64,000 bases of DNA from Candidatus Sulfopaludibacter sp. SbA3 (GCA_945890485.1 CAMDCN010000005.1:248001-312000); one strand, 5' to 3'. Counted from the stretch's first letter, positions 1 through 64,000 are shown. Program-made: numbers and translations. The notes: generated from the letters alone by a model not told the origin.

Positions 1-2
1 CG

Positions 3-1145
3 ATGCCTTGGCTGCTGATGGCGACGACGGAGGATTACTTTGCGCCGGAGGGGGCTCGGCCTGTGTATGAAGAGGCTCGGCGGTGGTACGGGTTCTATGG
101 GGCGGCGGAGCGGGTGCAGTTCCATGTGGGGGCGGGGCCGCATGGGACGCCATTGGATTCGCGGGAGGCGATCTATGCGTTTCTGGCAAAGTGGCTGCGG
201 GGCACGGCGGGGCAGGATCGGCCAGTGAAGCTCTATACGAACCGGGAGCTGCGCGTCACGCGAACAGGGAACGTGGAGGAGATTGCGGGGAGCCGAAAGG
301 TATGGGAGGTGATTGCTGAAGAGTACCGGGCGCGGCGGGCTCCGAAGCCGGTGGCGGAGTTGAAGGCCGAGCTGCGGCGGATGGGATTAGGCAAGCGCGG
401 CGCCGCGCCGGAGGTGCGCGTGGTGGGGGAGACGCGGGGCGCGGGATACCGGGTGCAGGAGATCCGGTTCGAGAGCGAGCCGGGGATTGAGCTGGCGGCG
501 AAGTTGTATTTACCGGAGGGTGCGGGGCGGCGGCCGGGCGTAGTGGTGGTGGAGGAGAAACGGCTGCGGGTGCCTCTGTATGTGCAACCAAGCCAGTCGA
601 CGGCGGCGGTGGCGGAGGGGTTAGCGAAAGCCGGGGCCGTGGTGCTGGAGTTGGAGCCGCGGGATTCGCCGGGGGCATACGAAGGGCGGCCGTTTCTGGG
701 CAACTGGGTGACGAATGAGCGGGCGGATCTGATTGGGCGGAACTTGCCGGTGATGCGGGCGCAGGACATTGGGCGGGGCGTGGATTTGCTGGTGGGGCGG
801 GCGGAAGTGGATCCGGCGCGGATTCGCGGCTATGCGCGGGGGGCGAAGGGATTTTGGATGCTGCTGGCGGGGGCGCTGGATGAGCGGTTGGGGCGGATGT
901 GGCTGGACCGGATGCCAGTGAGTTGGGAGGCAGCGTTGACGGCTCCGTTGGCCGGGTTCCTGTTCGATGCGATGATTCCGGGGTTTGGGCGGCACTGGGA
1001 GTTGCGGGACTTTGTGGCGGAGGAGCGGGTGCTGCGGACGGACCCGGCGAACTGGATGAACCAGGTGGTGGAGGCGGGGCCGGGGGCGCGGTACCGGTAT
1101 GTGGGGCAACCGGACGAGGAGTTTGTGAAGGAGTTGTTGCGGTGA
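3..1145 (+). CDS. Tandem alpha/beta-hydrolase (acetyl-xylan esterase-like), 5' end cut by window
   Basis: The open frame runs in from the left edge, so the first ATG seen is probably internal. The first 70 residues resemble the end of a prolyl-oligopeptidase/acetyl-xylan-esterase fold, with a possible acid near D11 and a GPHG motif (H47) where the catalytic His is expected. A charged linker (about 95-140) leads to a second hydrolase-like domain (about 148-380). At the nucleophile elbow of the second domain the motif is GYARG (275-279), with Ala277 in place of Ser, so this half is probably not catalytic. Two-domain exported hydrolases of this kind are frequent in Acidobacteriota. Substrate is unknown; an ester or carbohydrate ester is an inference. 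Its stop overlaps an in-frame ATG of the next gene's reading frame. Confidence 0.7.
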   Translation: MPWLLMATTEDYFAPEGARPVYEEARRWYGFYGAAERVQFHVGAGPHGTPLDSREAIYAFLAKWLRGTAGQDRPVKLYTNRELRVTRTGNVEEIAGSRKVWEVIAEEYRARRAPKPVAELKAELRRMGLGKRGAAPEVRVVGETRGAGYRVQEIRFESEPGIELAAKLYLPEGAGRRPGVVVVEEKRLRVPLYVQPSQSTAAVAEGLAKAGAVVLELEPRDSPGAYEGRPFLGNWVTNERADLIGRNLPVMRAQDIGRGVDLLVGRAEVDPARIRGYARGAKGFWMLLAGALDERLGRMWLDRMPVSWEAALTAPLAGFLFDAMIPGFGRHWELRDFVAEERVLRTDPANWMNQVVEAGPGARYRYVGQPDEEFVKELLR

Positions 1146-1180
1146 TGGTCCATGGGGCTCGGCGATTCCGCGGGACGGGT

Positions 1181-2050
1181 ATGCGACTGGTGCTGGGACT
1201 GTGCGGTGCGTTCGGATTGTTGGGGGCGGAGTTCCGGGAGCCGTCGGTGGGATTCGCGATGCCGCTCGAAGGCGGGTTTCAGTTGGCGAAGCGGGAGGCG
1301 GAGGCCGTGATCCTGACTTCGACGGTGACGCCTGGATTGATTCTGATCAAGGCGGGGGAGAAGTTCACAGCAGTGGAGATTGAGGCAACGCTGGCTGGCG
1401 GGTATCGGGACGAAGGGGTGGACTTGAAAGCGGCCGGGACGGCGGAGATGTTGGGCGGGAAGTACCGGGGGGCAGTGGTGACGGGGCAACTCGGCGGGTC
1501 GGCGGCGAAGGGGCTGCTGGCGGGGTTGATTGGGCCGACGGGGGAGTGCTTCATTGTGCTGGCGGCGACGACGCCGGAGCAGTGGCCGAAGCTGGAGGCG
1601 GTGGCGCGGCAGATGGTGGCGGGGATCCGGTTGACGGCTCCGGAGGCAGCGCCGACGGCGGCGATGGATCAGCAGATGATGCAGTATCTGGGTGGGGCGC
1701 GGCTACGGTATCGGGAGTACATCCGGTCGAGCGGGTCGACGGGGCGGATGGATGGGAGTTACTCGGGGAGTGAGGATATTTACTTGTGCGGGGACGGGAC
1801 GTTTTGGCATAGCAAACGGTTTTCTGCGAGTGTGAGCGGGGTGGGGTCGACGACGGTGACGGGGCGGAGTCCGGAGCAGTCAGGGCGTTGGAAGACATGG
1901 GTGACGCCGGAGAAGACGCCTTGGTTGGCGTTGGAGTTTGGGAATGGGCGGGTGGAGCGGTTTCAATTGAAGCCGGACGGGCAGAGGGTCTACTTGAATG
2001 GGGCGAAGTATGAGCGGATTCAGGGGCAGGGGTGTCAGACGGGGAAGTGA
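1181..2050 (+). CDS. Exported protein of unknown function
   Basis: 289 residues. The start at 1181 is chosen because it gives an immediate signal peptide (MRLVLGLCGAFGLLGA); an earlier ATG at 1145, overlapping the stop of the upstream hydrolase, would add 12 residues in front of it. The mature part has no motif I recognise. The first half (to about residue 150) resembles proteins that quantify a fitted or regulated value only in a loose way. After an Ala-rich hinge, the second half is Ser/Gly/Thr-rich with one Cys at SEDIYLCGDG and one near the C-terminus (GCQTGK). Probably co-transcribed with the hydrolase. Convergent with the next minus-strand gene at a 6-base gap. Confidence 0.65.
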   Translation: MRLVLGLCGAFGLLGAEFREPSVGFAMPLEGGFQLAKREAEAVILTSTVTPGLILIKAGEKFTAVEIEATLAGGYRDEGVDLKAAGTAEMLGGKYRGAVVTGQLGGSAAKGLLAGLIGPTGECFIVLAATTPEQWPKLEAVARQMVAGIRLTAPEAAPTAAMDQQMMQYLGGARLRYREYIRSSGSTGRMDGSYSGSEDIYLCGDGTFWHSKRFSASVSGVGSTTVTGRSPEQSGRWKTWVTPEKTPWLALEFGNGRVERFQLKPDGQRVYLNGAKYERIQGQGCQTGK

Positions 2051-2056
2051 GGGTGG

Positions 2057-2578
2057 TTAGGAGCAACTGGATTCCAGTTGCGGGGGGAGGGCGGGGCGGA
2101 AGGTGCTGGCGAGGTTGAGGAGAAACTCACGGCCGGTTTTGTCGCGGGAGGAGGTGGAGAAATTTGTGCAGTTGGCGTCCGGGAAGGAGAGGTGATGGAC
2201 GTAGGGGTCGGCCTGGGAGAAGCGTGAGGAGCTGATCCAAATGCGGGATTTCCTGATGAATCTTTGTTGGAAGAAGACCGTGCCGGGGTGTGGGGTGGCC
2301 TCGGTGCCGGCCATCGTTCCGGCGGAGAAGTGGACGACGATTTTGCCATCCGGCGAGGTGAAGGTACCGCTGTAGACGTCCACAGATGGTTGAGTTTCGA
2401 ACCGGAAGTTCGGCGGGAACTGGACCGATCCGGTGCCCCACTGAAAGACGCCCAGACCGGGGCTCCAGGGTTCGGGAGGAAACTGCACTAGGGCCGGCGG
2501 CGGGAGTGGTTCGGGCAGGCGCAGGGAGAAGAGGCCTTGGATGGCGTAGAGGGCGGCGATCAGCCGAAGCGTCCGCAT
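2057..2578 (-). CDS. Exported hypothetical protein
   Basis: 173 residues from the ATG at 2578, which begins a hydrophobic signal sequence (MRTLRLIAALYAIQGLFSL); the frame is open further upstream, but those residues precede the signal and overlap the divergent gene. The mature protein is Pro-rich at first (LPEPLPPPALVQFPPEP), then contains SPDGKIVVHFSAG and two Cys. No family is recognised. Only 43 bases separate its ATG from that of the divergent fuconate-dehydratase-like gene, so their promoters must overlap each other or the coding sequences. Confidence 0.6.
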   Translation of the reverse strand: MRTLRLIAALYAIQGLFSLRLPEPLPPPALVQFPPEPWSPGLGVFQWGTGSVQFPPNFRFETQPSVDVYSGTFTSPDGKIVVHFSAGTMAGTEATPHPGTVFFQQRFIRKSRIWISSSRFSQADPYVHHLSFPDANCTNFSTSSRDKTGREFLLNLASTFRPALPPQLESSCS

Positions 2579-2621
2579 GGGCAATTGGACACGCGCCGCG
2601 GCGAGAGAGTTCCCGGCGATT

Positions 2622-4025
2622 ATGATGGGAGTTCGTACCGTGAAACAGACCATCCTCTCTCTCGACGTTCTTGATATCCGCTACCCGACAGTAAAGCTGG
2701 GGATGGCGGGGAGTGACCCGCGGCACCTGGCGCCGAACTATTCGTGCGCGGTGCCGGTGATCCGGACCGACGGGGGATTGGAGGGCCGGTCGCTCGTGTT
2801 CACGATCGGCGACGGCACGCAGATTCAGAAGGCCGCGATCGAGGCGCTGCGGCGGTTCGTGGTGGGGCGGACGCTCGAAGAGTTTATCGCCGAGCCGGGG
2901 TTGTTTGCGCAAGCGCTGGCGGAGCATCATCAACTCCGTTGGTTGGCGCTGGGGACCTATCGCATGGCGGTGGGCGGGGTGATCAACGCGCTGTGGGACC
3001 TTTGGGCGAAGAGCGAGGGCGTGCCGATGTGGCGGCTGTTGACGAGCCTGCCGCCGGAGAAGATTGTGCAGTGCGTGGACTTCCACCATCTGCGGGACGT
3101 GTTGACCGAGGACGAGTTGCTCGAGATGCTGCAATCGCGCGTGGGAGCGCGGGCGGAGAATCTGGCGCGGTTGGAGCGCGAGGGGATCCGGGTGTACAGC
3201 ACGGCGGGATGGTCGGGGCGGCCGCTCGAGGAGGTGCGGGCGCTGTGCAGCGGGCTATATCAGCAAGGGACGCGGGCGTTCAAGGCGAAGGTGGGCCGGG
3301 GGCAGCAGTATGACCGGGCGCGGGCGCTCGACGAGGACCGGCGGATGTTGGACACGATGCGGTCGGCGACGGGGGAGGATGCGTTGCTGTTGACGGACGC
3401 GAATCAGAACCTGGGGGACTGGAAGAACGCGGCGAGCTATATGACGGAGTTGGCGGAGTACAAGCTGCTGTTCATTGAAGAGGCGATTGGGTACAACGAC
3501 GTGCTGGGGTACATCCGGCTGCGGGAGGCGCTGGCGCCGTTGGGGATGGGCGTTGCGGGCGGGGAGCAGGCGCCGGACGCGATTACGTTTAAGCAATTGC
3601 TGGCGGGGGGCGGGTTGACGCACTGCCAGATTGACGGGGCGCGGGTGGGCGGCGTGAATGAGTTGTTTGCGATTGTGGCGATGGCGGCGAAGTTTGGGGT
3701 GCCGGTGTGTCCGCATAGCGGGGGGATCGGGTTGGGGCAGTTGGTGGGGCCGATGTCGATTTTTGACCAGGCTTGGTTTGGGAGTGAGGGGCGGTGGTTG
3801 GAGTATTTGGAATTCTTGCAGGCGGGGGTGTTCCGGCATCCGTTGGTGGTGCGGGATGGGCACTGGGTGTTGCCGTCGGCGCCGGGATGGGGGTTGGAGA
3901 TGGAGGCGGAGTTTGTGGAGAGGTACCGGTATCCGGAGGGGGTGGATACGGCGGATACGGGGGAGGCGGACCGGGTGGCGGCCGAGCAGCCGGGGGCGCC
4001 GCCGTATGCGCGGTTTTGGCGGTGA
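2622..4025 (+). CDS. L-fuconate dehydratase-like enolase-superfamily enzyme
   Basis: 467 residues from the ATG at 2622; ATG 2625 or GTG 2640 are possible, as no Shine-Dalgarno sequence is clear. The enolase-superfamily catalytic set is complete: K221-A-K223 at the end of the second strand, the metal ligands D259 (TDANQ), E286 or E287 (FIEEA) and E315 (GGEQ), and H365 in CPHSGG. The N-terminal capping domain opens with an LDIRYPTV stretch. Length, the VGRG after KxK and the CPHSGGIGLGQL segment fit the fuconate-dehydratase subgroup, which dehydrates L-fuconate to 2-keto-3-deoxy-L-fuconate. Exact sugar-acid specificity is inferred. It stands alone, without other fucose-pathway genes beside it, and diverges from the exported protein upstream. 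Confidence 0.85.
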   Translation: MMGVRTVKQTILSLDVLDIRYPTVKLGMAGSDPRHLAPNYSCAVPVIRTDGGLEGRSLVFTIGDGTQIQKAAIEALRRFVVGRTLEEFIAEPGLFAQALAEHHQLRWLALGTYRMAVGGVINALWDLWAKSEGVPMWRLLTSLPPEKIVQCVDFHHLRDVLTEDELLEMLQSRVGARAENLARLEREGIRVYSTAGWSGRPLEEVRALCSGLYQQGTRAFKAKVGRGQQYDRARALDEDRRMLDTMRSATGEDALLLTDANQNLGDWKNAASYMTELAEYKLLFIEEAIGYNDVLGYIRLREALAPLGMGVAGGEQAPDAITFKQLLAGGGLTHCQIDGARVGGVNELFAIVAMAAKFGVPVCPHSGGIGLGQLVGPMSIFDQAWFGSEGRWLEYLEFLQAGVFRHPLVVRDGHWVLPSAPGWGLEMEAEFVERYRYPEGVDTADTGEADRVAAEQPGAPPYARFWR

Positions 4026-4050
4026 GCTGAAATCGCAAGGTTTGAGACCG

Positions 4051-4356
4051 CTATTCGCCGTGCATAACGCGCACGAATAAGAACATAGCTATAGTGGCGC
4101 CGACAATATACACTTTCTTGTACACAGGAACCCAGCGCGGCACGGATTCGATCAACCCCTCCCGCAGGGCGAACTTGTCAACGGTATGAAAGCCGATTGC
4201 CCAGGAGGCCCGGCTGCTCCACTCCCTGTCCTTCTCGTAGCGAGGGTCCTCGCGAATTCGATCCTGGAGCGAGAAGGTGTAAATGCTGAGCCGGATGCCG
4301 ACGAACAGCATTATGACGATGTCGCAGACGAGCAGACCTATTGTTAGTTCCGGCAT
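4051..4356 (-). CDS. Small two-helix membrane protein
   Basis: 101 residues from ATG 4356; the frame is open further upstream, but those residues are basic and uncharacteristic. Residues about 4-24 (ELTIGLLVCDIVIMLFVGIRL) and about 82-98 (VYIVGATIAMFLFVRVM) are predicted membrane helices, with a charged soluble loop (REDPRYEKDREWSSRASW) between them. No family is recognised. It lies at the left edge of a patch whose base composition is visibly less GC-rich than the neighbouring fuconate-dehydratase gene. Confidence 0.45.
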   Translation of the reverse strand: MPELTIGLLVCDIVIMLFVGIRLSIYTFSLQDRIREDPRYEKDREWSSRASWAIGFHTVDKFALREGLIESVPRWVPVYKKVYIVGATIAMFLFVRVMHGE

Positions 4357-4528
4357 CGCTAAGTCAGATGGTAACCCGCCAAGGGACCGACAAGTCCGGC
4401 CGAAGTCCAGCCCGGCGCGAAGCGGAAGACGGGGGAAGCGTTCTTTGAGTGAGCGTGTCGAGATTCTCCCTCGGCACTTTGAAAGGGCAGTCATTTCGGC
4501 GGTGGTTTCTTCAGAACTGGCCGACGAG

Positions 4529-5407
4529 ATGGTTCCTGATCGGGCGCAAGCACAGGCAGCCCCTTCAGGGGCCGGCCCTCGGCGTTCACGGGCGTTAGAT
4601 GAATTTTCGCTTACAATTCAATTCGTGCCCGACGATGAACTCAGAGGAAATCTGAACGCTGCGCTGCTTAAGAGCGGCTTTCCGTTCCAGCGAAAAGTAA
4701 AGCAAATCATTCACGCCGCTCCCGAATGGAGCGTCCTATATGAGGAGTTTCCGTGGCGCGACGACCTCAATGCGAAGGACAGCTTTCTAGACATCGTCGC
4801 AGGCACAAAGCAGCTACTCATCACCGTCGAATGCAAGAAGGCGGAAGATGAGAAAATCCTCTTCCTCGTCGAGCCGGACGGGCCGGTCCCAGAATGCTCC
4901 TGTGTTTCCCTCGGGCTTCAGGGTAACCTGTCAACGCCATTCCCCTCAGCCTGGATCATCCGACCCGAGAGTCCCAACGCGACGTTCGCGATACCCTTCC
5001 GGAACGGCAAGCCAGATTCGAACCGCCTTTTGGAAGTAGATATCCAGCAACTTCTCCGCGGCACAATCACTGCCGCGAGAAGCAAGCAGGCCCAAAGAAC
5101 TGTGCAATCCCTACAAGCACCGCTACCGATACTTCCGCTCTATGTCACGACAGCAGAGCTCCTCGTCACCGAAGTGGACTACGACCAACTCGACCTACGA
5201 ACCGGCAAAGTTACGCCAAACGCGCAGGACTTCCGCAGCACCCCGTTTGTCAGGTTCACCAAGACCTTCATCAGTTACAAAGATGTCGAAGTCCCATCTC
5301 TCACCGCAATCGTCGTACAAGCCCACCACATCGCAGAATTGCTCTCGAAGTTCGCGAACAGAAGCCCTATAGAAATGCCGGAGTCCCGAAATAGAGCATT
5401 CTATTAG
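4529..5407 (+). CDS. Predicted PD-(D/E)XK nuclease-like protein
   Basis: 292 residues from ATG 4529; the frame is open upstream to 4283 but then overlaps the opposite-strand gene, so the start is uncertain. A helix with YEEFPWRDD (71-79) precedes a strand with D88 (SFLDIVAG) and, 13 residues later, VECKK with E101 and K103. The D-x12-ExK spacing followed by hydrophobic strands (ILFLV) is the signature of the PD-(D/E)XK phosphodiesterase fold of restriction and repair nucleases. The rest (110-292) matches nothing I know. Codon use is less GC-rich than in flanking genes, and the gene abuts a remnant of an anti-phage gene, so horizontal transfer and a defence or mobile-element role are plausible inferences. 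Confidence 0.55.
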   Translation: MVPDRAQAQAAPSGAGPRRSRALDEFSLTIQFVPDDELRGNLNAALLKSGFPFQRKVKQIIHAAPEWSVLYEEFPWRDDLNAKDSFLDIVAGTKQLLITVECKKAEDEKILFLVEPDGPVPECSCVSLGLQGNLSTPFPSAWIIRPESPNATFAIPFRNGKPDSNRLLEVDIQQLLRGTITAARSKQAQRTVQSLQAPLPILPLYVTTAELLVTEVDYDQLDLRTGKVTPNAQDFRSTPFVRFTKTFISYKDVEVPSLTAIVVQAHHIAELLSKFANRSPIEMPESRNRAFY

Positions 5408-5423
5408 CAAGGATCGATTCAAC

Positions 5424-5861
5424 TCACAGCCCTGATGTTGAGGTTTTTCTGGCGTTGGGACGGCCGATTATGAACCTTGACGTGTCGGCCCACGTGTCTA
5501 GATTTGAAAATCGGACTGCTAATGAAACTAGCGTGAAATCCGATTCATCATCGAAATGAACGCCATGGGCGAGTACGGTTGGCCGCAGGTCCAAACTCCC
5601 CCTCGGCAGATAGCCTCGTTGGGTCTCGCAACCGAATGCGGTTATGAACTGATGGGTTGAGGTGAGGCCGAGCAAAATCGGGAAACTATCTTGGAGCGAG
5701 ACGGGCATCGGCTGCTCGCCAGAGGCAGCGGAGGAGATTTCGTCAAAGCTGCCGTCAAGATGCAGCATCCGAGCTTGGTTTTCATCTTGGAATAGAACGC
5801 CAGGAAGCTTCTTGGCCGGTTCCGCCGGCTGCCACCATTGGGCGTGAATGAATTCGGCCAT
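5424..5861 (-). pseudogene. ApeA-type anti-phage protein, N-terminal domain remnant
   Basis: 145 residues. The sequence fits the N-terminal domain of ApeA-like HEPN anti-phage proteins: an opening WWQP, a GVLFQDE strand, a LHLDGSF segment, ILLGLTS, a THQFITAFGC strand, then HGVHFDDESDF and RFSNLDTWADTSRF. Complete ApeA proteins are several times longer and carry a C-terminal HEPN ribonuclease domain. Here the frame ends 15 residues after the DTW segment, and the following DNA is the antisense of the nuclease-like gene, so the HEPN part is absent. It is called a truncated remnant. A stand-alone domain protein is possible but less likely. The two genes converge with 16 bases between their ends. 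Confidence 0.6.
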
Positions 5862-5998
5862 ATCCTGAGGATACCGACTACTTTTTCCGCCGGGTGTTGG
5901 TTCGACTGATAACGACGTAACAGAACGCCCATCGTTGCGCTTCGCGACGTGACGGCGAGGTCTGGTTCCGCTAATCTGGAATCAGAGACGGGTCGCCG

Positions 5999-6358
5999 AT
6001 GACGTCAATCACCATTGAACTTCCGGATAAGCAAGCTGCCGCGCTCTCGGCCCAGGCTGCTGAGCCTGGGCTGACTTTGGAGGCATGGGTCCAACAACTC
6101 GCCCTGTCGGAGCGTTCTGCTTGGACAGTTGACTGGTCTCAATGTCCGGCGGTCGAAAGCATTCCGGGAAAGGTGAGTGGCGCATGGGTTTTGAAGGATA
6201 CCCGGATGCCGGTTTCGGCGATCTTTGAAAACCTCGAAGCCGGGGCCAGTATCGACGACATCCTGGAATGGTTTGCGGGACTGGACCGTGAGCAGGTTCA
6301 GGCGGTGATCGAATTTGCCGCCCGCAGCCTCAAGAAACGACCCACATTCGCCCCGTGA
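5999..6358 (+). CDS. DUF433-family antitoxin
   Basis: 119 residues from ATG 5999. Residues about 55-110 are a DUF433 domain: an IPGKVSGAWVLKDTRMPVSAIFENLEAG core in which a strand precedes a helix-turn-helix-like segment, then SIDDILEWF and a C-terminal amphipathic helix. The first 40 residues (TSITIELPDKQAAALSAQA) resemble a ribbon-helix-helix antitoxin N-terminus. DUF433 proteins are typically encoded just upstream of PIN-like DUF5615 toxins, and that is the arrangement here: the stop TGA overlaps the ATG of the next gene. Predicted to bind and neutralise that protein and to repress the pair. Confidence 0.8.
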   Translation: MTSITIELPDKQAAALSAQAAEPGLTLEAWVQQLALSERSAWTVDWSQCPAVESIPGKVSGAWVLKDTRMPVSAIFENLEAGASIDDILEWFAGLDREQVQAVIEFAARSLKKRPTFAP

Positions 6359-6705
6359 TGCGCATTCTGTTTGACCAGGGAACGCCACTGCCGGCTCGCC
6401 ATTTTCTGAGCCACCATGCCATTAGCATCTCCGCCGAGTTGGGATGGGACCAACCCAAGAACGGTGACCTTCTCAGTGTGGCGGAGGGGGCTGGGTTTGA
6501 ACTGCTTCTGACGACGGATAAGAACCTGCGCTACCAGCAGAATTTGAAGGAGCGATCCATAGCGATAGTTGTGATCGGCTATTCGCATTGGCCTACCGTC
6601 AGGCAACACATACAGCGCGTCGTGGCAGCCGTCGATTCCGCCACACCGGGTAGCTACATGGAAGGAGACATTCCGTACGCCGGTCCCAGGCGAGCAGATG
6701 TTTGA
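6358..6705 (+). CDS. DUF5615 PIN-like toxin
   Basis: 115 residues from ATG 6358, which overlaps the TGA of the upstream antitoxin gene by one base; a GTG at 6355 would add one residue. The N-terminus MRILFDQGTP is the DUF5615 signature, in which an Asp follows the first strand. GDLLSVAEGAGFELLLTTDKNLRYQQN carries the later acidic residues (GD and TTD-N) expected of a PIN-like nuclease site, followed by the IVVIGYS strand and a C-terminal helix. The predicted role is the ribonuclease toxin of a type II toxin-antitoxin pair. Activity of DUF5615 proteins is inferred from fold and gene pairing. Confidence 0.8.
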   Translation: MRILFDQGTPLPARHFLSHHAISISAELGWDQPKNGDLLSVAEGAGFELLLTTDKNLRYQQNLKERSIAIVVIGYSHWPTVRQHIQRVVAAVDSATPGSYMEGDIPYAGPRRADV

Positions 6706-6951
6706 TCGGAGAGACCGCGTTCGAGTTGGGGAAGCACGAGCTTGCCGAGGTACTGGCGGAGTTCGGCCCGGATGATTGGCTTGCGGCCATGGTTGATCGT
6801 CGGGAGCGATTGGCTCAGCTCGCTCGCGGTTGTCGGCGGTTTCGTTTTTCCTCGCAAGTAACTTCCTCCGAGGTGGCGCCCCATAAGTCATCGTCGCAGC
6901 GGGTAAAGCGGCCTATGTCCGAATACAGGCCTGTTTTGTTAGCTTGGTCTG
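6706..6951. other. Short gene-free stretch with decayed-looking open frames
   Basis: About 246 bases between the toxin gene and the DUF2277 gene. Open frames exist on both strands. The minus-strand one at 6654-6884 contains a protein-like segment (SLPTINHGRKPIIRAEL), and the plus-strand one from 6702 has an acidic amphipathic stretch (ELAEVLAEFGPDDWLAAM). Neither has a clear ribosome binding site, and the plus-strand one runs out of frame into the DUF2277 gene. I see no recognised gene, RNA or repeat; it may hold debris of the accessory patch to its left. Confidence 0.4.
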
Positions 6952-7170
6952 ATGTGCCGGAGTATCAAGACCCTGTTTCCCCTGGACCCGCCGACGACGG
7001 AGGAGGAGATCCGCGCGGCCGCGATGCAGTTCGTGCGAAAGATCAGCGGCTACGGGAAGCCGTCGAAGGCGAACGAGGCCGTGTTCCTGCTCGCCGTCGA
7101 TGAGATTACCGCCGCATCGGCGCGGTTGCTCGGAGCCTTGACCACCAAGGCTCCGGCGAAAATTCGTTAA
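6952..7170 (+). CDS. DUF2277 family protein
   Basis: 72 residues from ATG 6952. The whole protein matches the DUF2277 pattern: MCRSIKTLFPLDPP, then TEEEIRAAAMQFVRKISGYGKPSKANEA, and a C-terminal helix ending in LLGALTTKAPAK. This small family is widespread, cytosolic and of unknown function, and the length is normal. Its stop codon overlaps that of the convergent exported protein by four bases. A long overlapping frame starting at 6702 in another phase is not used. Confidence 0.9.
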   Translation: MCRSIKTLFPLDPPTTEEEIRAAAMQFVRKISGYGKPSKANEAVFLLAVDEITAASARLLGALTTKAPAKIR

Positions 7171-7433
7171 GCCATGAGGGCAGCGTCAATCGACGCGAGA
7201 CGGACGACGATCTTCGACGATTGCTGGCTGCGGCCTTCGACGAAATGGTCGCCGATGGCGGTGACGACCATCGGGATCGTCTGGCCCTTCACGTGAAGCG
7301 TGACGCCTTTCTTGCTTTCCATGCTCTGGCGGAGCAGGTTCATAATCCAGTCGCCGTCCGGGCTCGGCTGGGCGTTCGAGAGGCCAGCGGCTAGGCCGGC
7401 GGTAAGGGAGAGGAGGGAGAGTCTGCGTGTCAT
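7167..7433 (-). CDS. Small exported protein
   Basis: 88 residues with a clear signal peptide (MTRRLSLLSLTAGLAAGLSNAQ). The mature part of about 66 residues is IMNLLRQSMESKKGVTLHVKGQTIPMVVTAIGDHFVEGRSQQSSKIVVRL, which reads as a small beta-rich domain; no catalytic motif is visible and no family is recognised. It is the last gene of a minus-strand run starting at 11350, 47 bases after the DUF1080 gene. Its 3' end overlaps the end of the DUF2277 gene. Confidence 0.65.
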   Translation of the reverse strand: MTRRLSLLSLTAGLAAGLSNAQPSPDGDWIMNLLRQSMESKKGVTLHVKGQTIPMVVTAIGDHFVEGRSQQSSKIVVRLASIDAALMA

Positions 7434-7480
7434 GTTGTTCGGTTCTCACTGAGTAGGGCGGAGGCGCGGGGGAAAACCGA

Positions 7481-9037
7481 TCATCGCAGAAACTTTTTTA
7501 CTTCGCTCAGAACATCGGCGCGTCCGGCCCACGGCTTGTAGACAACGCGCAGGTCAAGGGGATACTCGCGGTTGGCTTTGGGATTGGGGATCAGGAGTTG
7601 GAAGTCCCAGGCGGGGTTGGTATCGTCCCCGGCGGGCGTGACGCCGCCGCCTGAAGGCGATTGGGCGAAGCGGAGATAGGGGTTAGGACGGAAGATGTAG
7701 ATCAGAACCATATCGCCGATGCGGCCATAGAAAAACGGCTCGGCGTAACGGAGCGGCGAGGCGTTGCGGTACAGGGACGCGGGGTCTTCGGCGGCGGGCG
7801 GCGGGGCGGGCGCGTCGACGGCGAGGACGCTGGCGTCGCGGCCGTGGAGCTGAGTTGCCAGTTGCTGCCAGCGGGATTGGGGGCCGCGGAAATAGATGCT
7901 CTTGTCTTCCGGGGCGTTCATATAGGAGGCCCAGAAGATGCCGAGGAAGTTGTTGGTGAAGTTGGTGTGGGTGGGCGTGGCGCGGTAGGCAACGTCGAGG
8001 TAGTAGGGCTCTTTGAGTTCGAAGCGGGTGGTGCTGGCGACGCCGAAGACGGGGGTGGGCGCCTGGATCAGTTCAGCGGCCGTGGGAGAGAGTTGGCGGA
8101 GGGACATGGGGGCGTGGCGCGGTTCGAAGAAGACGCGGGCGTCGGCTGGGCGAGGGCGCCCATCGAAGTAGTGCTCCAGGTTGACGCCGGCCAGGGCGGG
8201 GACGAAGGGGTTCGCGGAGTTCGTAGGCGTGGAGAGGGCGAAGACGCCGTTGTAGCCGGCGCGGTGGGCTCCGAAGGTGACGTTCGAGCCGATGAGGGCG
8301 GCGAGCTGGGAGACCGCGAGTTGGGCGGTGAGCGGGAGGGGGCGGAGCTTGATGTCGCGGAAGGCGACGACGCCGTCGTGGATTTGGAGGGCGATGGGCG
8401 AGTCGCGGCGGGCTTGGCGGCGGAGGATGACTTTGCTTTCGGTGCGCTTGCTTTCCGCGAACGAGGCCTCGGCGGCGGGCGAATCGAGATCGACGTCGAC
8501 GACCTTTTCGCCGTCGAGCCAGTGTTCGATGTGGAGGCCGTGGGCGACGATGCGGGAGTGGTGCCAAACGTTGGGGGCGGCGGGAGCGGAGCGGCGGGGC
8601 GGGACGTAGTCGTACAGCGCGCCGGAGGAGTGGCGGGGGGTGGAGAGGGAGTCGGGGTTGGAGACGTCGTCGGTGATCTGGTATTCGAGGCCGGTGGGTT
8701 CGAGGCGGGCCTTTTCGGCGATGGACTGGATGCGGTATTTGATGCCCGAGTTGGCGCCGGGGGAGGCGTGCCAGGAGAAGGTGAGTTCGAAGTCGGTGAA
8801 GGAGGCTTCAGTGAGGAGGTAGACGGCTTTGCCTTGGCCGGGGGTGGTGACGAGGGCGCTGTTGACGACGGCCCAGGAGGGGGTGGGGGCGGGGGATTCG
8901 GTAGCCCAGCGCCAGCCGGCGAGGGAGTGGCCATTGAAGAGGAGCTGCCAGCCGGCTTGGATTTCGGCGGGGGTGAGGGTGTTGGGTTGGGCGGGGAGGA
9001 GGGCGGCGAAGGCGGCCAGGAGAAGGACGGGGCGCAT
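7481..9037 (-). CDS. DUF1080 (3-keto-disaccharide hydrolase-like) exported protein with extra C-terminal domain
   Basis: 518 residues with signal peptide MRPVLLLAAFAALLPAQ. Residues about 24-235 are a DUF1080 jelly-roll domain (GWQLLFNGHSLAGWRW near 29-43; SFTDFELTFSWHASPGANSGIKYR; a terminal VVAFRDIKLRPL strand), a fold related to concanavalin-like glucanases and to 3-keto-glycoside hydrolases. The second half (about 250-518) is a separate domain with YYLDVAYRATPTHTNFTNNF and FYGRIGDMVLIYIF segments, which I cannot assign with confidence. Likely acts on glycosides outside the cytoplasm. It sits in an operon with a sulfatase and a DUF6265 protein, consistent with degradation of a decorated polysaccharide. 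Confidence 0.8.
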   Translation of the reverse strand: MRPVLLLAAFAALLPAQPNTLTPAEIQAGWQLLFNGHSLAGWRWATESPAPTPSWAVVNSALVTTPGQGKAVYLLTEASFTDFELTFSWHASPGANSGIKYRIQSIAEKARLEPTGLEYQITDDVSNPDSLSTPRHSSGALYDYVPPRRSAPAAPNVWHHSRIVAHGLHIEHWLDGEKVVDVDLDSPAAEASFAESKRTESKVILRRQARRDSPIALQIHDGVVAFRDIKLRPLPLTAQLAVSQLAALIGSNVTFGAHRAGYNGVFALSTPTNSANPFVPALAGVNLEHYFDGRPRPADARVFFEPRHAPMSLRQLSPTAAELIQAPTPVFGVASTTRFELKEPYYLDVAYRATPTHTNFTNNFLGIFWASYMNAPEDKSIYFRGPQSRWQQLATQLHGRDASVLAVDAPAPPPAAEDPASLYRNASPLRYAEPFFYGRIGDMVLIYIFRPNPYLRFAQSPSGGGVTPAGDDTNPAWDFQLLIPNPKANREYPLDLRVVYKPWAGRADVLSEVKKFLR

Positions 9038-9055
9038 GCTGGTAGCCTAGCCGAT

Positions 9056-9484
9056 TTAGCGGGAGGGTTGGCGCGCGAACCGGAACTCCTGTGTCTTATC
9101 TCCGGCGGAGATGGTGGCGGTGAGTTTATCGGTGGCGGTGAGTTCGTAAGTGATTACTTTGGGGAAGTCGTTGGCGGGATTCTCAAAGACGGCTTTGGTG
9201 GCGGTCGATGACGTCAGCTTGAACTCCGTCGGCGGGCGCCCGTTGGGCTGGGCTACATAGAACGTCTCGCCATTGCGCTCGATGATGCGGAGATATTCGA
9301 AGGCCACCATGCGGCCGCCAGCCACGGTGCGGCTGAGGCCAATCAGCGAGGTGCCGGCGGGCGGGAGCCAAGACTCTTCGAAGACAGCCCGGCCTTGCTG
9401 GGCGGTCCAGGATCCGGCAATCCATGCGAGGGGCGACTGGGCGATCAGCGGGAGAGCCAGAAACAGGGCGGCGGCGAGACGCAT
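9056..9484 (-). CDS. DUF6265 family exported protein
   Basis: 142 residues from ATG 9484, which starts a signal peptide (MRLAAALFLALPLIAQS); the frame is open further upstream but there overlaps the sulfatase gene. The mature part follows the DUF6265 pattern: LAWIAGSWTAQQGRAVFEESW, a GTSLIGLSRTVAGGRMVAFEYLRI block, YVAQPNGRPPTEF, and FENPANDFPKVITYEL. It is a small lipocalin-like beta-barrel family of unknown role, and length is normal. Seven bases after the sulfatase stop and 18 before the DUF1080 start, so part of the same operon. Confidence 0.85.
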   Translation of the reverse strand: MRLAAALFLALPLIAQSPLAWIAGSWTAQQGRAVFEESWLPPAGTSLIGLSRTVAGGRMVAFEYLRIIERNGETFYVAQPNGRPPTEFKLTSSTATKAVFENPANDFPKVITYELTATDKLTATISAGDKTQEFRFARQPSR

Positions 9485-9491
9485 GGGGGCG

Positions 9492-10898
9492 TTACTCCTT
9501 CTTCGGGTTGGGGGTGGGAAGTCGGGCGCCGACGGATTGGCGCCAGGCATGGAGTTGCTCGCGGAGAGCCTTCGCCTTCGCGGGGTTCTTCCCGGCGAGG
9601 TCGGTCTTCTCGCTCGGGTCCTGGGCGAGGTTGTAGAGTTCGACGTGGTCGTCTTCAAAGTATTCGAGGAGCTTCCAGTCGCGGGTGCGGATGGCGGAGA
9701 CGGGCGTGGTGGTGGGGTAGTAGTGCGGATAGTGGAAAGGAATCGCCTCGCGGGGGAGGCGGGTGGCGGGGTTGCGCAAGACCGGGAGCAGATCGAGGCC
9801 GTCGGTGGCCCCGGCGGGGACGGGGGCCTTGGCGGCGGCGCAGAGCGTGGGGAAGAGGTCGGTGAGGACTACGGGTTCCGCGGAGACGGCGCCGGCGGGC
9901 GTAACCCCGGGCCAGTTGATGATGAGGGGGACGCGGATGCCTCCTTCGTACAGCGAACCCTTACCCGAGCGGAGGGGTGCGTTGCTGGTGATGCGCGGGC
10001 CGTTGCCGCTTTGGAGGAAGCCGCCGTTGTCAGAGGTGACGATGAAGATGGTGTTGCGGTCGAGGCCGCGGATGCGGAGATGATCAAGAACGCGGCCGAC
10101 GGATTGATCGAGGGACTCGACCATGGCGGCGTACTTGGCATTGGTGTGGTTGACGCCTTTGGGGATTTTGGCTTCGTACTTGGCGACGAGGGCGGGTTTG
10201 GCTTCGATGGGGGTGTGGGGCGCGTGGTGGGCGAGATAAAGAAAGAACGGCTTCTGACGGGCGTGGAACGCGTCAATGACGCGGAGGGCTTCCGTGGTGA
10301 GGCGGTCGGTGAGGTACTCGCCTTCGGCGCCGGGGGTGAGGCTGGGGACGTAGCGGAGCTCTTTCTGGCTGCCGAAGGGGCCGCTATAAGGATAGAAATA
10401 CGTCGGCGGGGCGCCCCAATGGGTGCCGCCGATGTTGACTTCGAAGCCTTGCGTTTCAGGGTGGTGCGCGGCGTCGCCGAGGTGCCACTTGCCTACTAAC
10501 GCCGTGGAGTAGCCGGCTTGCTGGAGGACTTCGGCGAGGGTGGTTTCCGTGTGGGGGAGATTGGGTTCGGAGGTCGCCGGGAGCAGGCGTTGATTGGTGG
10601 GCGGGGTGACGGCGCCTTCGTGCCAGATGGTGATGCCGAGGCGGGCGGGATGCTTGCCGGTCAGCATGGCGGCACGGGTGGGGGAGCAGACGGGGGCAGG
10701 GGAGAGCGCGTGGGAGAAGCGCAGGGATTGGCGGGAGATGCGGTCGATGCGCGGCGTTTCATGGAGGTCGGAGCCGTAGCAGCCGAGGTCGGTGGCGCCC
10801 AGATCGTCGGCGAGGATGAGGACGATGTTGGGCGGGGAGAAGGAGGGCTGCGCAAGGGCGGAGCCGGCGAGGAGAGAGAGGAATTGGCGGCGATGCAT
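9492..10898 (-). CDS. Exported sulfatase (Cys-type, arylsulfatase family)
   Basis: 468 residues from ATG 10898; the start codon overlaps the stop of the upstream DUF1569 gene (TAATG). A signal sequence with MHRRQFLSLLAGSALAQ leads to the alkaline-phosphatase-superfamily core: NIVLILADDLG with metal ligands D31-D32, then the sulfatase signature C71-S-P-T-R75 followed by AAMLTGKHPARLG. Cys71 would be converted to formylglycine by an anaerobic- or aerobic-type maturase, not encoded here. IVTSDNGG in the second half carries the remaining metal ligands. GKWHLG is also present. Removes sulfate esters, probably from polysaccharides; the substrate is not visible. Operon partners are DUF1569, DUF6265 and DUF1080. 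Confidence 0.92.
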   Translation of the reverse strand: MHRRQFLSLLAGSALAQPSFSPPNIVLILADDLGATDLGCYGSDLHETPRIDRISRQSLRFSHALSPAPVCSPTRAAMLTGKHPARLGITIWHEGAVTPPTNQRLLPATSEPNLPHTETTLAEVLQQAGYSTALVGKWHLGDAAHHPETQGFEVNIGGTHWGAPPTYFYPYSGPFGSQKELRYVPSLTPGAEGEYLTDRLTTEALRVIDAFHARQKPFFLYLAHHAPHTPIEAKPALVAKYEAKIPKGVNHTNAKYAAMVESLDQSVGRVLDHLRIRGLDRNTIFIVTSDNGGFLQSGNGPRITSNAPLRSGKGSLYEGGIRVPLIINWPGVTPAGAVSAEPVVLTDLFPTLCAAAKAPVPAGATDGLDLLPVLRNPATRLPREAIPFHYPHYYPTTTPVSAIRTRDWKLLEYFEDDHVELYNLAQDPSEKTDLAGKNPAKAKALREQLHAWRQSVGARLPTPNPKKE

Positions 10899-11350
10899 TA
10901 GAGTCCGAATTGGCGAAGATGATGGTCGGCGTGGAGGTAACCCCAGCGGCGCCATTCCCAGGAAGTCATTTCCCCGAAGATGGGGTGGACGCCGAAGGTG
11001 GGTGACGGCTGGGCGAAGCGTTGGAGGAGGCTCGCGAGGCGGGCGCGGTCGGCGGCGAAGTCGGTGAGGGGGGCGCCGCGGAGGGCCTGGTCCATTTCGG
11101 GCCGGGTGGGAATGTTGTGGGGCCAGGGGCGATCGAGGCGGAGCGCGAGCCACTTGAAGATGTTGCGATCGAACCAGCCATGCGTGTGGGAGGCTGTTTT
11201 TTCCGCCATGGCGAGGAGAAAGCTATCGTTGAGATGGCAAACCATCTGATGGGAGGACATGCGGCCCCACAGGGCTTTCGAGTTCGGGGTGAGGCCTTCG
11301 AGACGGCGGCAGGTGGTGGTGAGGACCTGAGGGTCGAGGAGCGTATCCAT
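10898..11350 (-). CDS. DUF1569 family (DinB-like) protein
   Basis: 150 residues from ATG 11350. The four-helix DinB-like pattern is seen: WGRMSSHQMVCHLNDSFLLAM near the N-terminus with a metal-binding type His, and WGYLHADHHLRQFGL at the very C-terminus with the HADHHLRQ motif typical of DUF1569. Members are small cytosolic proteins, probably metal-binding, with no assigned reaction. The family length is normal. It is the first gene of the minus-strand operon, with its stop overlapping the sulfatase start, and it diverges from the aldo/keto reductase gene across 43 bases. Confidence 0.8.
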   Translation of the reverse strand: MDTLLDPQVLTTTCRRLEGLTPNSKALWGRMSSHQMVCHLNDSFLLAMAEKTASHTHGWFDRNIFKWLALRLDRPWPHNIPTRPEMDQALRGAPLTDFAADRARLASLLQRFAQPSPTFGVHPIFGEMTSWEWRRWGYLHADHHLRQFGL

Positions 11351-11362
11351 GAACCTTCCTAT

Positions 11363-11384
11363 TCTAAACTCAGGGCTCTAAACT
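11363..11384. repeat. Short direct repeat in a divergent promoter region
   Basis: TCTAAACT occurs twice, at 11363-11370 and 11377-11384, with starts 14 bases apart, in the 43-base space between the divergent DUF1569 and aldo/keto reductase genes. Such a tandem half-site could be a regulator binding site or part of the overlapping promoters. No matching copy is seen at other divergent gaps in the window. Confidence 0.3.
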
Positions 11385-11393
11385 GAAGGTCAA

Positions 11394-12368
11394 ATGCACT
11401 TTCGGAAATTGGGCGGAACGCAGGCTGCGGTGAGCGAGATCGGGTATGGGGCTTGGGGGATTGGGGGGCGGCAGTGGATTGGCGGCGATGACGCGCAATC
11501 TCTGGCGGCGCTGCGGCGGGCTTTCGAACTGGGGTTGAACTTCATCGACACGGCGCTGGCTTACAACGAGGGCCATTCCGAAAAACTGGTCGGAGAGGCC
11601 GCGCGGGGGGCGGGGCATGCCGTGACGATTGCGACGAAGATTCCGCCGAAGAACCGGGTGTGGCCGGCGCAGCCGGGGGTGGCGATTGCCGAGGTGTTTC
11701 CGTTTGCGTATATCGTCGAGTCGACCGAGGAGTCGCTGCGGAACCTGGGCGTGGAGCAGATTGATCTGCAGCAGTTCCACGTGTGGAATCCGGAGTGGCT
11801 GCAGGCGGAGGACTGGCGGCGGGGCATTGAGACGCTGAAAGCTTCGGGGAAGGTGAAGCATTTCGGGATTTCGATCAATGACCATCAGCCGGGGTCGGCG
11901 TTGTCGTTGATTGAGACGGAGATGATTGACACCGTGCAGGTGATCTTCAACATCTTCGACCCGACGCCAGCCGCGGAGTTGTTTCCGCTGTGCGCGGCCC
12001 GGAATATTGGGGTGCTGGCGCGGTGTCCGTTGGACGAGGGCGCCCTGACGGGGGCGATCACGGAGGAGACTATGTTTGCGCCGGGCGAGTTCCGGGAGAT
12101 GTATTTTGGAGGCGACCGGAAGCGGCAGGTGGTAGAGCGCGTGGCGGCGCTACGGGCGGATCTGGCCGATGTGCCGGGGAGCTTGGCGGACATCGCCTTG
12201 CGCTGGGTGCTTTCGCATCCAGAAGTTTCATCAGTGATTCCGGGGATGCGCCAAGTGAAGAATGTGGAGGCGAACATCGCGGCGAGCGAGCGGGGGCCCT
12301 TGCCGGCAGAGGTGATGGAGCGGCTTGCGCGGCACGCATGGGCGAAGAATTTCTACAGCGCAGTATGA
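11394..12368 (+). CDS. Aldo/keto reductase
   Basis: 324 residues from ATG 11394, preceded by a GAAGGT ribosome binding site. The AKR catalytic tetrad is complete: D52 (FIDTALAY), Y57, K82 (IATKIPP) and H129 (QQFHVWN). The barrel ends with the SLADIALRWVLSHPEVSSVIPGMR block that contacts NADPH in AKR enzymes. It is a cytosolic NAD(P)H-dependent oxidoreductase with unknown carbonyl substrate. The stop overlaps the ATG of a sulfatase gene (ATGA), and a phosphoesterase and a rhodanese follow, so it heads a four-gene operon that may process sulfated or phosphorylated sugars. Confidence 0.92.
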   Translation: MHFRKLGGTQAAVSEIGYGAWGIGGRQWIGGDDAQSLAALRRAFELGLNFIDTALAYNEGHSEKLVGEAARGAGHAVTIATKIPPKNRVWPAQPGVAIAEVFPFAYIVESTEESLRNLGVEQIDLQQFHVWNPEWLQAEDWRRGIETLKASGKVKHFGISINDHQPGSALSLIETEMIDTVQVIFNIFDPTPAAELFPLCAARNIGVLARCPLDEGALTGAITEETMFAPGEFREMYFGGDRKRQVVERVAALRADLADVPGSLADIALRWVLSHPEVSSVIPGMRQVKNVEANIAASERGPLPAEVMERLARHAWAKNFYSAV

Positions 12369-13690
12369 TGTCGTCGATGATCAGTCGACGGGCGATGTTG
12401 AGCGGGATGATGGCGGCGCCGGCGTGGGCGGCGGTGGAGCGGCCGAACCTGCTGCTGATTCTAACGGATCAGCAGGGGCATACGGCTTGGTCGAGGTGCG
12501 GAAATCCGTATTTGAAGACCCCGGCGATGGACCGGCTGGCGGCGCGGGGAACAACGTTCAGCGAGGCGTACTGCACGTATCCGGTGTGTTCGCCGTCGCG
12601 GTCGAGCATCTTCACGGGGCGCATGCCGCATGAGACGGGGGTGGAGGTGAATGGGCGGTCGATCGTCGAGGGAATGCCAACGATGGGCGCGGTATTTTCT
12701 GGGGCGGGGTATAAGACGGTGTACGCCGGGAAGTGGCATCTGCCGAAGCCGTTCGACGGGATGACGGGGTTTGAAAAGCTGGTGGGCGGCAGCGCGTTGG
12801 GCCGGGATATGGATGAGCCGGTGGCGCGGGAGTGCGCGAAGTGGCTGCGGGGGCCGGCGGCGAAGCAGCCGTTTTTGATGGTGGCTTCGTTTATGAATCC
12901 ACACGATGTCTGCGACTGGATCCGGCAGCATCCGGGGACGCGGCACCATAGCGATGTTTCAAAGTATCCGCCCGCGCCTGGGAACATGGCGCTAGACCCG
13001 GAGGAGCCGGAGTGTATGCAGTATCACCGGCGGGAGGGGTACGACCAGATGTCGAGGGGCATTGGGGTGGCCGCGGAGTGGCGGCGGGACGACGTGCGGC
13101 AGTATCTGCATGACTATTACCGGATGGTCGAAGAGGTTGACGGGCACATCGGGAAGGTGTTGCAGGCGCTTGAGGCGACCGGATTGGACCGGAAGACGGT
13201 GGTGATCTTCGCGAGTGACCACGGCGAGGGACAGGGCGGCCACCGCTGGGCGCAGAAGGCGGCTTTCTATGAAGAGAGCGTGCATGTGCCGATGATCATG
13301 GCGGGACCCGGCGTGGGGCAGGGCGTGACGGACCGGTTGGTTTCGCTGCTCGATATTCTGCCGACGTTTTGTGACTACGCAGGGGTGGGGGCGCCGCCCG
13401 ACATGCGGGGGGCGAGTCTGCGGAAGGATGCGGGGCGGGAGTATGTCGTGAGCGAACTGCGGTATCAAGATGCCAGCCGGGATGGGCGTATGGTGCGGAG
13501 TGGGCGCTACAAGTACGTCGTGTTTCGCAGCGGGACGAACGCGGAGCAGTTGTTCGATTTGGAACAGGATCCGGGCGAGGTGGTGAACCTGGCGCGACGG
13601 CCCGAGGCGGCGGCCGAGCTGGCGAGCCATCGCCGGATGTTGGCGGAGTGGAGCAGGCAGACGGGGGACCGCTTCCGGCCGGCGAGCTAA
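12365..13690 (+). CDS. Exported sulfatase (Cys-type), probable Tat substrate
   Basis: 441 residues from ATG 12365, overlapping the upstream stop by four bases. The N-terminus MISRRAMLSGMMAAPAWAA carries a twin-arginine-like SRRAML motif. The core has NLLLILTDQQG (D35, Q36), then C75-S-P-S-R79 and IFTGRMPHETG, the formylglycine sulfatase signature. GKWHLP and VVIFASDHGEG follow, and the last third has VSELRYQDASRDGRMVRSGRYKYVVF, typical of choline-sulfatase/iduronate-sulfatase-like proteins. Acts in the periplasm on a sulfate ester of unknown identity. It is distinct from the sulfatase at 9492-10898, so the organism has at least two in this window. Confidence 0.92.
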   Translation: MMSSMISRRAMLSGMMAAPAWAAVERPNLLLILTDQQGHTAWSRCGNPYLKTPAMDRLAARGTTFSEAYCTYPVCSPSRSSIFTGRMPHETGVEVNGRSIVEGMPTMGAVFSGAGYKTVYAGKWHLPKPFDGMTGFEKLVGGSALGRDMDEPVARECAKWLRGPAAKQPFLMVASFMNPHDVCDWIRQHPGTRHHSDVSKYPPAPGNMALDPEEPECMQYHRREGYDQMSRGIGVAAEWRRDDVRQYLHDYYRMVEEVDGHIGKVLQALEATGLDRKTVVIFASDHGEGQGGHRWAQKAAFYEESVHVPMIMAGPGVGQGVTDRLVSLLDILPTFCDYAGVGAPPDMRGASLRKDAGREYVVSELRYQDASRDGRMVRSGRYKYVVFRSGTNAEQLFDLEQDPGEVVNLARRPEAAAELASHRRMLAEWSRQTGDRFRPAS

Positions 13691-13717
13691 GCTCTGTCAG
13701 TGCTACGCTGACGGGCG

Positions 13718-16096
13718 ATGCGGATACTGGTTGGACTGTGTGGCTTGGCGCTGTTGGGCGCGGCGGTGTGGACGTTGAAAGTAGGCAAGCAGGCCGATGG
13801 GCGGACGCTGCTACCGACCGGGCAATGGGTAGCTCCGGCGGGTGTGCCGCTGGAGGTGAACGACCGGCCGCTGGGCATCACGCTGAGCCCGGACGGAAAG
13901 CGGATGGCGGTGGTGACGGGGTCGAACTTTGCTCCGCGGGCGCTGCATCTGCTGGACATGGCGGGCCGGAAGGTGGAGCAGACGATTGCGCTGGGCGATA
14001 GCTTCGTGGGCGTCGCGTTCTCGACGGACGGGGAGCGGCTCTTCGTGGGTGGCGGGCAGGATCAGGAGTTGAAGCTGTTCCGGCGAACGGCGGCGGGATT
14101 CGTGGCCGATGGCGCGATCAAGATAGACGGGGCGCCCAGCGGATTGGCGGTGATGGGCGAGACGGTGCTGGTGGCGTTGAACCAGAAGCATGCGCTGGCG
14201 ATTGTCGACCTGGGCAAGAAGAGCGTGGAGACGGTGGCGGTGGGGAGCTATCCGTACACGGTGGCCGTGAGCGGGGGGAAGGCCTATGTCTCGAACTGGG
14301 GAGGGCGGCGGCCGGGAGCAGGAGACCTGACGGACGGGGTGTTCCCGGTGGTGGTGGATCCGCGAACAGGAATCCCGAAATCGGGGACGGTGTCGGTGGT
14401 GGATGTGGCCGGGCGGAAGGTGGTGAAAGAGATTGAGACGGGGCTGCACCCGAGCGCGCTGGCGCTGCGAGGGACGCGGCTTTATGTGGCGAATGCGAAT
14501 AGCGATTCGGTGTCGGTGATTGATACCGAGGGCGACCGCGTGGTGCAAACGATTCCCGCGCGCATCACGCCAAAAGCGCCGGTGGGCAGCGCGCCGAATG
14601 CGCTGGCCGTGAGCCGGGACGGGAAGACCTTGTATGTGGCCAACGGTGCGGACAACGCCGTGGCGGTGATCGACACGGGCAGCGGGAAGACGCGCGGATT
14701 CGTGCCGACGGGGTGGTACCCGACAGCGGTGGCGCTCTCGGCCGATGAGCGTGAGATTGTGGTGGCGAGCGGTTACGGGATGGGTTCGCTGCCGCCGACG
14801 TACAAGAACCGGAAAGGGCTGATCAGCGTGATCCCGCAACCTTCGGCGAAGCAGTTGGCGGAGTGGACGAAGGCGGTGCGGGCCAACGACACGGGCGAAC
14901 TGCAGCGCGGGATGAAAGGGAAGATCGCGCCGGTGAAGCATGTCTTTTACGTGATCAAAGAGAACCGGACGTACGACCAGATTTTCGGGGATATGCCGCA
15001 GGGCAACGGCGATCCGAAGTTGGTGCACTTCGGACGTGACGTGACGCCAAACCATCATAAGCTGGCCGAAGAGTATGTGCTGCTGGACAATTTCTACACT
15101 CCGGCGGACCAATCGGCGTTGGGGCACCGGTGGTGCACGCAGGGCTACGCGAGCGACTGGGTCCACAAGTATGGGAACGGGCGGAACGACCAGAACCCGA
15201 TGCTGTTCGCGCCGAACGACTTTCTGTGGGACGCGGCCAAGGTGCACGGGGTGAGCGTGCGCAGCTACGGGGAACGGGGACTGAACACGATTGCGCCGGC
15301 GAAGGCTACGTGGAGCGACATCTATGCGGACTGGAAGAACGGGACCAGCAACGTGAAGATTACGCCGCGGGCGCAGATTGTGGGTCTGCGCGATGTCTAC
15401 TCGCCGAACGTGCCGGCGTATGGGTTGACCGTGCCGGACCAACTGCGCGTGGACCGATTCCTCGCGGAGTTCGCCGAGTATGAGAAGAGCGACAGCCTGC
15501 CGCGATTGAACGTGATTCTCCTGCCGCAGGATCACACGAGCGGCACCTCGCCCGGGTTCCCCACGCCGCGCGCAATGGTGGCTGATAACGACCTGGCGCT
15601 GGGGCGGCTGGTGGAGGCGATCTCGAAGAGCAAGTACTGGAAGGACTCGGTGATCTTCGTGACCGAGGACGACGCGCAGAGCGGCCTGGACCACGTGGAC
15701 GGGCATCGAACGATCGGTATGGTGATCGGGCCGTGGGTGAAGCGGAAGGCCGTGGATTCGACCTTCTACACGACGATCCACATGTACCGGACGATTCAGC
15801 ATCTGCTGGGACTACCGCCTCAGAACCAGTTCGATCTGGCGGCGGAGCCGATGTTCAGCGTGTTTACAGAGAAGGCCGACCTGGCGCCGTATGTCGCCGA
15901 AAAGAATCGGGTGCCGCTCGATGAGATGAACCCGCCGTTGCGGGCGCTGCGTGGAGCGGAGCGGGAGGGAGCCGAGGCTTCCCTGCGGATGGACTTCAGC
16001 GAACCGGACGAGGCGCCGGCGGACGTGCTGGACCGGATCATCTGGCATGCGGTGAAGGGGTGGAACACGCCCTATCCGCGTTCGCGGACACTGTAA
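13718..16096 (+). CDS. YncE-type beta-propeller fused to a phosphoesterase (alkaline-phosphatase superfamily)
   Basis: 792 residues. An N-terminal signal or anchor (MRILVGLCGLALLGAAVWTL) is followed by a seven-bladed propeller (about 40-390) with repeated strands such as LYVANANSDSVSVIDTEG and LYVANGADNAVAVIDTGSG. From about residue 409 the phosphoesterase domain starts with FYVIKENRTYDQIFGD, then NHHKLAEEYVLLDNFY, HRWCTQGYASDW, and the VIFVTEDDAQSGLDHVDGHRT metal-site block. It matches the known architecture of bifunctional YncE/alkaline phosphatase family proteins. Predicted extracytoplasmic phosphodiester or phosphomonoester hydrolase. It lies 27 bases after the sulfatase gene and two bases before the rhodanese gene. 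Confidence 0.88.
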   Translation: MRILVGLCGLALLGAAVWTLKVGKQADGRTLLPTGQWVAPAGVPLEVNDRPLGITLSPDGKRMAVVTGSNFAPRALHLLDMAGRKVEQTIALGDSFVGVAFSTDGERLFVGGGQDQELKLFRRTAAGFVADGAIKIDGAPSGLAVMGETVLVALNQKHALAIVDLGKKSVETVAVGSYPYTVAVSGGKAYVSNWGGRRPGAGDLTDGVFPVVVDPRTGIPKSGTVSVVDVAGRKVVKEIETGLHPSALALRGTRLYVANANSDSVSVIDTEGDRVVQTIPARITPKAPVGSAPNALAVSRDGKTLYVANGADNAVAVIDTGSGKTRGFVPTGWYPTAVALSADEREIVVASGYGMGSLPPTYKNRKGLISVIPQPSAKQLAEWTKAVRANDTGELQRGMKGKIAPVKHVFYVIKENRTYDQIFGDMPQGNGDPKLVHFGRDVTPNHHKLAEEYVLLDNFYTPADQSALGHRWCTQGYASDWVHKYGNGRNDQNPMLFAPNDFLWDAAKVHGVSVRSYGERGLNTIAPAKATWSDIYADWKNGTSNVKITPRAQIVGLRDVYSPNVPAYGLTVPDQLRVDRFLAEFAEYEKSDSLPRLNVILLPQDHTSGTSPGFPTPRAMVADNDLALGRLVEAISKSKYWKDSVIFVTEDDAQSGLDHVDGHRTIGMVIGPWVKRKAVDSTFYTTIHMYRTIQHLLGLPPQNQFDLAAEPMFSVFTEKADLAPYVAEKNRVPLDEMNPPLRALRGAEREGAEASLRMDFSEPDEAPADVLDRIIWHAVKGWNTPYPRSRTL

Positions 16097-16098
16097 GT

Positions 16099-16908
16099 AT
16101 GCTTGTGATGCCGATCATGTTCGCTGCCGTGAATTTGCTGGTGACTCCGGAATGGTTGTCCGCCGAGAAAGACGTCGTGATTCTGCATGCCGGTTCGGCG
16201 AAGGACTATGCCGAGGGGCACATCGCTGGGGCGCGACTCGTGACATTAGCGGATGTATCAAAGCCAGAGTCAAAGCTGCGCCTGGAGATGCCGCCTGCCG
16301 AGTTGATGCGGGAGCGGATGATGCAGTGGGGCATCGGGGACGGGACGCGCGTAGTGGTTTACGCCGGCAATGAATCGGTGCAGACGGCGACGCGGGTCTG
16401 GTTCACGTTCGAGTATCACAGCCTGCCGGCAATGCTGCTGGATGGAGGTCTGGCAGTCTGGAAGGCGAAGGGCTTGCCGGTGACCACGGAGGCTCCCGCG
16501 GTAGTGGCGGCCAAGGCGTTGACGGTAAAGGCGCGGCCGGAGTTGATAGTCGATGCGGCGTGGGTGAATGCCCGCTTGCGGGATGAGACGGTGAAGATCG
16601 TGGACGCGCGGTTGCCGGAGTTCTTTTCGGGCGCAAGCGCGGGGAACATGCCGCGGGCGGGCCATATCCCAGGCGCAAAGAGCGTGCCGTACCCGACGCT
16701 GCTCACTGAAACCAAGGGCTTTCAGCCGGTTGCTTCGCTAACCCAGGCGTTGGGCGAGGCAAACACGCTGGTGACCTATTGCCACATCGGGATGCAGGCC
16801 ACAGTGCCGTACTTCGCGGCTCGCCTGGCCGGCCGCGATGTGAAGCTTTACGACGGCTCATTTGAAGAGTGGAGCGCGAAGCCGGAGCTTCCCGTCGACA
16901 AGCAGTAG
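16099..16908 (+). CDS. Two-domain rhodanese-type sulfurtransferase
   Basis: 269 residues from ATG 16099, two bases after the preceding stop; an upstream in-frame ATG at 16060 lies inside the phosphoesterase gene and is not preferred. The N-terminal non-catalytic rhodanese module has VILHAGSAKDYAEGHIAGA, and the C-terminal one has IVDARLPEFF, AGHIPGAKSVPY and the active-site loop YCHIGMQAT with Cys228. This is the thiosulfate/3-mercaptopyruvate sulfurtransferase architecture; the CHIGMQ loop rather than CGSGVT suggests a thiosulfate or other substrate. A hydrophobic N-terminus (MLVMPIMFAAVNLLV) could direct export. In the sulfatase operon it might handle released sulfur, though that link is inference. 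Confidence 0.88.
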   Translation: MLVMPIMFAAVNLLVTPEWLSAEKDVVILHAGSAKDYAEGHIAGARLVTLADVSKPESKLRLEMPPAELMRERMMQWGIGDGTRVVVYAGNESVQTATRVWFTFEYHSLPAMLLDGGLAVWKAKGLPVTTEAPAVVAAKALTVKARPELIVDAAWVNARLRDETVKIVDARLPEFFSGASAGNMPRAGHIPGAKSVPYPTLLTETKGFQPVASLTQALGEANTLVTYCHIGMQATVPYFAARLAGRDVKLYDGSFEEWSAKPELPVDKQ

Positions 16909-19251
16909 CTAAAAATTGAATCGGAAGCCGAACTGCACGAGCCGCGGAATGCCAGGCAGCAGACCGCGGCTGCGGTCAACGATGGTGAGCCGGTCGGTCA
17001 GATTCTTCATGGTGAAGAAGAGCGTCGTGCTGGTCGTAACGGGCACGTTGACTGACGCGTTCCAAATCGCGTTGCCCGTCAGCAGACCGCGCTGGCCGTC
17101 TGGGGTGCCGCCAACAGTGTTGAGGTCGTCTCCGAACTGGCGGCCCGTATACACGTTCTCGAAAAAAACGTTGATGCCTTTGGCGTGCGTGTAGGCCAGG
17201 CTCGAGGTCAGGAGGTTCTTGGGGGCGTAGGGGAGCCGATTGCCCGTGATCCGGACGGTGGTGAAGCCCGGAATGTTGCTGAAGCGATCCGACGAGAAGC
17301 GGGCAATGGGCAACGCGGTCCATGCGGCGCGGAGAGTAACGTTGTGCTGGCGAGGCAGGAAGCGAGCGAGTTGCCACGCCGTGGAGAACTCGGCGCCTTG
17401 GTGCAGGGTGGATCCGGCGTTGGTGAGCGTTGCGCCCAAGCCGCCCGCGACGCTCGCGGGGACAATCTGATTTTCGAAGTCCATCCGGAAGAAGGTCGCT
17501 TCGGCCCGGAGGTCGCCGGGTAGCGTCACACGGGCGCCGGCCTCGTAGTTCCAGCTCAACTCGGCATCGAGATCTACGGAGGCACCCGTGTTGTTGTTGA
17601 TTATGTCTTCAACGCGAGGAGGCGCGAACCCACGGTGAAGGCCCGAGAAGAAGGTAACCCGGCTGCCCACAGTGTAGGCGGCGCCGATGCCGGGGATCCA
17701 TTGATTGAGCCGCGTATTGCCGCGAGCGCCGTTGAGATGGTTAACCCGGCGAAAATTTACGGACTCGAAGCGGAGGCCAGGGGTGATGGTCAGATTGCCG
17801 AAGACGAAACGGTTCTGCAGGAAGAAGGACGCGGCTTGGGCCCGGCGGTCATTGTTCTCGACGATGACGCCATCGCGCGAAGTGGGCAAGGGGCCGTTCT
17901 TCTGATACCGCTCCTGAATCTCGGAGTGATAGCGGAAGCCGAGGTCGAGTTCGTTCTGTGCACTGCCCAAGTTGAAAATCGCTTTCAACTTGGGGTCGAC
18001 GCCCCAGGTCTGGTAGTAGCGGAGGCGGCCTTCGTTTCCGCAGGTAGTCAGCAGATTGGCCATACCGCCACAGGCCGGGTCGGCGGAATCATTGGGGCGC
18101 TGGCCGGAGTTGCTGGACTGGCGCCACCAGTCGCGAAGAAATGCGGAAGCGTAGCCGTTGGTGGACAGAACGAGATGGTCAGAGAGAGCGAGGGTGTGGG
18201 TGATGGCGCCGGCGTAGCGATTGGTGTTGAAGAAGTCGTTGCGGAAGACGTTGCCTCGCGGGTTGACGAGGAACTCGTTTTCTCGGAGCCCGGTATAGGC
18301 AATATTGGAATCCTCGGCGTAGGAGTTGAAGCGGAGGCCCAAAGTCTGGCGGGACGAGAGGCTGGTAAGGGTCTTGACGTTGAAATCGGTGATCCCGTGG
18401 CGGACATTGTCCCGCGACCCTTCGCCCTGCTTGCGAAGGAGGTCAATCAGCCAACCGGTATTCTTGAAATTTGCACCATACCGGGCGTGTCCGTTGAGAT
18501 AATCGCGGTTGCCGCCCATCAGCATGAGCGAGCCTCCACGCTTGGCCGGGATAGCCGGGGTGACGTAGTTGATGACGCCACCGACGGTCATGGGGCCAAA
18601 AACGATCTGTTCGCCGCCCTTCATGACTTCGATTGTTTCGAAGCGGTCGACGGGGGGATGGTAGTAGGAGGCGTTGTCCCCGTAGGGCGCATAGGAAAGC
18701 GGGAGGCCGTCTTCGAGCAGCAGGACCTTGGTGGAGCGGGTGGGGGAGAGGCCACGGATGCCGATATTTGGGCGGAGGCCGAACGCGTCCTCGCCGCGGG
18801 CGTGAACGCCAGAGACTTTCCGCAGGGCCTCTTCGGTTGTCATAACGTTGCTCTCGCGAAGGACTTCCGAGGTGAGGACTTCCGCGGCGCCGGGAAGGCG
18901 TTGCAGATCGGCGCCCGAAGAGAGGACGCGCCCGCCGGAGACACGGAGCGTCTCGGCCAAAGGGGCAATGGGCAGAGTGATATCTACCTGCAACGCACTG
19001 GCGGAGACCGCGATGTTCTGTTCGGTGGCGGAGAAGCCTCTGGCGGAGGTGAGCAGCCGGTAGTTGCCAGGAACCAGCAAGAGCTCGAAGCGGCCCTGGG
19101 GATCGGTCAGAGTCATCGATTCGCGGCCTTCGGGGCTCGAAACGGCCTTTATCTCAGCACCGGCGATCGTCGCGCGGGACGTGTCCTGCACGATGCCGCG
19201 AACGGCGGACTGAGCGAGGAGGAGCGGAGCAGCGGCTAACGAGATCGCCAT
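16909..19251 (-). CDS. TonB-dependent outer-membrane receptor (FecA-like)
   Basis: 780 residues from ATG 19251, which begins a signal peptide ([15 protein letters not shown]); 17 more in-frame residues upstream are possible. After a carboxypeptidase-regulatory-like domain ([19 protein letters not shown] to about residue 85) come the plug domain ([18 protein letters not shown], then [19 protein letters not shown], then [24 protein letters not shown]) and a 22-strand barrel with FAPPRVEDI and [23 protein letters not shown]. It ends in FGFRFNF with a terminal Phe, as outer-membrane barrels do. It resembles iron-citrate and siderophore receptors. A ferredoxin gene diverges from it, which fits iron uptake, though the ligand is inferred. 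Confidence 0.92.
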
Positions 19252-19252
19252 T

Positions 19253-19262
19253 AATTGCAATT
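19253..19262. promoter_or_regulatory. 10-bp palindrome in receptor/ferredoxin divergent region
   Basis: AATTGCAATT (19253-19262) is a perfect palindrome, and ATTGCA recurs at 19265-19270, in the 71 bases between the receptor and ferredoxin genes. It lies right at the receptor start. It does not match the Fur-box consensus. A regulatory role is only possible. Confidence 0.2.
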
Positions 19263-19322
19263 GGATTGCATTCACAAAATGAGCGTAGCACAAGGCGACC
19301 AAATCGGTCCAGAATAAAAGTT

Positions 19323-19703
19323 ATGGAAATAGAGCATCCGGCGAGCCTTCGGGAGCAGGCAGAAAAATTGGGGCTGAGCCAGATTGACCGGCACATCTTT
19401 CTGTGTGCGGACCAAACGAAGCCACTGTGTTGCAGCAAGGAGGACGGGCTCGCCGCTTGGGACTACCTCAAGCGGCGGCTGGCGGAAGAGGGGCTCATGA
19501 CGGCGCGGCCGTGCGTCTTTCGGACGAAGGCGAACTGCCTGCGGGTTTGCGAACAGGGGCCGATCGCAGTTGTTTATCCCGAGGGAGTCTGGTACCACCA
19601 TGCGACTCCGGAGGTGCTCGAGCGGATTTTGCAGGAGCACCTGATTGGCGGCAAGCCGGTGGTGGAGTTCGTTATTGCAGGAACGACGGGGGCAGACGCG
19701 TAA
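19323..19703 (+). CDS. Thioredoxin-like [2Fe-2S] ferredoxin
   Basis: 126 residues from ATG 19323; the frame is open further upstream into the divergent gene, but the sequence there is not ferredoxin-like. Cys residues are placed as in thioredoxin-like [2Fe-2S] ferredoxins: C28 ([10 protein letters not shown]), C36/C37, C64, C72 and C76 ([10 protein letters not shown]), with C72-x3-C76 and the early C-x7/8-C pair. The [19 protein letters not shown] strand follows. Cytosolic electron carrier. It is divergent from a TonB-dependent receptor, suggesting a role in iron reduction or Fe-S metabolism. Its end overlaps the convergent sialidase gene by 32 bases. Confidence 0.88.
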
Positions 19704-20775
19704 ACGTGATGGCCTGGTAGGGCTCGGTGGAGCCGCGTTCCCAGAGCACCGCCGCGGCGCCATCGGCGAGTACCGCCAGGTCAGAGTAGGCCGCGAAGCC
19801 GCCGTAAATGACTCGCTCCTGGATCCAGGTTTGTCCTTCGTCATAGCTCGAACGGACGACGAGGTTCTGCCGGTTGTTCATGGTGGGGCCGGTCCAGACG
19901 AGGCGGTTTCCAAGCCGTTCGATGCCGGTGGCGACTGGAGAGACCGCGATCCCGCGGCGCGGGCGGAGCCAGGATCTGCCGCCGTCCTTCGAAGTAAGGA
20001 ACCACCGATGGTCACCGTTGTTCTGCCGGGCGTCCATCAGAATGTTGCCATCGGCCAACTCGACGAGCTGATTCTCGTTGGTGAGCGCGGGGACGCGCGC
20101 CCCCCGCTTCCAGGTTTGGCCGTGGTCGTCGCTCGACAGGATATAGGCGCGCATGAGGCCCAGAGAGCCGGTGAAGCCGCCGACGGTGGCTTGGGCGGAG
20201 AACAGGTCGGCCTTCATGGATGCCGGGATTAAGAGTTGCCCGGACTTGGCTTGAATGGCGCCGCCGGGGCCGAGGAACATGGCGCCCCAGTGGTCGTATT
20301 CGCGGCTATCGCGAGTGAGGTCGCGGGGGGCGGACCAAGTGACGCCGTGGTCATCGCTCGAGCGGGCCCACATCTGGTTGTGGGGTTGGCCGGGCTGCGA
20401 CTTGTCGGTGCCGTAGCCGGGCTGCCAGCGATTGAAAAAGATCCATAGGCGGCCGTTCGAGCGGTCGAGGAGCGGAGTCGGGTTGGAGGCCGACCATTTT
20501 TCGCCCGGGTTGTCGAGGAGTTCGGGCTTCGACCAAGTGCGACCGTGGTCGGTGGACCGCGCCACCACCAAGTCAATATCGCCTAGTCCGGGGTCGCCAC
20601 GGTTGTCGCGGCGGGCCTCCGCGAAAGCCAGCAAATGACCGTTGGCCGCGGTGACGAGCGCGGGGATTCGATACGAGTGATAACCGCCGGCGCCGGCCCG
20701 GAAAACGTCGATATGGGTGAGCGGAGTCTGGGCGAACAGGGGGAGCGAGAGGAGGCAAAGGACGGCAAGACGCAT
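19672..20775 (-). CDS. Exo-alpha-sialidase-like exported protein (GH33-type propeller)
   Basis: 367 residues with signal peptide [16 protein letters not shown]. The RIP motif (Y35-R36-I37-P38) is present, followed by [18 protein letters not shown], in which Asp may be the acid. Several Asp boxes occur: [33 protein letters not shown] and SYDEGQTW. This is the six-bladed propeller of sialidases and related BNR proteins. Predicted to release sialic acid or a similar sugar from extracellular glycans; alternatively it is a non-enzymatic BNR family member. Convergent with the ferredoxin gene and divergent from the esterase-like gene at 20820. Confidence 0.85.
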
Positions 20776-20819
20776 GACTGTTGATGATAGCGGATGCGGA
20801 ATTAGATATAGTCTTGTTC

Positions 20820-22340
20820 ATGAAAGCGGCACTGCTGAGCGTATTGAGCGTCGGTTTGATATGGGGTTTGACGCCCCCAGAGCAAGAATTGAAGGACGAA
20901 GCTGGCAAGACGATTGTTCGTTATGCCGTCTCCGCGCCGGCGGGCATTGCCCCGGCCGGGACCACGGATCCCAACAAACAGGTAGGTCTTTTCCTCTGTT
21001 TTCCCGAGCATGACCGGCCGACCGGCGACGAGATGTACCCCGTGAAGGCGGCGCTTGAACGTCTGGGCCTGAGCGATCAGTTTGTCGTGATCGGCGCGCA
21101 TCCGCAGGAAAGAAAGTTCGGGGCGAACGATCATGAGCCGATTCAGAAGTTGCTGGCATGGGCGAAAAAGACCTATCCGGTGAATCCGCGCCGGGTCTAC
21201 CTCTATGGCAAAGGCGAAGGCGGCAAGATCTCCGGACAGATGGCGATGTTGTTCCCGGACCTGTACGCCGCGTCCATCTCCTATAGCTGGACGTGGTGGC
21301 TGATGCCGTCGCATGTGAAACCGTTCAACGCCGAGAAGGAAGGCCCGGGCATCTACATGGTGCTGGGAATGCGCGACCTGTCGCATCACTTGACCAACGT
21401 GCGCGACGGCTACAGCCGCGTGCAGGCCAAAGGCTATCCGGTGATCTATCGCGAGGTCGATGATCTCGGCGAGCGCACCTATCACCCGGTAACGAATGAC
21501 GACGCGATCGCGTGGGCGGTGGCGCAGCGCAACAAGCGGTTGCCGCTTTCGGCCGCGGAAAAAGCGATGCTGGCTAAGGGCACGGGCTTGGCTGTCGTCG
21601 GCGGCGCGGCGGCGGGCGAAGTGGTGAAGAAGAAGCTGACGCCGGAAGCGATCAAGGTTTGTGCGAAGACCAACTGTGGCGAGGAGGCGATTGCCGCCAT
21701 CGCCAACCTGCCGGCGACGCCGGAAATTATCCGCGTTCTGGCGATCAACGCCAACTGGCGCAGTCAGGCGGCGCAGGGCGCGTTGATTAAGCTCGCCCTC
21801 AATGAAGGTCCCTATCGGGTAAACGCGGTGGATGGACTGGTGAATGCCGTCAAACTGCAGATCAATGGCGTGAAGCAGGACCCGCCAGTGTTTTCCGCGC
21901 TCGTCGGCCTGTTGAAAGACCCGGACGAAGAGCTGAGGACGATGGCCAACAATGCGTTGGCCACGATTCGCGATCGCGACTTCCGTGGCGATCTGGGCCG
22001 CAAGCAAAACCGGGAGCCGGTCGGCGGTTGGGACAAGTGGCTGGCGGAAATCACGGCGAAGAACGACGGCTTTGGTCCTTTGGGCAACTTCCCGGAGACG
22101 CTGGCAGCGGCCGAGAAGGGCGACGTGACTGCGGCGGCCCGTGTGGGGATGTTGTACGTGGTCGGCAATGGCACGGAACAGAACTTCAAGGAAGCCGAGC
22201 GCTGGCTGACGAAAGCGGCCGAGGGCGGTCACCGTTTGGCGGCGCGCAACCTTTCGATGATGTACTCGGGCGCTCCCGGTATGGGCGGTAAGGGTGAGCT
22301 CGCCAAGAAGTGGCGGGCCTTTGCGGAGGGCACGGATTAG
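20820..22340 (+). CDS. Exported esterase-fold protein fused to HEAT-like and Sel1 repeats
   Basis: 506 residues from ATG 20820, the Met of a signal peptide (MKAALLSVLSVGLIWGL); an ATG at 20781 would add residues before the signal. Residues about 20-235 have the shape of an alpha/beta-hydrolase (VGLFLCFPEHDRPTGDEM, QFVVIGAHPQ, VYLYGKGEGGKISGQMAMLFPDLYAA). At the nucleophile elbow the motif is GKGEG with Gly in place of Ser, so it is probably not a classic esterase. Then about 255-400 has HEAT-like helical repeats (GEEAIAAIANLPATPEIIRVLA; DPDEELRTMANNALATIRD), and about 430-506 has Sel1 repeats (ARVGMLYVVGNGTEQNFKEAERWL). Likely a periplasmic scaffold or binding protein. The next gene starts on its stop codon. 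Confidence 0.75.
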   Translation: MKAALLSVLSVGLIWGLTPPEQELKDEAGKTIVRYAVSAPAGIAPAGTTDPNKQVGLFLCFPEHDRPTGDEMYPVKAALERLGLSDQFVVIGAHPQERKFGANDHEPIQKLLAWAKKTYPVNPRRVYLYGKGEGGKISGQMAMLFPDLYAASISYSWTWWLMPSHVKPFNAEKEGPGIYMVLGMRDLSHHLTNVRDGYSRVQAKGYPVIYREVDDLGERTYHPVTNDDAIAWAVAQRNKRLPLSAAEKAMLAKGTGLAVVGGAAAGEVVKKKLTPEAIKVCAKTNCGEEAIAAIANLPATPEIIRVLAINANWRSQAAQGALIKLALNEGPYRVNAVDGLVNAVKLQINGVKQDPPVFSALVGLLKDPDEELRTMANNALATIRDRDFRGDLGRKQNREPVGGWDKWLAEITAKNDGFGPLGNFPETLAAAEKGDVTAAARVGMLYVVGNGTEQNFKEAERWLTKAAEGGHRLAARNLSMMYSGAPGMGGKGELAKKWRAFAEGTD

Positions 22341-24013
22341 TGTTCCGCCTCGTGTGGGCGGCGTTGTTGTGCGGAGGTCTGGCCTCCGCACAACCGGTGC
22401 TTTCGGCGGTGCTGAATAACTACAGCTATGTGCCGGCATCGCTGCCCCACCATGGCATTGCACAGGGTTCGATCTTTGTAATCTTCGGAACGGGCCTGTC
22501 GAACTCGTCGACGGGTTTACAGAGTGTGCCACTACGGACGACGCTCGAAGGCGTCTCCGCCGCCGTCACCGTCGGTGGCGTAACGCGCGCCGTGATCCTC
22601 TACTACGTCACGCCGACGCAAGTGGCGGGGATTCTCCCTTCAAATACCCCGGTGGGCGCCGGGACGATCACGGTGACCAACAATGGCCGCACCAGCGCGA
22701 CCGCGCCGATTCGTGTGGTGCAGAGCGCGTTTGGCGCCTTGACTCTGGACGGGTCTGGCACCGGCGCGGCCGCGGTGTTCGACGCGGCGAACCAGTTGCT
22801 TGGGCCATCGAACGCCACGCATCCGGGCGATGTGATTGTGCTCTACGGCACCGGCGCCGGGCCATCAGCGGGCGACGAGACAGTGGCGCAGACCCAGACG
22901 AATCTTGCGAACGTGCCGATTCTCGTAGAAATTGGCGGGAAGCCGGCGACCGTGCTCTACCACGGCCGCACCGTGTTCCCCGGGTTGGATCAAATCAACG
23001 TCGCCCTGCCTCCGGACACCCCCACAGGCTGCGCAGTGCCAGTCGCGGTCTCCTCTGGCATCTACATCAGCAATTTTTCCACGATTCCAGTGTCCGCATC
23101 GGGGTCGCAGTGTCCGGCTCTCGAAGGCGGTGATCCGGGGACTACTGCGACTGAGATGGAAATGCGCCGTTGGATCACGGCCGGGCAGTTCGTGACAGGC
23201 AGTTTCGGCTTGCAGCGCCAACGGCTGTACTCACTGAGCCAAGGCGCAGATGGGATCACGACTCGGACCGTAGCTACCAGAGATCTCGCCACGGGTGGTT
23301 TCCTGCGCCTTAGGGGCGACCTGGAGCGGCTGTTCTTGTCCACCAGCTACTTTGTTCCGGTGGTTGGCTCCTGCATGGTGAGTATAGTGCCGTCCAGCCC
23401 TTTGGCGAATGTTCTCGCTCTTCCCCTCGACGCTGGGGGATCAGTATCGGTGACAGGCCCCTCTGGTAGTCGGACAATTCCCCGATTGACCGCTCCCGTT
23501 GGGCTAGTGAGTTATTCAGCCGAGGTGGGCGATGGACGCCCAGCGAATTTTCTTGATGCCGGCGAGTATACGATAAGCGTCCAAGGTGGCCAGGACATTG
23601 GACCTTTCAGCGGGAGCATTCTGTTGGCGCCTGAGTTGGAGTGGACGAATCGAGCCGAGTTAGATGTAATTCAGCGGACCACCGGAGTGACTGTCACCTG
23701 GAGCGGCGGAGACCCCACGGGCTTCGTGACGATTCAGGGACAGAGCTTTGTGACAAACGGTACACAACTTACCGGAACTACATTCCAGTGTGTCGCAAGG
23801 AATTCAGACCGGAGGTTCACGATTCCGGCAACCGTACTGTTGACACTGCCAGTCAGCGAGACGCTGGAGGTGACTCCGGGGGTGTTCCGGCTGCAACGGG
23901 GCGCCTTGGCGGTAGCGAGTCTGGGCACACCTGTACGCGTCCACGCCACCGGTCTTGACCTTGGCTCTTTCGGTAGCCAAATGGCCGTTGTGCAAAGTAC
24001 ACAATGGAGATAG
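22340..24013 (+). CDS. Exported TIGR03437-domain protein
   Basis: 557 residues, with a GTG start at 22340 overlapping the upstream TAG. It begins with a signal peptide (VFRLVWAALLCGGLASAQP). Residues about 25-260 carry the Solibacter-type TIGR03437 domain: a YVPASLPHHGIAQGSIFVIFG block, VTVGGVTRAVILYYVTPTQV, and VILVEIGGKPATVLYHG-type strands ending in FPGLDQINVALPPDTPTG. The domain is usually C-terminal, but here about 290 residues follow it, with bacterial-Ig-like strands. The family is of unknown function and is almost restricted to Bryobacterales, so it is a taxonomic marker. The context suggests co-expression with the esterase-fold protein. No enzyme motif is visible. Confidence 0.85.
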   Translation: MFRLVWAALLCGGLASAQPVLSAVLNNYSYVPASLPHHGIAQGSIFVIFGTGLSNSSTGLQSVPLRTTLEGVSAAVTVGGVTRAVILYYVTPTQVAGILPSNTPVGAGTITVTNNGRTSATAPIRVVQSAFGALTLDGSGTGAAAVFDAANQLLGPSNATHPGDVIVLYGTGAGPSAGDETVAQTQTNLANVPILVEIGGKPATVLYHGRTVFPGLDQINVALPPDTPTGCAVPVAVSSGIYISNFSTIPVSASGSQCPALEGGDPGTTATEMEMRRWITAGQFVTGSFGLQRQRLYSLSQGADGITTRTVATRDLATGGFLRLRGDLERLFLSTSYFVPVVGSCMVSIVPSSPLANVLALPLDAGGSVSVTGPSGSRTIPRLTAPVGLVSYSAEVGDGRPANFLDAGEYTISVQGGQDIGPFSGSILLAPELEWTNRAELDVIQRTTGVTVTWSGGDPTGFVTIQGQSFVTNGTQLTGTTFQCVARNSDRRFTIPATVLLTLPVSETLEVTPGVFRLQRGALAVASLGTPVRVHATGLDLGSFGSQMAVVQSTQWR

Positions 24014-24547
24014 TTGCGCCGCTTCTCTAAACGAGTGATCACGTACCCGCTGCTGGTAGTGGCGGGCGTGGTGCTGCTCGTTGAAGAGGCGCTCTGGCGG
24101 CTCTCCGGGCTACTGGCCCTGCTCGGCAAACTGCCCGTTTTCCATGCGATCGAAGAGTGGATCCGGCGGGTGCCGCCGTGGGGTGCGTTGGCGCTGTTCG
24201 GCATTCCTTCGGTGGCGTTGGCGCCGATCAAGTTTCTGGCGCTCTACTGGATGGCCGGCGGACACCCTGTGCTGGGCATCGGAACGATCATTACAGCGAA
24301 GGTGACCGGCACGGCCGTCGTGGCGCGCCTGTTCCAACTGACGCAGCCACAGCTACTGACCATCGGCTGGTTCCGTTGGAGCTACGAGAAGATCATGGCG
24401 CTGCGGGCTGCGGCCTATGGCTTGTGGTGGAACTCCGCCGCGGGCCGGATGTGGCGGCGGATTCGGGAGCGGAACCGCGGCTGGGTGCGCCGCCGTTGGG
24501 ACGCCGTGCGGGCTAGGAGTAGAGCTCAGCGACCTCGCGAAAGTTAA
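24014..24547 (+). CDS. Small membrane protein
   Basis: 177 residues, with a TTG start directly after the previous stop. Two or three membrane segments are seen: about 9-25 (YPLLVVAGVVLLVEEAL), 55-78 (GALALFGIPSVALAPIKFLALYW) and a weaker stretch around 83-100. The C-terminal third is strongly basic (Arg/Trp-rich) and likely cytoplasmic. No family is recognised with certainty. Position suggests it is co-transcribed with the TIGR03437 gene. Its end overlaps the convergent DUF1501 gene by 35 bases. Confidence 0.6.
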   Translation: MRRFSKRVITYPLLVVAGVVLLVEEALWRLSGLLALLGKLPVFHAIEEWIRRVPPWGALALFGIPSVALAPIKFLALYWMAGGHPVLGIGTIITAKVTGTAVVARLFQLTQPQLLTIGWFRWSYEKIMALRAAAYGLWWNSAAGRMWRRIRERNRGWVRRRWDAVRARSRAQRPRES

Positions 24548-25874
24548 TGCTCTTCGTCCCGGCGGCGGGGTCGACGTAAAGGAAGTCGCGGCCCGATGGC
24601 GTGTTGGTAATGCGCTTGGTCCAGTCGATGCCGAGGGCACTGTAGATGGTGGTGCAGACGTCCTCCGGGTAAACAGGGCGTTTGGCTGACCAGCCGAAAT
24701 CGGTGATGTGGGCACCTTCGGCATCGGTCGCGCCGTAGACGCGTCCACCCTTTACGCCGGCGCCGGCGAAGAGCGCAAACATCGTGTCGGCGTAGTGTTC
24801 ACGGCCTGCGAGCGGCGTGAGTTCGCCCGGCGTGCGGCCGAACTCGCCCATGCAGACGACGAGCGTCGAATCGAGCAGCTTCAGGCGGCGCAGGTCGAGC
24901 AGCAGGGCGGAGAACGCGGAGTCTAGGTCCGCGCATGTCTTGTACAGCCCGCCCTTGCTCTCCTTGCCGTAGATGCTGCCGTGGTGGTCCCAGCCGGGTT
25001 GCGTGACGAGCAGGAACTTAGCACCGCCATCGGCCGCCACCATGTTGCGCGCGATGAGGCACGCGTCGCCAAATGGCGTCGACCCATACGCCGCGCGTTC
25101 TTCAGGCGTCGTCTGGAGCACGGTAGAGATGGCCGGGTTGGTCATCATCTTGTGCACCGCGCGGCCGAAGCTATCGAATTGGCGCATACCCTGCGGCGAG
25201 CTATCGTCCAGGGCATGGCGGGAGGTATCCATTTTGTTGAGGAGCTCCCAGCGGCGGTCGAACCGCGGCCGGTCCTTCGCGTCGAGGACGAAGGGGAGGT
25301 TCCGGTCTTTAAGGTCGAGGATGAGTGGGGAGCAGTCGGCGGGCAGACAGCCTTCGCCCTGCAGCGGGCCGTACATGGTGGATGGCTCATAGTTCATCGC
25401 AACGAAGGGCGGCAGGAAGTCCGTCGAGCGCCGATTCTGAAACGCCTCATAGGCGATGACGGAGCCGAGAGCCGGCGCTTCCTTGATCCGCGCCGGGCTG
25501 ACGGCGTGGCCCGTCTGCAGGTAGTATTGGCCGCGCGAATGGACGGTCTCCCAAGCCGAGGCGGAGCGCACGACGGCCAAGTCGCCAAGGCGATCGGCGA
25601 GCTTGGGCATCAGACCATACGGGAACTGGTAGCCCTGTGGCGTCGAGCGGACGTCGCGATTCTCGGGCGCCCACTTCCCCATCTTCACATCGAACATGTC
25701 CATCTGCGAGGGGCCGCCCTGCAGGTTCAGGAAGATGACGGACTTCGCCGAGCCGCGCGGCGTCGCCTTGCTTTGGGCATGGACATTGGAGGGGCGCAGG
25801 AACTGGGCCAGTTCAAAGCCGGAGACGGTGAGAGCGCCGAGGCGGAGCAGATGGCGACGATGAAGTGGCGTCAT
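24513..25874 (-). CDS. DUF1501 family protein (Tat-exported)
   Basis: 453 residues. The N-terminus MTPLHRRHLLRLGALTVSGFELAQFL has a twin-arginine-like start, as usual for DUF1501. The core has VIFLNLQGGPSQMDMFDVK, a GSVIAYEA segment, LLVTQPGWDHHG, and VCMGEFGRTPG followed by GREHYADTMFALFAGAGVKGGRVYG near the C-terminus, all typical. The fold belongs to the alkaline-phosphatase/sulfatase superfamily without the formylglycine motif. Members are encoded next to DUF1549/DUF1553 cytochrome genes in Planctomycetes and Acidobacteriota; that partner starts 10 bases upstream here. Function is unknown; a periplasmic hydrolase for polymers is often proposed. Confidence 0.92.
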   Translation of the reverse strand: MTPLHRRHLLRLGALTVSGFELAQFLRPSNVHAQSKATPRGSAKSVIFLNLQGGPSQMDMFDVKMGKWAPENRDVRSTPQGYQFPYGLMPKLADRLGDLAVVRSASAWETVHSRGQYYLQTGHAVSPARIKEAPALGSVIAYEAFQNRRSTDFLPPFVAMNYEPSTMYGPLQGEGCLPADCSPLILDLKDRNLPFVLDAKDRPRFDRRWELLNKMDTSRHALDDSSPQGMRQFDSFGRAVHKMMTNPAISTVLQTTPEERAAYGSTPFGDACLIARNMVAADGGAKFLLVTQPGWDHHGSIYGKESKGGLYKTCADLDSAFSALLLDLRRLKLLDSTLVVCMGEFGRTPGELTPLAGREHYADTMFALFAGAGVKGGRVYGATDAEGAHITDFGWSAKRPVYPEDVCTTIYSALGIDWTKRITNTPSGRDFLYVDPAAGTKSINFREVAELYS

Positions 25875-25883
25875 GACGTGGAC

Positions 25884-27578
25884 CTAGTAGAAGAGAAAAT
25901 CGAGGCGGTTGAGCAGGACCCAGACGAGGTCTTCCGCGCCCTGTTCGCGATACTCGCGGAGGAGTTCGACGCCCATCTCCGACTCTTCCTTGGTGGGAAT
26001 GCGAGAGAGGGCCGTGAGGTAGAGCGCTTCCACGATCTCGGCATTCGACAGTGCGGGGTCGGCGCCGAGCAGCGTTACGAGGCGGTTGCCCTTGGCCGCC
26101 TTAACGCGTTCCCGTATAACGCGATCGTTCATCAATATGGCCGACTGCACCATGGTTGGTTTCCGGCTGGCCTCGATCGCGTAACGGTCGCATTGGCCAA
26201 ACGCCTGAAGGGCTGTGAATGTCGGCTTGTCTGACTTTTCGACGTCCTGGGGCGAGCGGGTTTGCATCACGGTGGCGGCCCGCTTATCGGCGTAAGTCAC
26301 CTTGTAGGACTGGGTGTGCCCGGTGACATGCGCGACGGCGTCCCAAGCCTGTTCGGCGGACATGCGGCGCGTCATTCGGCGCGCAAAGTAGGAGTCATAG
26401 GTCGACTTCCAACCGGCTGGAGCTTTGCCGGAAAGCTGATATGCACGGGACGAAACGATGCGTTTGAAGAGGTGCCGCAGGTCGTAGCCGTGGTCGCGGA
26501 AGTCCGCCGCCAGTTCGTCGAGCAGCTCCGGGTGGGACGGTTGAATAGTCCACGGTGCGGGTGGCGGATTCTTCGGATCCTGCCGGGCGAGATCGAAATC
26601 AAAGGGCCCGTCGACAATGCCTTGGCCCATAAGCTCGGCCCAGAACAAGTTCACGGCAGCGCGGGCAAACTGGGGGTGGCTCGTGAGTTGGCGTGCGTAG
26701 GCTTGGCGGTAGTTCTCTCCGGCCACGGGCTTTTCGCCGGTGAGGAGGAAGGTGGGGGTAATGTCGGCTTTCTTGTTGCGCGGGGGGCGGATGGCGCTAC
26801 GCGTCGAGAGATCGTAGCCTTTGCGCGAATCGCGGACCTGAAAGTGGGGGAAGCGACCGTACGAAGGGTCGATGAAGGTCTTGCCGAAGAAGCTGGCTTG
26901 GCGCCACATTTCGGCGCGTTTGCGGCTGGACAACCACAGATTGACCTTTTCGAGATGGTTGGCGCCATCGTGGCAGGAGATGCATTCGAGGTTGACGCCG
27001 AGGAAGAGCTTGGTCGTGTTGATGGCGATTTCGTCGGCCGTGTCTTCGTGATTCATCTGGTATCCGTCGCCTTCGAAGACATGGCTGCGGGCGATGAAAT
27101 TGGCCGATCCGGTAGCCCAAGTGGAAACGGCGTTGACGGTGATTAAATCGCGGACGAACTCGTCATACGGGATGTTCAGAGTGAGGGATTTGTAGATATG
27201 GTCGTGAAAGGTGTTGATGCCTTCCTGCAGCAACTGGCCGTTGCGGAAGAGGTCGTCGAAGAAGTAGGTCCAACGGTCAAGGAAAGGCGCCTCACTGACG
27301 GAGCGCATGCCGCTAACGGGCAGGACCGGGAACAGGGAGTCGATGACCTTGGCGCGCTTCTGCGGGTCGGCGTCGGCGAGGAACTTGCGGGCGACAGCAG
27401 GTTCTGGCAGGCGGCCGGTGAGGTCGAGGTAGACGCGGCGGAGGAACTCGGAGTCCGAGGCGGGTGCGGCGACCGGGATCTTGTCGGCCTGGATTTTGCC
27501 GAAGATATGGCGATCGATGAGGTTGGGCTCTTCGGCTTGGAGGGTCGCAGCGAGCAGGATACAGAGAAGGAGGCGCAT
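25884..27578 (-). CDS. DUF1549/DUF1553 exported protein with one heme-binding CxxCH
   Basis: 564 residues with signal peptide MRLLLCILLAATLQAEE. The DUF1549 domain starts about residue 20 (LIDRHIFGKIQADKI) and includes FLRRVYLDLTGRLPEP. C199-I-S-C202-H203 in GVNLECISCHDG is a c-type heme site, and DUF1553 occupies the C-terminal part (AVNLFWAELMGQGIVDG, LLDELAADFRDHGYDLRHLFKRIVSSRAYQLS, EIVEALYLTALSRIPTKEE). Domain order and heme motif match family members. Predicted periplasmic redox protein working with the DUF1501 product, whose gene begins 10 bases downstream. An inverted repeat at 27638-27658 lies upstream. Confidence 0.9.
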   Translation of the reverse strand: MRLLLCILLAATLQAEEPNLIDRHIFGKIQADKIPVAAPASDSEFLRRVYLDLTGRLPEPAVARKFLADADPQKRAKVIDSLFPVLPVSGMRSVSEAPFLDRWTYFFDDLFRNGQLLQEGINTFHDHIYKSLTLNIPYDEFVRDLITVNAVSTWATGSANFIARSHVFEGDGYQMNHEDTADEIAINTTKLFLGVNLECISCHDGANHLEKVNLWLSSRKRAEMWRQASFFGKTFIDPSYGRFPHFQVRDSRKGYDLSTRSAIRPPRNKKADITPTFLLTGEKPVAGENYRQAYARQLTSHPQFARAAVNLFWAELMGQGIVDGPFDFDLARQDPKNPPPAPWTIQPSHPELLDELAADFRDHGYDLRHLFKRIVSSRAYQLSGKAPAGWKSTYDSYFARRMTRRMSAEQAWDAVAHVTGHTQSYKVTYADKRAATVMQTRSPQDVEKSDKPTFTALQAFGQCDRYAIEASRKPTMVQSAILMNDRVIRERVKAAKGNRLVTLLGADPALSNAEIVEALYLTALSRIPTKEESEMGVELLREYREQGAEDLVWVLLNRLDFLFY

Positions 27579-27637
27579 GGCAGACAGTAGCTATGACAGC
27601 ATCGAGCATATCGGAGCGATGCGGAAGTTGCTAGGGG

Positions 27638-27658
27638 TATGTAACGCGGTGTTACGTA
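27638..27658. promoter_or_regulatory. Imperfect 8-bp inverted repeat upstream of DUF1549 gene
   Basis: TATGTAAC (27638-27645) and GTTACGTA (27651-27658) form arms that match at 7 of 8 positions around a 5-base centre. It lies in the 86-base gap between the winged-helix regulator gene and the DUF1549 gene, about 60 bases upstream of the latter's ATG. The size and symmetry fit an operator for a dimeric regulator. A short factor-dependent termination hairpin is an alternative, as no T-run follows. Confidence 0.4.
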
Positions 27659-27664
27659 GCGTTT

Positions 27665-28828
27665 TCAGCGGGTTGGCTGGACCGTGCGGAATAGCACGGG
27701 TTGGATGCGAAGCAGGCGATCGCCGTTGCGTTCATACTGCACCACGATCTCGAAGAACGGTGGCGCACCATTTTGCTCGTGAATCTGTTCCATCGCCTCG
27801 ATGTGCGACGGGCTCGTGAGCAAGGTGATGAGGGCCGGGTTGAAGCTGGAAGAGAATAGGAGAAGGTGGGTATCCGGAGTGCGCCCAGGCAGGCGGGCCA
27901 ATGCGGCGTGGCTCGTGACGTGGACGGGGGAGTGGGACGTTGTCGCGAAGCTGACTGGTTCTCCAGGTTGGGGCTGCCGGTTGATGAGCTGGCCGGTGCC
28001 GGGGCGGAGATAGAAGTTGGCCCCGGCGATGAGATCGGCGAACTGGGCGGAGGTGCCGGGGCCGACGAAGACGGCGGTATCCCGGCTGGAGAGAAGTTCA
28101 ACCGTCGCGGCGGGCGAGTCGATGACGGTGTTGGGGACTCCGCGCTCTTCGAGGTGCCGGGAAAGGGCGGCCGCGGCGAGCGTGTCGGAGGCGACCGTAT
28201 AAAGCTGCGTGGTTTCCGGCGAACCGAGTTCGGCGACAAGTTTGTTGAGGTGGGGCGAGTCCGTGAGTTGGCCGGCGGTGTTGACGCGGAAGTCCCTGGC
28301 GACCAGGGACTGCGTCGGCCAGCGAAAGAAGAGCGGCACCGGAACGATGAGTTGGACTGGGTGGCCCGGGCGGAACAGTCTGACCAGGAACGGGTGCAGG
28401 GTGGGGGTCCCGCGCCATCGGAGCCGGACGTTGTCGGCGACCGCGATAGCCAGTCCAGTGGCCAGCGCCGGGAGGAGCCAACGGCGCGCGGGGCGGGCGA
28501 GCGGGGACGAGGGTGCGACCGGGAGTGGTTCGCTGCACTCCAGGCGATACGCGCCGGCCGGGATAGAGAACCGGCGCTGGGCCGCCAGTCCTTCGTTGGC
28601 GTAGTACTCTTTCAACCGCAGGCGGAGGCGGGAGACCTGGACGCGAACCGTGGCGTCGGTTTTCGGGTCGAAGTCCGGCTTGCGGCCGAGGACATCGACG
28701 CCGATAGCGTATTCCGAGAGCGCGGTATCGCGCTGCTTCCAAAGGTAGAGCAGAAGCTCCCGGCTGGAGGGGGCCTTCCGAAAGAGTGCGCTGTTGGCGA
28801 CCTGTTCGAGTAGCTCCGATTCTTCCAT
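27665..28828 (-). CDS. Membrane-anchored OmpR-type winged-helix protein
   Basis: 387 residues from ATG 28828; the frame is open further upstream, but the residues there are low-complexity. Residues about 1-105 form a trans_reg_C-like winged helix (VLGRKPDFDPKTDATVRVQVSRLRLRLKEYYANEG, then FSIPAGAYRLEC), as in acidobacterial transcriptional regulators. A membrane segment at about 123-140 (WLLPALATGLAIAVA) separates it from a periplasmic domain of about 240 residues with no known motif. It may sense an outside signal and bind DNA directly, like CadC/ToxR proteins. It ends a tightly packed minus-strand operon (4 bases after the ceramidase-like gene); the inverted repeat downstream could be its target, though this is inference. 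Confidence 0.75.
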   Translation of the reverse strand: MEESELLEQVANSALFRKAPSSRELLLYLWKQRDTALSEYAIGVDVLGRKPDFDPKTDATVRVQVSRLRLRLKEYYANEGLAAQRRFSIPAGAYRLECSEPLPVAPSSPLARPARRWLLPALATGLAIAVADNVRLRWRGTPTLHPFLVRLFRPGHPVQLIVPVPLFFRWPTQSLVARDFRVNTAGQLTDSPHLNKLVAELGSPETTQLYTVASDTLAAAALSRHLEERGVPNTVIDSPAATVELLSSRDTAVFVGPGTSAQFADLIAGANFYLRPGTGQLINRQPQPGEPVSFATTSHSPVHVTSHAALARLPGRTPDTHLLLFSSSFNPALITLLTSPSHIEAMEQIHEQNGAPPFFEIVVQYERNGDRLLRIQPVLFRTVQPTR

Positions 28829-28832
28829 TGGC

Positions 28833-30143
28833 CTAACCGAGCAGTTTCCGTGTGGCGGAGAGCAACAGGTCTTCGACGGAGGGCGCCACGCGGGAGACGG
28901 CGCTGGTCTCGTAGCCACCCTCGGCGTAGGACCGCGCGGTGCCGATGTACATCGGGCCGTAGTCGCCATAGGCAGCCGTCGCGACGAGTTCGTTGCGGCG
29001 CTCGGCGGCTGCAGCGAGTTGGTACTCGACGAAGAGTTCTCCGGGCATGTGAACGATAGAGAACGGGCCGAGGCGGAGAGAGGTGATGTCGATGCGGCGG
29101 CCAGCTTTCGTGAGGCGGTAGAAGGCGAGGTAGCGAGCGTGGTTGGCGCGCTGCTTAGGGTCGAGCGAGGTGTTGGCGATGGCGGTGGTCAGTTCGGATT
29201 CCGCGAAGCCTGCGCCTTCTCGGAGCGGCATGGCGACGGACTCCGACAGCCAGCGGACATCGGCAAAGGGGATGGGCTTCTCGGCGGCCTTGGCGGCGGC
29301 CATCGCGGTGGCCATGCGCTTCGCCAGCACCGGACGCATATCGGGGGAGCCGTCGTTATAACGGCCAGCCCCGATGTTGCCGGCGGCGCCGGTGAAGTGG
29401 ACCTGGAAGGTATCTGTCTGCTGGTTGCGGGCGTGGCCGACGAAGTCGGCGGAAATGGCGCCTTTGCCGTACCAGCTCATCGGGTGGGTGGCGTAGTAGC
29501 TGAGCGTGGCGGTGCGGCGGGGGCCGGCCCAGAAGCTGATGGAGCGCAGCAGCGGATCGATGACGCCTTCCGGGGCTTGGCACTGTGGCGAGTTCCGGCA
29601 GGCGGTCATGCGACCGAAGACGACCTTGCCATCCGGGCCGAGGATGCGGCGGTTGGAGGCGACTTCGATGACCGGCGCGGCCCCGGCCGTGACTTCGGTG
29701 ATGGCCACCGGCTTGGCGGCGCGGATGGCGCGTGCGACGCGGTCGACCGCTTGCCGGGCGAAGGCATCGGGGCCCAAGGGAATCCCGGCGGGGAGCAGGG
29801 TAAGCGCGGCGGCATCGTCGCCGGGGGCGTCGTGCTGATGGACGGTGTGGAGGGCGACGCGGTCCGGGGTGGTCCCTGCAGCCTTGGCGAGCGCGGCGCG
29901 CCAACGATCGCGGCTGGTATTGCCGATGCCGAGCCAATCGACGGCGCAAAGCACGATGGGCCGCTGGCCGGCGGGATGCAGGACGACGCCCCGGGCGGCG
30001 AGCGGATCGGTGACCGAATCGGCGGGGGGCACGAGGCCGTAGCAGAGAGCCGACCCAAGGGGCGGCGTGACGTCGGCTTGAAAGGTAGCCAGGCGGAGGC
30101 CGCGGTTGGCGAGGGCGAGGCTGAGAAAGGTCCGGCGGAACAT
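28833..30143 (-). CDS. Neutral/alkaline ceramidase-like exported protein
   Basis: 436 residues. Signal peptide MFRRTFLSLALANRGL is followed by the opening ATFQADVTPPLG strand of neutral ceramidase N-terminal domains. VALHTVHQHDAPGDD resembles the HTHSxP zinc-site region, ATHPMSWYGKG a second His region, and FTGAAGNIGAGRYND the conserved GAxGNIxP-like block. The serine nucleophile segment is not obvious, so activity is uncertain. Members of this COG3356-like group include ceramidases and proteins of unknown substrate. It is 2 bases from the AAA ATPase gene, in the same operon, and this pairing is unusual for the family. Confidence 0.7.
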   Translation of the reverse strand: MFRRTFLSLALANRGLRLATFQADVTPPLGSALCYGLVPPADSVTDPLAARGVVLHPAGQRPIVLCAVDWLGIGNTSRDRWRAALAKAAGTTPDRVALHTVHQHDAPGDDAAALTLLPAGIPLGPDAFARQAVDRVARAIRAAKPVAITEVTAGAAPVIEVASNRRILGPDGKVVFGRMTACRNSPQCQAPEGVIDPLLRSISFWAGPRRTATLSYYATHPMSWYGKGAISADFVGHARNQQTDTFQVHFTGAAGNIGAGRYNDGSPDMRPVLAKRMATAMAAAKAAEKPIPFADVRWLSESVAMPLREGAGFAESELTTAIANTSLDPKQRANHARYLAFYRLTKAGRRIDITSLRLGPFSIVHMPGELFVEYQLAAAAERRNELVATAAYGDYGPMYIGTARSYAEGGYETSAVSRVAPSVEDLLLSATRKLLG

Positions 30144-30145
30144 CT

Positions 30146-31627
30146 CTACATCATAGGCTTCGACGCCCGGCTGGCCGGGGGCGACGCGCGAACGGCGCGT
30201 TCAAAGGCCCAGGCGCGGATGTTCGAAATCTGCTCTTTCATCGTGCGCGAGAGGGAGACGATGCCGACTGCGGTCGTGATCAGATCCTGGATGTTGACGG
30301 CTCGATCAGCCAGCTTGGCCTTGGTGATCGCCGAGACGACACACTGCTCCACCTCGGCGCCGGACCAGCCGCCGGTGAACTGCGTAAGCTGAGTCAGGTC
30401 CAGGCCCGCGACCGGGACGCCACGGCGTTCGAGATGAATCCGGAAGATGTCGAGGCGCTCGTCATCCACGGGCAGGTCGACGAAGAAAACCTCATCGAAT
30501 CGGCCCTTGCGGAGGAGTTCGGCTGGAAGTACGTCGATACGGTTCGCCGTGGCGGCCACAAACAGGCCGCGCGTCTTTTCCTGCATCCAGGTGAGAAAGA
30601 AGCCGAACATGCGGCCGGATTCGCCGCCCACGGTCTGGGTCGAAACAGCATTTTCAATCTCGTCGAACCAGAGGACGGCGGGGGCCATCTCTTCCATCAT
30701 CCGGCAGGCTTCGGCGAAGACAACTTCGGGTTTCCCGTGGCGGCCGGAAAAGATGGCGTTCATATCCATTCGATAGAGCGGCAGTTGAAAACAACTGGCG
30801 ATCGCCTTTACCGAGAGGCTCTTGCCGCAGCCGGGGATGCCCATCAATAGAACGCCCTTGGGAACGATCTCCGAGCTAACCTCGTCGCGCAGTTCGAACA
30901 GACGTTGCCGTTCGAATAGCCATTTCTTCAGGCCTTCGAGACCACCGATTTCGTTGACGTTGGTGGGCGTCGAGAGGAATTCGATCACGCCGCTGCGGTT
31001 GACGAGCAGGCGCTTCTCTTCGAGAAGAAAGGGCAGGGAAGCGGCGGAGAGTTCGGGCTTGGCGGCCAGGGCCCGGCGGAGGGCGTAGCGCGCTTCGTCG
31101 AGCGTCAGCCCCTTCAATGCACGGGCGAACTGCGGGAGCAATGCGGGCGGGGCGTCGGGCTGTTCGTCGTGCAGGAAACTCGCCAGTTCCACTTCATCCG
31201 GCGGCCGGAGTTCGACGAAGACCATGCTGCGTTCGAGCTCTTCGGGAACCGCACGGACAGGGGACGTAATGACAACGAACTTGTGCCGGTCGAAGCAGGC
31301 GGATTCGACGTCGCGGAGCCGACGACGGACGGCGGAGGAGTCGCGGAGCGGCTCGTGGAAATCTTTCAAATGGAAGATGGCCGGGTGGGGATGCGCGATG
31401 AGGAAGTCGAGCGCCGCGCGGGCGTCCGTCGTACCGGGCACGGGGCTCTCGTCCCCTTGATGAAGTCCATCGGTCAGGCTCCAGGTCCAGACCGGCAGGC
31501 CGAGCGCGGTGAGCAGCCGGCTGATACGAAGCTCTTCCGACGAGCGGATGTAGGCCAGCGGCCGGCCGGATTCATAGATCTCGCGCAGCGTGCGCGCGGC
31601 GCGGCTTTCAGAGACAGAAGGGATCAT
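30146..31627 (-). CDS. AAA ATPase, Ycf46-like
   Basis: 493 residues from ATG 31627, overlapping the upstream stop by four bases. An N-terminal domain of about 200 residues (AYIRSSEELRISRLLTALG, VVITSPVRAVPEELER, PPALLPQFARALKGLTLDEARYALRRAL) is followed by an AAA+ core: Walker A G263-I-P-G-C-G-K-S270, Walker B VLWFDE (318-323), and the GLFVAATANRIDVLPAELLRKGRFDEVFFVDLP block with sensor 1 and arginine finger. The domain order matches the Ycf46 family of cyanobacteria and other bacteria, whose substrate is unknown. Cytosolic. Here it is wedged between a sugar-phosphate isomerase and a ceramidase-like protein. Confidence 0.85.
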   Translation of the reverse strand: MIPSVSESRAARTLREIYESGRPLAYIRSSEELRISRLLTALGLPVWTWSLTDGLHQGDESPVPGTTDARAALDFLIAHPHPAIFHLKDFHEPLRDSSAVRRRLRDVESACFDRHKFVVITSPVRAVPEELERSMVFVELRPPDEVELASFLHDEQPDAPPALLPQFARALKGLTLDEARYALRRALAAKPELSAASLPFLLEEKRLLVNRSGVIEFLSTPTNVNEIGGLEGLKKWLFERQRLFELRDEVSSEIVPKGVLLMGIPGCGKSLSVKAIASCFQLPLYRMDMNAIFSGRHGKPEVVFAEACRMMEEMAPAVLWFDEIENAVSTQTVGGESGRMFGFFLTWMQEKTRGLFVAATANRIDVLPAELLRKGRFDEVFFVDLPVDDERLDIFRIHLERRGVPVAGLDLTQLTQFTGGWSGAEVEQCVVSAITKAKLADRAVNIQDLITTAVGIVSLSRTMKEQISNIRAWAFERAVRASPPASRASKPMM

Positions 31628-32436
31628 GCGTTCTTAAGGGAAGACGGGGGGAAATGGGGAAAAAGTCGAAGGGCGCATTCGCGGGCGGCGCGTGCGGGGT
31701 CGTAGCCAGCGGCTTGCAGCACGTGCGTCGAAACTTCAATCACGATGGGCCCGCGGTATTGGTATCGGCGGAGAAGGGCGGCGTACGCGGCGTAATCGAT
31801 AGAGCCTTGGCCGGGGAGCAGGAACCGATGGTTTGGCGCTTGGCCGGTCGAATCCTTAACGTGGATCATCGCGGTGAACGGCAGTGCCGCGGCGAGCGAT
31901 TCGGCGAGGGGTTCGCCCTGGAGTTGAAAGTGGCTGTAGTCGTAGTTCAGTAGCAGGAACGGGCTACCGATTTCGCGGATCAGGGCCACCGCATCGGCCG
32001 AGCGATGGAGCGCACTGCCGATGTGCGCTTTGATGGCCACCGGGACGCGGTAGCGGTCGGCAAGGCGCGCCCACGCTTTGAGCCGCGCGAGAAACTGAGG
32101 CCGAATCTCCGGCCACTCGGCTGGTTTGCCGCCGACTACTGTTTCGACGACGGGCGGCCGCCGGGAGTTGATCGACTTGGCCAGCCGCAAGCTTGCCTCG
32201 AGCCGTTCCGGCTCTTCGGGGCCCGTAAGCCGGAGGTCTTCCATGATCGACAGGATCGGAAACGACCGGATGGGTGGCGACCCAGCCATGAGTTCTACGC
32301 CGGAGTAGCCGAGCTCAGCGCACAGGGCGATGGAACGCTCGAGCGGCCAGCCAGGGAAGCCTTTCAAGCTGATGCCCAACGGCCACGTTCGGGCCGGAGC
32401 CAGGGCTGCCATCAGCAACTGTCGCCGGGAGGTCAC
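31624..32436 (-). CDS. Sugar phosphate isomerase/epimerase (TIM barrel, AP_endonuc_2)
   Basis: 270 residues with GTG start at 32436, whose GTGA overlaps the stop of the SMP-30 gene; an upstream in-frame ATG lies deep in that gene. The N-terminus VTSRRQLLMAALAPARTW looks like a Tat-type signal. TIM-barrel strands follow: GISLKGFPG, GYSGVELMAGSPP, VAIKAHIGS, LLLNYDYSHFQLQGEP (metal ligand Asp/His), AMIHVKDS and GPIVIEVSTHVL (acidic ligand). It is the xylose-isomerase-like fold of sugar isomerases/epimerases. The substrate is unknown. It is in an operon with the SMP-30/gluconolactonase-like gene, which fits sugar metabolism. Confidence 0.82.
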   Translation of the reverse strand: MTSRRQLLMAALAPARTWPLGISLKGFPGWPLERSIALCAELGYSGVELMAGSPPIRSFPILSIMEDLRLTGPEEPERLEASLRLAKSINSRRPPVVETVVGGKPAEWPEIRPQFLARLKAWARLADRYRVPVAIKAHIGSALHRSADAVALIREIGSPFLLLNYDYSHFQLQGEPLAESLAAALPFTAMIHVKDSTGQAPNHRFLLPGQGSIDYAAYAALLRRYQYRGPIVIEVSTHVLQAAGYDPARAARECALRLFPHFPPSSLKNA

Positions 32437-33380
32437 CGGACTCCGGGCGTATCGACCGGTATGCTCCAGAGAGTGCCGCCGGCTGTGATGAAGAGAGTCT
32501 TGCGATCCGCTCCGCCGAAGGCGCAATTCGTCACTTCGTCCACGGGCACGGGAAGCATGGTGATCAGTTGGCCTTCCGGAGAGAAGACATAGACACCGCC
32601 CTTGAACTTATCGGTCTCGTGGGGCGGATGCGGTTTGTTCAGGCCACCGGCCACGAATACGCGTCCTTTGCGATCCATCTTGATGCCATCGGGACCGCGG
32701 CCGTCCTGCCAGTCGTAGATCATCTTTCGAGAGGCAAGATCCACGGTGCCGTCGGCCCGGAGGGCGAAGCGGTAGAGTTTGCGAGGACCGCCAGCCGTGT
32801 TGTTATTGTTGTCGGCGACGTAGAGCGTCTTGTCATCCGGCGTTACGAAGACGCCGTTGGGGCGGTCGACCTCGTGGGTGATGATGCGGGTGACTTTGCC
32901 GGGGCCGTCGATGCGGTAGACGCCTTCGACCAACTTCCCGGCCGAGTCGCGCATCTCCATCGAATCGCGCGAGCCGTAGCGGGGATCGGAGAAGTAGATG
33001 CGGCCTTTCGAGTCGATGGTAAGATCGTTCGGAGAGTTGTAGCGATGGCCGTCGTAGCGATCGGTGAGAACGGTGATGGTACCGTCCTTCTCGGTCCGGG
33101 TGATGCGGCGATTGCCCGATTCGCAGACAATCAGGCGGCCTTGGGCATCGAACAGCAGGCCGTTTGATCCCGCGTTGTCGCGGAAGGTTGTTGTGGCGCC
33201 GTCCGGAGCGCGGCGCTGGATGCGGTTGCGGCCGCTGTAGTAGAGGGCGTTGTCCGGGCCCCACACGGGGCCTTCCCCGGCGCCGGCGGAGTCGACTTGG
33301 GCCGGCTTAGCGCCGGGGGCGACGGGGGAGTCGGCAGCCAGGAGGGGGAGGGCGAGAAGGAGCGGGAGAAGGGAGCGCAT
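32433..33380 (-). CDS. SMP-30/gluconolactonase/LRE-type exported beta-propeller
   Basis: 315 residues. Signal peptide MRSLLPLLLALPLLAADS is followed by a six-bladed propeller: EGPVWGPDNALYYSG (Glu of the metal site), GSNGLLFDAQGRLIVCESGNRRI, RYNSPNDLTIDSKGRIYFSDPRYG (Asn metal ligand), VDRPNGVFVTPDDKTLYVADNNNN (second Asn/Asp), and GRGPDGIKMDRKGRVFVAGG (catalytic Asp). The Glu/Asn/Asn-or-Asp/Asp ligands needed for a lactonase are in place. Predicted periplasmic lactonase acting on sugar lactones. One base separates it from the MliC/META gene, and it overlaps the isomerase gene by four bases. Confidence 0.88.
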   Translation of the reverse strand: MRSLLPLLLALPLLAADSPVAPGAKPAQVDSAGAGEGPVWGPDNALYYSGRNRIQRRAPDGATTTFRDNAGSNGLLFDAQGRLIVCESGNRRITRTEKDGTITVLTDRYDGHRYNSPNDLTIDSKGRIYFSDPRYGSRDSMEMRDSAGKLVEGVYRIDGPGKVTRIITHEVDRPNGVFVTPDDKTLYVADNNNNTAGGPRKLYRFALRADGTVDLASRKMIYDWQDGRGPDGIKMDRKGRVFVAGGLNKPHPPHETDKFKGGVYVFSPEGQLITMLPVPVDEVTNCAFGGADRKTLFITAGGTLWSIPVDTPGVR

Positions 33381-33381
33381 A

Positions 33382-34002
33382 TCAGTCCTTGGTGAGCGTG
33401 GCGAGGGATTGGCCCGCGGCGTTGCGGAGCGTTAGGGTCTTGGCGGAGATGCTGTAGGCCGTGGTTTGTTCCATCGCTTTCAGAAATCGGTCTTCAATGT
33501 TCATCGCGTCGCCGATGCAAGCCATACGGGTGACGGCGGCGGCCTTGAAAGCTAGTGACGAGCCTGACGAAACGAAGCCACTATTAAACCGATTACAGCC
33601 GGCGAGCCCAGAGGCGCCGCCATCCGTTTGAAAGTCAATGAATGCAGCCCGGGGGAGCGTGACGGGTTGGCCTGCGAGTGTCGCGAGGGTCCACTTTCCG
33701 GTTAGGCCGGTCAGGGTTGTGGTCTTGACGGTGGAGTCCACGCAGTTTTTGAAGTTGACTGATCCAGCGGCGAGGGTCGCTTCGGAGGCGTGGACGGTCA
33801 GTGTGGTGAAGCCGTCCGTGTATTGGGCGCCCGCTTGCGCAAGCGTGAGCTTGGGCTTTCCAGCGACGATCAGAACGGCCCGCGTTCCTTTCTTCTGGTA
33901 GAGCACCTGAAAGGTCTCGCCGGAGGGGCAATGGTAGGAAACGGACTTGTCGGCGGCGGCAAGCGCGACGCAGGTGAGGACGGCTGTCAGGATAAGTTTC
34001 AC
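33382..34002 (-). CDS. MliC-like plus META (HslJ-like) domain lipoprotein-type protein
   Basis: 206 residues with GTG start at 34002, chosen because an AAAGGAG ribosome binding site lies six bases upstream at 34009-34015; the frame is open further. After a signal peptide (VKLILTAVLTCVALAAADK), residues about 25-85 match MliC-type C-type lysozyme inhibitor domains (VSYHCPSGETFQVLYQKKG, AGAQYTDGFTTLTVHASEATL). Residues about 105-206 match META/HslJ domains (LTGKWTLATLAGQPV, DGGASGLAGCNRFNSGF, TRMACIGDAMNIEDRFLKAMEQ). The combination is common in periplasmic stress or defence proteins. It is one base upstream of the SMP-30 gene. Confidence 0.85.
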   Translation of the reverse strand: MKLILTAVLTCVALAAADKSVSYHCPSGETFQVLYQKKGTRAVLIVAGKPKLTLAQAGAQYTDGFTTLTVHASEATLAAGSVNFKNCVDSTVKTTTLTGLTGKWTLATLAGQPVTLPRAAFIDFQTDGGASGLAGCNRFNSGFVSSGSSLAFKAAAVTRMACIGDAMNIEDRFLKAMEQTTAYSISAKTLTLRNAAGQSLATLTKD

Positions 34003-34008
34003 GGCGAA

Positions 34009-34015
34009 CTCCTTT
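34009..34015 (-). promoter_or_regulatory. Ribosome binding site of the MliC/META gene
   Basis: Read on the minus strand this is AAAGGAG, six bases before the GTG at 34002. It is one of the clearest Shine-Dalgarno sequences in the window and decides the GTG start over the more distant in-frame ATG at 34086. Confidence 0.65.
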
Positions 34016-34039
34016 CGCAGTGTAATGCGTTCCGCCGGC

Positions 34040-35743
34040 CTATGGTTCCTTCGTGTGGCGGATGACGAACTGAGGCGTATGCTCAAAATCGTCGGTCGTA
34101 TCCGAACGCTGCATGGTCTGATAAATTTCCGGCGCCTTCCGAAGCGGTTGTAATTCGAGCCGAACCTTGTCGCCGGGCCGAAGCGCGGCGCTGTCAGTCA
34201 GTTGATTGTCCTTCATGACGTGGAAGGCAACAATGGCGATTTGGCTCTGATACTCGCCGGAGATCAATTTGGTCACTTTTACGCGAGCGAATGCCAAGCA
34301 ATCCCGATAAGGAGAAACCCCGGGAGTAGGGATCGGCGAGAGGAGTTCGATTTCGCCGGTTAGTTGCAGGTTACTGGCGACCACGGGCGGCGGAACAGGC
34401 TCGGGCGAAACTGGCTTAGGGGCTTCGGTCACCACGGGCGCCGGCGCTGGTTTCGTTTCCTGTGGAGGAAGCGGCAGGGGGCGCCAATTGGCTGTCGTCA
34501 GATCGTGAATCGTGAATTCGTAGATGACAAGTTTCTTCGTGTACAATCGCCGGGCTTGCTCGGTGCGGAGGAACTCCTGCCGGGCTCCCGTCGAGGCCGC
34601 GCCATTTTGCGCGATGATCTGCAGCGGCCGGCCGAGCGCCCGGCCGAGATGCGCCCCAAATCCAGCGGCTTCGCCCCACCCGAGGCCTGGGTCGGCGTAG
34701 ATATTGGTGAAGCTGTCTCCCAGTAACACCACATCCGATTCCGGGTCTGCCGCCAGCGGGCGGCCGGTGGCCTGATCGATGACGCGCACCGCGGTCACTT
34801 CCTCTGGCTGATAGATGGTCTGCCCAGCCGGCAGCGACAGCATATCGACCAGGTCGCCTTGCCGCCGGCGCGGTTCGGGCTGCATGGTCGTGACCAGTGG
34901 GCGCGCAGGTTCGGGGAGCGGAAACCGCTGCTGAACCGTGCTGGCAATGGCCGTCGCCACCTCACCCATCCACTCCGGGCGCCAGTGTGTGTCCTGGGCT
35001 AGATACAGGGTGCGGCCTTTCAATGCAGTGGAACGAGCCAGACTCGCCGCATTAAACACCACGGCTCCTGCCTGTTCCATCTCGATAACAAAGCGCGTGT
35101 AGCCAGGGTTGTTGAAAACGGCGTTGGCCGAGGCCTGGGTCGTCAGGTTCTCTGGGTGGACCATAGCCTTGTCGGGAACCGGAATGAGCAGGACGCTAAC
35201 CCCTTGGGCGCGAAGGTCGCGAATGAAAGCGGAAAGTGCAGGGCGGGGGTCCGGGTGCGGGTCCCGCTCCGCCTCGCGATCCGTCATGGACTTCATGCGG
35301 GCGCCGAGGGCTTCGGGGCCAAGGAAATCGGCGCCGGACGCGTAGTCGATGCCGGGTTGATAGAAGAGCCAGGCGTTCCGGCCGATGACGACTTTGTGGT
35401 TGCCGACCCTGAGAAAACGGGTCATCTTCTCCTGGAGATTGGCCTGGACCCAGGATCGCACCGGGGAGCTTTTCTCGAGCGCCGTTTCATACGCCGCGAG
35501 ATACCTTCGATCTGTCAGATCGGCCCATCGGCCGCCGAGCGGGGCCTCGAAGATTTGAAAAACTGCCGGTCGTTGTCCACGCGCCAATTCGAGAGCGAAC
35601 TGACTCAGGGGCACCCCGAGCAGGAGCAAAACGAATCCCCAGGAGAGGAGCCGCGCCACGCCGGGGCGAACCTCGGTAGAGTTCAACTCTGCCTGGCTCT
35701 CCTCCTCCGTGTGCTTCCGATGAACTGGGGACTCTGGTGGCAT
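34040..35743 (-). CDS. AlgX/AlgJ-like SGNH acyltransferase-type membrane protein with C-terminal extension
   Basis: 567 residues. A cytoplasmic stretch and one membrane helix (about 31-50, RLLSWGFVLLLLGVPLSQFA) anchor a periplasmic SGNH-like domain. The D251-T-H253-W motif and the G342-D343-S344-F block match the acid-base pair and the serine of AlgJ/AlgX. Upstream are VLLIPVPDKAMVHPENL and TRFVIEMEQAGAVVFN. After about residue 400 a Pro-rich linker leads to an approximately 120-residue C-terminal domain (LTGEIELLSPIPTPGVSPYRDCLAFARVKV) not usual in the family. It is one base downstream of the MBOAT gene, so the pair likely transfers acetyl groups to an exported glycan. Confidence 0.85.
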   Translation of the reverse strand: MPPESPVHRKHTEEESQAELNSTEVRPGVARLLSWGFVLLLLGVPLSQFALELARGQRPAVFQIFEAPLGGRWADLTDRRYLAAYETALEKSSPVRSWVQANLQEKMTRFLRVGNHKVVIGRNAWLFYQPGIDYASGADFLGPEALGARMKSMTDREAERDPHPDPRPALSAFIRDLRAQGVSVLLIPVPDKAMVHPENLTTQASANAVFNNPGYTRFVIEMEQAGAVVFNAASLARSTALKGRTLYLAQDTHWRPEWMGEVATAIASTVQQRFPLPEPARPLVTTMQPEPRRRQGDLVDMLSLPAGQTIYQPEEVTAVRVIDQATGRPLAADPESDVVLLGDSFTNIYADPGLGWGEAAGFGAHLGRALGRPLQIIAQNGAASTGARQEFLRTEQARRLYTKKLVIYEFTIHDLTTANWRPLPLPPQETKPAPAPVVTEAPKPVSPEPVPPPVVASNLQLTGEIELLSPIPTPGVSPYRDCLAFARVKVTKLISGEYQSQIAIVAFHVMKDNQLTDSAALRPGDKVRLELQPLRKAPEIYQTMQRSDTTDDFEHTPQFVIRHTKEP

Positions 35744-35744
35744 T

Positions 35745-37202
35745 TTAGAACTGGAAGTAGAGGAAGGGGTTTACGGTCTGCGTCCAGAGGCAAACTACAC
35801 TCGTCGCGAATAGAGTGAGGCACAACGCGGCGCGGACCGGGGTCAATCGTTGGGTGAAATTCCACGTTTGGGGCATGCCCCAAACGACCACGGCGCACGT
35901 GGCAAAAACGAACAAGTGATACGGAGTATGGATCGAAGCGCCCGCCAGCGCTGCGGACGGAGAGGTTGGCTCCAGCCCGGTGAGCGATTTCAGAATCTGA
36001 ATTGACTGGGGGAGCGTCTCGGCCCGGAAGAAGACCCAGCCGATACACACAAGCAGGAAGGTTCCCGCCACGCGGACCGGCTTCGGGAAGCGGTCGAAAA
36101 GCCCGCGCATTCCCAACCAGCGTTCGATGCTAAGCAGGACGCCGTGGAAGAGCCCCCAGATCACAAAGTTCCAACTGGCGCCGTGCCACAAACCTCCCAG
36201 CAACATGACCGTGATCAAGTTGAGGTATGTGCGGGATTCGCCCAGCCGATTGCCGCCGAGCGGGATATAAAGATAGTCACGAAGCCAGGTCGATAGTGAA
36301 ATGTGCCAGCGACGCCACAGTTCGGTGATACTCGCCGAGTGGTACGGGTCGTCGAAGTTCTTCATCAGGCAGAAACCGAACATCAGTCCCAGGCCGACCG
36401 CCATATCCGAGTAAGCGGAGAAGTCGAAATATATCTGAAACGCGTAGGCGAATAGACCGTACCAAGTATCGAGCGGCCCCAAACCAGCGGCCGCGAAAGC
36501 CCGATCAGCGACGTGGCCCATCGGGTTTGCCAGCAGAATCTTCTTCGCCATGCCGAGGCAGAAGAACGCCGTCCCTCGGGCGAATTTTTCATAGTTGAAC
36601 GCGCGGCTGCGAATCTGTTCGGCGATGGTGTGGTACCGGATGATGGGACCGGCGATCAGATGGGGGAACAGGGCGACGAAGCACTGATAGTCGATGGGAT
36701 TGCGCAGGGGCCGGGCGTCGCCTCGATACACGTCGATGGCGTAGCTCATCGATTCGAAGGTGTAGAAGGACACCCCAATCGGCAGGGCAATGTGCAGGAG
36801 AGGCGCGATTTCGGCCGGCATGCCGAGGGCTAGTGCGACTGCGTTAACGCTTTCCGCCGCGAAGTCGTAGTACTTAAAAAAACTTAGGATGGCGAGATTG
36901 GTGAAGATGGAGATCCCGAGGGCCACCTTCTGCCCAAAATTCCGGCTGGTTCCTTTCGGGAGAAAGGGCAGGTCGGGCCCGTCCATGGGAAGGCCCGAAT
37001 ATTTGACGAGCGCCAGCCCGCAGAAGTAGTCCACGTAGGACGTGATGAGCATGAGCAGCACCCACGGCGGGTTGGCCCATCCATAAAAAATGTAGCTCAT
37101 CACGGTGAGCATGAGCGTGAGCCAGCGAAACGGCAGAACGTAATTCAGAAGAAGGACGAGCGGCAGGAAATAGGCGAGAAAGATGTGGGAGCTGAATACC
37201 AT
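35745..37202 (-). CDS. AlgI-type MBOAT O-acyltransferase
   Basis: 485 residues, with about ten or more membrane helices. Family motifs: PIGVSFYTFESMSYAIDVYRG, FPHLIAGPIIRY, FQIYFDFSAYSDMAVGLGLMFG, WRRWHISLSTWLRDYLYIPLGGN and LLGGLWHGASWNFVIWGL. H340 in the LWHG motif is the invariant active-site His, and H300 lies in RRWH. AlgI/DltB-like enzymes pass acetyl groups from the cytoplasm to a periplasmic partner, here the AlgX/J-like product of the gene one base downstream. It is the first gene of the long minus-strand run and diverges from another AlgX/J-like gene. The glycan acceptor is unknown. Confidence 0.93.
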   Translation of the reverse strand: MVFSSHIFLAYFLPLVLLLNYVLPFRWLTLMLTVMSYIFYGWANPPWVLLMLITSYVDYFCGLALVKYSGLPMDGPDLPFLPKGTSRNFGQKVALGISIFTNLAILSFFKYYDFAAESVNAVALALGMPAEIAPLLHIALPIGVSFYTFESMSYAIDVYRGDARPLRNPIDYQCFVALFPHLIAGPIIRYHTIAEQIRSRAFNYEKFARGTAFFCLGMAKKILLANPMGHVADRAFAAAGLGPLDTWYGLFAYAFQIYFDFSAYSDMAVGLGLMFGFCLMKNFDDPYHSASITELWRRWHISLSTWLRDYLYIPLGGNRLGESRTYLNLITVMLLGGLWHGASWNFVIWGLFHGVLLSIERWLGMRGLFDRFPKPVRVAGTFLLVCIGWVFFRAETLPQSIQILKSLTGLEPTSPSAALAGASIHTPYHLFVFATCAVVVWGMPQTWNFTQRLTPVRAALCLTLFATSVVCLWTQTVNPFLYFQF

Positions 37203-37313
37203 CAGGTTCGCTTAGCAGGCTAGCAAGTCGAAGTAATTCATTAGGATGGCACTGCCCCTGCCCGATTGTCCACCTATTCCACCTCCCTGCTGGAGCGTAT
37301 GGCAGAATCAGGT

Positions 37314-38555
37314 ATGCGTTTATCAAGGAGGGACCTTTTCGCCGCTGGAGCCCTTTCGCCGGTTGCCGGAGTTCTGTCGGCTGCCGTGGGGCCTTCGCGA
37401 AAAGACAGCATCCTGGCGGCGCTTTCTGGCATTGAAAGCGAGTGCAAGCAGGGTGGGAATGGGGACTGGCGGAAATGGCACAGTGCGGCAACGCCCATTC
37501 GGTTGGAGGTGAACCGAATGCTCGTCGAGAGCTTTCGCAATCCCCGCACATCCCGAGTGAGGCCCGAGCGGCTCGCGCTGATTCGATCGCGGAAGGAGCC
37601 ACTGCGGTTTACCGCGGCCTCTGACTGTATCCACGCCTGCCTCTACGACTTTCAGCGTCCGGAGCATCCCAAAGATCCGGAAAATTGGATCAGAGGGAGC
37701 CGCATGGTGGGGCAGATCAGCGCCGTTTCCAAGTGGCTGAAGTCCAGCGGAGCCGATCTGATCCTGGTGCCGATCCCACGGGTCGTCGAGCTCTCTCCCG
37801 ATGCATTTCTTCAGACGCCACCGCCACCCTCCGGGGTGATTGCGCCGCATCTGCGTTACATGATTGCTGAGTTGCTTCGGGCGGATGTTGAAGTGTTTGA
37901 CCTTTTCGCCGCCTTGAGGCAGTTGCCGGAGGCGGCAAACGTGCCGATCTATTTGCCCACCGACGCCCACTGGACCGACGGGGCCCAACGGTTGACGGCC
38001 AAACTGGTCGGGAAGCTATTGGCACGGTATCCATTTGCTGAGGCTGCGCGGAAGGCTGCCCCGCTGTATCGGCAGCGCCCAGCACAGTTTCGCTATGGCG
38101 GGTACTACTATGAGTACCTCACCCCGCCGGAGATGGCGTCAACGCGGGCGTCCATGACGCAATCCATCAGCGAGGTGGTATTGACCAAAGGCGGCACCTT
38201 CTCCGCTGGGGCGCAAGCGCCGCTCATGGTGGTGGGCGATAGCTTTACGGCTTTTGCGTACGTTGCTATCGGGCGCGAGCAGTCCGGAGAGGCGGTGGCC
38301 CTCCGCAAGGTTGGTGATCCGTTTGCCGAGTTCAAACCGCCGGCGGGGGGCGGAATTGTTCCCTATCTTGGGCAGGAGTTGAACGTTCCCGTCTCTCACC
38401 GCGCCGTGCTCGGGGCGACACTGGAGCCTTTCCGCGATCTATTCCGCGAACCTGAATTGTTGGGAGGAGCCAAAGCCGTGGTTTGGATGGTGAATATGAC
38501 GTCCCTCTTCCGGGATGATGCCTACTCGCCCAATTTCCGGACTCCGCCGATCTAA
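37314..38555 (+). CDS. AlgX/AlgJ-like SGNH protein with Tat-type signal
   Basis: 413 residues from ATG 37314 (ATG 37266 and 37299 are also in frame; 37314 puts MRLSRRDLFAAGALSPVAGVLSA, a twin-arginine signal, at the N-terminus). The acid-base pair is D217-A-H219-W and the serine motif is G308-D309-S310-F. Upstream are LILVPIPRVVELSPDAF and the VEVFDLFAALR segment that matches the corresponding region of the 34040-35743 protein. It is predicted to be a periplasmic acetyltransferase or esterase working with an MBOAT protein. It is divergent from the MBOAT gene and converges with a third homologue, ending in a 4-base overlap. Confidence 0.8.
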   Translation: MRLSRRDLFAAGALSPVAGVLSAAVGPSRKDSILAALSGIESECKQGGNGDWRKWHSAATPIRLEVNRMLVESFRNPRTSRVRPERLALIRSRKEPLRFTAASDCIHACLYDFQRPEHPKDPENWIRGSRMVGQISAVSKWLKSSGADLILVPIPRVVELSPDAFLQTPPPPSGVIAPHLRYMIAELLRADVEVFDLFAALRQLPEAANVPIYLPTDAHWTDGAQRLTAKLVGKLLARYPFAEAARKAAPLYRQRPAQFRYGGYYYEYLTPPEMASTRASMTQSISEVVLTKGGTFSAGAQAPLMVVGDSFTAFAYVAIGREQSGEAVALRKVGDPFAEFKPPAGGGIVPYLGQELNVPVSHRAVLGATLEPFRDLFREPELLGGAKAVVWMVNMTSLFRDDAYSPNFRTPPI

Positions 38556-39748
38556 ACAGCCCGCCGGGCTGCGGCCGGAATCTTCCACTCCTTGGGCCAG
38601 CCAGCCGCAAATGGCGAAGCGAACGAACCTTGGTTATTGATCCAGACGACCGCCTTCACTTGGGCCAGAATCTCCGGATTTCGCGCCATCTCCCGGAAAG
38701 CATGGTCGGTGTGGCCGTCGAAGCGAAGGAGAGCCACCGGTTGGTTGAGGTAGCGAGACAGCCAAGCGCTGAAAGTCGTGCCAGGCGCAGCGCCGTAATC
38801 GGTGAAGCTGTCGCCAATCACAAGGATGGGTGCCTTGGCCGCCGGTTTTACCGGGGCTCCTTGCATGGTGCTGACCATTCGGCAACTGATCTTACGCCGG
38901 GGTGTGACGGCCGCTTGTTGTTGCGGCGTCAGATATTTGGCCAGCGAGGCCGGCGCGTCGTAGGAAGTCGCCATGTCGACGTACATCTCAGGACGGGCCA
39001 AGGATTGCTGGACGATGGGTAGCCGGCGCAAGTGTTGGGAAACCATTCGGGCGGCGATCCTGTGGGCGGCCGGTCCCCAGTGCGTATCCGAAACCAGCAC
39101 AATGCCGGATTCGCCTGCGCGCCGGGCATTGAGAAGGGAGGGGAGTACGTCTACCACTTCGACATCTCTCTCAATCAGGTGCTTTAGAATGGCGCGGGCC
39201 TGGGAAGAGACGATTTCATGCGCGGGGATGAGAGACGCATCTTCAACCAAACCGGCTGGATCGATGTTTGGCGGAGTCGGGCCAGGCACGAAAATCATCT
39301 CAATGCCTTGCTGCCGGATCCATTTGGAAGCAGCCTCGATAATCGGAAGCGCCACGGAGCCGGCGACGAGATCCTTCAAGATCGTGTATGCGCCGGTGTG
39401 GCCTGCCGAAACCTCCGTCAGTTGGTCGCCGGAGTAGTAGCAGCCCGGGCGGCCAAAGAGTGGAACCAGCGGCGCTTTATCATCCGGACGGGCAGGGGAG
39501 GCTGTCTTTTTATCAAACGATTCTTTCGCTCGAATCCAAAGCGCTTCGCGGAAAGGTCGAAGCGAAGCGAAGTACGCCTGCCAATCCCCATTCGCATTCG
39601 CCTTGCATTCGGTCTCCAACGCCTCTAAGGATTGAGCCATCGCCGCGGCCCTCGTCGTCGGGGGAGGTACTGCGCCGCTTAGCGCGGGAGCGCATAAAGA
39701 GCCAGCGAGCATCTCGCGACGCGACAAATGAAAACGAGGCACTGTCAT
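38552..39748 (-). CDS. AlgX/AlgJ-like SGNH protein with Tat-type signal (second copy)
   Basis: 398 residues. MTVPRFHLSRREMLAGSLCAPALSGA is a twin-arginine signal. The acid-base motif is D221-T-H223-W and the serine block G312-D313-S314-F. The line MIFVPGPTPPNIDPAGL and the VEVVDVLPSLLNARR segment correspond to regions of the neighbouring homologue, and both proteins open with a similar LEALETECKANANGDWQAY-type stretch (LSGIESECKQGGNGDWRKW in the plus-strand one). They are therefore recently related paralogues. Converges with the neighbour, sharing four bases at the stops. Presumably also a glycan O-acetyltransferase component. Confidence 0.8.
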   Translation of the reverse strand: MTVPRFHLSRREMLAGSLCAPALSGAVPPPTTRAAAMAQSLEALETECKANANGDWQAYFASLRPFREALWIRAKESFDKKTASPARPDDKAPLVPLFGRPGCYYSGDQLTEVSAGHTGAYTILKDLVAGSVALPIIEAASKWIRQQGIEMIFVPGPTPPNIDPAGLVEDASLIPAHEIVSSQARAILKHLIERDVEVVDVLPSLLNARRAGESGIVLVSDTHWGPAAHRIAARMVSQHLRRLPIVQQSLARPEMYVDMATSYDAPASLAKYLTPQQQAAVTPRRKISCRMVSTMQGAPVKPAAKAPILVIGDSFTDYGAAPGTTFSAWLSRYLNQPVALLRFDGHTDHAFREMARNPEILAQVKAVVWINNQGSFASPFAAGWPKEWKIPAAARRAV

Positions 39749-39787
39749 CAGGCGGTATCCTAGCCGCTAGTTTATCCCAGTCGCCTG

Positions 39788-39813
39788 TTTGGCAACCGTG
39801 GATTCCCGCCAAA
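39788..39813. promoter_or_regulatory. Inverted repeat in divergent AlgX/J - GT-C region
   Basis: TTTGGC (39788-39793) and GCCAAA (39808-39813) are perfect 6-base arms around a 14-base centre, in the 118-base gap between the divergent minus-strand AlgX/J-like gene and the plus-strand GT-C gene. Possible regulator site controlling either direction; chance is not excluded. Confidence 0.3.
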
Positions 39814-39819
39814 TCAAGC

Positions 39820-39841
39820 TAGAATAAGGGAGGATTCCGGC
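39820..39841 (+). promoter_or_regulatory. Promoter-like block upstream of first GT-C gene (repeated at 41931)
   Basis: TAGAAT followed by AAGGGAGGATTCCGGC ends 25 bases before the ATG at 39867. The same block with a 3-base deletion lies before the second GT-C gene at 41931-41949. TAGAAT could be a -10 hexamer; no good -35 is seen at 16-18 bases. Confidence 0.35.
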
Positions 39842-39866
39842 GCCTCGTCCAGCGTTTTCTTGGTAA

Positions 39867-41882
39867 ATGACCTTTCTAATCGACTTTTTCAAGAAGTGGA
39901 CGCTGTTCCACTGGTTGCTTGCGGGATTGCTGCTGGCCAGTGGTTCAGCCCGATTCATCACGTTGTCCGATCGGGCGACGCACTGCGACGATAACGGATT
40001 TCTGTTGAACGCTTTGCCGGCGCTGTCTGCCTTCGAGGCCGCCGACAACGTTTCCAAGGCATGGACGTATGCGCCCGGCCAGTTCTTGGTCGGCTATCCC
40101 TTCTGGAGCAAGGCCACCACCTTCGAAGCGGTCACCCGGGCCGCCAGAATGCCGAGTGCCGTTGCGGCCACCGCCGGAACCGTTTTGTTCTTCTTTTTAA
40201 TTCTGCTACTGCAGCGTCAATTCGCTTGGACCAGCCACGGTGGGGCCTTCACGGCGATGCTGGCGGCACTGAGCATGCGGTTGATGGTGGAGAGCCAGCA
40301 GGGCTATAGCTATGCGGTGACGTATCTGTTCGCGGCCTTGCAGATTCTCGTGATCGTCTGGTTCGTCCAAAACGGCACGGCGTGGACCCGTTGGCTGTAT
40401 GCGATGGGCGCCGCGCTGGCCGTGGGGCTGGTTGGGTTGTTCTTCAGCTATCAGTTGCTTTTTCCGTCCGCTGCCGCCGGCCTGACTTGCGCGATCGGAG
40501 CGGGGCGCGAACTCTTCCGGCGCGAAAAGCAGGCCCCGCCATGGCTGGGCTCTGTTGGCGCGGCCTGCGCCGGGGTGGCCGGGTTCGGCGCGGCCTATTT
40601 CTGGCTTTGGAAGGCTTATCTCGAAGTGCTGTTGAAAAATGGGACGAATGTTCCTCCCTGGGCGCAGTTCGAGATCATTCGTTGGAGTGCCGCCGAAGGG
40701 CTAACTGGCTACCTGAGCGCCATTGCCACAAAGGTGGTCCTACTCTTTAGTTTTCTCACCGCACCGATTTGGCCAGCGCTCCTGGGGGCGACCGCTCAAT
40801 TGCTCTGGGGTGGGGCGATGTTTCTACTCGCCGCGGCCGGTTTCCTGATCGGTTTGCGCAGCTCGGATGCGACTCGGCGGGCTCTGGCACTCTACGGCGG
40901 TCTCATGCTGATGCTTATGCTGATGGCGAACCTGGCCGGTCAGATTCCGTTGGGCGTTACCCGGCACAGCTTCATCCTGTTTGTGCCGGTGTTAGGCCTG
41001 CTTCTAGTTGCGGAACTGCACTTCAGCAACACTCCCTCGTCCCGGCGGCGCTGGATCCTTGCCGCCGCCGCCGGACTCTTGCTCTTCTACGCTCGCTTTG
41101 ATGAATTCAATGCGATGACCGCGAACCAGTTCGATGTTGCCCGCGTGAGTAAGGAGGTCTTGGCCCGCCGGCCTCTCTCTCTGGTCGCCCTGGATTGCAC
41201 TTGGGATCCGCGGATCGCGCAAGTGGTTTCGAAAGGTTCGGCATTCCCCTGCGGGATTGTGGAGAACGCGTCGGCCGCAATCCGTACGCTGGAAGCCACC
41301 TCGGAAGGCGGAACAATGCTGCTAACCAGCCATCGTGGCGATCCCCTGACGGCGGTGGCGGCAGAACTGCAGTTGCACCCGGACTGGAAGACAGAACGCA
41401 TTATTGCGATTGAGCCCCGTGGTTCCACGGAGCCAATCGGGATGGTGAATGGCGGAAATGGCTTCTTCTTAGCTGGAATCACTCGTCCGATGAAGCTCGC
41501 CACCGGATGTGCCGTCATTTTTGGGTCCGGTTGGGGTGTCCGCGAAGGAACTGCCGATTGGTGGCGGTGGACCGATCACGGTGGTCCCATTACCTTCGTC
41601 AGCTCTCAACCGGAGAAGCTGACGATAAAGGGCCTCGTCGTCAGCACAACCCCGAACAACACCCTGAGGCAGCGCCTCGACGGGAACCCGCTCGCAAACG
41701 CTGCGCTGAGTCCCGGCACTGTCCTCGACTTGGGTATGGATGTCGCCGGCGCGCCCCGAGAACTGGAACTGCTCAGCGCCAACGCGGGGATCAAGCTTCC
41801 GCCCGATACCAGAACGTTTGCAATGCAGGCGCGCAATTGGAAAGTGACTGGGGAAAAGTCCGGTCCGTGCGAAATTCGCTAG
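39867..41882 (+). CDS. GT-C glycosyltransferase-like membrane protein with C-terminal soluble domain
   Basis: 671 residues. About a dozen membrane helices start at residue 13. The first outside loop has D41-D42 after HC (ATHCDDNG), where GT-C enzymes such as PMT and ArnT carry their acidic catalytic residues. The C-terminal about 190 residues are soluble. The last about 110 (from GWGVREGTADWWRWTDHGG through PPDTRTFAMQARNWKVTGE to CEIR) align with the end of the next protein and are not part of typical GT-C enzymes. It may transfer a sugar from a polyprenyl-phosphate donor to a glycan or protein. It is followed by its paralogue after 89 bases. Confidence 0.72.
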   Translation: MTFLIDFFKKWTLFHWLLAGLLLASGSARFITLSDRATHCDDNGFLLNALPALSAFEAADNVSKAWTYAPGQFLVGYPFWSKATTFEAVTRAARMPSAVAATAGTVLFFFLILLLQRQFAWTSHGGAFTAMLAALSMRLMVESQQGYSYAVTYLFAALQILVIVWFVQNGTAWTRWLYAMGAALAVGLVGLFFSYQLLFPSAAAGLTCAIGAGRELFRREKQAPPWLGSVGAACAGVAGFGAAYFWLWKAYLEVLLKNGTNVPPWAQFEIIRWSAAEGLTGYLSAIATKVVLLFSFLTAPIWPALLGATAQLLWGGAMFLLAAAGFLIGLRSSDATRRALALYGGLMLMLMLMANLAGQIPLGVTRHSFILFVPVLGLLLVAELHFSNTPSSRRRWILAAAAGLLLFYARFDEFNAMTANQFDVARVSKEVLARRPLSLVALDCTWDPRIAQVVSKGSAFPCGIVENASAAIRTLEATSEGGTMLLTSHRGDPLTAVAAELQLHPDWKTERIIAIEPRGSTEPIGMVNGGNGFFLAGITRPMKLATGCAVIFGSGWGVREGTADWWRWTDHGGPITFVSSQPEKLTIKGLVVSTTPNNTLRQRLDGNPLANAALSPGTVLDLGMDVAGAPRELELLSANAGIKLPPDTRTFAMQARNWKVTGEKSGPCEIR

Positions 41883-41907
41883 TGTCCGCCAGCGTGTTGC
41901 GTCTGAG

Positions 41908-41936
41908 TGGGCAATTCCACTTTGCCCCAGTATACT
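41908..41936 (+). promoter_or_regulatory. Sigma-70-like promoter for second GT-C gene
   Basis: TGGGCA (41908-41913) and TATACT (41931-41936) are spaced by 17 bases, resembling -35 and -10 elements. The following AAGGGATTCCGGC is shared with the upstream region of the first GT-C gene. The ATG is at 41972, giving a leader of about 30 bases. Confidence 0.45.
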
Positions 41937-41971
41937 AAGGGATTCCGGCTGTCTTCACTCCCACCAACACA

Positions 41972-44266
41972 ATGTACTTAATCGTAATTCCGGCGCTGTT
42001 TCTCCTGATCGTTTTTTTTAGTCTGAGAAATCGAGGCGGCTTTGGTAGCCGCGAGGCTATTCTGCTCACATTGGGCGCCGCGGGCGTTCTGGTAGTGACG
42101 AGCACGGAGTTGCTCAGTTTTATGGGTTGGATCAACCGCTGGGCGATCGCCATTTCCTGGCTGCTCTTCGGAATCCTCGGATTGTGGTTGCTGCGGCGCG
42201 TGGCGCGGGTAGAAAAATCAGAAGTCGCTGCCCGTGAGAATACGGAAGTCGGGCTGTTCTGGGGGATCGGCGGAGTAATACTGGCCTTGGTCGCCCTGAC
42301 GGCGCTAAACGCAGCGCCCTCCACCTGGGACGCGATGACCTATCATATGGCCCGCGTGGTCCGATGGTCGTTACAAGGAAGCCTGCAGTTTTATCCCACC
42401 AATGAGCCGCAGCAGTTGTTCCAGCCCCCCTTGGCGGAGTTCTTCATGCTCCACCTGTTCCTGCTGGCTGACTCGGACCGTTTAGTGAATCTGGTGCAGG
42501 TGATCGGGTTCGGCGGATGCGCCGTCGGAGCATCGTTGGTCGCGCGCGAGCTTGGGGCACGGGCAACGGGGCAGGCGTTCGGCGCCTTATTGGTTCTGAC
42601 TTTGCCGCAAGGCATTCTCCAAGCTTCCGGGGCGAAGAATGACTGCTCCCTGGCGCTTTGGCTGATTGCGATGGTCTATGCGGCACTCCGCTTCCTGCGG
42701 ACCGAACGTCGCTTGTGGCTTCTGGCAACCGGCGTCTTTCTGGGACTGGCCGTGCTGACGAAAGGGACGAGCTACGTCTACGGCCCCGGACTGCTGCTGG
42801 GGGTCGCCGGAATGGAGTGGGCCTCCGTGAAGCGCAGCTGGCGGCAACTTTCGATTGCCATGGCCGTCTTAGTTCTGGCGATCAATGCGGGTCACTATGG
42901 GCGCAACATCAAGTTATACGGCTCCCCGCTGGGAAATGGCTATGCGGACGCTGCCAGAAACTACTCATTCCGAAACGAAACCATCAATGTGAAAGTGCTG
43001 TGGGGGAACATCTGGCGTAACCTGGGACTTCATGCCGGCACGCCTGTCCCGTCGTGGAACGCCGCGCTGCAAGCTTCGGCTGAGTCGGTAATTCGAATGA
43101 TGGGTGAAGACCCACAGAACCCGAAGGCTCTTTGGTATGGCAGCCGATTTGCCATTCCGGATCCGGCCCTGCGGGAGAGTGCGGGGGCAAACCCACTGCA
43201 CATGGTGCTCGCGATTGGGAGCATTCTCTGGGTGGTCCTGCGTCGCAGAAAATTCAACCGTGAGCTTCTGTGGTACGCGACCGGAACTTCCGTGGCGTTT
43301 CTGTTGTTCTGCTTACTCCTGCGGTGGCAGCCGTGGCACACCCGGTTGCATTTCAGCTGGTTTGTCGCCACGGCGCCGCTGGCCGCGTGTCTGTTCGATC
43401 GTATGGCTTCCAGGGCTTTGCTCGGGACGATAGCGGGAGTCTTCGTGATCTGGGCAGCGCCAGCGGCAGTCCAGAATCAGGCGCGTCCGCTAGCCTACGG
43501 CGCCAGCGTTCTGAGTGCTCCCTGGAAGGAAAGTCTGTTTGCTGACGCACCGCCGTTTCGATCGAGCTTCGAATCCATCGCCAAAAAAATTATCGCGAGT
43601 CCATGCCGGGATATCGCAGTGGATTCGTCGCAACTGATTTACCTCTATCCGCTCTACGCCTTGCTGGATCCTCTGCATAACAATATGCGGATTCACGAAG
43701 TAGAGGTTGCCAACGAATCGCGCTCGACCGGTGACGCCTCCACTCGAGGTTGTGCGACCGTGTGTTTGGCCTGCGCCAATGTGGCTGCGAATAAAAACAC
43801 GGTTCTGGGGAAAGACGGTTGGTGGTCTGACAAGTCGGGGGACATTATCCTGTATTCGAGCCCAACTGGCGGTATCCTCCGCGAAGGTTGCGGCGTGACC
43901 TTTTCCGACGGTTGGTACGCGCGGGAAAGCTCAGGCCCAACCTGGTGGCGATGGACATCAAAGGGCGGAAAAATCACCGTCACGGCGTCGGACGCAGGCA
44001 AACTGCAACTCACCAGCCCGTTGATCAGCGTCCCGAAGGACAACACCGTCTCCATGCGATGGAACGGCAAGCCGCTGCCCGACATTGCCGTCAAAGGCTC
44101 CACCCTGCTGGATCTACAACTCGACGCTGTCGCCGGACCCAACACCTTGGAAATCGAGAGTCTGAAGCCGGGTGAGCCGATACCGCCGGATACCCGCACC
44201 TTCGCATTGCAGATTCGAGAGATGCAGATCAAAGGGCAGAAAGTGGGGGTCTGTGAAATCCCCTAA
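41972..44266 (+). CDS. GT-C glycosyltransferase-like membrane protein, paralogue with the same C-terminal domain
   Basis: 764 residues. Multiple membrane helices begin at residue 3. The first large periplasmic loop carries STW-D120-AMTY-H125, the WDxMxYH pattern of GT-C family enzymes, followed by VRWSLQG and FQPPLAEFFMLHLF. From about residue 635 a soluble C-terminal part (GWYARESSGPTWWRWTSKGG to PPDTRTFALQIREMQIKGQ, ending CEIP) matches the end of the preceding protein in order and spacing. Likely transfers sugars in surface-glycan assembly. It overlaps the aldolase gene by 14 bases, so it is tied to the sugar cluster downstream. Confidence 0.75.
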   Translation: MYLIVIPALFLLIVFFSLRNRGGFGSREAILLTLGAAGVLVVTSTELLSFMGWINRWAIAISWLLFGILGLWLLRRVARVEKSEVAARENTEVGLFWGIGGVILALVALTALNAAPSTWDAMTYHMARVVRWSLQGSLQFYPTNEPQQLFQPPLAEFFMLHLFLLADSDRLVNLVQVIGFGGCAVGASLVARELGARATGQAFGALLVLTLPQGILQASGAKNDCSLALWLIAMVYAALRFLRTERRLWLLATGVFLGLAVLTKGTSYVYGPGLLLGVAGMEWASVKRSWRQLSIAMAVLVLAINAGHYGRNIKLYGSPLGNGYADAARNYSFRNETINVKVLWGNIWRNLGLHAGTPVPSWNAALQASAESVIRMMGEDPQNPKALWYGSRFAIPDPALRESAGANPLHMVLAIGSILWVVLRRRKFNRELLWYATGTSVAFLLFCLLLRWQPWHTRLHFSWFVATAPLAACLFDRMASRALLGTIAGVFVIWAAPAAVQNQARPLAYGASVLSAPWKESLFADAPPFRSSFESIAKKIIASPCRDIAVDSSQLIYLYPLYALLDPLHNNMRIHEVEVANESRSTGDASTRGCATVCLACANVAANKNTVLGKDGWWSDKSGDIILYSSPTGGILREGCGVTFSDGWYARESSGPTWWRWTSKGGKITVTASDAGKLQLTSPLISVPKDNTVSMRWNGKPLPDIAVKGSTLLDLQLDAVAGPNTLEIESLKPGEPIPPDTRTFALQIREMQIKGQKVGVCEIP

Positions 44267-45299
44267 CGAAACTCCGTCGACGCTGCCAAAACTCGTCACG
44301 GAGTTGGCGAGCTGGTCCGCACGATACGGCGCCGACCGGATGCTAACGCAGGGCGCCGGTGGAAACACCTCCGTGAAGGATGGTGATTGGCTCTGGGTCA
44401 AGGCCTCCGGCGCATGGCTGGAGCACGCGGAGGAACGCGAAATATTCGTCCCAGCACCCGTCGCCACCATCCTCGCCGGACTGAGCGCCAACGAAGACCG
44501 GAAGGCCGAATGGACGACCCCGGGCGGTCGGCTGCTGCGGTCCTCCATCGAGACCAGTCTGCACGCGGTGGTGCCTGACCGTTGGGTATTTCATCTCCAT
44601 ACGGTGGCATCCATGCTTTGGTCAGCTATTGACGGCGGGCGGACGGCCGTGGCCGACCGGCTGCAGGGGCTCCCGTGGGAGTGGGTACGGTACGACCGCC
44701 CCGGTCTGCCGTTGACCCGGGCAATCGTCGAACGGCTCGGCAGCAAGCCACAAGTGCTGCTTCTCGAGAATCATGGTCTGGTGGTGAGCGGGGCTTCTTG
44801 TCCCGAAGTCGATGAACTGCTCTGGGATACCGAACAACGCCTGGCGTTGCCGGCTCGTCCCGTGCCAGCCGTTCACTTGGAGGCCCTCCGCGCCGCCGCG
44901 CCGGCGGGCTACCATCCTGCCTTGTACGCCGACGCCCACTGGTGCGCCACCGACTCAGATTCGTTTGAGGCCGCCACCATGGGGATGCCCGCTCCCGACT
45001 TCGCCGTCTTCCTCGGTGCACGGTTAGTCGGCGTCCGGAGCGGCCAATCAATTGCCGCAGCCGCGGATCTCTACCGGCGCGAGTTTGGCCTGGAGCCAGC
45101 GGTGTTCCTGGTCGAAGGCCACGGCGCCTTGGTGCGCGACTCTGTCGGCGACAACGGCGAGCAGATGTTGGAGGCTCTCGGACGGATGCTGGTTCGGCTT
45201 CCGGAGAACGCTAAGCTAACCTATCTCCCGATCCCGGAAATTCTCGGGCTGCTAGACTGGGATGCGGAAAAATACAGGCAATCGCTGATAAAGGAATAG
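44253..45299 (+). CDS. Class II aldolase/adducin family protein
   Basis: 348 residues from GTG 44253, preceded by a G-rich Shine-Dalgarno-like stretch, overlapping the upstream gene by 14 bases. The fold's signature residues are visible: GAGGNTS (34-40) for phosphate binding, SSI-E100, VFHLHT with H114 and H116, and LEN-H174-G, giving the zinc-binding set (two early His and the later His). The C-terminal about 150 residues (PDFAVFLGARLVGVRSGQ, VFLVEGHGALVRDSV) are an addition beyond the roughly 220-residue class II aldolases. Predicted metal-dependent aldolase or isomerase of a sugar phosphate; the product would feed the adjacent isomerase and nucleotidyltransferase steps. Substrate is inferred. 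Confidence 0.82.
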   Translation: MKSPNETPSTLPKLVTELASWSARYGADRMLTQGAGGNTSVKDGDWLWVKASGAWLEHAEEREIFVPAPVATILAGLSANEDRKAEWTTPGGRLLRSSIETSLHAVVPDRWVFHLHTVASMLWSAIDGGRTAVADRLQGLPWEWVRYDRPGLPLTRAIVERLGSKPQVLLLENHGLVVSGASCPEVDELLWDTEQRLALPARPVPAVHLEALRAAAPAGYHPALYADAHWCATDSDSFEAATMGMPAPDFAVFLGARLVGVRSGQSIAAAADLYRREFGLEPAVFLVEGHGALVRDSVGDNGEQMLEALGRMLVRLPENAKLTYLPIPEILGLLDWDAEKYRQSLIKE

Positions 45300-45302
45300 T
45301 TA

Positions 45303-46967
45303 ATGCAGATCATTGTCCCGATGTCGGGTTTCGGGGAGCGATTCCGTCGGGCCGGCTATAGCGTACCGAAACCACTGATCGAGGTTGACGGCAAGCCAAT
45401 CATCGCGCACGTGATCGATCTCTTTCCCGGTGAGACGGATTTTGTCTTTATCTGTAACCAGGATCATCTGGATCACCCTGGGTACCGGATGGCTGAGATC
45501 CTGCAACACTACTGTCCCACCGGCCGGATCGCCGGCATCGCGCCGCACAAGCTCGGGCCTGTATACGCAGTCAGCCAGGTGGCGGACCTGATCGACGATG
45601 GCCGCCCGGTGATTGTCAATTACTGCGATTTCACGGCCTACTGGGACTGGTCTGATTTCCGTGCTTTTGTGGCGGAAACCAAGTGCGATGGCTGCATTCC
45701 GTCGTATCGCAACTTCCATCCGCATATGCTGCAGTCCACTTCGTTTGCCTATACCCGCAACGAGGACCTTTGGGTCACCGCGATCCAGGAGAAGCAACCC
45801 TATACGGACCGTCCGCTGGAGGAGTTCGCCTCCAGCGGCACTTACTATTTTTCGTCAGGCGCGCGGATGAAACGCTGCTTCCGCGAGACGATGGAGCGCC
45901 AACTCGCCCTGAATGGCGAGTACTATGTCAGCTTGGCTTACCTGCCGCTGATTGAAGCCGGCGACGCGATTGCCATTTACGAATTGCAGCATTTCATGCA
46001 ATGGGGCACTCCGGATGACTTGGCGCAGTATCTACGGTGGTCCGCGGTGTTCCGAAAATTGGCGGAAGATCAGCAGCAGCCGGAGCAGTTTCCGCGAGTC
46101 GGAAGCGTGGTGCTGCCAATGGCTGGCGCCGGGCAGCGATTTGCGGATCAGGGCTACGAGCTACCCAAGCCGCTGATACCGGTTAGCGGACGCCCAATGG
46201 TTGTCCAAGCGGCTCACGACCTGCCTGGGGCCATGGAGTATGCGTTCGTACTGCGCCGCGACTTGCCCCATTTGGCTGAGATTCAGCGTGCTCTCTCGGA
46301 TAACTTCCCCGCGTGCACTCAGGTGGTTTTGGAACAGTTGACTGACGGTCAGGCCCGCACCGCACTGTTCGGTCTTGACGCGGTTGATGAATCCGCGCCC
46401 GTCACCATTGGCGCCTGTGACAACGGCATGCTCTACGATCGGGCGGCGTTTCAGCAACTGCAGTCGGATCCCGCAATCGACGTGATCGTGTGGGGCATGA
46501 CCGGCCATCCCGGAGCGGCGCAGCATCCTCGCATGTACGGTTGGATCGACGCTGAGGACGGCTGGGTGCGCGAGGTGTCCGTGAAAGTGCCGCTCAAAAA
46601 TCCGGCCACCGACCCGGCCGTCGTCGGCACCTTCACCTTTCGCCGCGGCAGCGATTTCCGGGCGGCCACCGAGCGAATGATCGCCCGAAATGCTCGCGTG
46701 AACGGTGAACTCTACATCGATACCTGCATCAATGATGCGATCGCCATCGGACTCCGTTGCCGTCTCTTCCTGCTCGATTACTACATCGGCTGGGGTACGC
46801 CGGACGACTTGCGAACGTTTGAATACTGGCAGAGCTGCTTCCATAAGTGGGCCGGTCATCCCTACCGCCTCGAATCGGATGCCCGGGTTGATCCTGCCGC
46901 GTTGTCCGAGTTGTCGGCTCGCTTCGCGCCCGTCAAGCCGGCCCGGCCAGCGAGGATTCCTCGATGA
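45303..46967 (+). CDS. Fused tandem sugar-phosphate nucleotidyltransferase
   Basis: 554 residues; an AAGGAA-type ribosome binding site precedes ATG 45303. The protein is two homologous nucleotidyltransferase domains in a row. Half one opens with PMSGFGERFRRAGYSVPKPL (6-25) and ends with FMQWGTPDDL (231-240). Half two opens with PMAGAGQRFADQGYELPKPL (272-291) and ends with YIGWGTPDDL (about 494-503). Both keep the G-x-G-x-R-F and the PKPL Lys loop that hold the nucleotide. A metal-binding Asp lies at YCDF (D109) in half one and GACDNG in half two. Usual members are single-domain, about 250 residues. Two different sugars, or a chimeric dimer, are possible. Confidence 0.85.
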   Translation: MQIIVPMSGFGERFRRAGYSVPKPLIEVDGKPIIAHVIDLFPGETDFVFICNQDHLDHPGYRMAEILQHYCPTGRIAGIAPHKLGPVYAVSQVADLIDDGRPVIVNYCDFTAYWDWSDFRAFVAETKCDGCIPSYRNFHPHMLQSTSFAYTRNEDLWVTAIQEKQPYTDRPLEEFASSGTYYFSSGARMKRCFRETMERQLALNGEYYVSLAYLPLIEAGDAIAIYELQHFMQWGTPDDLAQYLRWSAVFRKLAEDQQQPEQFPRVGSVVLPMAGAGQRFADQGYELPKPLIPVSGRPMVVQAAHDLPGAMEYAFVLRRDLPHLAEIQRALSDNFPACTQVVLEQLTDGQARTALFGLDAVDESAPVTIGACDNGMLYDRAAFQQLQSDPAIDVIVWGMTGHPGAAQHPRMYGWIDAEDGWVREVSVKVPLKNPATDPAVVGTFTFRRGSDFRAATERMIARNARVNGELYIDTCINDAIAIGLRCRLFLLDYYIGWGTPDDLRTFEYWQSCFHKWAGHPYRLESDARVDPAALSELSARFAPVKPARPARIPR

Positions 46968-47680
46968 CGCCCAGGCTCTCGGTGGTCATTCCTGCCTACA
47001 ATGAAGCCAAGAATCTACCGCTGCTGCTCGAACGGGCGGCGGCATCGCTCGCCCGGCCCGATGTCGAACTCCTGATCGTCAACAATGGCTCCAAAGACGA
47101 TTCGGAAGCTGTACTGGCCGAACTACTGCCCCGCTATCCGTTCGCCCGCAGCGTCAATGTGCCCGTCAACCAAGGGTATGGATTCGGCATTCTGAGCGGC
47201 CTTCGCGCCGCCGCGGGTGAAGTGCTGGCCTGGACCCACGCCGACAACCAAACCGATCCCGGCGACACCATCCGAGGCTTGGAACGCTTTGACAAGGCCG
47301 CCGATCCCACGCGGCTTTTCGTCAAAGGCCGGCGGTCCGGCCGTCCCCCCGCCGATGTCCTCTTCACGTTTGGGATGTCGGTGTTCGAAACGGTGCTGAT
47401 GGGCAAGTCGATGTCGGATATCAACGCGCAACCCACCATGTTTCACCGTAAGTTTTGGGAGACCTGGACACGCCCTCCGCATGATTTCTCCCTCGATCTC
47501 TACGCCTACTATCTGGCCCGGCGGGCGGGCTTGACCGTCGAACGGGTGCCTGTGCACTTCGGGCAACGGGCGCATGGCGTGTCCCATTGGAACGTCAACT
47601 GGCAGGGCAAAGTGAAGTTCATCCGGCGTACGCTGGACTATAGTTTTCAACTCAAGCGAGAGCTAAAGGAGCTGGCGTGA
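46964..47680 (+). CDS. Family 2 glycosyltransferase
   Basis: 238 residues, overlapping the previous stop by four bases. GT-A fold: LSVVIPAYNEAKNLPLLLE (6-24), LLIVNNGSKDDS, and LAWTHADNQTDPGDT, in which HAD stands at the DxD position. An SDINAQPTMFHRKFWE stretch forms the acceptor side. Length suggests a soluble or membrane-associated dolichol-phosphate-mannose-synthase-like enzyme without its C-terminal membrane helices. Predicted to transfer the sugar nucleotide made by the preceding gene to a lipid or glycan acceptor. The GDPD-like gene starts on its stop codon. Confidence 0.88.
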   Translation: MTPRLSVVIPAYNEAKNLPLLLERAAASLARPDVELLIVNNGSKDDSEAVLAELLPRYPFARSVNVPVNQGYGFGILSGLRAAAGEVLAWTHADNQTDPGDTIRGLERFDKAADPTRLFVKGRRSGRPPADVLFTFGMSVFETVLMGKSMSDINAQPTMFHRKFWETWTRPPHDFSLDLYAYYLARRAGLTVERVPVHFGQRAHGVSHWNVNWQGKVKFIRRTLDYSFQLKRELKELA

Positions 47681-48264
47681 ACATCATTCGCCACCGGAGA
47701 AATACGCGCAGCGAACTGGAGCAGACGCCGCGCCAATACGGAATCGAGATCGATATCCGCAGCCAAGGCAGTGACCTGATCCTCCACCACGACGCCTTCG
47801 TGCCGGGCGAACGCTTTGACGACTGGCTCGACTCGTTCCAGCACGGAACGCTGATCCTGAACGTTAAGGAGGAAGGCCTCGAAGACCGCGTGCTCAGTCT
47901 CATGAAGCAACGGGGAATCGACGACTTCTTCTTCCTGGATCAATCGTTCCCCTTTCTCATCAAGACCGCCCGCACGGGGGAGAGCCGCTGCGCCGTCCGC
48001 ATCTCTGAATTTGAGTCCATTGAAACCTGCATGTCTTTGGCCGGGATGGTCGACTGGGTTTGGGTGGATTGCTTCACGAAATTTCCCTTGTCGACCAGCG
48101 ATGCGCTCCGGCTTCGTGAGGCGGGTTTCAAGCTCTGCCTCGTTTCGCCGGAACTCCAAGGCCGCACGGCGCCGGAAGAGATCGCCTCCATGCGCTCGTT
48201 GCTCGCCGAGCGCGGCATCACGGCAGATGCCGTATGTACTAAGACTCCAGAGCTATGGGGCTAA
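47677..48264 (+). CDS. GDPD-like TIM-barrel protein
   Basis: 195 residues with GTG start overlapping the previous TGA (GTGA). It has pieces of the glycerophosphodiester phosphodiesterase pattern: an early H6, GIEIDIR (E24, D26), LILHHDAF (H37-H38) and LILNVKEEG. Full GDPD enzymes are about 250 residues; here the HRG motif is RHRR and the ENT triad is weak, so activity could have changed. VDWVWVDCFTKFPLS provides a late strand. In this cluster it might cleave a phosphodiester-linked intermediate or be a sugar-phosphate binding barrel. It overlaps the next gene by 10 bases. A role in the pathway is inferred from position only. Confidence 0.6.
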   Translation: MNIIRHRRNTRSELEQTPRQYGIEIDIRSQGSDLILHHDAFVPGERFDDWLDSFQHGTLILNVKEEGLEDRVLSLMKQRGIDDFFFLDQSFPFLIKTARTGESRCAVRISEFESIETCMSLAGMVDWVWVDCFTKFPLSTSDALRLREAGFKLCLVSPELQGRTAPEEIASMRSLLAERGITADAVCTKTPELWG

Positions 48265-50339
48265 CGCTGCGCCAGTTGGCAACGAACCCGTTGTTCGTGG
48301 CCGGTGTTCTGATTCGGCTGTTGCTGCTCATTGTCGCCGCACCCGATGTGCAGAGCAAATGGTTCGTTCCGTTTCTCCGCGAAGCGCTGGTCCATCCGTC
48401 CATTGATCCCTGGTCGACTCACTTGGCGCTCGGCGGCGATCCGATGGGTTTCCCCTACGGGCCCGTGATGTACATTCTCCACGCCCCGTTGGTTTGGGTC
48501 GGCGATTTGATCGACCAGGCGGTGGGCACGGATTGCTACGCCGGCATGGGCTTTGGATTGACGATTCTCGGCTTGGACGTTGGTTGCCTGCTCTTGCTCG
48601 AAAAGCTCCTGAAGGTGCCAGCCCATCGGCTTCTCCTTCCCTACTGGCTCTCGCCCATCGTCATCTACATCTGCTACTGGCACGGGCAGACGGACATGGT
48701 GCCGGTGTACCTGCTTCTGTCGTCGCTGTACTTTCTCCAGCGCCTGCGTGTCGAGTACGCCGGTGCAGCGTTGGCCCTGGCCATGGCCGCCAAGCTGAGC
48801 ATGCTGTTGCCGCTGCCATTCCTGTGCGTCTACTTTCTTCGCAACAAGCGGAACCGTTGGGGATTAAGCCGGTTTTTGGCGTGGACCGTCGGCGGCTGGC
48901 TGCTGATTCAAGGGCCGTTCCTGTTCTCCCCGGGCGTCCATCGCATGGTCCTGCAGAGCCCGGAGATTCAGAAGATATACCGTGTCGCGATTTCGATTGG
49001 CGACAATCACTCCGTCTATATCCTGCCGCTCACCTATCTTCTGCTGGTGTATGTCGCATGGCGCATTGGCCGAATGAGCTTCGACCTCATGTTTGCGTTC
49101 CTGGGCATGTCCTTTTTCCTGGTGCTACTACTGGCGCCCGCCTCCATCGGGTGGTTCTTGTGGACCGTTCCGTTTCTAGTGGCGCATCAGGTATCGGGCG
49201 GACCGTCCTCCGTGCTTCTGGTCGCCACCTTCTCTGGACTTCTAATCGGCTTTCATCTGGTCAACTCCACCGGGGCGTACGTTCGATGGATCGATCTCGA
49301 TTTGACCGGTCCGTTGTTGCAAGGTGTCGCCGCCAACGGGAAGCACCTGCAGTCTCTCTGGCTCACCGCCATGACCGGCGTCGGCGGCGTCCTCAGTATG
49401 CGGATGCTGCGCGAAGGGGTACAGCGGAATGACTACTACCGCCTCAGCCGGCGTCCTCTGGCGATAGGCATCGCCGGTGATTCTGGCGCCGGCAAAGACA
49501 CATTGAATCGGGCCCTGGCTGGCCTGTTCGGCGACGATTCCGTTGTCAATGTATCAGGTGATGACTACCACCTTTGGGATCGGCATGCGCCCATGTGGCA
49601 AGCATTCACGCATCTGAATCCGCAGGCCAACGACCTCATGGCGTTCTCTCGCGATGTGCTCGCGCTGATGGATGGCAAGCCGATCTTGTGCCGCCACTAC
49701 GACCATAAGGCCGGAAGGTTCACGAAGGCGGCGGTCGTACAGAACAACGACGTAATTCTCGTCAGCGGATTGCACGCGCTTTATGTCCCGGCCCTCGCGG
49801 AACGTTTCGATGTGCAAATCTTTCTGGCGATGAACGAGGAATTGCGCCGGTATTTTAAGATCCGCCGCGATGTGTATGAGCGTGGGCACGACCCGGTCAA
49901 GGTCCTTGAGTCCATTGAGCGACGCCGCGCGGATACCGAGCGCTTCATCAATCCGCAGGAAGCCATAGCTGGTCTCGTCTTTTCGCTTGAGCCCACCATC
50001 CCGGAGCAATTGGATCTGCGGCGGGCCGAAGAACCCGCGCTGCATCTGCGCGTCCGCATCCGGCGGGCCCTCTACTATGACCGCTTGGTGCGCGTCCTGA
50101 TTGGACTTTGCGGGCTGCATGTCGATATTGAAATGCTCGGCCCCAACGAAGGCGTCACCTTGATGATCGATGGCGAGATTGGCAAGGAAGACATCGCGCT
50201 CGCCGCGGGGCAATTGGTTCCTGAAGTGGAAGAGTTACTGGCAGTCGAGCCCAATTGGGAGGACAACATGATGGGAATCATGCAGCTGATTACGCTGTTT
50301 CATCTGACCGAGGTCATTCGGGCGAGGGCGGCGGAATGA
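48255..50339 (+). CDS. GT-C-like membrane protein fused to a uridine-kinase/phosphoribulokinase-like domain
   Basis: 694 residues. Residues 1 to about 385 are a polytopic membrane domain (LFVAGVLIRLLLLIVAAPD; the first loop has DPWSTHLALGGDPMGFPYGPVMYIL, then YWHGQTDMVPVYLLLSSLYFL), like mannosyltransferase-type GT-C proteins. Residues about 398-694 are a P-loop kinase of the uridine kinase/phosphoribulokinase type: G408-DSGAGKDT-416, VNVSGDDYHLWDRH (D for base catalysis), KPILCRHYDHKAGRF, and VILVSGLHALYVP. I know of no common protein joining these. It may phosphorylate a sugar on the inside and use it as, or hand it to, a donor for membrane transfer. The stop overlaps the HAD gene. Confidence 0.8.
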   Translation: MGLTLRQLATNPLFVAGVLIRLLLLIVAAPDVQSKWFVPFLREALVHPSIDPWSTHLALGGDPMGFPYGPVMYILHAPLVWVGDLIDQAVGTDCYAGMGFGLTILGLDVGCLLLLEKLLKVPAHRLLLPYWLSPIVIYICYWHGQTDMVPVYLLLSSLYFLQRLRVEYAGAALALAMAAKLSMLLPLPFLCVYFLRNKRNRWGLSRFLAWTVGGWLLIQGPFLFSPGVHRMVLQSPEIQKIYRVAISIGDNHSVYILPLTYLLLVYVAWRIGRMSFDLMFAFLGMSFFLVLLLAPASIGWFLWTVPFLVAHQVSGGPSSVLLVATFSGLLIGFHLVNSTGAYVRWIDLDLTGPLLQGVAANGKHLQSLWLTAMTGVGGVLSMRMLREGVQRNDYYRLSRRPLAIGIAGDSGAGKDTLNRALAGLFGDDSVVNVSGDDYHLWDRHAPMWQAFTHLNPQANDLMAFSRDVLALMDGKPILCRHYDHKAGRFTKAAVVQNNDVILVSGLHALYVPALAERFDVQIFLAMNEELRRYFKIRRDVYERGHDPVKVLESIERRRADTERFINPQEAIAGLVFSLEPTIPEQLDLRRAEEPALHLRVRIRRALYYDRLVRVLIGLCGLHVDIEMLGPNEGVTLMIDGEIGKEDIALAAGQLVPEVEELLAVEPNWEDNMMGIMQLITLFHLTEVIRARAAE

Positions 50340-51094
50340 GCCTGGAGATTCGTCAACCGCAGCGCTTGCAAGAGCGGCCCGCCGTCGTGTTGTTCGATCT
50401 GGACAACACTCTCTACGCCTACGACCCCGCGCATGCCGCCGGAATGTCGGCCACAAAGAAGAAAGCTTGCCGCCTCGTGGGTTGCACCGACGAAGCGTTC
50501 GATGAGTTCTTCGATAAAGCCCGGCAGGACGTGAAGGAGCAGTTGGGCAGCAATGGCGCGGCCCACAGCCGGTTGTTGTACTTCCATCGCATGGTGGAAC
50601 TGCTGGGCATGAGGTCACAGCCGCTCCTCGCGCTTGATCTGGAGCAGACCTACTGGCGTACCTTTCTAGGCGCTTCGCAGCTATTTCCGGACGTCAAAGA
50701 GTTTTTGGATGAATTGCGGAGCGCCGGAGTGATCACGGGTTTGGTGACGGACCTCACCACACAAATTCAATTCCGCAAGCTCATCTATTTTGGGCTGGAC
50801 CACTCGTTTGACTACGTTGTGACGTCCGAAGAGGCCGGATCGGAAAAGCCATCGGCGGCCCCATACGCCCTGATTCGTCGAAAGCTCGGCGGAAACACCG
50901 GAACAATCTGGATGATCGGCGATAACGGAAAAACCGACATCGCGGGATCGCGCGAACATATGAACGCAGTCACTCTACAAAAGCGCCATTCCGGCGTGAA
51001 GATTGAGGCTGGCGAGCGCGCGGCGGACCTTGTATTCGATGATTTCGGCGATTTGCGGCGTGTCTTCTCAAAATTCGGGGCAGACCGTGGGTAA
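50336..51094 (+). CDS. HAD-family phosphatase (pyrimidine 5'-nucleotidase-like)
   Basis: 252 residues from ATG 50336, overlapping the kinase-fusion stop (ATGA); the frame is open upstream but there overlaps the fusion gene. HAD motifs are complete: D21-L-D23-N-T25 (motif I), GLVTDLT (motif II Thr), SEKPSAAPYALI (motif III Lys), and GDNGKTDIAG (motif IV). The helical cap is C1-type. The subgroup is that of 5'-nucleotidase/beta-phosphoglucomutase-like phosphatases, not the histidinol-phosphatase-like GmhB family. It probably removes a phosphate from a sugar bisphosphate of the adjacent pathway. Followed by the GmhA-type gene after 29 bases. Confidence 0.85.
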   Translation: MSLEIRQPQRLQERPAVVLFDLDNTLYAYDPAHAAGMSATKKKACRLVGCTDEAFDEFFDKARQDVKEQLGSNGAAHSRLLYFHRMVELLGMRSQPLLALDLEQTYWRTFLGASQLFPDVKEFLDELRSAGVITGLVTDLTTQIQFRKLIYFGLDHSFDYVVTSEEAGSEKPSAAPYALIRRKLGGNTGTIWMIGDNGKTDIAGSREHMNAVTLQKRHSGVKIEAGERAADLVFDDFGDLRRVFSKFGADRG

Positions 51095-51123
51095 GTGCTA
51101 TCCTAAACATAACAATCAGTTTT

Positions 51124-51684
51124 ATGAATTTTTTTGAGAACTACCGCGCCGACCTGATCGCCAGTCTGAACACGCTCGACATCGCTGGGATCGAGAAGGC
51201 GGTCGCCATTTTCGCCGACGCTCGCGCGACCGGCAAGACGATCTTTCTGGGTGGGAACGGTGGCAGCGCCGCTTCCGCTTCGCACTTTGTGTGCGACATG
51301 GTCAAGGGCGCCAGCTTCGGCCGCACCAGCCGTTTCCGCATCATCTCGCTGAACGAAAACATCGGCACTTTGACGGCGTATTCAAACGACGTCGGCTATG
51401 ACGTAATCTTCACGGAGCAGTTGAAGAACTTCGCCAAACCGGGCGATGTCTTTATGGCGATCAGCGGTTCGGGCAACTCGCCTAACGTCGTCAAGGCCAT
51501 GGAATACGCCAATCAGATTGGCTGCCAGACCATCGGGCTTTCCGGACGGAATGGCGGCAAGCTGGCCGAACTGGCACAGTTGAATATCCATGTGCCCAAT
51601 CAGCATATGGGGCGCATTGAAGACGTCCATATGATGACGTGCCACATGATCGCCTACTACTTCATGGAAACCGCGGCCGAATAA
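51124..51684 (+). CDS. GmhA-type SIS-domain isomerase (sedoheptulose-7-phosphate isomerase-like)
   Basis: 186 residues. SIS-fold motifs: IFLGGNGGSAASASHFVCDMVKG (phosphate-binding Ser cluster), ISLNENIGTLTAYSNDVGYDVIFTEQL, and DVFMAISGSGNSPNVVKAM. The C-terminal helix has RIEDVHMMTCHMIAYYF with the EDxHxxxxH-type His pair near the active site of GmhA. Length is normal for GmhA, which converts D-sedoheptulose 7-phosphate to D-glycero-D-manno-heptose 7-phosphate, the first step of NDP-heptose synthesis. The sugar could be another ketose phosphate. It ends the cluster; the next gene begins 6 bases later. Confidence 0.88.
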   Translation: MNFFENYRADLIASLNTLDIAGIEKAVAIFADARATGKTIFLGGNGGSAASASHFVCDMVKGASFGRTSRFRIISLNENIGTLTAYSNDVGYDVIFTEQLKNFAKPGDVFMAISGSGNSPNVVKAMEYANQIGCQTIGLSGRNGGKLAELAQLNIHVPNQHMGRIEDVHMMTCHMIAYYFMETAAE

Positions 51685-51690
51685 CAATGC

Positions 51691-53217
51691 ATGGATCCCT
51701 GGATCAATAGGATCGCCGAGCTTCACCGGCTCCCGGAGTGGTCCGGAGAACCTTTGATCCAGACACACATCTCGGCGATCCTGCTGGGGAAGGATCGCGT
51801 TCTGAAGCTGAAGAAGCCAGTCAACTTCGGCTTCCTGGACTACACGACACCGGAGAAACGGTTCGCCGCCTGCCGGGCCGAAGTGGACCTGAATAGCCGG
51901 TTAAGTCCGGAGATATACCTGGGCGTCGAGACCCTTGGCGCCGGCGAGTCGCTCGATTATGGCGTTCTGATGAAGCGGCTCCGCCGGGAACGCATGTTGG
52001 ACGAACTGGTCCAGCGCGACGAGGCGTCCGAAGCGATGATCCGGGACATCGCCGAAACGCTGGCCCGCTTTCACGACCGGGCCCGGCGGGGGCCTGACGT
52101 GGACCGTTATGGGCGGCTCGCTGTCATTGAGGAGAATTGGCGCGAGAACTTTCAGCAGACAGAAGGAGCTTTGTGGGCGGATATCGCGCCACGCGAACGA
52201 GAGCTGATTCAGCGCTGGGTACGGCAGGAGCTGGCACAGCATGCGGCGCTGTTTGAAGCACGGGTGACTGGCGGCCATATCGTGGATGGTCATGGCGATC
52301 TGCGCTGCGAAAGTATCAACGTCGCCGAACGGATCTACATTTTCGATTGCATCGAGTTCAACGAGCGGTTCCGCTGCGGAGACATCGCCAGCGAGGTGGC
52401 CTTCCTTGCCATGGATCTCGACGCTCGCGGCCGGCCGGACCTTGGCTACTACTTTGTCGAAGAGTACCTGCGGCAGCGTCCGGACGACGGTCTGCTGGCG
52501 CTGCAGCCGTTCTATCGTTGCTATCGCGCTTTCGTTCGCGGTAAGGTGGCCGGGTTCCGCTTGGCGGAGCCAGAGTTCAGCGCGGAGGAGAAGCGCAGAG
52601 CGCAGGCTGAGGCGATCCACTATTTTGAAGTGGCCCGGCGGTACGCCGACCGGCTTCGCGACAAGTCGTTGCTCGTGGTGGCTGGCCTGTCGGGATGCGG
52701 CAAGACCGCGATTGCCCGATCCATCGCCGGCGAATTGGGGCTGCGGCTGATCTCGACGGATAGCGTCCGTCGGGATCTCTTCGGCGCGGCGAAAGCGCCT
52801 GCTGGATATGGTGAAGGCGTCTATGGTCGGGAACAGTCGGAGCAAACCTATCGGACCATGTTTGAGCGAGCTGGCCAACTGTTGCGGCTCGATCGAGGCG
52901 TCGTCTTGGATGGGACGTTTTCTGGCGAGAGCCACCGCGCAGCGGTAGCGCGAATCGCCGACGCCGCCGGCGCACGGCTTCGTGTCGTCGAATGCACGCT
53001 GGCTCCGGAGCGCGTGCGGGAGCGCCTGGCGCGGCGTGCTGCGCGTGGCGATGGGCTCTCCGACGCAAACTGGGATATCTATCTGCGGCAGCTTGCCGCC
53101 CATCGCCCGTGGGGCGGAGGCGCGCTTCGGCTGGATACCGCCGAAGCGCTGCCATCCGCCACGCATCGGGCAACCGATTGGCTGCGGGGTGTGGCTAAGG
53201 TACCTGGAGCTTCTTAA
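51691..53217 (+). CDS. Aminoglycoside-phosphotransferase-like domain fused to a P-loop kinase
   Basis: 508 residues. The N-terminal half (about 1-320) is an APH-like kinase: VLKLKKPVNFGFLDYTT (nucleotide Lys), HGDLR (201-205, catalytic Asp203), and IYIFDCIEFNERF with the metal-binding Asp. The C-terminal half (about 325-508) is an AAA/zeta-toxin-like P-loop kinase, with Walker A GLSGCGKT (332-339), DSVRRDLFGAAKAP and GVVLDGTFSGESHR. The COG2187 plus COG0645 combination is known in many bacteria. Substrate is unknown. It follows gmhA by 6 bases, so it may belong to the sugar operon or be a neighbour. Its stop overlaps the cytochrome gene by 23 bases. Confidence 0.87.
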   Translation: MDPWINRIAELHRLPEWSGEPLIQTHISAILLGKDRVLKLKKPVNFGFLDYTTPEKRFAACRAEVDLNSRLSPEIYLGVETLGAGESLDYGVLMKRLRRERMLDELVQRDEASEAMIRDIAETLARFHDRARRGPDVDRYGRLAVIEENWRENFQQTEGALWADIAPRERELIQRWVRQELAQHAALFEARVTGGHIVDGHGDLRCESINVAERIYIFDCIEFNERFRCGDIASEVAFLAMDLDARGRPDLGYYFVEEYLRQRPDDGLLALQPFYRCYRAFVRGKVAGFRLAEPEFSAEEKRRAQAEAIHYFEVARRYADRLRDKSLLVVAGLSGCGKTAIARSIAGELGLRLISTDSVRRDLFGAAKAPAGYGEGVYGREQSEQTYRTMFERAGQLLRLDRGVVLDGTFSGESHRAAVARIADAAGARLRVVECTLAPERVRERLARRAARGDGLSDANWDIYLRQLAAHRPWGGGALRLDTAEALPSATHRATDWLRGVAKVPGAS

Positions 53218-53989
53218 GATGGTCAACCAGGTTTCGGATCCGCAACCGAAGGACGGCCGGGTCTTCCCCGCTGCCACGGAAGGACTCACCCCAAATGGGC
53301 ATGTCTTTACTGCCGTGCGCCGGAGTTCCGGGATCTTTGTCGAGCATGTTAGTTAGGTGCAAGCTGGGGAACTGGCCTTTGTGAGTTTTCGTCAGTTGCG
53401 TCAGATCGGTCGGCATGGACTTGAGTGAAGAGAGTGCGGGTCCGTCGCCCTTTCCTTCCGCGCCATGGCAGCCGGCACAGAGCCAGCGATACATTTCGGG
53501 GCCGGAGTTAGCCGGCAACGCCAGAAGGTTGGTGGGCATCTCGTCCGTCTTGGCGGGCATTGGTTTGCTCACCGACGGTTCCTGAAGCGACTCGACGAAC
53601 CGAGTGAGGTTATAAATCCGCATCTGGGCCGTCGCTTCTGATTGGCCGGACCGCCGGAAGACATCTCCCCACACGGGCATATCCGATTTGCCGTGAGCGC
53701 CCGAATTCGGGATGCGGCCGAGATCCATCATCACTTTCTGCCCGGGAAACTCACCGCGGTTATGCTTTGCGAGGAGTGTCAGATCGGGGACCGGTCCACG
53801 GAGGGCCGCCGCAGCTGGTCCGTCTCCTTTGCCCTTGGCGCCATGGCAGGAGGCGCAGTAGCTCAGATACATCGCCGATCCGGAGTCGACACGGGTGACC
53901 CCGATAGGCGTCTTCTTCACCTTCTCCTGGCCAATGGCTATACCGGCGACCAAGCCAAGCCCAATCCCGAAAGCCGATAGGTATCTCAT
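53195..53989 (-). CDS. Diheme cytochrome c
   Basis: 264 residues from ATG 53989; an AGGGAG ribosome binding site lies five bases upstream. The signal sequence MRYLSAFGIGLGLVAGIAIGQ is followed by two c-type heme domains: C45-A-S-C48-H49-G and C171-A-G-C174-H175-G. Each is followed by a KGKGDGPA-type loop, and distal DMPVWGDVF and DMPIWGESF segments supply the axial Met. The internal duplication is plain: both halves also share LTLLAKHNRGEFP and LTQLTKTHKGQFP. Periplasmic electron carrier. Convergent with the APH-kinase fusion gene. Confidence 0.92.
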   Translation of the reverse strand: MRYLSAFGIGLGLVAGIAIGQEKVKKTPIGVTRVDSGSAMYLSYCASCHGAKGKGDGPAAAALRGPVPDLTLLAKHNRGEFPGQKVMMDLGRIPNSGAHGKSDMPVWGDVFRRSGQSEATAQMRIYNLTRFVESLQEPSVSKPMPAKTDEMPTNLLALPANSGPEMYRWLCAGCHGAEGKGDGPALSSLKSMPTDLTQLTKTHKGQFPSLHLTNMLDKDPGTPAHGSKDMPIWGESFRGSGEDPAVLRLRIRNLVDHLKKLQVP

Positions 53990-53994
53990 AGAAA

Positions 53995-54000
53995 CTCCCT
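53995..54000 (-). promoter_or_regulatory. Ribosome binding site of the cytochrome gene
   Basis: AGGGAG on the minus strand, five bases before the ATG at 53989; it supports that start over the earlier in-frame ATG at 54121, which would place 44 residues before the signal peptide. Confidence 0.55.
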
Positions 54001-54087
54001 TGGCAGCTAAGATGCCAGACTGCAAACTGCAATCGCGATGCCAACTGGAGATCGAACGATGGAATTGCAAATGCAGCTTCGCTTTGC

Positions 54088-54765
54088 ATGGCCATTCCAG
54101 TCGCAATCCCGCCGCTTCCAATCCAAGGGGACCTGACCGTTCCGGCGGGAGCCCTGGGCTTGGTGATTTTCGCCCATGGGAGCGGGAGCAGCCGATTCAG
54201 CTTGCGCAACCAGTTCGTTGCGTCGCAACTCCAAAAGGACAAACTCGGGACCCTGCTAATCGACCTGCTAAGCGGCGCCGAGGATGAGCAACAGGACTAT
54301 CGGTTCGATATTGAACTCCTGGCTAACCGGCTGCTTCAGGCAACGGCATGGGCTCAGGCCACCCCGTCGGTCCAACGGCTTCCGATCGGGTATTTTGGCG
54401 CGAGCACGGGGGCTGCAGCGGCGCTAATGGCGGCGGCTGAGCCCACCAGTCCAGCCTATGCCGTAGTCTCTCGCGGGGGAAGGCCGGACCTGGCCGGCAG
54501 CACGCTGGCGCTGGTGAGGGCTCCTGCGCTTCTGTTGGTAGGAAGTCTGGATGAGGCGGTCCTCGCTTTCAACGGACGGGCCCTGCGGCAACTGAACCGC
54601 CAAAGCGAGCTCCAAATTGTGGATGGCGCGACCCATCTGTTTGAGGAGCCAGGGACGCTGGGGGAGGTTGCTCGGAAGGCCGGCCAATGGTTCCTCCGCC
54701 ACCTACCCAATCGAGCGGGCAGCCACGACGAACTGAGCAAAAATACCAAGCACTGGGGGCTATAA
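54088..54765 (+). CDS. Small alpha/beta-hydrolase (dienelactone-hydrolase-like)
   Basis: 225 residues. The N-terminal strand GALGLVIFAHGSGSSR has the oxyanion HGSGSS loop (30-35). The nucleophile elbow is GYFGASTGAAAAL with Ser106 in G-A-S-T-G. The acid is the Asp of LLLVGSLDEAV, and the His is in VDGATHLFEEPG. This is the full triad of a dienelactone-hydrolase-type enzyme. Family members often sit with phosphoribosyltransferases, but not here. The protein is cytosolic and the substrate is unknown. It diverges from the cytochrome gene. Confidence 0.85.
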   Translation: MAIPVAIPPLPIQGDLTVPAGALGLVIFAHGSGSSRFSLRNQFVASQLQKDKLGTLLIDLLSGAEDEQQDYRFDIELLANRLLQATAWAQATPSVQRLPIGYFGASTGAAAALMAAAEPTSPAYAVVSRGGRPDLAGSTLALVRAPALLLVGSLDEAVLAFNGRALRQLNRQSELQIVDGATHLFEEPGTLGEVARKAGQWFLRHLPNRAGSHDELSKNTKHWGL

Positions 54766-54830
54766 CCCAGCGCGACTGAACTTTTAGGCCCTGGAGCGAC
54801 TGGTACGCGAACTGCATCAGCAGATTCCCT

Positions 54831-56450
54831 GTGGCAGCGAAACAATTCTACTTTCAATCGGAGGCGCGGGAGAAATTACTGCGCGGGGCCGCCATCGTGG
54901 CCGATGCGGTGCGAGTAACTTTGGGGCCGAAATCAAAGTGCGTTCTCATCGATAAGCAGTTCGGCCGCCCGTTGGTTTGCAACGACGGAGTGACCATCGC
55001 CAAGGAGATCGAAGTCAAAGACCCCGTCGAGAACCTTGGAGCCAAGATGCTCCGGGAGGCGGCCGAACGAACGGCCGAGGCGGTGGGTGACGGTACCAGC
55101 ACTTCGACCGTCCTCGCCTATTCGATGTTGGCCGAAGGCATTCGCAACATCGCGGCCGGGGCGAGCAGCATCGAAATCAAGCGCGGCTTGGACCGGGCGC
55201 TGCGTGTTGCCGTGGGTGCTCTGGCCGCGCTCTCCCGCCCGGTGCAGGGTCGTCAGGAAAGAGTCTACGTGGCGGCTGTCTCAGCGCACAACGACGAATC
55301 GATCGGAAACATGGTGGCCGATGCGGTGGAGAAGGTAGGGCCGGAAGGGGTGATTACCGTCGAGGAAGCCAAGACAACGGAGACCGTTCTGGATGTCGTG
55401 GAAGGAATGCAGTTTGACCGCGGGTACATCTCGCCGTATTTTGCCACCGAACAGGAAGGCATGCGAGCTGTTCTTGACGATCCCCTCATTCTGATCTTCG
55501 AGAAGCGAATTAGCAGCATCAAGGAAATGTTGCCGATCCTTGAAGAGATCCTCCGGTCTGGCCGTTCATTGTTAGTCATCGCCGAGGAGGTCGAAGGCGA
55601 GTCGCTGGCGACGCTCGTGTTGAACAAGATCCGAGGGACCATTCCCTGTGCCGCCGTGAAAGCGCCCGGGTTCGGCGACCGGCGCAAGGCGATGCTGCAG
55701 GACATCGCCATTCTGACCGGAGGCATGCTGATCGCCGAGGAGCTGGGGACAAAGCTTGAGAACGTGACACTGAAGGAGTTCGGCAAGGCAAAACGAGTTG
55801 TCATCGACAAGGACACGACCACGATCGTGGGAGGTGGAGGGGAACGCGCCAAGATCGACGCGAGGTGCGCGGAAATTCGCCACCAGATTGATGAGACCAC
55901 CTCGGACTACGACAAGGAGAAGTTGCGGGAGCGGTTAGCCAAGCTGGCTGGTGGTGTGGCGGTGATCCGCGTGGGGGCGCTCTCGGAATCCGAAATGAGG
56001 AACCGGAAGGAAGCCTTCGAGGATGCCATCAGTTCGACGCGGGCCGCGGCCGAGGAAGGGATCGTACCCGGCGGCGGACTCGCCTTGCTGCGGCTGATTC
56101 CGGCGATTGAGGCGGAGGAAAAGCTGGCGGACGACGATGAGCGAACCGGGATTCGGCTGCTGCGGAGGGCTGTCGAGGCGCCGGCCCGTCAGATTGCGTT
56201 GAACTCGAACGCAGATGCTGGAGTGGTGATTGATCGGATGCGTTCGGCGACGGGCAACATCGGCTTTGATGCGGCGAAGAATCGTTTCGTCGATCTGATG
56301 GAGGCGGGGATCATCGATCCGACCAAAGTAGTGCGCGTCGCTTTGGAGAACGCGGTGTCGGTCGTAGGGACTCTATTGCTGACGGAGGCCACGATGACGG
56401 AGGTCCCCGCGAAGGAACCACGGCATTCGATGCCTCAGGACGAGGGCTGA
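54831..56450 (+). CDS. groEL: Chaperonin GroEL paralogue (orphan, without groES)
   Basis: 539 residues with GTG start. Hallmarks of group I chaperonins are present: [18 protein letters not shown] (phosphate loop), [38 protein letters not shown] (ATP site, DGTTT-type with one change), [15 protein letters not shown], and [30 protein letters not shown] keeps the catalytic Asp. No groES lies beside it, no CIRCE element (TTAGCACTC inverted repeat) is seen upstream, and the C-terminus ([13 protein letters not shown]) lacks the Gly-Gly-Met tail, so it is probably a secondary, specialised copy. The N-terminus ([14 protein letters not shown]) also departs from the usual one. Confidence 0.93.
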
Positions 56451-56542
56451 GTGCCGCGGCGAAGAGAAAAGGCGACGACATGGAAGAGAGCAAGGAAGAG
56501 AGGCGGTTGCTTCCGGTGGACCGGGGACTGTAGTGTGAGGGT

Positions 56543-57259
56543 GTGACTTCCAGGTGCTTGTGGTGGATGTTGCTCGCGGGATTGGGAGCGGTCTGGGGCC
56601 AACGAGCGGTTTCCCCGGCCGAGTACTCCGCGCGGCGGCAACTGATGGTGAACGAGCAGATCAAGGCGCGGGGCGTGAAGGATCCGCGAGTGCTGGCCGC
56701 GATGGCGAAAGTGCGAAGAGAGCTCTTCGTTCCCGCGGACCAGCGGGCGTTTGCTTATGAAGACCGTCCCTTGCCGATTGGCTACGGACAGACGATTTCT
56801 CAGCCGTACATCGTGGCGTTGATGACGGAATTGCTCGCTCCGGGAAAGAAAGACCGGGTGTTGGAAGTCGGCACGGGATCCGGGTATCAGGCGGCGATTT
56901 TAGGGCGGCCGGCGGGGAATGTGTACAGCCTGGAGATCGTGCCGGAACTCGCGCGCTCGGCGGCCTTGGTGTTGCGGACGAAGGGGTTTCGCAACGTGCG
57001 CGTGCGGGAGGGGGACGGCTACAAAGGCTGGCCGGCCTTCGCGCCCTACGACAAGATTCTGTTGACCGCAGCGCCGCCGGAGATTCCGGAAGAGCTGCTG
57101 GCGGAGCTGCGTCCAGGCGGGCGGTTGGTGGCCCCTGTGGGTGTGGATGCACAAAATCTGGTTGTGGTGGACAAGTCCATGGATGGGAAGACGCAGACGC
57201 GGACCGTGATCCCGGTGCGGTTTGTGCCGATGGTGCGGGGCAGCGGCGCGGGCAACTGA
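56543..57259 (+). CDS. pcm: Protein-L-isoaspartate O-methyltransferase with signal peptide
   Basis: 238 residues with GTG start; the N-terminus MTSRCLWWMLLAGLGAVWGQ is a signal peptide, followed by SARRQLMVNEQIKARGVKDPRVLAAMAKVRRELFVP and YGQTISQPYIVALMTELL, the PCMT signature region. SAM-binding motif I is VLEVGTGSGYQAA, followed by YSLEIVPEL and DGYKGWPAFAPYDKILLTAAPPEIPEELL. These are complete. The enzyme methylates abnormal isoaspartyl residues. Cytosolic forms lack the signal; this one would act in the periplasm, where a SAM source would be needed, so its export raises a question. It is 92 bases after GroEL. Confidence 0.88.
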   Translation: MTSRCLWWMLLAGLGAVWGQRAVSPAEYSARRQLMVNEQIKARGVKDPRVLAAMAKVRRELFVPADQRAFAYEDRPLPIGYGQTISQPYIVALMTELLAPGKKDRVLEVGTGSGYQAAILGRPAGNVYSLEIVPELARSAALVLRTKGFRNVRVREGDGYKGWPAFAPYDKILLTAAPPEIPEELLAELRPGGRLVAPVGVDAQNLVVVDKSMDGKTQTRTVIPVRFVPMVRGSGAGN

Positions 57260-57333
57260 TAGCCTGATCAGGATGTGAAACGAATGAACGTTCGCATCGC
57301 ACGACAGATCATACGCAGTAACGGAGACACGCC

Positions 57334-58914
57334 ATGACGACGCATCATCCCTACCACCCCATCATCTACGTTCGCGGTTTCGCCGCCACCCAAGGCGAGA
57401 TCGAAGAGACTGTGGCGGATCCCTATATGGGATTCAACATCGGCTCCACCAAATCGCGCACCGCTTGGACGGGTGAGGTGAAGCGCTTCTACTTTGAGTC
57501 TCCGCTGGTGCGGCTGATGAGTGATCACGACTACGAGGACGTGTTCGTCGACGGTGACGACCTGTTGGCGATGCAACGAACCGAGAAGGCGGTTCCGTAC
57601 CGGAGCATCGTGATCTACCGGTACTACGACGAAGCGTCAAAGGACTTCGGCGACGGCCAAACGCCTCCGATTGAACACTTCGCCCGAGGCCTGGGCCAAC
57701 TGATTCTCCGGTTAAGGGATCGGGTTTGTGAGAATACTGCCAACCAAGTGAGCCCCGCGGATTTTCGCGTGTACCTGGTGGCGCACTCGATGGGGGGCTT
57801 GGTTTGCCGGGCATTTCTTCAGAATCCCGCTTTGGGAGCGGACGAGGCACGCCGTGCCGTGGACAAGTTCTTTACTTACGCAACGCCGCATAACGGGATC
57901 GATATGCGCATCGTACGCAACGTGCCGGGTTGGCTATCCTTCGGAGACATCAACAATTTCAACCGTGGGAGGATGGCTGGCTACTTGGGCCTGCCGCCCG
58001 GCGACGACGTCTCGATCGTAAAGAATTTTCCGCCGGATCGAATCTTCAACCTGGTAGGCACGAACCCCAGCGACTACTCGGCCGCGGGCGGCATTTCCAG
58101 TTGGGCAGTCGGTCCGGCCAGCGATGGACTGGTCCGGATCGAGAACGCAACGACGCACGGCCCGGGTCCGGATGGCCAGGATGTGACCTCGCCGCGGGCC
58201 TTCGTGCACCGGAGCCACTCGGGCCACTACGGCATCGTGAATTCGGAAGAGGGCTTCCAGAACCTGACCCGATTTCTGTTTGGCGCTCTTCGTGTGGATG
58301 GCGTTCTGGACATCGACGACATTACGCTGCCGGCGGAAGTCCAGAAGGCCCACGACGACGGGAAGGCCGTTCGGGCGTCCTATCAGTTCGAGATTGCGGC
58401 GAGCGTCCGGGGTTGCCAGTGGCAGATGACGCGGCGCGAGGTGCGGGAAAACTCAGCGGTGTTCCGGACGTATGATGACCTGTTTCCGGGCGCCGATCGT
58501 ACGATGCGCGCGCCAGACCGCACGAAAAGTCCCCACCTCTTCTCACTCTTCCTCGATCCGAAAAAGAGCGTAAAGGCATCTAAGTCGGTCAGCTTCGCCT
58601 TCGATGTGAAAGTGCTCGTGCCGGACTACGTTGTCGATGGACTTCTGTTTCTGAAGCGCCACTACGAAGGTGGTTTCATCTATCGGGAACTGATCCTGGT
58701 GGAGGCCTTTCCTGACAAGGAGGCCCCGTCAGGTTGGCGCATCAAATATGGCTACCAGGATATGAATCCGGGGAAGCCGGGTGTGGACGCCGCTACGCGG
58801 GATCTGGTGGCCGGTGATCCGGCCTCGGGCCTCGCATTCGAGATTCCGATTGAGCAGAAAACGCGCCCCGGGTTGCGCGGGCGCTTGCGCGTCGAAGCTC
58901 GGCCGTGGTCATGA
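57334..58914 (+). CDS. Large lipase/alpha-beta-hydrolase (PGAP1/GPI-type fold) protein
   Basis: 526 residues. No signal peptide is obvious. The hydrolase half (about 8-310) has PIIYVRGFAATQ, the elbow VYLVAHSMGGLVCR with Ser in HSMGG, then a THGPGPDGQDV loop and HRSHSGHYGIVNSEEGF, likely the His end. The C-terminal about 200 residues are beta-rich (SYQFEIAASVRGCQWQMTRRE, HLFSLFLDPKKSVKASKSVSFAF) with no known family. Predicted esterase/lipase of unknown substrate. It converges with the LolC/E-type gene at an 8-base gap. Confidence 0.7.
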   Translation: MTTHHPYHPIIYVRGFAATQGEIEETVADPYMGFNIGSTKSRTAWTGEVKRFYFESPLVRLMSDHDYEDVFVDGDDLLAMQRTEKAVPYRSIVIYRYYDEASKDFGDGQTPPIEHFARGLGQLILRLRDRVCENTANQVSPADFRVYLVAHSMGGLVCRAFLQNPALGADEARRAVDKFFTYATPHNGIDMRIVRNVPGWLSFGDINNFNRGRMAGYLGLPPGDDVSIVKNFPPDRIFNLVGTNPSDYSAAGGISSWAVGPASDGLVRIENATTHGPGPDGQDVTSPRAFVHRSHSGHYGIVNSEEGFQNLTRFLFGALRVDGVLDIDDITLPAEVQKAHDDGKAVRASYQFEIAASVRGCQWQMTRREVRENSAVFRTYDDLFPGADRTMRAPDRTKSPHLFSLFLDPKKSVKASKSVSFAFDVKVLVPDYVVDGLLFLKRHYEGGFIYRELILVEAFPDKEAPSGWRIKYGYQDMNPGKPGVDAATRDLVAGDPASGLAFEIPIEQKTRPGLRGRLRVEARPWS

Positions 58915-58921
58915 ACCACCG

Positions 58922-60153
58922 TTACTCGTAGCGAAGAGCCTCGGCGGGAAGCACCTTCGTCGCTTGGCGGGCAGGGTAGAGCGTCGCCAGAAAGCTCACC
59001 AGCAGCGCCCCGCCGCTCACCCACAGCGCATCGATCGGCCGGGGCTCAAACGGCACGTAGCTGAGTGCGTAGACCTCCGCATCCAGGGAAATCCACTTAT
59101 AGTGCTCGGCCAGGTAGCTGAGACCGTAGCCGAGTATCAGTCCGATGACGGACCCGACGGCGCCGATCATCAGGCCTTGGAAAATGAAGATTCGGCGGAT
59201 CTGATCCCACCGCGCGCCCATCGAGATGAGCACCGCGATATCTCGATTCTTTTCCATCACCATCATGATCAGGCTGATGAGAATGTTCAGCGCGGCGATG
59301 AGTTGGATCAGCGAAATGGTGATCACGGTCACCACCCGGTCCATCTTCAACGCCGAAAGGATCTGCTTGTTCTGCTCCTGCCAATGCGTGCCGCCGACCT
59401 TGTTCCCACCCATCTTCTCGGCCTGACGCGCAATCTCTGGGGCGAGCGACACGTCGTCCAGTTTCATCTCAATTGCGTTCACGACGTCCGGCTGGCCGAG
59501 GACCATCTGCACGTCGCTCAGCCGAGCGAAACCCCAAGTATTGTCCAGATCAAAAAAGCCGCTCTCAAAGATCCCCACGACGCGAAATTTGTGATAACTC
59601 GGCCTCGGGCCTAGCGGGGTCAGGTCGCCGTTCGGACTAATCACGGTGACGATGGAATCGAGCAGCATGCCGGATCGGCTCGCCAAGCGCGACCCGAGGA
59701 GGACGCCGGGGTATCCGGTATCTTGCTGCAGCCGCTCCAGGCTGCCTTGCTTCAGGTACTTGGCGATTTCGCCCCATTCGCCGCCGCTGCCGGGGGCGAG
59801 CCCCTTCAGCACGCCGCCCTGTCCCTGCAGCGGGCCGCTATAGAGCACTTGGCCGTACAACACCGGCGAGACGCTGGTAACATGCGGAATCGCCCGCAGA
59901 TTCTGCGCCATCGCCGGCCACTCTTCAAAGCCGATGCCGGGTTCTTTTTCAAGCAGCGCGGCGTGGGCCGTTGCGCCTAGCAAAGTGCGCTGCAACGTAT
60001 TGCGGAAGCCATTGGTGATGGCGAGGGCGATGATCAAAGCCATCACCCCGGCCGCAACGCCGAGTATTGAAATCCCCGTAATTACAGAGATCACGGCGTG
60101 TTTCCGCTTCGCGGTCAAATAGCGACGGGCGACGAAGCGTTCAAAGGCGAAGT

Positions 60154-60157
<4 letters not shown>
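58922..60157 (-). CDS. LolC/LolE-type lipoprotein-release permease
   Basis: 411 residues; the ATG overlaps the lysS stop (ATGA). Typical four-helix FtsX-domain permease: the N-terminus [44 protein letters not shown], a large periplasmic domain, and the C-terminal helices [62 protein letters not shown], and [33 protein letters not shown]. This motif set is shared by LolC/E. Function: releases mature lipoproteins from the inner membrane with an LolD ATPase, which is not in this window. The coupling with lysS is an ordinary neighbour arrangement. Confidence 0.92.
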
Positions 60158-61656
<1,499 letters not shown>

Positions 61657-61663
61657 TATCGAA

Positions 61664-61669
61664 CTCCTT
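61664..61669 (-). promoter_or_regulatory. Ribosome binding site of lysS
   Basis: AAGGAG on the minus strand, seven bases before the TTG start at 61656; it makes the TTG start credible. Confidence 0.7.
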
Positions 61670-61715
61670 CAAAAACTCCCATTATACCGGGGAGCCGGAC
61701 CCGCCCCGTGGGTCG

Positions 61716-62399
61716 CTACCGCCAGATCAAAACTTCCCGCAGTTGATCCCGCGCCAGGAAAAATTTTCTGGGCCCGAAATTCCTGAAGATCCTGTCGATC
61801 GTCCGATTGTTAAAATGCTGCGCCGGTTGCCGCCGGTCGCGCTCCGTCAGGAATAGCCGATTCCGCGCCTGTATCTGATAGGAAAACACCGGCACCTCTT
61901 CCGCCCGCTCGTCCGCGTGGAAGATGGCGAACATCGGCGCGCCCGGCCGGGTGATGGCGTGTATCTGTTCGAGCACCGGGCCGAGCAATTCCGGCCGCAA
62001 ATACTGCAGCGAATCCCAAAGCAGAACCGCGTCAAACTCGCCTTCCTTGTGGTCCAGCGTGTGCTCGACGAAAATGGCGACGCGATCCTCTTCCAGTTGG
62101 CGATCCAAATACCCCGGGCCGTTTCCGAATGCCAACTCCAGAGCCCGGTAAAACGGATCCGGGCGGGGAATCTGCTGTTGCTCGAAGAGGTACTCGGTGG
62201 TAGCCGGAGCGCCACACAAGTCAAGAATCTTCAGCCGATCCTGCCCGCCAAGCTCCAGGAAGAACTGGTCGAGCCCGTTCGACAAACGGGATAACTGAAT
62301 CGGAGCGGACGGCTGGACAGGAGGCGGCGTGTAGGCCGAAAGTCTCGGCGGTTCGTCGTCGGGCTGAAATAAACTCCGCAGCTTGTCCAGCACGGCCAT
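61716..62399 (-). CDS. SAM-dependent methyltransferase-like protein
   Basis: 227 residues; the ATG overlaps the bactofilin stop (TAATG). Rossmann-type features: LKILDLCGAPATTEYLFEQQ (glycine-loop position), FDAVLLWDSLQYLRPELLGPVLEQIHAITRPGAPMFAIFHADE (strand and acidic region after the SAM site). The consensus GxGxG is replaced by LCGAPAT, so SAM binding is not certain. An N-terminal Pro-rich stretch (residues 14-35) precedes it. Cytosolic, substrate unknown. In the bactofilin-lysS run it may modify a cell-envelope protein, but that is inference. Confidence 0.7.
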   Translation of the reverse strand: MAVLDKLRSLFQPDDEPPRLSAYTPPPVQPSAPIQLSRLSNGLDQFFLELGGQDRLKILDLCGAPATTEYLFEQQQIPRPDPFYRALELAFGNGPGYLDRQLEEDRVAIFVEHTLDHKEGEFDAVLLWDSLQYLRPELLGPVLEQIHAITRPGAPMFAIFHADERAEEVPVFSYQIQARNRLFLTERDRRQPAQHFNNRTIDRIFRNFGPRKFFLARDQLREVLIWR

Positions 62400-62953
62400 T
62401 ATTTTTTAACTTCAGATGGGGTGAGGGTTTGTTGCGTAGCGGAGGCGGCCACCGCTTTCTCCTTCGTTTCGGTCGAGGGTGCTACGGCTGCGGGCTTCGG
62501 TTCAGGGCGCAGGCTGGCAACGGATCCGTTGATGGTTCCTTCTTCTTCGCAGACGAATTTCACGGTGCGCACGTCGCCAAGCAGTTTGGCGCCGTTTCGG
62601 ATCTCCACTTTCTCGGTGCCTTCCACATTGCCGGTCACCTGTCCCTGAATGATGATGTGACGACCTTTGATCGTCGCCGCCACGCGCCCATTCGGGCCAA
62701 TCGTAATCCGGTGTTCCTGAGCCTCAACGGTGCCATCCACCTGCCCGTCCACGATCAGATCTTCCCGGGCGATGATCTGCCCTTTGATGTAAACGGCCTT
62801 GCCGATGGTGGCCACCCCGCGGGGAGCCTCCGGTTCATAGGAGCGAACTGCCGGGGCCGTAGACATGGGAATACCCTCCTTCACCGGTTCGGAAACAGGC
62901 GTAGAGGTCCCTCTCAACGGCTGTTCATCTTCACGATCTCGACGTTTCCACAT
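62399..62953 (-). CDS. Bactofilin
   Basis: 184 residues. A GAGGAAAC ribosome binding site precedes ATG 62953. The central beta-helix repeats (about 50-150) are bactofilin-like: IGKAVYIKGQIIAREDLIVDGQVDGTVEAQEHRITIGPNGRVAATIKGRHIIIQGQVTGNVEGTEKVEIRNGAKLLGDV, one rung per roughly 18 residues. Flanking arms are Pro-rich and disordered, as usual. Forms cytoskeletal filaments in the cytoplasm or at the inner membrane; bactofilins act in cell shape and polar organisation. Its stop overlaps the methyltransferase start. Confidence 0.93.
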   Translation of the reverse strand: MWKRRDREDEQPLRGTSTPVSEPVKEGIPMSTAPAVRSYEPEAPRGVATIGKAVYIKGQIIAREDLIVDGQVDGTVEAQEHRITIGPNGRVAATIKGRHIIIQGQVTGNVEGTEKVEIRNGAKLLGDVRTVKFVCEEEGTINGSVASLRPEPKPAAVAPSTETKEKAVAASATQQTLTPSEVKK

Positions 62954-62965
62954 AATGTTTCCTCG

Positions 62966-62981
62966 TTGCCAATTGTGGCAA
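62966..62981. promoter_or_regulatory. 16-bp near-palindrome upstream of bactofilin gene
   Basis: TTGCCA (62966-62971) and TGGCAA (62976-62981) are perfect 6-base arms around a 4-base centre. It lies 13-28 bases before the bactofilin ATG, just ahead of the GAGGA ribosome binding site, so a bound repressor could block initiation. Possible operator. Confidence 0.35.
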
Positions 62982-63169
62982 AACTAATCCCTCATGCTAA
63001 ACCGGATTCATGCGGAAGGCAATTGCGATCGAGCGCGCGTTTTCCCCTGCAATGCCACGCCGCCAAGCCGGGCGTTGCGTTTCCCGATCGATCGCGGTAA
63101 CTATTTGCGCCGAAAGTTCACCTACCTATTTGGCGCTCTGTAGTAGCCGCGATTGTTAGGACTTCGTAA
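62982..63169. other. Intergenic stretch between bactofilin and exported protein genes
   Basis: About 190 bases, divergent promoters expected. It contains CGATCGATCG (63085-63094), a 10-base palindrome. No open frame or RNA gene is seen. The last bases (TTAGGA near 63156-63161) might serve as a weak ribosome binding site for the next gene. Confidence 0.35.
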
Positions 63170-64000
63170 GTGAAATTTTACAAAGGTATTGTACTTCTGC
63201 TTTCGGCTTTACCCGTGCTGTCGCAGGTATCGGTGGAGCTAAAAACAGCGGAAGCCATCCGGCTGCCTTTCGCAATCGATTCGAACACCGCCACGATTTG
63301 GCGGGACGGCAATCTCCACTTCTTCCACTCCGCCGGTGAGCCGCTTGTCACGACTTTCGACGCGCAGAGTCAGGCGTTCGTCACCGAAGAGGTGAAGATC
63401 GATCGACGGGACCACTTTCCCATGTGGATCGAGTCGGTCTGGCAGGATCCGGCCGGTCCGCTGTGGGCCTGGTACCACCATGAACGGATTGGCGATTGCC
63501 CAACGCTGAATGTGCCCGAAATCGGCGCCCTCGTTTCCTACGACGGCGGGCGCAGTTTCACGGATCTGGGGATCATCATGGCCTCCGGCGAATGGACGAA
63601 TTGCGATGCCCAGAATGGCTATTTTGCCAACGGCCATGGCGACTTTTCCGTCGTGGCGGATCGCGAGGGGCAGTATCTCTACTTTCTATTTGGCGCCTAC
63701 GGGGGAGATTTGGCCAATCAAGGCATCGCCATGGCGCGGATGCCGATCAGCGATCTCTGGTCGCAGCAAGGCGCTGTATGGAAGTACTACGAAGGCGGCT
63801 GGACGGAGCCGGGACTTTATGGGCGCGTAACTCCAGTGTTCCCGGCCGCCGCCGGCTGGGACGGTGCGAACACCGACTCTTATTGGGGCCCATCGATTCA
63901 CTGGAACACGCACATCGGCCGATTTGTGGTCTTGATGAATCGATCCTGCTGCGGTCCACGGTGGCCGCAAGCTGGCGTATACCTGACGATGACCGCGGAC
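63170..64000 (+). CDS. Exported BNR/sialidase-like propeller protein, 3' end cut by window
   Basis: Open from GTG 63170 to the window end, 277 codons without a stop. The start is chosen because a signal peptide follows immediately (VKFYKGIVLLLSALPVLSQ). Residues about 25-277 read as propeller strands: FAIDSNTATIWRDGNLHFFHSAG, HFPMWIESVWQDPAGPLWAWYHHER, LVSYDGGRSFTDLGII, then GYFANGHGDFSVVADREGQYLYFLF. SYDGGRSF is an Asp-box-like motif. A sialidase or glycosidase-like exported protein is likely; catalytic residues would lie partly outside the window. It is not related closely to the sialidase at 19672-20775. Confidence 0.6.
   Translation, partial: MKFYKGIVLLLSALPVLSQVSVELKTAEAIRLPFAIDSNTATIWRDGNLHFFHSAGEPLVTTFDAQSQAFVTEEVKIDRRDHFPMWIESVWQDPAGPLWAWYHHERIGDCPTLNVPEIGALVSYDGGRSFTDLGIIMASGEWTNCDAQNGYFANGHGDFSVVADREGQYLYFLFGAYGGDLANQGIAMARMPISDLWSQQGAVWKYYEGGWTEPGLYGRVTPVFPAAAGWDGANTDSYWGPSIHWNTHIGRFVVLMNRSCCGPRWPQAGVYLTMTAD

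Follow-up and report, generated by a model that had tools for sequence, protein, structure and literature searches.

A patchily spread sugar-activation cassette with a membrane-fused phosphoribulokinase-like kinase, possibly built on pentulose bisphosphate chemistry

Genes at the locus

The window analysed here is a 64,000 nt stretch of Candidatus Sulfopaludibacter sp. SbA3 (GCA_945890485.1 CAMDCN010000005.1:248001-312000). Between positions 44253 and 51684, seven plus-strand genes were verified, encoding a class II aldolase, a tandem nucleotidyltransferase (NTase), a GT2, a GDPD-like protein, a GT-C/kinase fusion, a HAD phosphatase and a GmhA-like SIS isomerase. They are joined by overlaps of 4, 4, 10 and 4 bases and by gaps of 3 and 29 bases; the coordinates and junctions thus agree with an earlier sequence-only reading, which had described a compact cluster with no gap above 29 bases. 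That reading also proposed a sugar-activation set drawn from unusual enzyme families, and this is borne out by Pfam, NCBIfam and fold matches. The Pfam and NCBIfam searches confirmed the family of every gene product except the GDPD-like protein.

The GTG start of the aldolase gene overlaps the stop of a gene for a polytopic GT-C-like protein (41972..44266, plus strand; Pfam PMT_2, 41 bits), a companion of the cassette. In many other cassettes this upstream slot is taken by a polytopic protein from a different family. At 41 of 60 loci with ample flank, a neighbouring protein is 400 aa or longer and has five or more hydrophobic segments; a Pfam scan of seven such proteins identified one as GT87, the other six having no match. 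The aldolase itself (44253..45299, plus strand; Pfam Aldolase_II) is a zinc-dependent enzyme of the RhaD/YuxG N-domain type. Its residues E100, H114, H116 and H174 are conserved in at least 97% of 77 homologues and, by the roles known from FucA and RhaD, are presumably the zinc ligands and the catalytic Glu. The nearest families are ketose-1-phosphate aldolases, and a ketose-1-phosphate is the expected substrate. Families of the RhaD_aldol-ADH type match all 26 cassette aldolases scanned; for the window aldolase the best matches are weak, cover about half of the protein and fall below the curated cut-off (at best 59.7 of 1014 bits in NCBIfam, the best models being fused aldolase/dehydrogenases). 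Its best solved relative, 3m4r, is an uncharacterised protein.

In the tandem NTase (45303..46967, plus strand; Pfam NTP_transf_3/NTP_transferase), both halves retain the N-terminal GxGxRF...PKP motif and a conserved Asp, as judged from conservation across 83 sequences, and their PDB relatives are 6jq8 for the first half and 4evw for the second. Sugar NTases usually carry a C-terminal D-x-GTP motif; here it reads QWGTP and GWGTP in the two halves, the Asp being replaced in both. The GT2 (46964..47680, plus strand; Pfam Glycos_transf_2) has no membrane anchor and is probably a polyprenyl-phosphate sugar synthase of the DPM/ArnC-like type. The best NCBIfam match is ArnC-type, at 49 of 529 bits, and its PDB matches are led by chondroitin synthase, followed by dolichol-phosphate mannose synthase and ArnC. 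The next protein, of 195 aa (47677..48264, plus strand), gave no match in Pfam or NCBIfam and a chance-level sequence match in the PDB (E 0.1). Its compact GDPD fold was recognised from an AF2 model (pLDDT 95.5), for which the best Foldseek matches are solved GDPDs (E 8e-7); H6, E24, D26, H38, K64 and E65 are conserved in at least 97% of 76 sequences.

The GT-C/kinase gene (48255-50339, plus strand) encodes an N-terminal membrane part (48255..49439) and a C-terminal phosphoribulokinase (PRK)-like domain (49440..50339) that is predicted to be cytosolic. The membrane part has conserved W53, G144 and D147, and in a PDB profile search it weakly resembles GPI mannosyltransferase 1 (E 5.5e-6). Twelve helices were counted manually in its AF2 model, whereas hydropathy alone gives 11 membrane peaks in the alignment of the fusions. 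With eleven segments the kinase would end up outside the cytosol, which counts against the pathway preferred below. The HAD phosphatase (50336..51094) and the SIS isomerase (51124..51684), both on the plus strand, complete the run.

Conservation of the cassette

The conserved cassette consists of the class II aldolase, tandem NTase, GT2, compact GDPD, GT-C/kinase fusion and HAD, often with an added GtrA. At the 60 ample-flank loci, which were collected with the NTase as query, the aldolase is present at all 60, the kinase fusion and the HAD at 59 each, the GDPD at 58 and the GT2 at 54. A GtrA model built from two sequences matches 42 of these loci, the window locus having no match. The GDPD was not found at 3 of the 77 loci with a kinase match, and 7 of 10 genomes queried gave no GT2 match of E 1e-40 or better. 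Both halves of the fusion lie in one reading frame at 73 of the 77 kinase loci; in the remaining four, three are in broken pieces and one is cut by a contig end.

The same gene set recurs in Pseudomonadota, Acidobacteriota and Nitrospirota, and recurrence in three phyla places the arrangement far beyond chance. Three genomes carry the aldolase-NTase pair alone, and all three encode the GT2-GDPD-kinase-HAD set elsewhere. Distances between core proteins correlate at 0.61-0.90 across 61 loci, a measure inflated by shared ancestry. It is well supported that the genes form one co-inherited pathway. Its spread through scattered bacteria is patchy and horizontal rather than vertical. The literature searched gave no description of the cassette, which, as far as those searches go, is a real, compact and seemingly undescribed sugar-activation gene set of unusual enzyme families.

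No isomerase belongs to the conserved set. The sequence-only reading had counted the GmhA-type protein as a cluster member, yet a SIS gene adjoins the cassette at only 2 of 84 loci, the window and its close relative L038, in both directly after the HAD; it is a lineage-specific accessory. The same HAD-SIS order was also seen in G435, on a contig equal in length to that of L038. At a further locus, L040, a weak SIS match starts 2.6 kb before the NTase.

Kinase, phosphatase and a candidate pathway

The kinase, judged by its sequence and predicted fold, is PRK-like rather than uridine-kinase or hexose-kinase in character. The window domain scores 181 bits against the PRK profile and 77 against uridine kinase, and the PRK family matches all 32 members scanned. 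In PDB profile searches the E-value is 3.5e-59 for PRK compared with 9.2e-28 for Thermus uridine kinase, and among the best 50 Foldseek rows the model aligns over 303-355 columns with PRK chains compared with 182-199 for uridine kinases. The model includes the PRK C-terminal domain (TMt 0.77 to 9qkp). The PRK-type His and Arg of the motif DDYH..(W/Y)DR occur in 16 of 16 cassette rows of the alignment and in none of nine uridine-kinase rows. Among 73 homologues D436 is kept in 72, H439, R538, D539 and R543 in 71 each and R443 in 70; we take these six to be equivalent to the substrate-site residues D42, H45, R168, D169, R173 and R49 of the R. sphaeroides PRK. The earlier description of the kinase as URK/PRK-like and not of GHMP or HldE type stands in its second part, and the first can be narrowed to the PRK side.

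The cassette kinase thus shares the PRK domain, P-loop and His/Arg substrate motifs of known PRKs (PF00485; cyanobacterial 6hzk and 9qkp, and 5b3f from Methanospirillum). It differs from them in its fusion to a polytopic GT-C-like domain and its place in a glycan cassette, and it forms its own clade beside the PRKs (fork 82/87, one long branch); its identity to five PRK rows is 28-31%. The window domain remains under the curated PRK cut-off NF005655 (181 of 236 bits), and 29 of the 31 cassette genomes or records searched had no RuBisCO match.

The best family of the HAD is ribulose-1,5-bisphosphate (RuBP) 5-phosphatase, NF053830, at 182.5 bits over profile positions 4-233, with 83.5 bits for the next family; the score is below the curated cut-off of 330. 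This ranking comes from the window protein, and NF053830 matches all 29 HAD members scanned. The best 25 of 28 NCBIfam matches of the window HAD include no GmhB model.

We suggest, at slightly less than even odds (about 0.45), that these genes form a mobile cassette for glycan decoration, equipped with a sugar supply of its own and built on pentulose (ribulose-type) bisphosphate chemistry. The substrates, order of steps, product and periplasmic transfer that we infer are as follows. The PRK-like domain, as the cytosolic tail of a polytopic GT-C, would phosphorylate C1 of a pentulose-5-phosphate, most likely ribulose-5-phosphate, to the 1,5-bisphosphate, and the HAD would remove the 5-phosphate to leave a pentulose-1-phosphate. 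The aldolase might then cleave this ketose-1-phosphate and re-add DHAP, fixing the C3/C4 stereochemistry or swapping the aldehyde half. The tandem NTase would couple the sugar-1-phosphate to a nucleotide, with a phosphodiester step of the GDPD tied to it. Finally, the DPM-like GT2 would load polyprenyl phosphate, GtrA, where present, would flip the product, and GT-C proteins would attach the sugar to a surface glycan. The polyprenyl route is not universal, since no GT2 was found at the above threshold in 7 of 10 genomes and the window locus has no GtrA match. Further points count against this pathway: the sub-cut-off scores of kinase and HAD, the separate clade of the kinase, the weak aldolase matches, the replaced Asp in both NTase halves, and the GDPD, which has no explained role and was not found at every kinase locus. 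The 1-phosphate made by a PRK is moreover non-anomeric, so that the NTase would turn it into something other than an ordinary anomeric NDP-sugar. At the window copy, the SIS isomerase would feed the same sugar-phosphate pool locally.

A more specific version is tentative and, taken whole, doubtful. RuBP, familiar from carbon fixation and nucleoside salvage, would here be a committed intermediate of glycan synthesis: the membrane-tethered phosphoribulokinase and the RuBP 5-phosphatase would exchange a phosphate at C5 for one at C1, a retro-aldol/aldol reaction would reset the stereochemistry (e.g., from D-ribulose-1-phosphate to a xylulose-1-phosphate), and the tandem NTase and small phosphodiesterase would yield a nucleotide-activated ketopentose, delivered by a polyprenyl carrier to surface glycans. 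Pentulose residues have been reported in several bacterial polysaccharides (PMC8707391). For the Y. enterocolitica O:10 gene cluster, the section on it in PMC11380512 assigns no gene to donor synthesis and its gene list contains no such cassette. If the proposal is true, the cassette would be a donor route for these residues.

Alternative readings and related systems

The bisphosphate chemistry is left unexplained if the aldolase instead acts first, condensing DHAP and an aldehyde to a ketose-1-phosphate as the immediate substrate of the tandem NTase, with kinase and HAD given other tasks such as recycling the aldehyde half or phosphorylating another precursor. This is unlikely, although the aldolase resembles DHAP-dependent rhamnulose-1-phosphate aldolases, and aldolase and NTase are adjacent in the split genomes and both present at all 60 ample-flank loci (the NTase being the query); the split genomes still encode kinase and HAD, so these are not optional. 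It is less probable again that the kinase takes a nucleoside, glycerate, polyol or other non-sugar-phosphate and that the cassette product is a CDP-polyol or a comparable activated alditol, with the GDPD trimming a phosphodiester-linked product. The PRK/uridine kinase superfamily is broad, and at NCBI one homologue carries the name uridine kinase, others phosphoribulokinase. A phosphodiesterase does belong to the set, and GDPD and NTase families pair without PRK in other polysaccharide loci (each of the 25 plasmid records matching the GDPD also matches the NTase). Yet PRK-type residues and the C-terminal domain are retained, and no alditol reductase was found among the conserved genes. The least probable reading, a highly improbable one, is a catabolic or detoxifying role, with kinase, HAD and aldolase breaking pentulose-5-phosphate down to DHAP and glycolaldehyde and the glycosyltransferase genes merely co-transferred. 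Such HAD and class II aldolase types do cooperate in haloarchaea (PMC9700705), but the kinase is membrane-fused at every intact locus (73 of 77, the others being broken or cut), and even in split genomes HAD and kinase keep company with GT2 and GDPD, and aldolase with NTase.

The sequence-only reading had put forward a possible NDP-heptose-like pathway, in which the isomerase would convert sedoheptulose-7-phosphate to heptose-7-phosphate, the kinase add a 1-phosphate, the HAD remove the 7-phosphate and the NTase activate the product, the aldolase supplying the chain-elongated sugar. Its logic, a second phosphate added, the first removed and the remainder activated, fits the cassette and is identical to that of the ADP/GDP-heptose pathway (GmhA, HldE/HddA, GmhB, HldE/HddC). 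A GmhA relative lies 29 bases downstream of the HAD (gmhA TIGR00441, 126 bits, cut-off 209; PDB phosphoheptose isomerases, E 5e-26), and among the distant PDB relatives of the first NTase half is a putative NTase of a 6-deoxy-heptose pathway (E 4e-7). We nevertheless consider a heptose product very unlikely. The isomerase is not conserved, kinase and HAD are closest to ribulose-bisphosphate enzymes, and the aldolase, to our knowledge without a role in NDP-heptose synthesis, is obligatory. The kinase is PF00485/PRK-like and neither an HldA/HldE-type PfkB nor an HddA-type GHMP kinase, the phosphatase family differs, and the NTase is not of the HldE-C/HddC type (HddC-type match, 18 of 300 bits).

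The genome also has heptose-type genes elsewhere. On contig C7 an HldC/GmhB-like fusion, GmhA, HldA and a weak heptosyltransferase match are all adjacent, in what is by its gene families an ADP-heptose-type operon outside the window; scores are slightly under the curated equivalog cut-offs (170 of 181.5, 175 of 209 and 335 of 345 bits; GmhB domain 129 of 178). The rfaE domain II occurs in the genome only on C7 and C1. The remark that no standard gmhB, hldE, hddA or hddC is visible concerns the window and, for the gmhB and hld types, does not extend to the genome. Of the two observations named in advance as weighing against a heptose pathway, heptose-type genes elsewhere are found, while non-conservation is not: the proposed gene-neighbourhood comparison showed a cassette that is conserved, also in Acidobacteriota, with a patchy spread.

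Other known systems share parts of the cassette. The haloarchaeal non-carboxylating pentose bisphosphate pathway (PMC9700705) has a RuBP phosphatase that yields ribulose-1-phosphate and a FucA-type aldolase as its partner. Both systems encode together a HAD of the RuBP 5-phosphatase family and a class II aldolase for a ketose-1-phosphate (expected in the cassette). In haloarchaea, however, RuBP arises from ribose-1,5-bisphosphate and is degraded, whereas in the cassette it would come from a PRK-like kinase and feed an NTase and glycosyltransferases; the cassette aldolase is RhaD/YuxG-like, and the ribulose-1-phosphate aldolase family matches 1 of 26 cassette members.

GtrA/GtrB/Gtr systems modify O-antigen with a small GtrA membrane protein, a DPM-like GT2 and GT-C proteins. 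The cassette likewise combines a DPM-like GT2 with GT-C proteins and often a putative GtrA, but has its own precursor pathway and a GT-C fused to a kinase, and sometimes lacks GtrA and GT2. WavE-type polysaccharide loci with GDPD-HAD-NTase-NTase modules (L127-L132; Rhizobium, Pseudomonas, Ruegeria and other plasmids) share homologous NTase halves, a small GDPD homologue (L127 and L128, E 3e-19) and a HAD, which is only distantly alike in the one case compared; unlike the cassette, the stretches examined have no annotated PRK or class II aldolase.

If the preferred pentulose reading is right, phosphoribulokinase-type chemistry works outside carbon fixation, in bacteria mostly without RuBisCO, and RuBP is a precursor of surface sugars. 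A vaguely labelled, horizontally spread cassette would gain a testable function and could be one way in which bacterial glycans acquire ketose residues; even with a different sugar, it defines a dedicated pathway. Its genes are currently found in databases as 'uridine kinase', 'phosphoribulokinase', 'HAD hydrolase', 'class II aldolase' and 'NTP transferase'.

The gene run and its surroundings

The seven genes on which the sequence-only reading was based are present exactly where it placed them, as a single plus-strand run (44253-51684) in which adjacent genes overlap by 4-10 bases or lie 3 or 29 bases apart. Searches of Pfam and NCBIfam agree with the proposed families, i.e. a class II aldolase, a tandem nucleotidyltransferase (NTase), a GT2, a PRK (phosphoribulokinase)/uridine-kinase domain, a HAD and a SIS protein. 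The 195-aa GDPD-like protein (47677-48264) has no match in Pfam or NCBIfam and only a chance-level sequence match in the PDB; for its AF2 model (pLDDT 95.5) the nearest solved structures are GDPDs. In the model of the GT-C/kinase fusion (48255-50339), residues 1-395 form 12 membrane helices by manual count, versus 11 averaged peaks by hydropathy alone. Based on the 12-helix model and a positively charged loop, the kinase domain (residues 396-694) is predicted to lie on the cytosolic side.

The start of the run is overlapped by an upstream GT-C gene (PMT_2 in Pfam, 41972-44266). Further upstream (35748-41882) are a minus-strand MBOAT acyltransferase, two convergent AlgX-like acetyltransferase-domain proteins, and a protein of 671 aa that has no match in Pfam or NCBIfam; these genes suggest an acylated extracellular polysaccharide. 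Downstream, a 508-aa protein with APH-like and AAA_33 kinase domains (51691-53217) starts 6 bases past the SIS gene, and no counterpart was called beside the SIS gene of the relative L038. The protein at 54831-56450 belongs to the Cpn60/TCP-1 family, with 235 bits against the Pfam model, and is possibly a divergent chaperonin.

A conserved and mobile gene set

A scan of the 84,980 species in genome_contigs, with the tandem NTase as query, gave 183 confirmed relatives; the best 80 of them were analysed. In addition, tblastn located the set on plasmids of Azospirillum brasilense and Hirschia baltica and on an E. coli-assigned IncR plasmid. The 84 loci (the window, three plasmids and these 80) were mapped with HMMs built from the window and plasmid proteins. 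Among the 60 loci with ample flanks the aldolase is found in 60, the kinase fusion and the HAD in 59 each, the GDPD in 58 and the GT2 in 54; GtrA is also common (42), and a SIS occurs in 2. The fusion is a single ORF in 73 of the 77 loci with a kinase hit; the four broken or cut copies were left out of the 73-sequence kinase set. GDPD was not found in three of the 77 (L092, L102, L114). Alignments were made from subsets picked for diversity (A7, 30 of 83; A8, 32 of 73; A9, 29 of 73; A10, 26 of 77; A11, 28 of 76; A12, 27 of 72).

Three loci (L113, L041, whose right flank is short, and L146 of genome G453) have only the aldolase and NTase within the locus stretch. In all three cases the kinase fusion, GT2, GDPD and HAD are encoded elsewhere in the genome, as a complete operon in G453 and G1139 and spread over two contig ends in G1140. 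Because the split genomes encode both parts, the cassette genes appear to act together, as an aldolase-NTase unit and a GT2-GDPD-kinase-HAD unit. Distances between core proteins correlate at 0.61-0.90 across 61 loci, values that are inflated by relatedness.

The fusion is rare and patchy in distribution. In a sample of 395 Acidobacteriota besides the window's genome, only G349 matched at E 1e-60, and this hit was rejected as a fusion, being a stand-alone 335-aa PRK-like ORF; by eye, it lies 1.4 kb before a 668-aa ORF resembling transketolase. Other Acidobacteriota, from outside the sample, do carry the fusion (L038, L101). With the centre genome counted in each, 4 of 369 genomes matched in the class of G399 and 3 of 289 in that of G411, and the tandem NTase is carried by 2 of 60 relatives. 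This pattern is most simply explained by horizontal spread, with which the occurrence on plasmids is consistent. An origin in phage was rejected, with one weak kinase match among 50,697 phage records.

The window DNA itself had no match in E. coli genomes at megablast sensitivity. When blastn was run with the plasmid copy, matches came from 2 of 5,426 E. coli genomes, both with plasmid-borne copies that are 100% identical across the 2,807-base kinase-HAD query. One (L036, NZ_CP145712.1) is an IncR plasmid that carries IS26 and is listed under E. coli from stool; the other (NZ_JCAPUP010000005.1) is from a bullfrog isolate.

The sequence-only reading had proposed an NDP-heptose-like pathway and had seen no standard heptose genes. 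Genome-wide the latter does not hold, since genes for an HldC/GmhB-like fusion, GmhA and HldA are adjacent on C7, another contig of the same genome, where they adjoin a weak heptosyltransferase match. The C7 proteins score a little under the equivalog cut-offs curated for them, which makes "ADP-heptose-type" the safe name for this operon. The SIS protein is GmhA-like, as had been claimed, but is not a member of the conserved gene set. SIS directly follows HAD at only one other locus, L038, which is outside the 60-locus count through its short flank, and also in G435, a genome of the same genus; the second SIS counted among the 60, in L040, is a weak match (101 bits) whose gene begins 2.6 kb ahead of the NTase. 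GmhA has a catalytic Glu, at the position of which the cassette SIS seems to carry Asp. Given the C7 operon, the absence of SIS from the conserved set, and an NTase likeness to HddC of 18 bits of 300, a heptose pathway was rejected as the general function of the cassette, to which the isomerase is incidental.

Kinase, phosphatase and aldolase

The conserved, mobile and glycan-type gene set encodes enzymes that resemble PRK, ribulose-1,5-bisphosphate (RuBP) phosphatase and ketose-1-phosphate aldolase. The window kinase scores 181 bits to PRK (cut-off 236) versus 77 bits to uridine kinase; all 32 family members scanned match both, uridine kinase less strongly at best. A profile search of the PDB gave E 3.5e-59 for solved PRKs, against E 9.2e-28 for Thermus uridine kinase. 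Chain 9qkn is named uridine kinase in the profile table and titled cyanobacterial PRK in the fold search. The predicted structure aligns with PRKs over 303-355 columns (TMt up to 0.78) and with the listed uridine kinases over 182-199. The residues that bind ribulose-5-phosphate and act in catalysis in the R. sphaeroides PRK are each conserved in 70-72 of the 73 homologues. A plain uridine kinase was thus rejected on profile, fold and residues. One of the closest plasmid proteins from outside the cassette is the PRK of a RuBisCO operon (L133), with 31% identity over 273 columns. In the tree the cassette kinases form a separate clade beside PRKs and uridine kinases, which the tree cannot root because of the long branch of the type I PRK.

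The best family for the window HAD is RuBP 5-phosphatase (182 bits, cut-off 330; next family 83), which is matched by all 29 HAD members scanned; the next-best match to this family in the window's own genome has 38 bits. A CbbY-type HAD is not supported, being absent among the 25 matches listed of the 28 that the window HAD has in NCBIfam. In the cassette aldolase the Zn ligands are conserved, and the protein is similar to the aldolase portion of RhaD/YuxG fusions. Among solved structures its closest relative is 3m4r, which is uncharacterised; fuculose-phosphate and related aldolases come next. According to PMC9700705, a haloarchaeal enzyme of the RuBP 5-phosphatase family converts RuBP to ribulose-1-phosphate, which a FucA-type aldolase then interconverts with DHAP and glycolaldehyde. 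Kinase, HAD and aldolase, each alone a below-cut-off resemblance, together point to a putative route from a ketose-1,5-bisphosphate to a ketose-1-phosphate.

Carbon fixation through RuBisCO was rejected as a general purpose. RuBisCO (PF00016) was matched in just 2 of 31 cassette genomes or records and unmatched in 29, two of the 31 being plasmids only and completeness being given for few; carbon fixation is therefore not the purpose of the cassette in most carriers.

Activation, transfer and possible product

The N-terminal motif is present in each half of the NTase, as is a conserved Asp. Sugar NTases usually have an Asp in their C-terminal GTP motif; here it is substituted in both halves. 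A GDPD homologue was matched in 25 plasmid records, many of them from close Rhizobium strains; all 25 also have an NTase homologue, and the kinase fusion was unmatched in 22 of them. Because these plasmid modules pair both proteins, mostly without the kinase fusion, NTase and GDPD look like an older activation module that has taken on different sugar supplies, with the PRK-HAD-aldolase arm as the supply attached in the cassette. Six sister modules (L127, L128, L129, L130, L131 and L132) have a small GDPD, HAD and NTase halves together with polysaccharide genes, often of WavE type; no PRK or class II aldolase is annotated in the stretches inspected. They possibly represent another, perhaps undescribed, polysaccharide precursor pathway.

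In the PDB the GT2 profile matches chondroitin synthase first, then dolichol-phosphate mannose synthase, over most of the GT2 length, and ArnC. A second polytopic protein, of varied family, borders or lies within 41 of the 60 ample-flank loci (Pfam places one of seven scanned in GT87 and matches none of the other six), and methyltransferase genes occur within or beside some cassettes. In GtrA, GT2, polytopic proteins and methyltransferases the cassette is thus like O-antigen decoration systems. The product, we infer, is a pentulose in nucleotide- and lipid-activated form, or a sugar made from pentulose-1-phosphate.

No description of the cassette was found in titles and abstracts of open PMC papers, and PMC12421898, in the parts consulted, concerns other genes. 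Xylulose is documented in bacterial glycans (passages of PMC8707391 and PMC10919079). Devosia submarina KMM 9415 is among the strains known for such glycans. The gene-cluster section of PMC11380512 assigns donor synthesis to no gene, and the consulted parts of PMC8707391 and PMC11380512 give no gene for a xylulose donor; a link of the cassette to xylulose glycans is therefore put forward as a hypothesis.

Against a universal polyprenyl route are genomes without GT2, which was unmatched in seven of ten genomes queried, five of Roseomonas type among them. The Roseomonas-type cassettes (L042, L045, L048, L058, L080) lack GT2 and GtrA hits and are possibly a variant with a direct NDP donor. In L042, L058 and L080 the HAD is directly followed by a shared protein of 385-391 aa that matches GT2 weakly at best.
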